Shown here: positions 1 to 21,398 of the stretch, piece after piece
Position numbering within the stretch: position 1 is the first letter of the stretch
Layout of the letters: each line of letters begins with the position of its first letter
Assembly (NCBI GenBank): GCA_019058515.1
Contig: JAHPYY010000188.1
Span: forward strand, 1 to 21,398
Reading direction: 5' to 3'
Length of the DNA stretch: 21,398 bases
From: Promethearchaeota archaeon
GTDB lineage: Archaea; Asgardarchaeota; Lokiarchaeia; Sigynarchaeales; SOKP01
The notes under the pieces: generated by a model
The model's database searches: none
What the model was told of the DNA's origin: nothing
The model's input: only the letters and a program-made list of their open reading frames with translations
Made by a program: the position numbers and the translations under genes

Positions 1-490
1 GTATTAGATTAGGTTCAGCGTCTCCAATGAAAAAAACATCAAAGTAGCTTGACAATGGGAGAGGATTTGATGTTGCTGCAACTCCCCCACCAACAATTAT
101 TGGATATCGGACATCAGACTGTTCTCTCATCTCGTTTCTCTCTTCTAAAGTTAGCGGAATCTTCGACTTCTCTAAATACCATAGTACATTGGAAAAATCG
201 TTTTCATATTGAAGAGAAAAACCAATCACATCAAATTCATTGGCTAAAATTCCGTTTTCAACGCTTTGAATAGAATTAATTGGTGACAAATCCTCTAATG
301 CGGGATATTTCTTGATTGATGGAAGGAAAAAACTTTCACACGCGAAATTTGGTTGAGAGTTGATTAAGGAATATACCAACCTAAACGAATAGGAAGATAT
401 CCCTAACTCGAAAGTGTTGGGATAAACTAGACCGAAAGTAAGATCTACTTTTCTCCAATCTTTTTTAATTGAACTCTGAAGAATTGACAA
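1..490 (-). CDS. B12-binding-type radical SAM protein, N-terminal part (cut by window edge)
   Basis: An open minus-strand frame runs from a stop at 530-532 to the left edge. I translated it by hand. It holds, in order, VYPNTFELGISSYSFRLVY, a CESFFLPS segment, FDVIGFSLQYENDFSNVL, and PIIVGGGVAATSNP followed by YFDVFFIGDAEPN. This is the hallmark series of the N-terminal Rossmann-like (cobalamin-binding-type) domain of the radical SAM proteins around family TIGR03960/YgiQ-like. The CxxxCxxC cluster motif would lie beyond the edge, so the enzyme class rests on this domain alone and the substrate is unknown. No ATG or GTG precedes the conserved part. TTG at 488-490 is the only conventional start candidate, and it has no clear Shine-Dalgarno. 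The gene follows the sirtuin on the same strand after about 28 bases, so the two are probably co-transcribed. Confidence 0.8.
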   Translation of the reverse strand, partial: MSILQSSIKKDWRKVDLTFGLVYPNTFELGISSYSFRLVYSLINSQPNFACESFFLPSIKKYPALEDLSPINSIQSVENGILANEFDVIGFSLQYENDFSNVLWYLEKSKIPLTLEERNEMREQSDVRYPIIVGGGVAATSNPLPLSSYFDVFFIGDAEPNLI

Positions 491-518
491 CCAATTTACC
501 CAATAATTCTTGATTAAT

Positions 519-1313
519 CTAATCTTTATTCAAATTAGTTAATTTTTTTACTTCCTCCACGATAAGTGGTAACACTATTTCAGTTTTATCACATATTACT
601 ACCTCTGCTTTTCCATCTAGATGGGTTGGTCTATCATTAACAATTATTAATTTTCCTCTTTCTCTAAGAGTATACAGAGGTAAGTCACATGCAGGAGCAA
701 CTGAGAGTGACGAACCTGCGATTAACATTACATCGGCTTTTTGGGCTAGAGCTTGTGATTGGTAAATCTCGAAAGTAGGTAAACTTTCTCCGTATAAAAC
801 GACAGAAGGCTTTAGGGGAGCTGAACAAATATCACATGCGGGGGGATATCTTTTTTCCTTCTTCAATTTTCTTAATATTTGATCTTTTGTGTAAGACGCT
901 CTACAACCGAAACAATTAAATCTATTAATATTACCATGAACTTCGTACACTATAATTGAACCTGCTTTTTGGTGAAGGTCATCTATATTTTGTGTTATGA
1001 CCGCTTTCAATATATCTAGCTTTTCTAATTCCGCCAGAGCAACATGTCCGGGATTCGGTTTTGCCTTGAATAGATTTGGCGCTACATCTTCCGCCATTTG
1101 CCAAAATTTTGTAGGATCTTTTAGAAAAGCTGAAATGTTTCCATAAATCTCAGGCTTGTACTTTTCCCAAATACCGTCATCTCCTCGAAAATCTGGAATC
1201 CCTGATGCTGTTGAGATACCTGCTCCGGTTAATGCCAATGCATGCTCAGAATGAACCAATAGTTGTGCAGCTGCAAGAATTTTTTTGTTTTTTGCAAGTT
1301 TTGTAACTTTCAT
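519..1313 (-). CDS. cobB: Sir2-family NAD-dependent protein deacylase (sirtuin)
   Basis: NAD-dependent lysine deacylase, 264 aa, the usual length for a compact prokaryotic sirtuin. Visible motifs are GAGIS (residues 30-34), GIPDFRG (38-44), TQNIDDLH (107-114), the catalytic His126 in VHG, a structural zinc site of two Cys-x2-Cys pairs (134/137 and 160/163), a YGE variant of the usual FGE (174-176), and GSSLSV followed by an IVND segment for NAD binding. All key residues are present, so it should be active. The GAGISTASGIPDFRG wording resembles class U sirtuins such as Thermotoga Sir2. In archaea, sirtuins are known to deacetylate the chromatin protein Alba; whether this one does is unknown. 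It starts with ATG and no Shine-Dalgarno is visible. It diverges from the longin-like gene across a 238-base A+T-rich spacer and leads into the radical SAM gene. Confidence 0.95.
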   Translation of the reverse strand: MKVTKLAKNKKILAAAQLLVHSEHALALTGAGISTASGIPDFRGDDGIWEKYKPEIYGNISAFLKDPTKFWQMAEDVAPNLFKAKPNPGHVALAELEKLDILKAVITQNIDDLHQKAGSIIVYEVHGNINRFNCFGCRASYTKDQILRKLKKEKRYPPACDICSAPLKPSVVLYGESLPTFEIYQSQALAQKADVMLIAGSSLSVAPACDLPLYTLRERGKLIIVNDRPTHLDGKAEVVICDKTEIVLPLIVEEVKKLTNLNKD

Positions 1314-1551
1314 TTCGTTAGTGTTCTAAAAATTAGGTCTTCCACAAATCTATGTTAATTAAAATTAGAATTAATAATAACTTAAGTATTAAATTAAATA
1401 AATGCGATTTTGAGAGGATAAATCAAACGGAAAATATAAAATTAATAATAAAAAAAGATTAATAGTTTTCACAATTTACTTTTCCATTACAATTGAGCAT
1501 CACATTTCTTTTTTGAATACTATTGTGAATTTTTAGATGTAGCATTCCCTC
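1314..1551. promoter_or_regulatory. Divergent intergenic region with candidate promoter elements
   Basis: This spacer separates the sirtuin (minus) from the longin-like gene (plus) and must hold both promoters. The best plus-strand candidate is GGAAAATATAAAA at 1429-1441, a BRE-like purine/A run joined to a TATA-like box. It would place the start of transcription near 1462 and give a leader of roughly 90 bases. An 8-bp inverted repeat, TTCACAAT at 1468-1475 and ATTGTGAA at 1522-1529, lies inside that predicted leader. On the minus strand the DNA is uniformly A+T-rich and no single TATA box stands out. No tRNA or small ORF was seen. Confidence 0.35.
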
Positions 1552-2469
1552 ATGAATATCTTTTATTCAATCATTTTAGAAGACGAAATATTTTATTGTT
1601 CTAATAAAGCCTATTACAATTTATTTGAAGTAGTCGTTTTCATAGAAAAGCTGCTTCGGAGAATAAATCCTTCTCATGTCTGGAGACTTAGCGACATTTA
1701 CTTGAAAGCACAAGATCCGAATATAGAATGCATACTAATCAAGCACATCGTTAGCGAGGGAGGTAAGGATCTATTTTACTGTATTACTGGAGATTTCTCC
1801 AAAAAATCTCAACAAGCGCCCAAAATCTTGGAAGATTTTTACGAAAAAGTACAAAACTCTTACAGCAATATTGAAAAGCTGAAACAGGCTTCAAATCAAC
1901 CTTTCTTTAAAGATATTATTGAATTAACTGCGCCTTATGTTAAATTCACGCACGAAACGCTCAGAATTAAAGGACCGAATTTCCAAATGGCCCCTCTGAC
2001 TGAAAATAAAATAATTTATTGCGGGATCTCTAGTCAAGGTTTACCAATAATCTCTAAATTATACGATGTTAATAGATTATTAGATCTAAACAAAGAAATT
2101 ACTGGGGAAAATATCGAGTTATTCACATCTGGATTATCTGCTAATTTAGCAACCATCGCTATGAACGCTATGATACGAGCACAAACGAAAATTAATGAGA
2201 TCCATGTAATACATATTAATGAGGTAAATTTGAGACAAGTCATCCTATATGGAAATATTAATGGGTATTCGCTAGATTTTATAGCATCTGGTGATGTTAG
2301 ATGCCTAAAAGGTTATTTTAAGATCTTATTGAATAAATTCTCTCGTGAGAAAATTCTTCAGACAGAATTTTCAGGAGATCTCAAACCATTCAAATATCTT
2401 CAAAACATGATTGATAAAGAAATAAACAATTTAAATAATCTAAATTATAGTCATCCGGATGGAAAATAA
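1552..2469 (+). CDS. Predicted two-domain longin-like protein
   Basis: I do not recognise this 305-aa protein by name. It has no signal peptide or membrane segment and should be cytosolic. Residues 1-105 read as strand-strand-helix-three strands-helix: two strands at 2-16, a helix around 22-39, then VWRLSDIYLK, CILIKHIV and LFYCITGDF, then a helix at 88-104. Residues 152-268 repeat that order: KIIYCGI and LPIISKLYD, a helix around 193-211, strands INEIHVIHI, QVILYGNI and LDFIASGD, then a helix around 249-263. That is the secondary-structure order of the longin fold, found in vesicle-trafficking and small-GTPase regulators and abundant in Asgard archaea. The fold is inferred from pattern only. 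A stop codon at 1540-1542 sets the ATG at 1552 as the earliest start. The stop codon overlaps the start of the GlmU gene (TAATG), implying translational coupling. Confidence 0.5.
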   Translation: MNIFYSIILEDEIFYCSNKAYYNLFEVVVFIEKLLRRINPSHVWRLSDIYLKAQDPNIECILIKHIVSEGGKDLFYCITGDFSKKSQQAPKILEDFYEKVQNSYSNIEKLKQASNQPFFKDIIELTAPYVKFTHETLRIKGPNFQMAPLTENKIIYCGISSQGLPIISKLYDVNRLLDLNKEITGENIELFTSGLSANLATIAMNAMIRAQTKINEIHVIHINEVNLRQVILYGNINGYSLDFIASGDVRCLKGYFKILLNKFSREKILQTEFSGDLKPFKYLQNMIDKEINNLNNLNYSHPDGK

Positions 2470-3767
2470 TGAAGGGAGTAATTTTAGCTGCAGGAGAAGG
2501 CAATAGATTAAAACCGATTACAAGCACAACCCCAAAGCCCATGATTCCCTTAGCGGGAAGACCTTTGCTGGAGTATACTATTAGTGGATTAAAAGCTGCA
2601 GGTATTGATGAAATTTTGTTAATTGTGGGGTACAAACAAGAAATCATAAAGGATTATTTTGACAATGGAAAGTTATTTGGAGTAAACATTACATACATTA
2701 CACAGGAGGAGTATTTGGGGACTGCTAACGCAGTAGGTTACGCAAAAGATTATATTTCTTCGAATGAGGATTTTATGCTGATGTATGGTGATCTAGTCGT
2801 AGAAAGCGAAGTTTTTTTTGAAGTTGTTTCGAAATTTTCTGAACTTCAATCAGAAGGTTTGATTTCGTTATTTCAAGTTGATAATCCCCAAGCTTACGGA
2901 ATAATTTCTGTTAATTCTGAAGGTTTTATTACTAAAATAACTGAAAAACCTACCCCTGAATTAAATTTAGGTAATCTAGCAAACGCAGGAATATTTGTTT
3001 TTAATTCTTTGATTTTTGAAGCAATAGAAAAGACTCCAAAGTCTATTAGAGGTGAATATGAATTTACTGATTCTATGGAAATATTAATCAAAGAATTAGG
3101 TGGAAAGATCTTCGGATTTAAATTAGATAATCGATTTTGGAGTGATATAGGACGACCATGGCAATTACTTGAGGCAAATAGCTACCTTCTCGATAAGCTT
3201 AAACCGTCAATAGATGGAAAAATACAAGAAAATGTGAATATCTCAGGTAAAGTGGTCATTGAAGTAGGAACTAAGGTATTAGCTGGAACGGTAATCCAAG
3301 GACCTTGTATGATTGGAAAGAATTCTCTAATCGGACCAAATGCGTTTATAAGGCCATATTCTTTTATTGGAGATAATTGTCATATTGGAATGTCGGAAAT
3401 AAAAAATTCAATGGTGCTATCTGATAGTGCTGTTCCTCACTTTAATTATGTTGGTGATAGTATAATATGTGAGCATGTAAACCTTGGTGCGGGTTCAAAG
3501 GTAGCGAATTTACGCTTTGATAATAAAAGCGTAATGGTAAAAATAAAAGGAAACCTCGTAGATTCTAAGAGAAGAAAGTTAGGGGCGATTATTGGACCTT
3601 ACTGTAAAACAGGAATAAACACAAGCATAATGTGTGGCAAGATTGTAGGAGAAAAAAGTTGGATCGGAGCTCATACTCTTGTTATGGAGGATGTCCCACC
3701 AAATACATTATATTACTTTGATCCACTAAAAGGAACTATTATCAATAAAGAAAAACAGCAAAACTAA
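2469..3767 (+). CDS. glmU: Bifunctional sugar-1-phosphate nucleotidylyltransferase/acetyltransferase, archaeal GlmU type
   Basis: Probably makes UDP-GlcNAc from glucosamine-1-phosphate by acetylation and uridylyl transfer; UDP-GlcNAc feeds archaeal N-glycans and surface polymers. The 432-aa protein starts with the nucleotidyltransferase signature at residues 7-24 (LAAGEGNRL...TPKP), then LGTANA (83-88), YGD (106-108, metal/substrate), EKP (159-161) and WSDIGRPW (224-231). From about 255 it changes to hexapeptide repeats of a left-handed beta-helix (IGKNSLIGPNAFIRPYSFIG). SEIKNS followed by VPHFNYVGDS places the likely acetyltransferase His at 324, and NLGAG...ANLRFD (338-351) matches the acetyl-CoA side of archaeal GlmU proteins. 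Other sugar nucleotides are possible, since archaeal relatives accept several. Its ATG overlaps the preceding stop by one base. GGATGG just upstream may serve as a weak ribosome-binding site. The gene ends convergent with eS1. Confidence 0.9.
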   Translation: MKGVILAAGEGNRLKPITSTTPKPMIPLAGRPLLEYTISGLKAAGIDEILLIVGYKQEIIKDYFDNGKLFGVNITYITQEEYLGTANAVGYAKDYISSNEDFMLMYGDLVVESEVFFEVVSKFSELQSEGLISLFQVDNPQAYGIISVNSEGFITKITEKPTPELNLGNLANAGIFVFNSLIFEAIEKTPKSIRGEYEFTDSMEILIKELGGKIFGFKLDNRFWSDIGRPWQLLEANSYLLDKLKPSIDGKIQENVNISGKVVIEVGTKVLAGTVIQGPCMIGKNSLIGPNAFIRPYSFIGDNCHIGMSEIKNSMVLSDSAVPHFNYVGDSIICEHVNLGAGSKVANLRFDNKSVMVKIKGNLVDSKRRKLGAIIGPYCKTGINTSIMCGKIVGEKSWIGAHTLVMEDVPPNTLYYFDPLKGTIINKEKQQN

Positions 3768-3829
3768 CTGTTTATAAGAAATTGGTAATAAATGTTTAGT
3801 GAAAGCTTACAAAATAAGAAGTATTTTAT
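3768..3829. other. Short convergent spacer between glmU and eS1
   Basis: These 62 bases separate two genes that face each other. On the plus strand the T-rich stretch GTATTTTATTTATTC begins at 3822 and runs into the end of the eS1 gene, and could stop glmU transcription in the archaeal manner (a T-tract without a hairpin). On the minus strand a T-rich stretch lies within the 3' end of glmU (around 3740-3762). Neither is distinctive in DNA this rich in A+T. Confidence 0.3.
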
Positions 3830-4612
3830 TTATTCTTCTTCCTCCTCTTTGGAATCATCTGAGGTCCGAGTCGAAGGTCTTCTCTTCTGTTGAGCGTACT
3901 TCTTCACGTTAATCCTTTCAGATCTTCGAATTTCAGATTTTCTCGTTCTAGCAACTTCAATCTCTACAATTTCGAAATCTTCGTCGGGTACTACAGTGTC
4001 CTCCCCCCCTTCGGGGATTGAGACCAATTTGCTTTTTATAATTGAAGAGTTTCCTAATGGATATATTGTTTTAGCAACTCTAGCAATTTGATTTTGAAAT
4101 TCTCTGAAAATAATCCCAACAATAAATTTTTCATGATTTAATGTTTTTGCAAATTGTTGCAATATTTCCCTCATAATCTTCCTAATTACGATTTTTTGAG
4201 AGCTACGAGCTCTACGTATAGTTGTACAAATGGTAGTAACGCGGAATACATATCCATCTTTGGTAGTATAATTATTAATTGTAGTTATCTTAGTACTACC
4301 TCTACCGATCAAACTACGGATGAAATCACTCGTGTAGCTATGTCCTAGAAAAATTGTATTACATTTTTTTGCATCACCATTTACACTCTTTACCTGAAAC
4401 TTTAATTTAAGATTAATATCTTTAAAATCACCCGTGATATCGTAAAGAAGCATTTCGATAGTTCTATTTATTAAACTATTTTCTAAACCAAGTATTTTGC
4501 CAATTGGTTTATAATTAAAACTTTTTGGAGCAATAACCTCGTACCAATCCTTATCTTTGTACGATATCTTCTTACTTTTAGCTTGTTTTTTTCTCCTGCT
4601 TTTTTGACTCAT
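3830..4612 (-). CDS. rps3ae: Small-subunit ribosomal protein eS1 (S3Ae)
   Basis: Protein of the 30S subunit found only in archaea and eukaryotes (eS1, formerly S3Ae), lying near the mRNA exit/platform region. The 260-aa product has a Lys/Arg-rich N-terminal tail (residues 1-20), the family motif WYEVIAPKSF (23-32), the GRG segment near 103, and a C-terminal tail that changes from basic to acidic and ends in five Glu. Length is somewhat above the common archaeal form because of this tail. It is the second gene of a pair with uS15, 18 bases apart. A strong Shine-Dalgarno precedes the ATG, which supports this start and tight co-expression with uS15. Confidence 0.95.
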   Translation of the reverse strand: MSQKSRRKKQAKSKKISYKDKDWYEVIAPKSFNYKPIGKILGLENSLINRTIEMLLYDITGDFKDINLKLKFQVKSVNGDAKKCNTIFLGHSYTSDFIRSLIGRGSTKITTINNYTTKDGYVFRVTTICTTIRRARSSQKIVIRKIMREILQQFAKTLNHEKFIVGIIFREFQNQIARVAKTIYPLGNSSIIKSKLVSIPEGGEDTVVPDEDFEIVEIEVARTRKSEIRRSERINVKKYAQQKRRPSTRTSDDSKEEEEE

Positions 4613-4618
4613 GTTCTT

Positions 4619-4624
4619 CTCCTT
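4619..4624 (-). promoter_or_regulatory. Shine-Dalgarno of the eS1 gene
   Basis: On the minus strand AAGGAG lies six bases before the eS1 ATG, within the 18-base gap after the uS15 stop codon. It is one of the few clear ribosome-binding sites in the window and fixes the eS1 start at 4612. Confidence 0.8.
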
Positions 4625-4630
4625 TATTTC

Positions 4631-5089
4631 TTATCTTGCAACCATTGTTTGAATGGATTTAAGATCGTACTTGAAATCTTGGGGCAACACTTTCTTTTTT
4701 TTATAGTATCTAATTAAACGGTAAATTTTAGATTCAGTTCTCTGCAATCCTTTTTTACTCTCTAAGTCTTTGTGATTTGTTTCGAGATGTTTCCTTAGGT
4801 TTAAAGCCTTTTTTACTAAATCTGTTAGATCTTCTGGTAAAGGATTTTTAATATCATGCTCTTCGAGGATTTGGCTAATTGTTTTTCCAGAAATTACTTT
4901 TGTCAGGGGAATTCCGTGAGAATCACGCAGTACAACTCCTATCATAGATTTCGATAATCCCTTCCTCGCAAGTTTAACAACGAGGTCTTCAACTTCTTCG
5001 GCGCTCCGTTCCACCCACATAGGTACTTCCAACCTTGCTGGGCGCGTACTATGAGATTTTCCTTTCTTACGCGAGTGCATTCTTGCCAT
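4631..5089 (-). CDS. rps15: Small-subunit ribosomal protein uS15, archaeal/eukaryotic form
   Basis: Primary 16S rRNA-binding protein of the small subunit (bacterial S15, eukaryotic S13/uS15). At 152 aa it is the long archaeal/eukaryotic version, with an N-terminal extension beginning MARMHSRKKGKSHSTRP that bacterial S15 lacks. The C-terminal core contains LNLRKHLETNHKDLESKKGL and the basic helix with IYRLIRYYKKKKVLP, which contacts rRNA. The conserved MARMHSRKKG start fixes the initiation codon at 5089. It is the first gene of a two-gene ribosomal protein unit with eS1 and diverges from the rdgB-like gene. The leader carries a 13-base palindrome (separate entry). A weak GTGA at 5099-5102, nine bases before the ATG, may act as the ribosome-binding site. 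Confidence 0.96.
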   Translation of the reverse strand: MARMHSRKKGKSHSTRPARLEVPMWVERSAEEVEDLVVKLARKGLSKSMIGVVLRDSHGIPLTKVISGKTISQILEEHDIKNPLPEDLTDLVKKALNLRKHLETNHKDLESKKGLQRTESKIYRLIRYYKKKKVLPQDFKYDLKSIQTMVAR

Positions 5090-5096
5090 ATTAAAA

Positions 5097-5109
5097 TTTC
5101 ACGGTGAAA
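5097..5109 (-). promoter_or_regulatory. 13-base palindrome in the uS15 leader
   Basis: TTTCAC-G-GTGAAA is a perfect inverted repeat with a single central base, 7 to 19 bases before the uS15 ATG. In RNA it could make a small stem that includes the weak GTGA ribosome-binding sequence; in DNA it has the symmetry of a dimeric repressor site. Ribosomal protein uS15 controls its own translation in bacteria, which makes the position suggestive, but a palindrome this short can arise by chance. Confidence 0.3.
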
Positions 5110-5141
5110 ATGTTGTTTCTTTACAAACCATACAGAATAAG

Positions 5142-5160
5142 ATTAATAAAATATAATAAA
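5142..5160 (-). promoter_or_regulatory. Candidate TATA region for the uS15-eS1 unit
   Basis: Read on the minus strand, TTTATTATATTTTATTAAT is a continuous A/T stretch with a TATA-like core. It would set transcription start near 5125 and give a leader of about 35 bases that contains the palindrome. The surrounding DNA is A+T-rich, so the exact box is uncertain. Confidence 0.4.
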
Positions 5161-5244
5161 ATAAGAATTTTCCTATATTTTTAGTTGGTTGAACCACATT
5201 GATTAATCCAGTCATAGATGTTTAATTTGTCAAGAAATACTGAC

Positions 5245-5254
5245 CTTAAAAATA
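5245..5254 (+). promoter_or_regulatory. TATA-like box placing a leaderless start for the rdgB-like gene
   Basis: CTTAAAAATA is centred about 27 bases before the ATG at 5276. Archaeal TATA boxes lie about 25-27 bases before the transcription start, so the mRNA would begin at or next to the ATG. The lack of any Shine-Dalgarno before this gene agrees with leaderless translation. Confidence 0.5.
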
Positions 5255-5275
5255 GGTGTTTCTTTATTAATTCCC

Positions 5276-5866
5276 ATGAAGAGAGAAAATCAGAAAAAAA
5301 TTTATTTTATAACTGGAAATGTGAATAAATTTCAAGAAGTAAAGGACAAGTTTAATCAATCTTTACCTAATTACGAATTAATTATGAAAAATTTCAATCC
5401 TATAGAGATCCAAGCTAAAACTTTGGAAGAGGTTGCCTTATTTAAACTCCATAGCGTTAGAGATTTAATTGAAGGATCCTACTTCATCGAAGATGCGGGA
5501 CTATTCGTTGATGTCCCATTAAGCGGATTTCCCGGGGTATATTCTTCATATGTGTTTAAAACAATTGGTAATGAAGGAATTTTAAAGCTCATATCGGATT
5601 TTGAAACTAGCCAAGCTCACTTCGAAGCAGTTATAGCGTTATTTATAGAAAACGCTGAAAAACCATTTTTCTTTCGAGGAGTTGTGAAAGGTCAGATATC
5701 TAACAAAATTAGGGGTATGAATGGGTTTGGATTTGACCCTATTTTCAAACCTGAAGAGATACCAGAAAAAACTTTTGGTGAGATTACTCAGCAAGAAAAG
5801 AATACAATATCCCATCGAGCAAAAGCCCTCGATCAATTGATCCGTTTTCTAAAAGAAAGAACTTAA
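5276..5866 (+). CDS. rdgB: Non-canonical purine NTP pyrophosphatase (XTP/dITP diphosphatase, RdgB/HAM1 family)
   Basis: House-cleaning enzyme that hydrolyses ITP, dITP and XTP to the monophosphate and pyrophosphate, keeping deaminated purines out of DNA and RNA. The 196-aa protein has the usual length and all family marks: ITGNVNKFQEV at the N-terminus (phosphate/base pocket), FIEDAGLFVD with the metal-binding Asp, LSGFPGVYSSYV, then GFGFDPIF and SHRAKAL near the C-terminus. The start is supported by the TATA-like element 27 bases upstream, which suggests a leaderless message. It diverges from the uS15 gene and ends 15 bases from the end of the convergent permease gene. It has no obvious functional link to the transporter cluster. 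Confidence 0.95.
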   Translation: MKRENQKKIYFITGNVNKFQEVKDKFNQSLPNYELIMKNFNPIEIQAKTLEEVALFKLHSVRDLIEGSYFIEDAGLFVDVPLSGFPGVYSSYVFKTIGNEGILKLISDFETSQAHFEAVIALFIENAEKPFFFRGVVKGQISNKIRGMNGFGFDPIFKPEEIPEKTFGEITQQEKNTISHRAKALDQLIRFLKERT

Positions 5867-5881
5867 CAAAAAGAGAGAATA

Positions 5882-8854
5882 TCAGAAAGTTTGCCGGAAG
5901 ATATCCATGATAGATTGTCGCCCAAGCTTAATCAATATTATATAAATCCCCACTATCCCTACAGCTACTGATATTATGAACACTCTAAACAATACATCAT
6001 AAGGTATATCAAAGATTATAGGCATTTCCGTTATTAATCCGAGGTTGGTTTGCATTAGATAAGCAGAATAAGTCCCGATAATTGTTCCTAAAATTCCTGC
6101 TGATAACATTATTATCATACTTTCTATGAGAAACATGCTCCGGATGTTTTTTGATTTTAATCCCATTGACCTTAAAATACCAATTTCGAATTTTCGCTCC
6201 ATAAATACCGCGTACATCGAACTTATTAGTCCAAAAATGCATATTAACACTGTAAACATTAGAATAATTTCCAACACAATGCTTTCTCGTCTATTCATAT
6301 CATCCAAGTAATTAATTTTCGAAATTGCATCGTCGATAATAAAGCTTCTCTCTCTGTAAATATTTCTAATGTCAGATTTTATACTTTTAATGCTTTCTTC
6401 GGAGTTATCTAAGAGTTTAATGTGAATTTTATCCACAATCATGTCTGGTTCGCCTATATTTGGGGTATCCATTAGCCTATTGTAATTATCTGAAGAAACC
6501 ATCACACCCCCTCCGTACGCTGAGGATTCTGAGCTTCTAAAGTTGAAAAAGCCAGGAATCCCTCCAGAAATACCTGCGACCCTAAACAGAGTAATATTAC
6601 CGGGATCATTTTCAACATGGGGATTAATAAAGGTAAGTCTGACCGTTTCACCTACATCTTGTACCCCCAATACGGTTGCAATTGATTTAGCTATAATGCA
6701 TGTGTTGTTATGTTCGAAGAGTTCTCCAAAGGAATACTCAGAATTTGAACCTGGACTACTCCAAATTAATAGCTCGGGATCGACGAGTTGTTCAAAATTT
6801 TCATCAATTCCTATGAAACCAGCTTCTAGGTCATTATGATTAGCGATATCCGCTACTCTAACTTCGTATTTTGTACTTCCTTGACTCGCATAAAATTGAA
6901 ATAAATCGGTTATTGCCGTTTCAGACTCTTCTTCCTCGAAACCAACCCCCTCCTCTCCTACATTAAACAGAACCGATAGTGCTGCTGTGATATCAATTGC
7001 GTTGGAATAAGAAGTTGCAGCGAGATCAACCTGAGAGAAATCTCGAATTTCTTCAAGAACGCTATTTGTAATCGAATTTTCTGGAGTGGTTCCTTGATTG
7101 ATAATAACTAAATCTACACCATATTGAAATCGTAAGTTAAGCGACATGTTTTCAGCGGACATTTGTAAATAGGTTGTCATGAAAAATATGAAGGAAAAGG
7201 AGATTGCAAACATCACTACAGTGCTAGTATTACGCCTTCTGTATCTCTTCAGTGATATTCTTAAAATATTGCTATATTTTTTGATCGCAGGAGAAACAAT
7301 GCCTAAAAATAAGCTTTGTATCAACGGGACGATACCCACTGATGCAAAGACTAAACCAATTACAATTGCAGCCAGAAGCCCAACAAAAAATATAGCAATT
7401 AACATAAAATCTCCAGTAATGAAAATTCTGGGCATTAGAATAAAAATTATAGTACCAATTGTAGATATTGAAATCCCAATCAAAAAACTTTTAACGTTCA
7501 TGCTCCCCTCCTTAGAGATTTCCCATCCCTCCTCTTTTGATTGAAATGGAGTAATTGACTTAATTAAATCGAGTTTGGATGTTTTTATTGCTGGAAGTAA
7601 GGAGACTCCTAAAGCAACTGAGATCCCAATAATGAGGACTAAAACTACTGTTTCTGGAAGGATAATAAAGATAACATCAATCCCGCTAAAGAAGTCGATA
7701 TCATTGACTTCCATGACCACTCTAGAAATCGGCTCATTAAAAATTAAGCCTAAAGTGATACCTAAAACCGATCCAACAACTCCCATTAGAAATCCCTCGA
7801 ACAGCACGATTCTAAAAGGGAACACTTTTTTTCCCCCAACGACTCTTAAAACTCCAAATTCTCTAACACGTTCTTCTGAGGATGTCGAAAGTATAGCGTT
7901 TATCAAAATACCCGTTATTAACATTGACAATATCATTATGAACCAGAATACTATTGTAGTACCCATCATTGTAAATGATCCACCCTCTAATTCTTCTAGT
8001 TTAGGCATAGCAACAGTATAGTCATTTAAATCCAACCGTTCCTGGACATTGTTCGCTATAAGTCGGAGCTTTCTAGTTGTTAGGTCTAAATTGCTTGCGT
8101 CGTAAACCGTTTCGGGATTCTCAATCGTTCCATATATATAATTGACTTCGTCTTTCCTATTTAAAAAGTCTTGTGCTTCAGGTAAATTAACAAGAATTAA
8201 AGCAGTTTCGAAATCCAAGAATTTTTGTTCATGTTCGCATATTTCAACAACTGTTAAATCCATTTCATAGTCTTGATAAGATATAAATATTTTATCTTCT
8301 CTTGAAACATTTAGTAACTCTGCAGCTCTTTTTAATAACACGCATTCTCCCTTTTCGGGATTATTTACATATAGTTGATTTGTCTTTTCTCCATTTTCGT
8401 CGACTATGAATAATTTTCCCATATTCCCATTCTCAGCTTCTTTTTTAATATCTAAACCGTACAACTCCAAAGTTCCGGATGCAGATGTTTTATTCGAGCT
8501 TGTCTTGACGAGCGCCATTATTCTAGCGAAAAATTCCTCAACCCCTTCTACATTATCTAATTGATTTGTAATAATAGATTGATCAAAATATGGGTCGAAT
8601 GTTAAGTCTGATTTAACTGTCCTAGTTATCATTATATCCGCAGCTCCTGTTGTTGCGGTAACCATTCGTACATAGTTATAAGACTGAGTGTTATTAAGCA
8701 TCCCTATAGATGTTAAAATAAAAAGAGAGATAGTTATCCCGCTTATGCCAAAAAAAAATTTGGCTTTATCTCGTTTTATATCAAGCCAAGAATGCTTGAT
8801 GAATTGTAGATTAAATAATAGTGTAATTTGATGTACAATATTTCTTTTATTCAT
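5882..8854 (-). CDS. FtsX/MacB-type ABC transporter permease, 10 TM (second permease of the cluster)
   Basis: Membrane subunit of a type VII (mechanotransmission) ABC transporter, 990 aa with about ten membrane segments: one at residues 33-53, three at about 299-321, 348-371 and 394-420, two linking ones at about 457-475 and 483-510, one at 544-562, and three at the C-terminus (about 859-882, 909-933, 955-978). Between TM1 and TM2, and between TM7 and TM8, lie outer domains of about 245 and 300 residues. The two FtsX cores carry the coupling-helix motifs ERVREFGVLRVVG (328-340) and ERKFEIGILRSMG, which meet the ATPase. The layout resembles YbbP and is paralogous to the 1010-aa permease. It is the last gene of the cluster, 33 bases after the protease, with no Shine-Dalgarno. 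It probably pairs with the 1010-aa permease as in LolC/LolE; a homodimer is possible. Confidence 0.88.
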   Translation of the reverse strand: MNKRNIVHQITLLFNLQFIKHSWLDIKRDKAKFFFGISGITISLFILTSIGMLNNTQSYNYVRMVTATTGAADIMITRTVKSDLTFDPYFDQSIITNQLDNVEGVEEFFARIMALVKTSSNKTSASGTLELYGLDIKKEAENGNMGKLFIVDENGEKTNQLYVNNPEKGECVLLKRAAELLNVSREDKIFISYQDYEMDLTVVEICEHEQKFLDFETALILVNLPEAQDFLNRKDEVNYIYGTIENPETVYDASNLDLTTRKLRLIANNVQERLDLNDYTVAMPKLEELEGGSFTMMGTTIVFWFIMILSMLITGILINAILSTSSEERVREFGVLRVVGGKKVFPFRIVLFEGFLMGVVGSVLGITLGLIFNEPISRVVMEVNDIDFFSGIDVIFIILPETVVLVLIIGISVALGVSLLPAIKTSKLDLIKSITPFQSKEEGWEISKEGSMNVKSFLIGISISTIGTIIFILMPRIFITGDFMLIAIFFVGLLAAIVIGLVFASVGIVPLIQSLFLGIVSPAIKKYSNILRISLKRYRRRNTSTVVMFAISFSFIFFMTTYLQMSAENMSLNLRFQYGVDLVIINQGTTPENSITNSVLEEIRDFSQVDLAATSYSNAIDITAALSVLFNVGEEGVGFEEEESETAITDLFQFYASQGSTKYEVRVADIANHNDLEAGFIGIDENFEQLVDPELLIWSSPGSNSEYSFGELFEHNNTCIIAKSIATVLGVQDVGETVRLTFINPHVENDPGNITLFRVAGISGGIPGFFNFRSSESSAYGGGVMVSSDNYNRLMDTPNIGEPDMIVDKIHIKLLDNSEESIKSIKSDIRNIYRERSFIIDDAISKINYLDDMNRRESIVLEIILMFTVLICIFGLISSMYAVFMERKFEIGILRSMGLKSKNIRSMFLIESMIIMLSAGILGTIIGTYSAYLMQTNLGLITEMPIIFDIPYDVLFRVFIISVAVGIVGIYIILIKLGRQSIMDIFRQTF

Positions 8855-8887
8855 AGCTTTTTTCTAAATTAAATTCAATATTTTTTA

Positions 8888-11800
8888 TCATAAATCCAGA
8901 ATACTTATTTTATCTCGTGATTTTTCAAAAGGTTTTGGTATTTTCCCTTTTTCAAGTAAAATTTCGTTAATCTCTTCTTTGGATCTCCTCAATAATTTTA
9001 TGTCATTGCATTTATCGCAAAAGTGGTCGTTTCTCGGCTCATCTCTGAAATTCCATTTTCCACAGTTCATGCAATTGTAAGCAACATAAATATCGTCTCT
9101 TTTACATGTAGGACACATAATATCAAACTCGTTTGATGAGTACCAAGTGCTACAACTCTTACAGTATAATGTTAAAGGATTATTAGAGTCTCCCTCTTCT
9201 ATTTCCTCAATTATTTTAATAACTTGTTCTTTGTCGATTTCGCTTAATCTAACAGATTCAGCGAAATTATTTCTTAATCTCATTACTAAATATTTACCTT
9301 TTTTTTCCGCAAATATATACAATCCTATAGCTGAGGCAATACCTATGAAGAGAATCACTATCCAAAAACCCCACCTATTCCAATTTAGAAGGCCGTTATC
9401 AATAAATACCGTAAGGATAGACTCTGCTCTATTTCCCTCTGCATCATATGCAACGACTCTTATTTCCTTAGTTCCATCCATATCGAGTGTAGTGTCCCAA
9501 CTGTATAATAATACATGCGTAGATGCGTTGTATTGAAGCTGTTCGACATCGACAATCTGATTGTCGATAAATAATTGTATTTTCGAAGAGTCTAATTCTA
9601 TATTGTCTGTAATGTTAATAGTTATGTTAAAAACCGAATTTATTATATCGTTGTTTTTAAGGTCGATAAATTTAATTTCAGGGGGAATTAGATCTGTGGA
9701 TTTGTCATATCCGATGTAAATGTTAGACAGTAGACATCCATATCCCAAAGAAAGAGGCACATTATCGTTCGAAATGAATCTAAATTTAACCATTATCGTA
9801 TCACTTGGATAATCTGATAAATCTATGGACTCATTCCCCACCAATTCTTCGGAATTATAGTTATATTCTAGAATCTCATCCCAATTTCCTCCATAATCGT
9901 CACTCACATATACAACGCATCTATCAGCGTCATTCTCGGATATATTCGTCTCACTTTGAAAAGAAAATTGGTAGTCAAATTTTAGAAACACATCGTAATC
10001 ACTTAATAGTCTGATTGGTTTTGTTATTAAGCAAATATCCCAATTTGTTCCATATCCTTGGAATCCCGAGCCAAAACTATTTCCTAACCCTCCATAAAGA
10101 TATTCGGCTTTTGCTCTAATGATTGGATGCCACGTATTATCTCCCCTAAACCAAGCAGAATTTTCTTTTTTATTTGGATTACCAGTGATGTAATAGTCAT
10201 CAGTAGAGTCGTTAGAGAATTGATATCCAATATCCTTTCCGGAAATTTGTAGGTTATAGTCTAACTCCTTTGGCTCGATAAAGGTGACATGAGACTCGTT
10301 AAAAATATACCATTTAGAAGTTATAGAAAATTTCCCATCAGTTGCATGAAATCTAAATGTATAATTGCTAAATCCTCCCAAAATTAAAGTCCTGTTGAAT
10401 TCAATTCCCCTCCCTCGTTGTTTTAAACTAATTGCATCCCAATCTCCATAAAGATTATACATTTCATATTTTGTACCATCAATTTCTAGACTAACTTGTG
10501 TAGGATAATTGTTTTCTTGATCATAGTAGAAACACGAGAAAGAAAAATCGTCGAACTCGGTTAATTCTCTAGGAAAATAATTTAAAGTGTAATTAAATGT
10601 TATTTCAGGGGCAATATTGTTTCTGAAGTCGTATAAAGCAAAGTAATCAAACATAATTCCTTTATAATTTACAGGATCTATTTCTTCATCCGTTTCTACA
10701 TTTATTCTAAATTGAATGTAGTTACCCTTATATTTACTAATGTTTATATTCTCTATAAACCACTCCTTTTCTATTTCTGTATATGTTTTAAGAGTAATCC
10801 ACCCCGTCCAATTAGGATTTATTTGCAAATATGCGTAATCCCCTGAGTTGATACTCAATCTCAAGCCAACTTTTACATAAGGTTGCACGGAAATCCCTAA
10901 GTCGGTTAGATTTAACAATGGACTAGTTATTATCCCATTGGGAAAGTCTTCGTCAGGAATAGGAATCTGATATGTATAATTTGTAGCATAATTGTGATCT
11001 TGACCAAAATATGCGGTTTTCCATGAAGTATCGTAGATTTGTTCCCTGTTATCAATAGTGTTATTTTGTTGCAAAATACCCCATCCCTCTCCACTTATAC
11101 TCCATCCCCCTGGATATCCACTCGCAAAGTTAATTGCGTAAGGAAAAGCTGCTGATTCAAGAGGAATAAAGATCTCAATAGAAAAATTTCCTTCAAATGG
11201 TAAATTTATAGGACCTAAACCATCAGAAGCAACAAAAAAGTAGTGATATGTGCCATTAGTTTTAAACTGGACTTCCTCTGACCAATACAATTCACCTTTA
11301 GTAAAATTCGGCTGAAAACTCGAGTTATACCTGGTTAAGCTAATATTTCTGTTTAATTCAATTATTGAAACATAAATTTCTTGTGGTAGCACATTATCTG
11401 CATCGTGATCTTTATATTGAACGAAAAACCGGTATTTATCAATCGTGTAATTTCTATAAGGAATAATACCTAAATCATATTCCTGCATACTCATTATTGT
11501 TGCGTTTTTTAAAAGATCATCGTCAGTATACTCAAGTTCAGGAACAGTCAACTCTGGAACTAACGAATTTTGAATATTATTTACGGTTAAATTAAAGAAA
11601 CTCGATCCTATCCTTGCCTTTACAGTAATTATACACTCTGTTTGGTTTTTCTTGGGTGTAAAGTAAAGATACGATAAATCATCATATGTCGTTCGGGAAG
11701 ATCCTAAGAGGATTGGATCTCCATGCTCAGTAGATTCATTAGAATACAAAAACAAATCCAATTCTGCAAAAGGTGATACTGCTGTTAAGTTAAAAACATA

Positions 11801-13729
11801 TTGTGTATTTGCGGTTAAGTTAATTCTTCTTGCAAACACATGAGAAGCAAGAGGATCGCTTTCAGAATTTGCCAAGGTTCCATTAACTGTTTGATTTATC
11901 GCTATTCTTTTGGTTAACGAGTCAATAGCGGCTTGAGCATTAATCCTTCCGTATCCTTCGTGCGGATCTTTTAACGCCCATTCAGATTGTATTGAATAAA
12001 GTGTTGGTGAATAGTCACTTTCATCAATATCTGTATTTGGGTCGTCCTCTCGGTCTAAATTCGTTTCTGAAGCCGTGAGTAATAGTATGCTTTTGATTTC
12101 TTTAACTACTTCCGTTAAATTTAAGGCGTTGTAATTAGACCAGTTTTTCCACTTGGCTTCGATTATATTGCTCACAACGCCTGCAACGATAGCAGTAGAA
12201 ATAGAAGTTCCATACATAGTCGTCGTTCCATTTGAAAACGCATCACCTGATAAAATAGTTCTCTGGTTGTTTATGGTACTTCCTCCCGGGGCGACGATAT
12301 CTGGCTTGATATAGTCTTCTTCTTCTAGCTCACCTCCAGCACTACTATATGAAGTTATATGGTCTAGGTCGTTTATCGCCCCAACAACAATTGCATTTTT
12401 ATTCCTTGCTAACTTATTTAATGGACTTGAAGTAGAAACTCCATCGTTTCCTGTAGCAATGATCACCAAAGTGCCATTTTTTATTATATCATCGATAACA
12501 GAGCTTACAAAACTAACATCTTCGCCTAGGGTTCCGATGCTAAGACAAACACAAGTGATATGATATTTGGATTTATTTAATTTCACACTTCTCAACGCAG
12601 AAATTAAATTTGAACTATATCCTAAACCAGATTGATTTGCCACCTTGTATGATACAATTTTAGTTTTATTTGAAATACCCGTATTAATACTATAATTCTC
12701 TATATGAGACTCATAGTGGTAAGACATATTGACTTTTACCGAGAGGGTTGGATTTGAATTAAACGATTTATGATACTTCACATACAGGTTATATATTCCA
12801 TCGTTGAAGTATCCAACTCTATATGAAATTTTAAAAATAGTGTTATTAAATTTGTTGAAAGTGTAGCTGACCTTAGTTACAGTATTATATAATTCAAACC
12901 ACACTTTATCTATATCCCCTTTATCTTCAAACCAAGAGGAGTTTATATTTACATAGGTGCTTCCTTTTGAAACATTGAATGTAAGAAGTTTAATGGAGTA
13001 ATTTTTAGATGGAGTGAATTCGTTGAAAAAATCTAAATGAGTATAATTATTTTCGATGGAAATAATAGTAGGAACCTGATTATCTCCGGTACCTGAAATT
13101 ACAGATGAAACAAAAGTACCATGACCATTATCGTCGTAAGGTTTCTCTTGCTTAGAAATGAAATCTTCCCAACCGACAATAGATCCATTTAAATCAGCAG
13201 GTTCATATTTTAAGGGAAAATAACTTTGATTTGCATTCACTCCTGTATCGAGGACTGCTATTGAAGAATTATCTAAACCCTTAAATCCATTGTTGTACCA
13301 GGTAGAGTTAATCGCCTGGGTTTGAACAGTAGCGTAACTCATTTCAGTTTCCATAATTTCGTCCATTTCGATCGATGCTCCTGAAACAGAGTTCAAGTAA
13401 TCCTCAAATAATGTGTAGTTCTCATTAGGTAGATTACCGGAGAATCCCGATACAATGTCAAAAGTTGAATTCCAGAGGTTAGTGATATTGCCACCATATT
13501 TGCTTGAGGTAAAATTATTTAAAATATAATTATTTATAAAAGATGAATTAAAGAAAACCAAAACTTTTACCGCATTACCACTACTTGCTAATTTAACATT
13601 TTCATCCCTAGTCCCTTCTTTAAAATAGAAGATTTCTGTTTGATCGATATTAAAATGCGAAAAAACTAGGGGAGTCAACAATACTAAGGTAATAGAAACG
13701 AACAAGAAAAGCTTACCTTTACTTTTCAT
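8888..13729 (-). CDS. Giant membrane-anchored subtilisin-family (S8) protease with cytosolic zinc ribbons
   Basis: Extracellular serine protease of 1613 aa. In order: signal peptide (1-25), I9-like propeptide (about 50-125), S8 catalytic domain with Asp161 (AVLDTG), His203 (NGHGTFV), oxyanion Asn428 (ATGND) and Ser509 (GTSISTA), a PPC-like beta domain (about 612-720), then Ig-like and jelly-roll-like domains in alternation up to 1445, a membrane segment (1454-1473) and a cytosolic tail with four Cys-x2-Cys pairs (1523-1574). All catalytic residues are present, although the Pro usual after GTSMAT is Ala. A beta-rich insert of about 140 residues sits between the His and the Asn. Many N-x-S/T sequons indicate an outward, glycosylated ectodomain. 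The start codon directly follows the stop codon of the 1293-aa gene; a run of seven G at 13738-13744 eight bases before the ATG can serve as ribosome-binding site. Substrate unknown; cluster context suggests control by the ABC module. Confidence 0.9.
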   Translation of the reverse strand: MKSKGKLFLFVSITLVLLTPLVFSHFNIDQTEIFYFKEGTRDENVKLASSGNAVKVLVFFNSSFINNYILNNFTSSKYGGNITNLWNSTFDIVSGFSGNLPNENYTLFEDYLNSVSGASIEMDEIMETEMSYATVQTQAINSTWYNNGFKGLDNSSIAVLDTGVNANQSYFPLKYEPADLNGSIVGWEDFISKQEKPYDDNGHGTFVSSVISGTGDNQVPTIISIENNYTHLDFFNEFTPSKNYSIKLLTFNVSKGSTYVNINSSWFEDKGDIDKVWFELYNTVTKVSYTFNKFNNTIFKISYRVGYFNDGIYNLYVKYHKSFNSNPTLSVKVNMSYHYESHIENYSINTGISNKTKIVSYKVANQSGLGYSSNLISALRSVKLNKSKYHITCVCLSIGTLGEDVSFVSSVIDDIIKNGTLVIIATGNDGVSTSSPLNKLARNKNAIVVGAINDLDHITSYSSAGGELEEEDYIKPDIVAPGGSTINNQRTILSGDAFSNGTTTMYGTSISTAIVAGVVSNIIEAKWKNWSNYNALNLTEVVKEIKSILLLTASETNLDREDDPNTDIDESDYSPTLYSIQSEWALKDPHEGYGRINAQAAIDSLTKRIAINQTVNGTLANSESDPLASHVFARRINLTANTQYVFNLTAVSPFAELDLFLYSNESTEHGDPILLGSSRTTYDDLSYLYFTPKKNQTECIITVKARIGSSFFNLTVNNIQNSLVPELTVPELEYTDDDLLKNATIMSMQEYDLGIIPYRNYTIDKYRFFVQYKDHDADNVLPQEIYVSIIELNRNISLTRYNSSFQPNFTKGELYWSEEVQFKTNGTYHYFFVASDGLGPINLPFEGNFSIEIFIPLESAAFPYAINFASGYPGGWSISGEGWGILQQNNTIDNREQIYDTSWKTAYFGQDHNYATNYTYQIPIPDEDFPNGIITSPLLNLTDLGISVQPYVKVGLRLSINSGDYAYLQINPNWTGWITLKTYTEIEKEWFIENINISKYKGNYIQFRINVETDEEIDPVNYKGIMFDYFALYDFRNNIAPEITFNYTLNYFPRELTEFDDFSFSCFYYDQENNYPTQVSLEIDGTKYEMYNLYGDWDAISLKQRGRGIEFNRTLILGGFSNYTFRFHATDGKFSITSKWYIFNESHVTFIEPKELDYNLQISGKDIGYQFSNDSTDDYYITGNPNKKENSAWFRGDNTWHPIIRAKAEYLYGGLGNSFGSGFQGYGTNWDICLITKPIRLLSDYDVFLKFDYQFSFQSETNISENDADRCVVYVSDDYGGNWDEILEYNYNSEELVGNESIDLSDYPSDTIMVKFRFISNDNVPLSLGYGCLLSNIYIGYDKSTDLIPPEIKFIDLKNNDIINSVFNITINITDNIELDSSKIQLFIDNQIVDVEQLQYNASTHVLLYSWDTTLDMDGTKEIRVVAYDAEGNRAESILTVFIDNGLLNWNRWGFWIVILFIGIASAIGLYIFAEKKGKYLVMRLRNNFAESVRLSEIDKEQVIKIIEEIEEGDSNNPLTLYCKSCSTWYSSNEFDIMCPTCKRDDIYVAYNCMNCGKWNFRDEPRNDHFCDKCNDIKLLRRSKEEINEILLEKGKIPKPFEKSRDKISILDL
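9008..9163 (-). other. Double zinc-ribbon segment in the cytosolic tail of the protease
   Basis: This stretch codes for residues 1523-1574 of the protease, with four Cys-x2-Cys pairs: CKSC, CPTC, CMNC and CDKC. They pair as two four-cysteine zinc ribbons of the rubredoxin-knuckle type. They lie about 50 residues after the membrane segment at 1454-1473 and so should be in the cytosol, on the opposite side from the protease domain. Confidence 0.75.
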
Positions 13730-16700
13730 TTAATTTTCCCCCCCTGGTTCATTCAGATTAAATCTTCCTTCGATGTCGTTAGATTTTTGCATTCCATCGC
13801 GGAAGATCTCTAACCGTTTTCTTAGAGTGTGCTCAATTTTAAATATCGAATCTCTTGAGGATAATTTTAACAACGAAGATTCGTATCTTTCCATTTCCAA
13901 TTTTACTCGTTGATATCCTAGTTGTTTGCGATAATATAACAAAAGGAAAATAGTTGATAATATAGCAGGTATCAGCACGAAGAAGTATTGAAGTAGTGGT
14001 GGAGCAATCACCATTATACTTAATGGGTTTGACTTTTGTTCGGTCTGATGGATGTAGTAATACTCTATTGAAGCGCTTTCAAAGGTAGTTTTGGTTTGTA
14101 TCTTTGCTTGAATAGTGTAACTAACAACTTTAGATTGCCCCGGTTCTAAAACATCAATACTATTTACCAGTTTTCCATAAAGTAGAGAGAAACTATGACT
14201 TGCAAAGCTGTCTGCGTCGTTTACTTCGATGTTTTTCATTGTAATTGTTCCAGTATTTGTAACTCTTATCGAAACTTCAATAGATTCTCCAATACGAACG
14301 CTCTTTTTATCTACAAATTTCTCCATGTTAAAGGAAATGTTTCCCATTATAATTGAGTTGGAACTAGAGATCCGGATAGTTCTACTTTCTTTTCCTGAGA
14401 TGTACATTACAGCTGGGTAAAAATACCCATCCCAATCTTTCTTTACTAATTGTAGTTCCTTAGAATCAACTTCTTTATATTTAATACTATTACTAGTCAA
14501 CTGAGATGATGAAATCACGTGAAGGGATCCAAATTGGTCGTTAAGGTTTAGAGTTACTTCCTCGATATCTAACCTATTTGGGCTTAAATTTGTAAAGGAA
14601 ATGTTTAAGGTCAAGGTAGAATTAATTTTTGGAGCACTATTTGTGCTATTTAGACTAATACCTAAAATTCTTAGATAGGGTACCCTTTCAACATAATCTA
14701 CAGGAGCGCTAAACTTTATATCATTCGAATAACTTACCAATCTTGTTGATATACCATTCTTTAGAGCTTTTGGATTATGATATTCTACTCGTGCTCCAGT
14801 AATAGATGCAGAATTTGGATTGTAATAAGTAAAACTTGCTGTTGTTTCTTGTAGAGGATTCAAGTACGGAATTACGATGCTTAAATTATTTCTATAAACA
14901 TGAAAATCTTTATCGTTTTCAATAATTCCTGGAATAATGACAGATATGTTTACATCTTTAGCGTAGGTTGAACCAATGTTTTTTATAGTTATAGAATATT
15001 CATTTACAACTCCAATTGTAGAATTATATTCTTTCAGAGAAGAATAGGCTATAATGGAAGCCATATTATGAGTACTTAGTAGTATAGAATTAGATTGGAT
15101 CTCGTAAAAGGCAGATCCAATTTCATTGCTGAAACTAAGAACTATGGGTACTCGCTCCTCAAAATTAATTTCACGCTGAGAAAATCTGACATTAACCTCG
15201 TTGAGGGTAATGTTGAAACGAGATTGATTGAAAGCCTGAATTTTTAAAATTATTGTATAGTTGTTAGTGCTCTCGTAAAGCCAATCTATTGAATAGTTTA
15301 ATTTTAAGAACGAAAAAATCCTAGTATCGTTTTCGATGAAAGATAAATAGTTATCAATATTCACAAATTCCTCCTTTGTAAAATTGAAAACTTGGAAAGA
15401 GATATCTGAAATATTCTCATCTATGCTAACATCTAACAAGATTGAGACATTATCGAGTTCATAATTTTTAAAATCTATTATGCTCGAATTTTGAAATACT
15501 AGATTTAATTCAATTTCTTCTCCTTCATATTGTGGATTCGAAATGATAATCCAACTATCCTCATCATTGGCTTGCGCCATCTCAGGAGTAGTGCCTTCGT
15601 AAGTTTTGCCTTCGATTAACTCTGGCAAATTAATTAATGGGTCTACAACAAAATCGCAGGTACAAAACTCGTGATAAGAATCCAAGTCTGAGATATCTAA
15701 ATTCTGAATTTCGTACGATATCGAATCTCTAGGCTCTATTTTCCAATTATCATCGTTCCAAATGCTATCGGGATTAGTAAAATTATCACTAAAGGGATTT
15801 AAAATTGTATAAAGAAATTGATTGTCGTAGTACATGTAATCGATAAGTTGGGGCATTTCCTCGCTATAAGGAAACAAATTGGATAGGGAAAGTGATGGAA
15901 AATATTGATCAGCAACCCCATCTCCCGTACTATCAAAGTAAAACAATCTGGGAGGTTTATCAAGGTTAAGAAATTCTTCCAATGAGTTATACTCTGGATA
16001 ATAAATTTGAACGAAACCCCACAGGTCTTCATATGTAGCTTCACCAAATAGTTGTTCAATGTCAATTAATTCTAATAGATATGGCGTTTCAATTCCCCAT
16101 GCGGTCTTATTTCCTACATTTTCTACAGTTATATTTAACGTGAAGTCTCTTCTTACCCCATATGATGCATTGTCTCCAACCACCTTCTGAGTAATTTTAA
16201 GATTCTCTTCACTTTGAGTAATATTGTAACGAATAACATATTTTTCTATTGGATTTAGGAGTCCTGTTGGTAGCATTTCCAATCCTTGAAATCCAGTCAA
16301 CTGCAATGCGTTTACGATATCGTTAGGATCCTCTTTATTTGAAATTTTTACACCATTTGTCTTAATACCCTCCTTACTAAACCAAAGTGGTGAAAATGTA
16401 TAATTGGTTAACGATTCAACATCAAAATCGCTACCTGCAAATGATGAGAGTAGTCCAATTTGCTCGATTAAATAATCGCTGAACTCAAAGTTTTTGGGAA
16501 CTGAACTAATAATACTAGAATCCAACACTTGAATCTCGATTTCACTTATAAAAGCACCTACTAAAGCAATATATACTTTTTCGCTAGGATCTAATGGTTC
16601 ACCACTATAACCCATAGAACTCCATAAATCAAATTCATATTGCGAGTCTCCTATTGCACGAATTCCCTCTAGTCTTCCCTCATATTGAAGTGAAAAGTAG

Positions 16701-17611
16701 GAATAATGCGAGTTATTTAACAAAGTAGTTCCCCCAATTTCCTCAGAAAATTGATCACCGTCGCTTGACGAAGCGTTTTCCCCTCCAATACCTAAGATTT
16801 GAGAGAATTCAGAAATAATACTATTGTTAAGCGATAAATCAAAAACATCAAAATTATAATACAATTGATCTGTCGAAATGTTGATTTCTTCTTCAATAAA
16901 TTCCACCGAATTTATAAGGATATATGTAGAAGAAAGGTGATGGTTAGAACTGTAGTTTTTCGACCTTAAACGCTCGAGATCAAGAGCTTTCCAATACCCA
17001 TCTTTTGGAAAATTTGAAGTCATCTGATCTAAGTAAAATTCCCAATCTTGCAAGTATCCAACAAATCCGTAATAATTAGGGTTAGAAATGTTAATCATTA
17101 TCAAGTCGACCTTAAACTTGCTTCTAATAATGTCTAAGGCTCGATCTAACTTGGAATCAATTTGATCTTGCGTTAATTCATCGTCATAATACAATAATCC
17201 CGTAAAGGATTGAAAAGAATAACAAAATTCATTAGGATATTTCTCGTTCACTAAAACCCGAGGAAAAATTTCGGGATTAATAGCGTTTGATACACTTAGA
17301 TACATACTGCATTTTTCGAACGCAGGATCGTTTAAATCGAATTCATCAATAATATTTGTGTCATTGGTAAATAAACTTTGCTTAATTATTGATTTCGATC
17401 CAGCAACATAAGCTGAAATTTTCTCTGCATAGAGATCGGAACCAGCAATGTCAGCTGGCTTTAGACTTGAATTTTCCGTAGAAATAACTATATCTGTGTT
17501 TTCATAATTCTCTCTATAAGCATCTGTAATTGGACTTAATATAAGTAAAGTATTCAAGAGAAATAAAACAATTAAGCAGAAGAATTTCAGGGATTTGATG
17601 TCTATTTTCAC
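13730..17611 (-). CDS. Large ectoprotein with CARDB-like domains and a C-terminal TM anchor, function unknown
   Basis: I do not recognise the N-terminal part. The 1293-aa protein has a signal peptide (1-31), an unassigned region (about 40-470), and three CARDB/DUF11-like beta-sandwich segments: about 478-515 (FTLNITVENVGNKTAWGIE), one around the TIKNIGSTYAKDVNISVIIP stretch, and 1099-1200 (VSIRVTNTGTITMKNIEV). One DSTGDGVADQ segment looks like a calcium-binding Asp loop. A membrane segment at about 1206-1226 is followed by a 67-residue charged cytosolic tail, probably helical or coiled coil. N-x-S/T sequons are frequent, in line with an outer location. The start is GTG, supported by GGAG eight bases upstream. 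It lies 18 bases after a permease gene and abuts the protease gene with no gap, so it is likely a structural or scaffolding partner of the protease and transporter. That role is inferred from position only. Confidence 0.75.
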   Translation of the reverse strand: MKIDIKSLKFFCLIVLFLLNTLLILSPITDAYRENYENTDIVISTENSSLKPADIAGSDLYAEKISAYVAGSKSIIKQSLFTNDTNIIDEFDLNDPAFEKCSMYLSVSNAINPEIFPRVLVNEKYPNEFCYSFQSFTGLLYYDDELTQDQIDSKLDRALDIIRSKFKVDLIMINISNPNYYGFVGYLQDWEFYLDQMTSNFPKDGYWKALDLERLRSKNYSSNHHLSSTYILINSVEFIEEEINISTDQLYYNFDVFDLSLNNSIISEFSQILGIGGENASSSDGDQFSEEIGGTTLLNNSHYSYFSLQYEGRLEGIRAIGDSQYEFDLWSSMGYSGEPLDPSEKVYIALVGAFISEIEIQVLDSSIISSVPKNFEFSDYLIEQIGLLSSFAGSDFDVESLTNYTFSPLWFSKEGIKTNGVKISNKEDPNDIVNALQLTGFQGLEMLPTGLLNPIEKYVIRYNITQSEENLKITQKVVGDNASYGVRRDFTLNITVENVGNKTAWGIETPYLLELIDIEQLFGEATYEDLWGFVQIYYPEYNSLEEFLNLDKPPRLFYFDSTGDGVADQYFPSLSLSNLFPYSEEMPQLIDYMYYDNQFLYTILNPFSDNFTNPDSIWNDDNWKIEPRDSISYEIQNLDISDLDSYHEFCTCDFVVDPLINLPELIEGKTYEGTTPEMAQANDEDSWIIISNPQYEGEEIELNLVFQNSSIIDFKNYELDNVSILLDVSIDENISDISFQVFNFTKEEFVNIDNYLSFIENDTRIFSFLKLNYSIDWLYESTNNYTIILKIQAFNQSRFNITLNEVNVRFSQREINFEERVPIVLSFSNEIGSAFYEIQSNSILLSTHNMASIIAYSSLKEYNSTIGVVNEYSITIKNIGSTYAKDVNISVIIPGIIENDKDFHVYRNNLSIVIPYLNPLQETTASFTYYNPNSASITGARVEYHNPKALKNGISTRLVSYSNDIKFSAPVDYVERVPYLRILGISLNSTNSAPKINSTLTLNISFTNLSPNRLDIEEVTLNLNDQFGSLHVISSSQLTSNSIKYKEVDSKELQLVKKDWDGYFYPAVMYISGKESRTIRISSSNSIIMGNISFNMEKFVDKKSVRIGESIEVSIRVTNTGTITMKNIEVNDADSFASHSFSLLYGKLVNSIDVLEPGQSKVVSYTIQAKIQTKTTFESASIEYYYIHQTEQKSNPLSIMVIAPPLLQYFFVLIPAILSTIFLLLYYRKQLGYQRVKLEMERYESSLLKLSSRDSIFKIEHTLRKRLEIFRDGMQKSNDIEGRFNLNEPGGEN

Positions 17612-17619
17612 TTAATTTA

Positions 17620-17625
17620 CTCCAT
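17620..17625 (-). promoter_or_regulatory. Shine-Dalgarno that decides the GTG start of the 1293-aa gene
   Basis: ATGGAG on the minus strand, with GGAG eight bases before the GTG at 17609-17611. The ATG inside this site is followed by GAG and a TAA stop and cannot start the gene, so the GTG is the supported initiation codon. It lies in the 18-base gap after the first permease gene. Confidence 0.7.
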
Positions 17626-17629
17626 CATT

Positions 17630-20600
17630 TTACATTGTTTCTCGATATATATCAACAATTTTTTGCTTTTTAAGCTTACGTAGAAGAAATCTCATTCCGA
17701 TAAGAATAAATATAATTGAAATGGCATAAATTGCTAAAAAATTAAGCCAAGGAAATGGTGAATCGTAAGGCGTATTGCTTAACAGAATTATAGTTGAATT
17801 TAATAAATAACCCGTAAGATATCCTATAATTACTCCAATGGTGCCGCTACTCAGCATTATAATCAATGCTTCAATTATAAACATTTTACGCATTTGTTTC
17901 CCCTTTAAGCCTAAAGTTCGAACCACTCCTATTTCTTTTTTCCGTTCAATTATCGTCGAATAGGACGAAGAGAGGAGCCCAAATAAACAAATAAAAACAG
18001 TAGCAACTAAAATCAATCCAAACAATGTATCGATAATTTCAAATGTGCTCTGATTACGCTCAATAATATTCGCCAAGTTAACTAACCTATAACTATATTT
18101 TATTCGGTATACATCGTTAATCGCATCAACAACTTGGTCCGCTCTACTCAGATAATTATCTTTTAGGTTTATGAAAAATTTTTCCACCCACGCAGGACTA
18201 GGAAGTGCTAATATTTCTAAATATGTATTTTGGGAAACTAATACCCCTCCATTCCCCCCAGGAGAATTTCCAAAGCCAGATAGTCCCGGCATGTTTGAAG
18301 CGGTACCAACTATAGTGAACGGGTAAGACTCTAATTCGTTTCCTCTAGTGATTTGAATTCTGATTTTATCTCCAGTCTTCAGATCTTGATCAACAGCAAT
18401 CCCTTCTGAGACGATGCATGTATAGTTCTCGCTATTATGTAGCTCGTAAAATGAATTTTCAATACTTCCTTGCGTCATAACAAGGTACTGCGAATCAATA
18501 GTATATGTGTATTCTTCATCGATCCCGTACAAACGAATAGATGAGCTTGTTAATCCCGCGTAATCCCCAAGTTGAGCGCTAAATTCCTTATCCGAATCTG
18601 AATATATCTGAGTTAAATGTGAAGGACTAGCAATTAATGAGGAGACTCTCTCCACACCCTCGAAATTCAACAATTCTCTTTTGAATTGTGTTGTCAGAAT
18701 TTTGCTATAGTCAATGGAAAATTCATCATTTGATTGTCTTAAATTAGGTTGACTATATGAGCTATATTCTTTAGGTAAATTGAATATGAATCCATTCGTA
18801 GCACTAAAACCAAATCCGAAACCGAATCCCCCACCAGAGGTACTAATAGTATCATCCCATCCTGTGGTTTCCATTACAAGATTAGATCCATATCTCAACT
18901 GTGCTCCCAAAGAAAGTATTGCTGAGAGCGATTGGATAAAGGTCGCAGTGAATATTGCGAACGAAAAAGAAAGAGCGAAAATTATAATCGTACTAGAATT
19001 TCTTCTTTGGTACCTAAATACGAAAATTTTAATTACTTGATGTAATTTTCGTGATATTGGCTTAAATGTCATAATAACTAACCTTAATATAACAGGCATT
19101 AAACCTAAACCAGCTAAGGTTAACCCTATCAGAAATATTAGAAGTACAATAATTAAAACTGCTGCAAATAGTCCCATATCTGCCGAAACAAGGATTCTAG
19201 GGACAACAAAGTAAATAAAACCTCCATTTAACGCGAGAATCAATCCTACAAGAATTAATCTATAATTAACGGATGCTTTCTTTTGAAGGTGGTACAACGA
19301 ATCCTCGTGTCGATATGGGTGAATTGATTCGATAATCTGCAATCTTCGCACTTTAAGCGCAGGTGAAATGCTAACAAACAAACCGACTGATATACCCATC
19401 GTGTAAGTAATTATGATTGACGGTAAAGTAATTGAAAATACGAGTTGAGCATTTCCTAAAAATGATTCTCCTCCCGAAAACAACACTCGATTTGCGTACG
19501 GGATAACTAAATACTGAGTTCCAAAAATCGCTCCCAATAACCCAAAAATCGTGCCAAAGTTTACTAAAAGAAATCCCTGAACTAAAACTACTGATAAACT
19601 ATATTCTTTATGAGCTCCCAATACTCGGAAAATTCCAAATTCTCTTATCCTCTCTTCTACTGAGGTTTTCAAAATACCATTTATTAGTACTCCTGAGATT
19701 AGCATAGCGATTATCGACACGAAGATAAAAATGACTGTAACAATAACACTTACCATTTCAGAATACCCAAGAACTCCTAATTTCGGCAATGTTAAGTAAT
19801 ATTCGTCTAGTCCAAGCGCAAGTTGAATTTTAGACGCGATAGCCAAAACCGCTTGCTCTGAACCATCGATGTCTCTAACATCGTAAATATCTGCGTTTTG
19901 GCGAAAAGTGGTTATCATTTTGTTACAATGCCCTGAAAAATCTAATGTACTATTACTAAAATATTTATAAAGAGAATTTACATTTACAACTATTAAATTA
20001 TATGTACGGTAATCGTTGGGCCATTTTAAATTGAAATCGAAGATTTTCTTAACGGTATAGTTTACAGTATGATTTAACTTTATGTTTCCATGTTTTAAAG
20101 TCATGTTAATCTTAATTATATCACCTTCAGCGTATCTGATGTTATCGTTTAGTTCGTAATAGATGGCGCACTCATTTATGGAAAGGTTATTCAATTCCAT
20201 ATAGTTGGAAGTCCCAGGTTCGACGAAATTTCCGAATCCTAACTGATTTTCCAATGTAAAGTTTATCCCTGAAACCATAGCGGTCGTTTGAAACTCCGTT
20301 AACTCTGGAGAATCAAAATCTTCTGAAATATTAACCTTACCTAATACCTCCATTCTTGGAATAAAGCTTTCAATATCGTCCGAATTATTTTTTATAGTTT
20401 CAATAATGGGATTGTACTCGAAATAAGAAGATCGGTTCTTAGGTTCGCCGTTGTAATGTCTGATAGTAACTACTAAATCTTGATTACCTGCATCAATAGA
20501 TAAATAGTCAACCATCGCAAGACTAATTGAGTCAGATAAAAGGAGTACGATGGCTAGTAAAGCTACGCTAATACTCACTCCTATCATTCCTAAAATTGAC

Positions 20601-20662
20601 CTAACTTTTTGCCTCCTTATATCGCTAAACGCATAGCTGAAGATTAACTTAAGATTAGTCAT
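17630..20662 (-). CDS. FtsX/MacB-type ABC transporter permease, 10 TM (first permease of the cluster)
   Basis: Membrane subunit of a type VII ABC transporter, 1010 aa. Membrane segments lie at about 23-45, 304-328, 356-380, 409-433, 467-488, 497-524 and 555-575, plus three at the C-terminus. The two large outer domains, after TM1 and after TM7, hold about 255 and 300 residues. The coupling-helix motifs ERIREFGIFRVLG (337-349) and ERKKEIGVVRTLG match those of the 990-aa permease, and the order of parts is the same, so the two are paralogues from an old duplication. An unusual GGGFGFGFGF tract (about 610-619) sits at the start of the second outer domain. It follows the ATPase gene by 63 bases and precedes the 1293-aa gene by 18. 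No Shine-Dalgarno is visible before its ATG. The stop directly follows RETM; the paralogue ends similarly in RQTF. Confidence 0.9.
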   Translation of the reverse strand: MTNLKLIFSYAFSDIRRQKVRSILGMIGVSISVALLAIVLLLSDSISLAMVDYLSIDAGNQDLVVTIRHYNGEPKNRSSYFEYNPIIETIKNNSDDIESFIPRMEVLGKVNISEDFDSPELTEFQTTAMVSGINFTLENQLGFGNFVEPGTSNYMELNNLSINECAIYYELNDNIRYAEGDIIKINMTLKHGNIKLNHTVNYTVKKIFDFNLKWPNDYRTYNLIVVNVNSLYKYFSNSTLDFSGHCNKMITTFRQNADIYDVRDIDGSEQAVLAIASKIQLALGLDEYYLTLPKLGVLGYSEMVSVIVTVIFIFVSIIAMLISGVLINGILKTSVEERIREFGIFRVLGAHKEYSLSVVLVQGFLLVNFGTIFGLLGAIFGTQYLVIPYANRVLFSGGESFLGNAQLVFSITLPSIIITYTMGISVGLFVSISPALKVRRLQIIESIHPYRHEDSLYHLQKKASVNYRLILVGLILALNGGFIYFVVPRILVSADMGLFAAVLIIVLLIFLIGLTLAGLGLMPVILRLVIMTFKPISRKLHQVIKIFVFRYQRRNSSTIIIFALSFSFAIFTATFIQSLSAILSLGAQLRYGSNLVMETTGWDDTISTSGGGFGFGFGFSATNGFIFNLPKEYSSYSQPNLRQSNDEFSIDYSKILTTQFKRELLNFEGVERVSSLIASPSHLTQIYSDSDKEFSAQLGDYAGLTSSSIRLYGIDEEYTYTIDSQYLVMTQGSIENSFYELHNSENYTCIVSEGIAVDQDLKTGDKIRIQITRGNELESYPFTIVGTASNMPGLSGFGNSPGGNGGVLVSQNTYLEILALPSPAWVEKFFINLKDNYLSRADQVVDAINDVYRIKYSYRLVNLANIIERNQSTFEIIDTLFGLILVATVFICLFGLLSSSYSTIIERKKEIGVVRTLGLKGKQMRKMFIIEALIIMLSSGTIGVIIGYLTGYLLNSTIILLSNTPYDSPFPWLNFLAIYAISIIFILIGMRFLLRKLKKQKIVDIYRETM

Positions 20663-20725
20663 GGGTATTAAAGTGGAGTCAGAATATGTAGTTTAAACAT
20701 TTTAAGCTATTGCTAAGAAATGTAA
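20663..20725. other. 63-base spacer inside the transporter cluster
   Basis: This is the longest gap in the cluster. It contains no clear TATA box, Shine-Dalgarno or hairpin, so I see no reason to place an internal promoter here. Read-through from the ATPase gene is the simplest reading. Confidence 0.4.
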
Positions 20726-21398
20726 TTATCTTAAAATTAGAAGCTCTCCTTCTATTTTGGCATTTAAATTGTTTTCTTCTATCAATTCTCGTAACACATC
20801 GTTAAAATGCTCCGGCAAATTCAATACAATCGCTGAGGGAACAGAACTCTTTATGTCTGCCACTCTTATTTCCGATTTGCCAGAATTGGAAAAAAGATAT
20901 TCATAAATCTTACTCTTACATTTTTCTTTATTTAGTTCCGCTTCTTGCTTTCTTTTAAGCTCCATTGATTGAGTCTCCTTTAATCCACCAACTTTACCCT
21001 CGTGAGTAAGCTTACCGTCTCGCATGTGTAGAGTTCTGCTAGCGAACTCAGAAACAACCGCATCGTGGCTTACCGCTACAAATGTAGCTCCTTTTCTATT
21101 TAAATCTCTAAGAAGATTAAGTACTAAGATACCAGTTTTGCTATCTAAATCTCCCGTAGGTTCGTCTAAGACACAAATTGCTGGATCATTGGCGAATGCT
21201 CTTGCTATAGCTACTCTCTGCTGTTCTCCTCCGGAAAGTTCGGAAGGGGTGTGATGCGCTCGCTCGTCTAATCCTACGAGTCTAAGCAAATCCATCGCGC
21301 GCTTTCTCTTCCCACGACGGCTTAACTTGCCCGAAAAATGCAATGGAACCATCACATTTTCAATAGCGGTCATTTGTGGCAATAGATTATAAAATTGA
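20726..21398 (-). CDS. LolD/FtsE-type ABC ATPase with C-terminal extension (N-terminus beyond window)
   Basis: ATP-binding subunit that should drive the two FtsX-type permeases. The reading frame stays open to the right edge: QFYNLLPQMTAIENV is the Q-loop region of this family, so the Walker A motif lies outside and the gene is incomplete, not short. Visible downstream are LSGGEQQRVAIARAF (ABC signature), CVLDEPTGDLDS (Walker B and D-loop) and AVSHD (H-switch). The wording is that of the MacB/LolD/FtsE group. After the usual end of the domain (MRDGKLTHEG) about 88 further residues follow: a Lys/Glu-rich linker and then a compact segment ending in LLILR that looks like a small winged-helix-type domain. 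This extension is not standard for LolD-like ATPases. The gene is the first visible member of the minus-strand cluster. Confidence 0.92.
   Translation of the reverse strand, partial: QFYNLLPQMTAIENVMVPLHFSGKLSRRGKRKRAMDLLRLVGLDERAHHTPSELSGGEQQRVAIARAFANDPAICVLDEPTGDLDSKTGILVLNLLRDLNRKGATFVAVSHDAVVSEFASRTLHMRDGKLTHEGKVGGLKETQSMELKRKQEAELNKEKCKSKIYEYLFSNSGKSEIRVADIKSSVPSAIVLNLPEHFNDVLRELIEENNLNAKIEGELLILR

What the first reader, a model, noticed from the sequence alone, without database searches (positions are those of the whole stretch)
5882..21398. Candidate ATP-driven cell-surface protease machine: ABC ATPase, two FtsX-type permeases, a large ectoprotein and a giant subtilase in one cluster
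Seen: five same-strand genes with gaps of 63, 18, 0 and 33 bases: ATPase, permease, ectoprotein, S8 protease, permease. Known: type VII ABC systems do not always transport; FtsEX drives extracellular cell-wall hydrolases through its outer domains, LolCDE uses one ATPase with two different permeases, and YbbAP works with the secreted hydrolase TesA. Inference: this archaeal set uses cytosolic ATP hydrolysis to control or feed an external protease, perhaps for processing, release or quality control of surface proteins. I know of no described archaeal system with this exact composition, but I cannot search.
Basis: partly seen in the sequence, partly recalled or inferred. Interest (0 to 1): 0.75.

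Follow-up and report, generated by a model that had tools for sequence, protein, structure and literature searches.

The report
Lokiarchaeal surface ABC complex, optional protease

The parts
20726..21397 (-). ABC ATPase, LolD/MacB-type, C-terminal 223 aa (5' end outside the window)
   Evidence: PF00005; best solved chains by profile A6 are MJ0796, then LolD and others; signature motif and Walker B intact here, Walker A read in relatives
17630..20662 (-). PERM1, 1010-aa duplicated FtsX/MacB permease, about ten TM helices, two ectodomains
   Evidence: PF02687 in two stretches, PF12704; hydropathy; full-length homologue of PERM2 (hhalign 924 columns, 29% identity)
13730..17611 (-). ECTO, 1293-aa type I membrane ectoprotein
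   Evidence: signal region 10-28 and TM 1206-1224, 31 N-glycosylation sequons against a mean of 16.5 in 200 shuffles, highest 31; 19-row alignment A1
16217..17446 (-). ECTO N-terminal domain (about residues 56-465), predicted PIG-T-like fold
14012..14347 (-). ECTO membrane-proximal Ig-like domain (about residues 1089-1200), TRAP-beta-like
8888..13729 (-). S8, 1613-aa membrane-anchored subtilase
   Evidence: PF00082 E 2e-36; orthologues in 52 of 227 genomes; 52 sequons against a mean of 22.9 in 200 shuffles, highest 36
13247..13249 (-). catalytic Asp161 codon of S8
   Evidence: alignment; coordinate calculated from the gene start
13121..13123 (-). catalytic His203 codon of S8
   Evidence: alignment; coordinate calculated from the gene start
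12203..12205 (-). catalytic Ser509 codon of S8
   Evidence: alignment; coordinate calculated from the gene start
9008..9163 (-). cytoplasmic tail of S8 with eight conserved cysteines (two zinc ribbons, inferred; Pfam Zn_ribbon_6 only below its cut-off)
   Evidence: 31 of 31 aligned orthologues keep all eight; the TM at residues 1455-1473 precedes it
5882..8854 (-). PERM2, 990-aa duplicated FtsX permease, paralogue of PERM1
   Evidence: PF02687 in two stretches; tree of 43 permeases

Best explanation
The genes encode one type VII (MacB/FtsX/YbbP-class) ABC mechanotransmission complex on the outer face of the lokiarchaeal cell membrane. One ATPase serves two paralogous ten-helix permeases (PERM1, PERM2), each able by its architecture to bind two ATPase copies. 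The large ectoprotein (ECTO), coded between them, is the constant third component: a PIG-T-like N-terminal domain, a stalk of beta-sandwich domains, a TRAP-beta-like domain next to the membrane, one helix and a cytoplasmic tail. Most likely mechanism (inferred): ATP binding and hydrolysis close and open the permease ectodomains, which pull a lipid or a lipid- or helix-anchored surface protein out of the outer leaflet and hand it to ECTO, the receiving scaffold, for maturation, anchoring or release. The giant subtilase S8 is an optional subunit whose membrane anchor and cytoplasmic cysteine-rich tail hold it at the complex; in most Lokiarchaea it can cut the presented protein, in one clade it persists as a non-catalytic subunit, and in some lineages it is absent. 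Shown: gene order, domain anatomy, permease duplication, protease absence and catalytic decay. Inferred: physical assembly, substrate, direction of transfer.
For: Conserved order with short gaps. Two FtsX units and about ten helices per permease, as described for YbbP, which makes a 2:1:1 YbbA:YbbP:TesA complex (PMC12646458, passages). PERM1 and PERM2 clades supported 99/98 and 100/99, joined at 100/100 apart from 17 single permeases of other Asgard genomes; in the 20 stretches read around such relatives no ECTO was found and 18 show an ATPase next to the permease, three of them on the opposite strand. ECTO lies beside permeases in the matches listed unless cut or broken. No S8 between ECTO and PERM2 in 5 of 58 genomes; D/H/N lost in 3 of 31 S8 sequences while the eight tail cysteines remain in 31 of 31. 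PIG-T-like fold from two separate models. High sequon counts fit an external location.
Against: No interface, substrate or activity was tested. One ATPase gene for two permeases could mean two separate complexes. The complete four-gene set without S8 is seen in two genomes only (G159, G162); G104, G158 and G161 run off their contigs upstream. Whether S8 was gained in Lokiarchaea or lost in Sigynarchaeota is open. G159 has a relative of S8 in a 4595-aa frame on another contig, so a protease acting in trans is not excluded. One of the three genomes with a dead S8, G096, also has its ECTO frame interrupted near the start (133 and 1171 aa). Foldseek itself did not list PIG-T among its 50 best rows, and every sequence test against PIG-T was negative.
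Confidence: 0.5

Rival explanations
1. One reading: an ATP-driven cell-surface protease machine in which the permeases control or feed the subtilase and proteolysis is the output.
For: S8 lies directly downstream of ECTO in 48 of 58 genomes; triad and oxyanion Asn in place in 28 of 31 sequences; gene gaps are short.
Against: ECTO directly followed by PERM2, no S8, in G158, G159, G161, G162 and G104; inactive S8 in G089, G090, G096; the cytoplasmic cysteine tail is kept in all 31 S8 sequences, dead ones included.
Confidence: 0.18
2. An exporter like MacAB: the permeases expel a compound and ECTO is an external adaptor or channel extension.
For: PERM1 matches MacB_PCD and both permeases match MacB chains by profile.
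Against: No MacA- or TolC-like match among the window's proteins; ECTO is anchored by one C-terminal helix and its only solved-chain matches are TRAP-beta and one small surface protein; MacB permeases have one FtsX unit (recalled), these have two.
Confidence: 0.14
3. A transmembrane sensor or relay of the BceAB kind: outside events on ECTO and S8 are passed to the cytoplasmic tails, which bind further partners.
For: Cysteine-rich cytoplasmic tail of S8 kept in 31 of 31; the ECTO tail carries HEAT repeats in P0074, P0075 and P0090, and Rho_N over its cut-off in P0074; the ATPase has a C-terminal extension; YbbP's ten-helix topology is likened to the BceABS family in PMC12646458 (passages).
Against: No kinase or transcription regulator among the Pfam matches of the window's own flanking genes; flanks of the other loci were not annotated. 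The C-terminal extension of the ATPase varies.
Confidence: 0.12
4. Only an operon of independently acting envelope proteins: two separate ATPase-permease units and two unrelated surface proteins kept together by co-regulation.
For: Each permease is complete by itself; S8 can be missing without disturbing the rest.
Against: ECTO is kept between the two permeases across deep branches, and in the matches listed it was away from them only where contigs or matches are cut or the locus is broken; both permease clades hold Sigyn- and Lokiarchaeal members.
Confidence: 0.06

Closest known systems
YbbAP-TesA (type VII ABC plus external hydrolase, E. coli)
   Same: Ten-helix duplicated permease with ectodomains after TM1 and TM7, separate ATPase, external enzyme coded nearby (PMC12646458 passages); PERM1 hits the YbbP model at E 6.4e-6, far below its cut-off
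   Different: Two paralogous permeases, not one; a large anchored ectoprotein with no counterpart; the enzyme is a subtilase with its own membrane anchor and is optional
LolCDE
   Same: One LolD-like ATPase and two different permeases in one gene cluster
   Different: LolC and LolE are four-helix halves of one dimer (recalled); PERM1 and PERM2 each carry both halves; scores far below the Lol cut-offs
FtsEX-EnvC and other hydrolase regulators
   Same: ATPase-permease pair coupled to an external hydrolase, as a design
   Different: FtsX equivalog models match only weakly; the external enzyme here can be absent or dead
PIG-T/Gpi16, scaffold of GPI transamidase
   Same: Predicted fold of the ECTO N-terminal domain; signal peptide, ectodomain, single C-terminal helix; a protease gene next door in most genomes with the operon
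   Different: No detectable sequence similarity; GPI-T's protease PIG-K is a C13 enzyme (recalled) and S8 is a subtilase; no Gaa1 over cut-off in 30 genomes
TRAP-beta (translocon-associated protein)
   Different: TRAP-beta is a small protein of 183-186 residues in the solved chains; here the domain is one of several in a 1293-aa protein

Membership tests
Type VII ABC (MacB/FtsX/Lol/YbbP class) | FtsX-type permease with an ectodomain between the first two helices of each unit | tested here: met
   PF02687 in two stretches in each permease, hydropathy, profile hits to MacB, YtrF, LolC/E chains; no permease structure was predicted
Type VII ABC (MacB/FtsX/Lol/YbbP class) | LolD/MacB-type ATPase with Walker A, signature, Walker B and H-loop | tested here: met
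   Walker A read in relatives only, since the window cuts the gene
YbbAP-like architecture | single-chain pseudo-dimeric permease with ten helices | tested here: met
   against the description in PMC12646458 (passages); hydropathy only, not a structure
YbbAP-TesA proper | equivalog model YbbP over its cut-off, TesA-type esterase | tested here: not met
   24.4 bits against a cut-off of 999; no esterase match among the window's proteins
LolCDE | two half-size permeases, LolC/E models over cut-off | tested here: not met
   990 and 1010 aa with two FtsX stretches each; best 83 bits against 362.45
S8 subtilase | Asp-His-Ser triad in a Peptidase_S8 domain | tested here: met
   Window protein intact; Asp and His lost in 3 of 31 orthologues
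GPI transamidase (PIG-T/Gpi16) | PIG-T fold of the lumenal domain | tested here: met
GPI transamidase (PIG-T/Gpi16) | Gpi16 family model PF04113 | tested here: not met
   0 of 227 genomes over cut-off; not among the families listed for 47 ECTO members at E up to 10
GPI transamidase (PIG-T/Gpi16) | partner subunits Gaa1 and a C13 protease at the locus | tested here: not met
   Gaa1 over cut-off in 0 of 30 genomes, below it in 6; C13 over cut-off in 15 of 30, close to the operon in G094 only and there separated by an opposite-strand gene
GPI transamidase (PIG-T/Gpi16) | lipid anchors added to surface proteins | not testable with these tools
   Needs biochemistry
TRAP-beta domain | PF05753 over cut-off and matching fold | tested here: met

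The most novel reading that the evidence does not exclude
ECTO is a prokaryotic homologue of PIG-T, the scaffold of the eukaryotic GPI transamidase, fused to a TRAP-beta-like domain. The lokiarchaeal operon would then preserve an ancestral use of that scaffold: an ABC machine lifts a lipid or lipid-held protein from the membrane to the PIG-T-like receiver, where a protease (S8 in most Lokiarchaea) may trim or process it. This would be a prokaryotic context for a GPI-transamidase part and a lead on where it came from. The homology is the claim here; an actual transamidase or lipid-anchoring reaction is much less likely (I would say 0.05).
Probability: 0.4. Interest if true: 0.85.

Novelty: new variant of a known kind. 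Interest (0 to 1): 0.62.

Why it matters
It gives a worked case of stepwise growth of an ABC machine in Asgard archaea: a two-gene unit elsewhere, permease duplication plus a new ectoprotein, and an optional protease that in one clade turned into a pseudoprotease. If the PIG-T fold match reflects descent, the origin of a GPI-transamidase subunit, for which my two literature searches found no archaeal relative, becomes testable in archaea related to the ancestors of eukaryotes. It also warns against reading an adjacent enzyme as the purpose of an operon.

Tried and rejected
LolCDE analogy: rejected on permease architecture. Protease as core: rejected on absence and catalytic decay. Pfam, PDB-profile, hhalign and HMM-with-shuffles tests for PIG-T homology: all negative; the hhalign control, S8 alignment against PIG-T, scored higher than ECTO did, and the PIG-T alignment A10 is shallow (template Neff 2.1). 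C13 protease (PIG-K family) beside the operon: only in G094, and not in one transcription unit. Gaa1: none over cut-off. Literature: searches (Asgard, FtsX, ABC transporter, protease: 0 papers; YbbAP, TesA: 2; at least 3 of 4 of Lokiarchaeota, subtilisin-like, ABC transporter, surface protein: 74, 10 listed, none of those 10 mentions Lokiarchaeota; type VII ABC, archaea, MacB: 1, listing; Asgard archaea, FtsX: 2, listing; TRAP beta, Asgard: 0; Asgard, translocon-associated protein: 3; Asgard, GPI transamidase: 0; GPI transamidase, archaea, PIG-T: 3, listing), 100 (Asgard, MacB: 6, listing). The library holds open-licence papers only, so 'not described' is limited to these searches. No permease structure was predicted; both jobs went to ECTO. 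An alignment for a permease model (A8) was made and not used. The protein-family libraries phrogs and padloc and the viral structure library were not searched.
Full report
OBSERVATION. The ATPase is cut by the window's end; in the loci where it is complete it has 390-417 residues. No whole genome is held for the window. The window's ectoprotein is listed from a 991,380-base contig (P0016).

CONSERVATION. A scan of genome contigs with permease 1 gave 25 loci titled Lokiarchaeota or Lokiarchaeia. Nineteen of the 25 hold all five genes in the same order and strand, five run off their contig, and one (L009, genome G003) is broken in the ectoprotein gene, with the end of the protease gene and PERM2 1.5 Mb away. 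In 227 genomes of the phylum, the ectoprotein profile matched 89 at E 1e-5. I dropped 31 of these, whose match covers only a small part of the profile, nearly always the membrane-proximal domain; one of them, G093, does carry PERM1 and PERM2. Of the 58 kept, 41 have PERM1, ECTO, S8 and PERM2 adjacent; 48 have S8 directly after ECTO; 5 have PERM2 directly after ECTO and no S8; the other 5 are G003 and four (G098, G107, G129, G142) in which the ECTO match is cut (a genome counted as adjacent if any piece of a split gene had the neighbour; contig ends were not checked one by one). S8 orthologues, taken as the matches at E of 1e-138 or better among 110 genomes matched at 1e-20, occur in 52 genomes, 51 of them with ECTO; in the exception, G150, S8 begins at base 35 of its contig. 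PERM1 or PERM2 without a family-level ECTO is seen in G093, G102, G128, G135, G141 and G150; mostly cut matches, not followed up.

DISTRIBUTION. The homologue searches for ECTO list 120 of 194 and 23 proteins; every one that bears an organism name is an Asgard archaeon. The labels are mostly Lokiarchaeota, Promethearchaeota and Sigynarchaeota, but Hodarchaeota, Thorarchaeota, Hermodarchaeota and one Heimdallarchaeota label occur too, so a limit to Lokiarchaeia is not shown; some of these labels may be wrong.

PERMEASES. Pfam finds FtsX in two stretches in each permease and hydropathy shows about ten helices with long external stretches after the first and seventh. This is the layout described for YbbP, a pseudo-dimer binding two YbbA and one TesA (PMC12646458, outline and passages). 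PERM1 and PERM2 are homologous end to end (924 columns, 29% identity). In a tree of 43 permeases PERM1 and PERM2 are each one clade (99/98 and 100/99), both holding Sigyn- and Lokiarchaeal members, and join at 100/100 apart from 17 single permeases. Of 20 stretches read around the best PERM relatives in 19 other Asgard genomes, 18 show an ATPase next to the permease (on the opposite strand in L091, L093 and L094; L077 and L092 show none), one (L079) holds a second, distant ATPase-permease pair, one (L096) a permease in two frames, and none holds ECTO. So a two-gene unit is the likely starting point; the permease duplicated before the Sigyn/Loki split and ECTO joined between the copies. Rooting on the single permeases is an assumption.

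PROTEASE. G158, G159, G161, G162 and G104 have ECTO directly followed by PERM2. The whole four-gene set is seen in G159 (L065) and G162 (L067); the other three run off their contig upstream. The ectoprotein of G159 is identical to one named Candidatus Sigynarchaeum springense; G158, G161 and G162 group with it in the permease tree. In G104, ECTO and PERM2 are three bases apart and the flanking genes are those of the window (305-aa gene, nucleotidyltransferase, eS1, uS15, Ham1); its PERM2 lies with the window and G145 (93/92), inside a fully supported clade of S8-bearing members, so this is most simply a loss. Of 31 S8 sequences aligned (window, 19, 11), 28 have Asp, His, Asn and Ser in place. 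L057, L058 and L060 (G090, G089, G096) have Gly for Asp, Leu or Gln for His and Asp for Asn, and their N-termini lack most of the pro-region present in the others. L060 is still recognised as Peptidase_S8 at 82 bits, L057 at 43, L058 not at E 0.01. Their frames are open over 1468, 1472 and 1498 residues and all three keep the eight cysteines of the cytoplasmic tail, as do all 31. In G096 the ECTO frame is interrupted near its start (133 and 1171 aa), by mutation or sequence error; in G089 and G090 it is whole. L057, L058 and L060 form one clade in PERM1 (100/100), so one event is likely. A protein kept for its place and tail after losing its activity argues against proteolysis as the machine's purpose.

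MECHANISM. Shown: anatomy, gene order, duplication, optional and decaying protease. Inferred: that PERM1, PERM2 and ECTO form one complex; that ATP drives movement of the ectodomains as in YbbAP and LolCDE; that the cargo is a lipid or a lipid- or helix-held surface protein; and that S8, where active, cuts what is presented. The cytoplasmic additions (cysteine tail of S8; HEAT, and in P0074 Rho_N, on some ECTO tails; C-terminal extensions on the ATPase) suggest cytoplasmic partners and keep a relay function open.

VERDICT. It is a new variant of type VII ABC systems; the PIG-T-like fold is the most surprising part and the one worth testing first.

Noticed in passing
L057:11089-15495, L058:12698-17116, L060:7542-12038: S8 orthologues that have lost the catalytic Asp, His and oxyanion Asn and most of the pro-region but keep the eight tail cysteines (pseudoproteases).
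   Followed up: yes
P0074, P0075, P0090 (ectoprotein relatives of 1565-1703 aa): Ectoproteins whose cytoplasmic tail carries HEAT repeats (all three), a Rho_N match (over cut-off in P0074, just below it in P0090) and a stretch with two CxxC pairs.
   Followed up: partly
G159:C113:19591-21837: A relative of S8 inside a 4595-aa open frame in the Sigynarchaeal genome that lacks S8 in the operon.
   Followed up: no
L097:1219-2925, L098:7387-9072, L099:6754-8439, L100:6687-8195: Secreted C13 peptidases (legumain/PIG-K family by Pfam) of about 500 and 560 aa; C13 is over its cut-off in 15 of 30 genomes searched.
   Followed up: partly
G003 (L009, L029, L074): ECTO gene cut at about residue 935 and the rest of the operon 1.5 Mb away with part of ECTO and S8 missing: a real break or a misassembly.
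   Followed up: partly
L060:3516-3917 and 4026-7541; L059:10131-12774: ECTO of G096 and PERM1 of G088 each lie in two frames, by mutation or sequence error.
   Followed up: no
window 1552-3767: A 305-aa gene without a Pfam match overlapping by one base a nucleotidyltransferase with hexapeptide repeats; the pair recurs in L071.
   Followed up: no
window 5276-5866: Ham1-family gene convergent with PERM2; found at this place in L069, L071 and L075 too.
   Followed up: partly
e.g. G054:C1:1264574-1264984, G179:C218:23887-24213: Small frames of about 200 aa in other Asgard genomes matching only the membrane-proximal TRAP-beta-like domain of ECTO.
   Followed up: no
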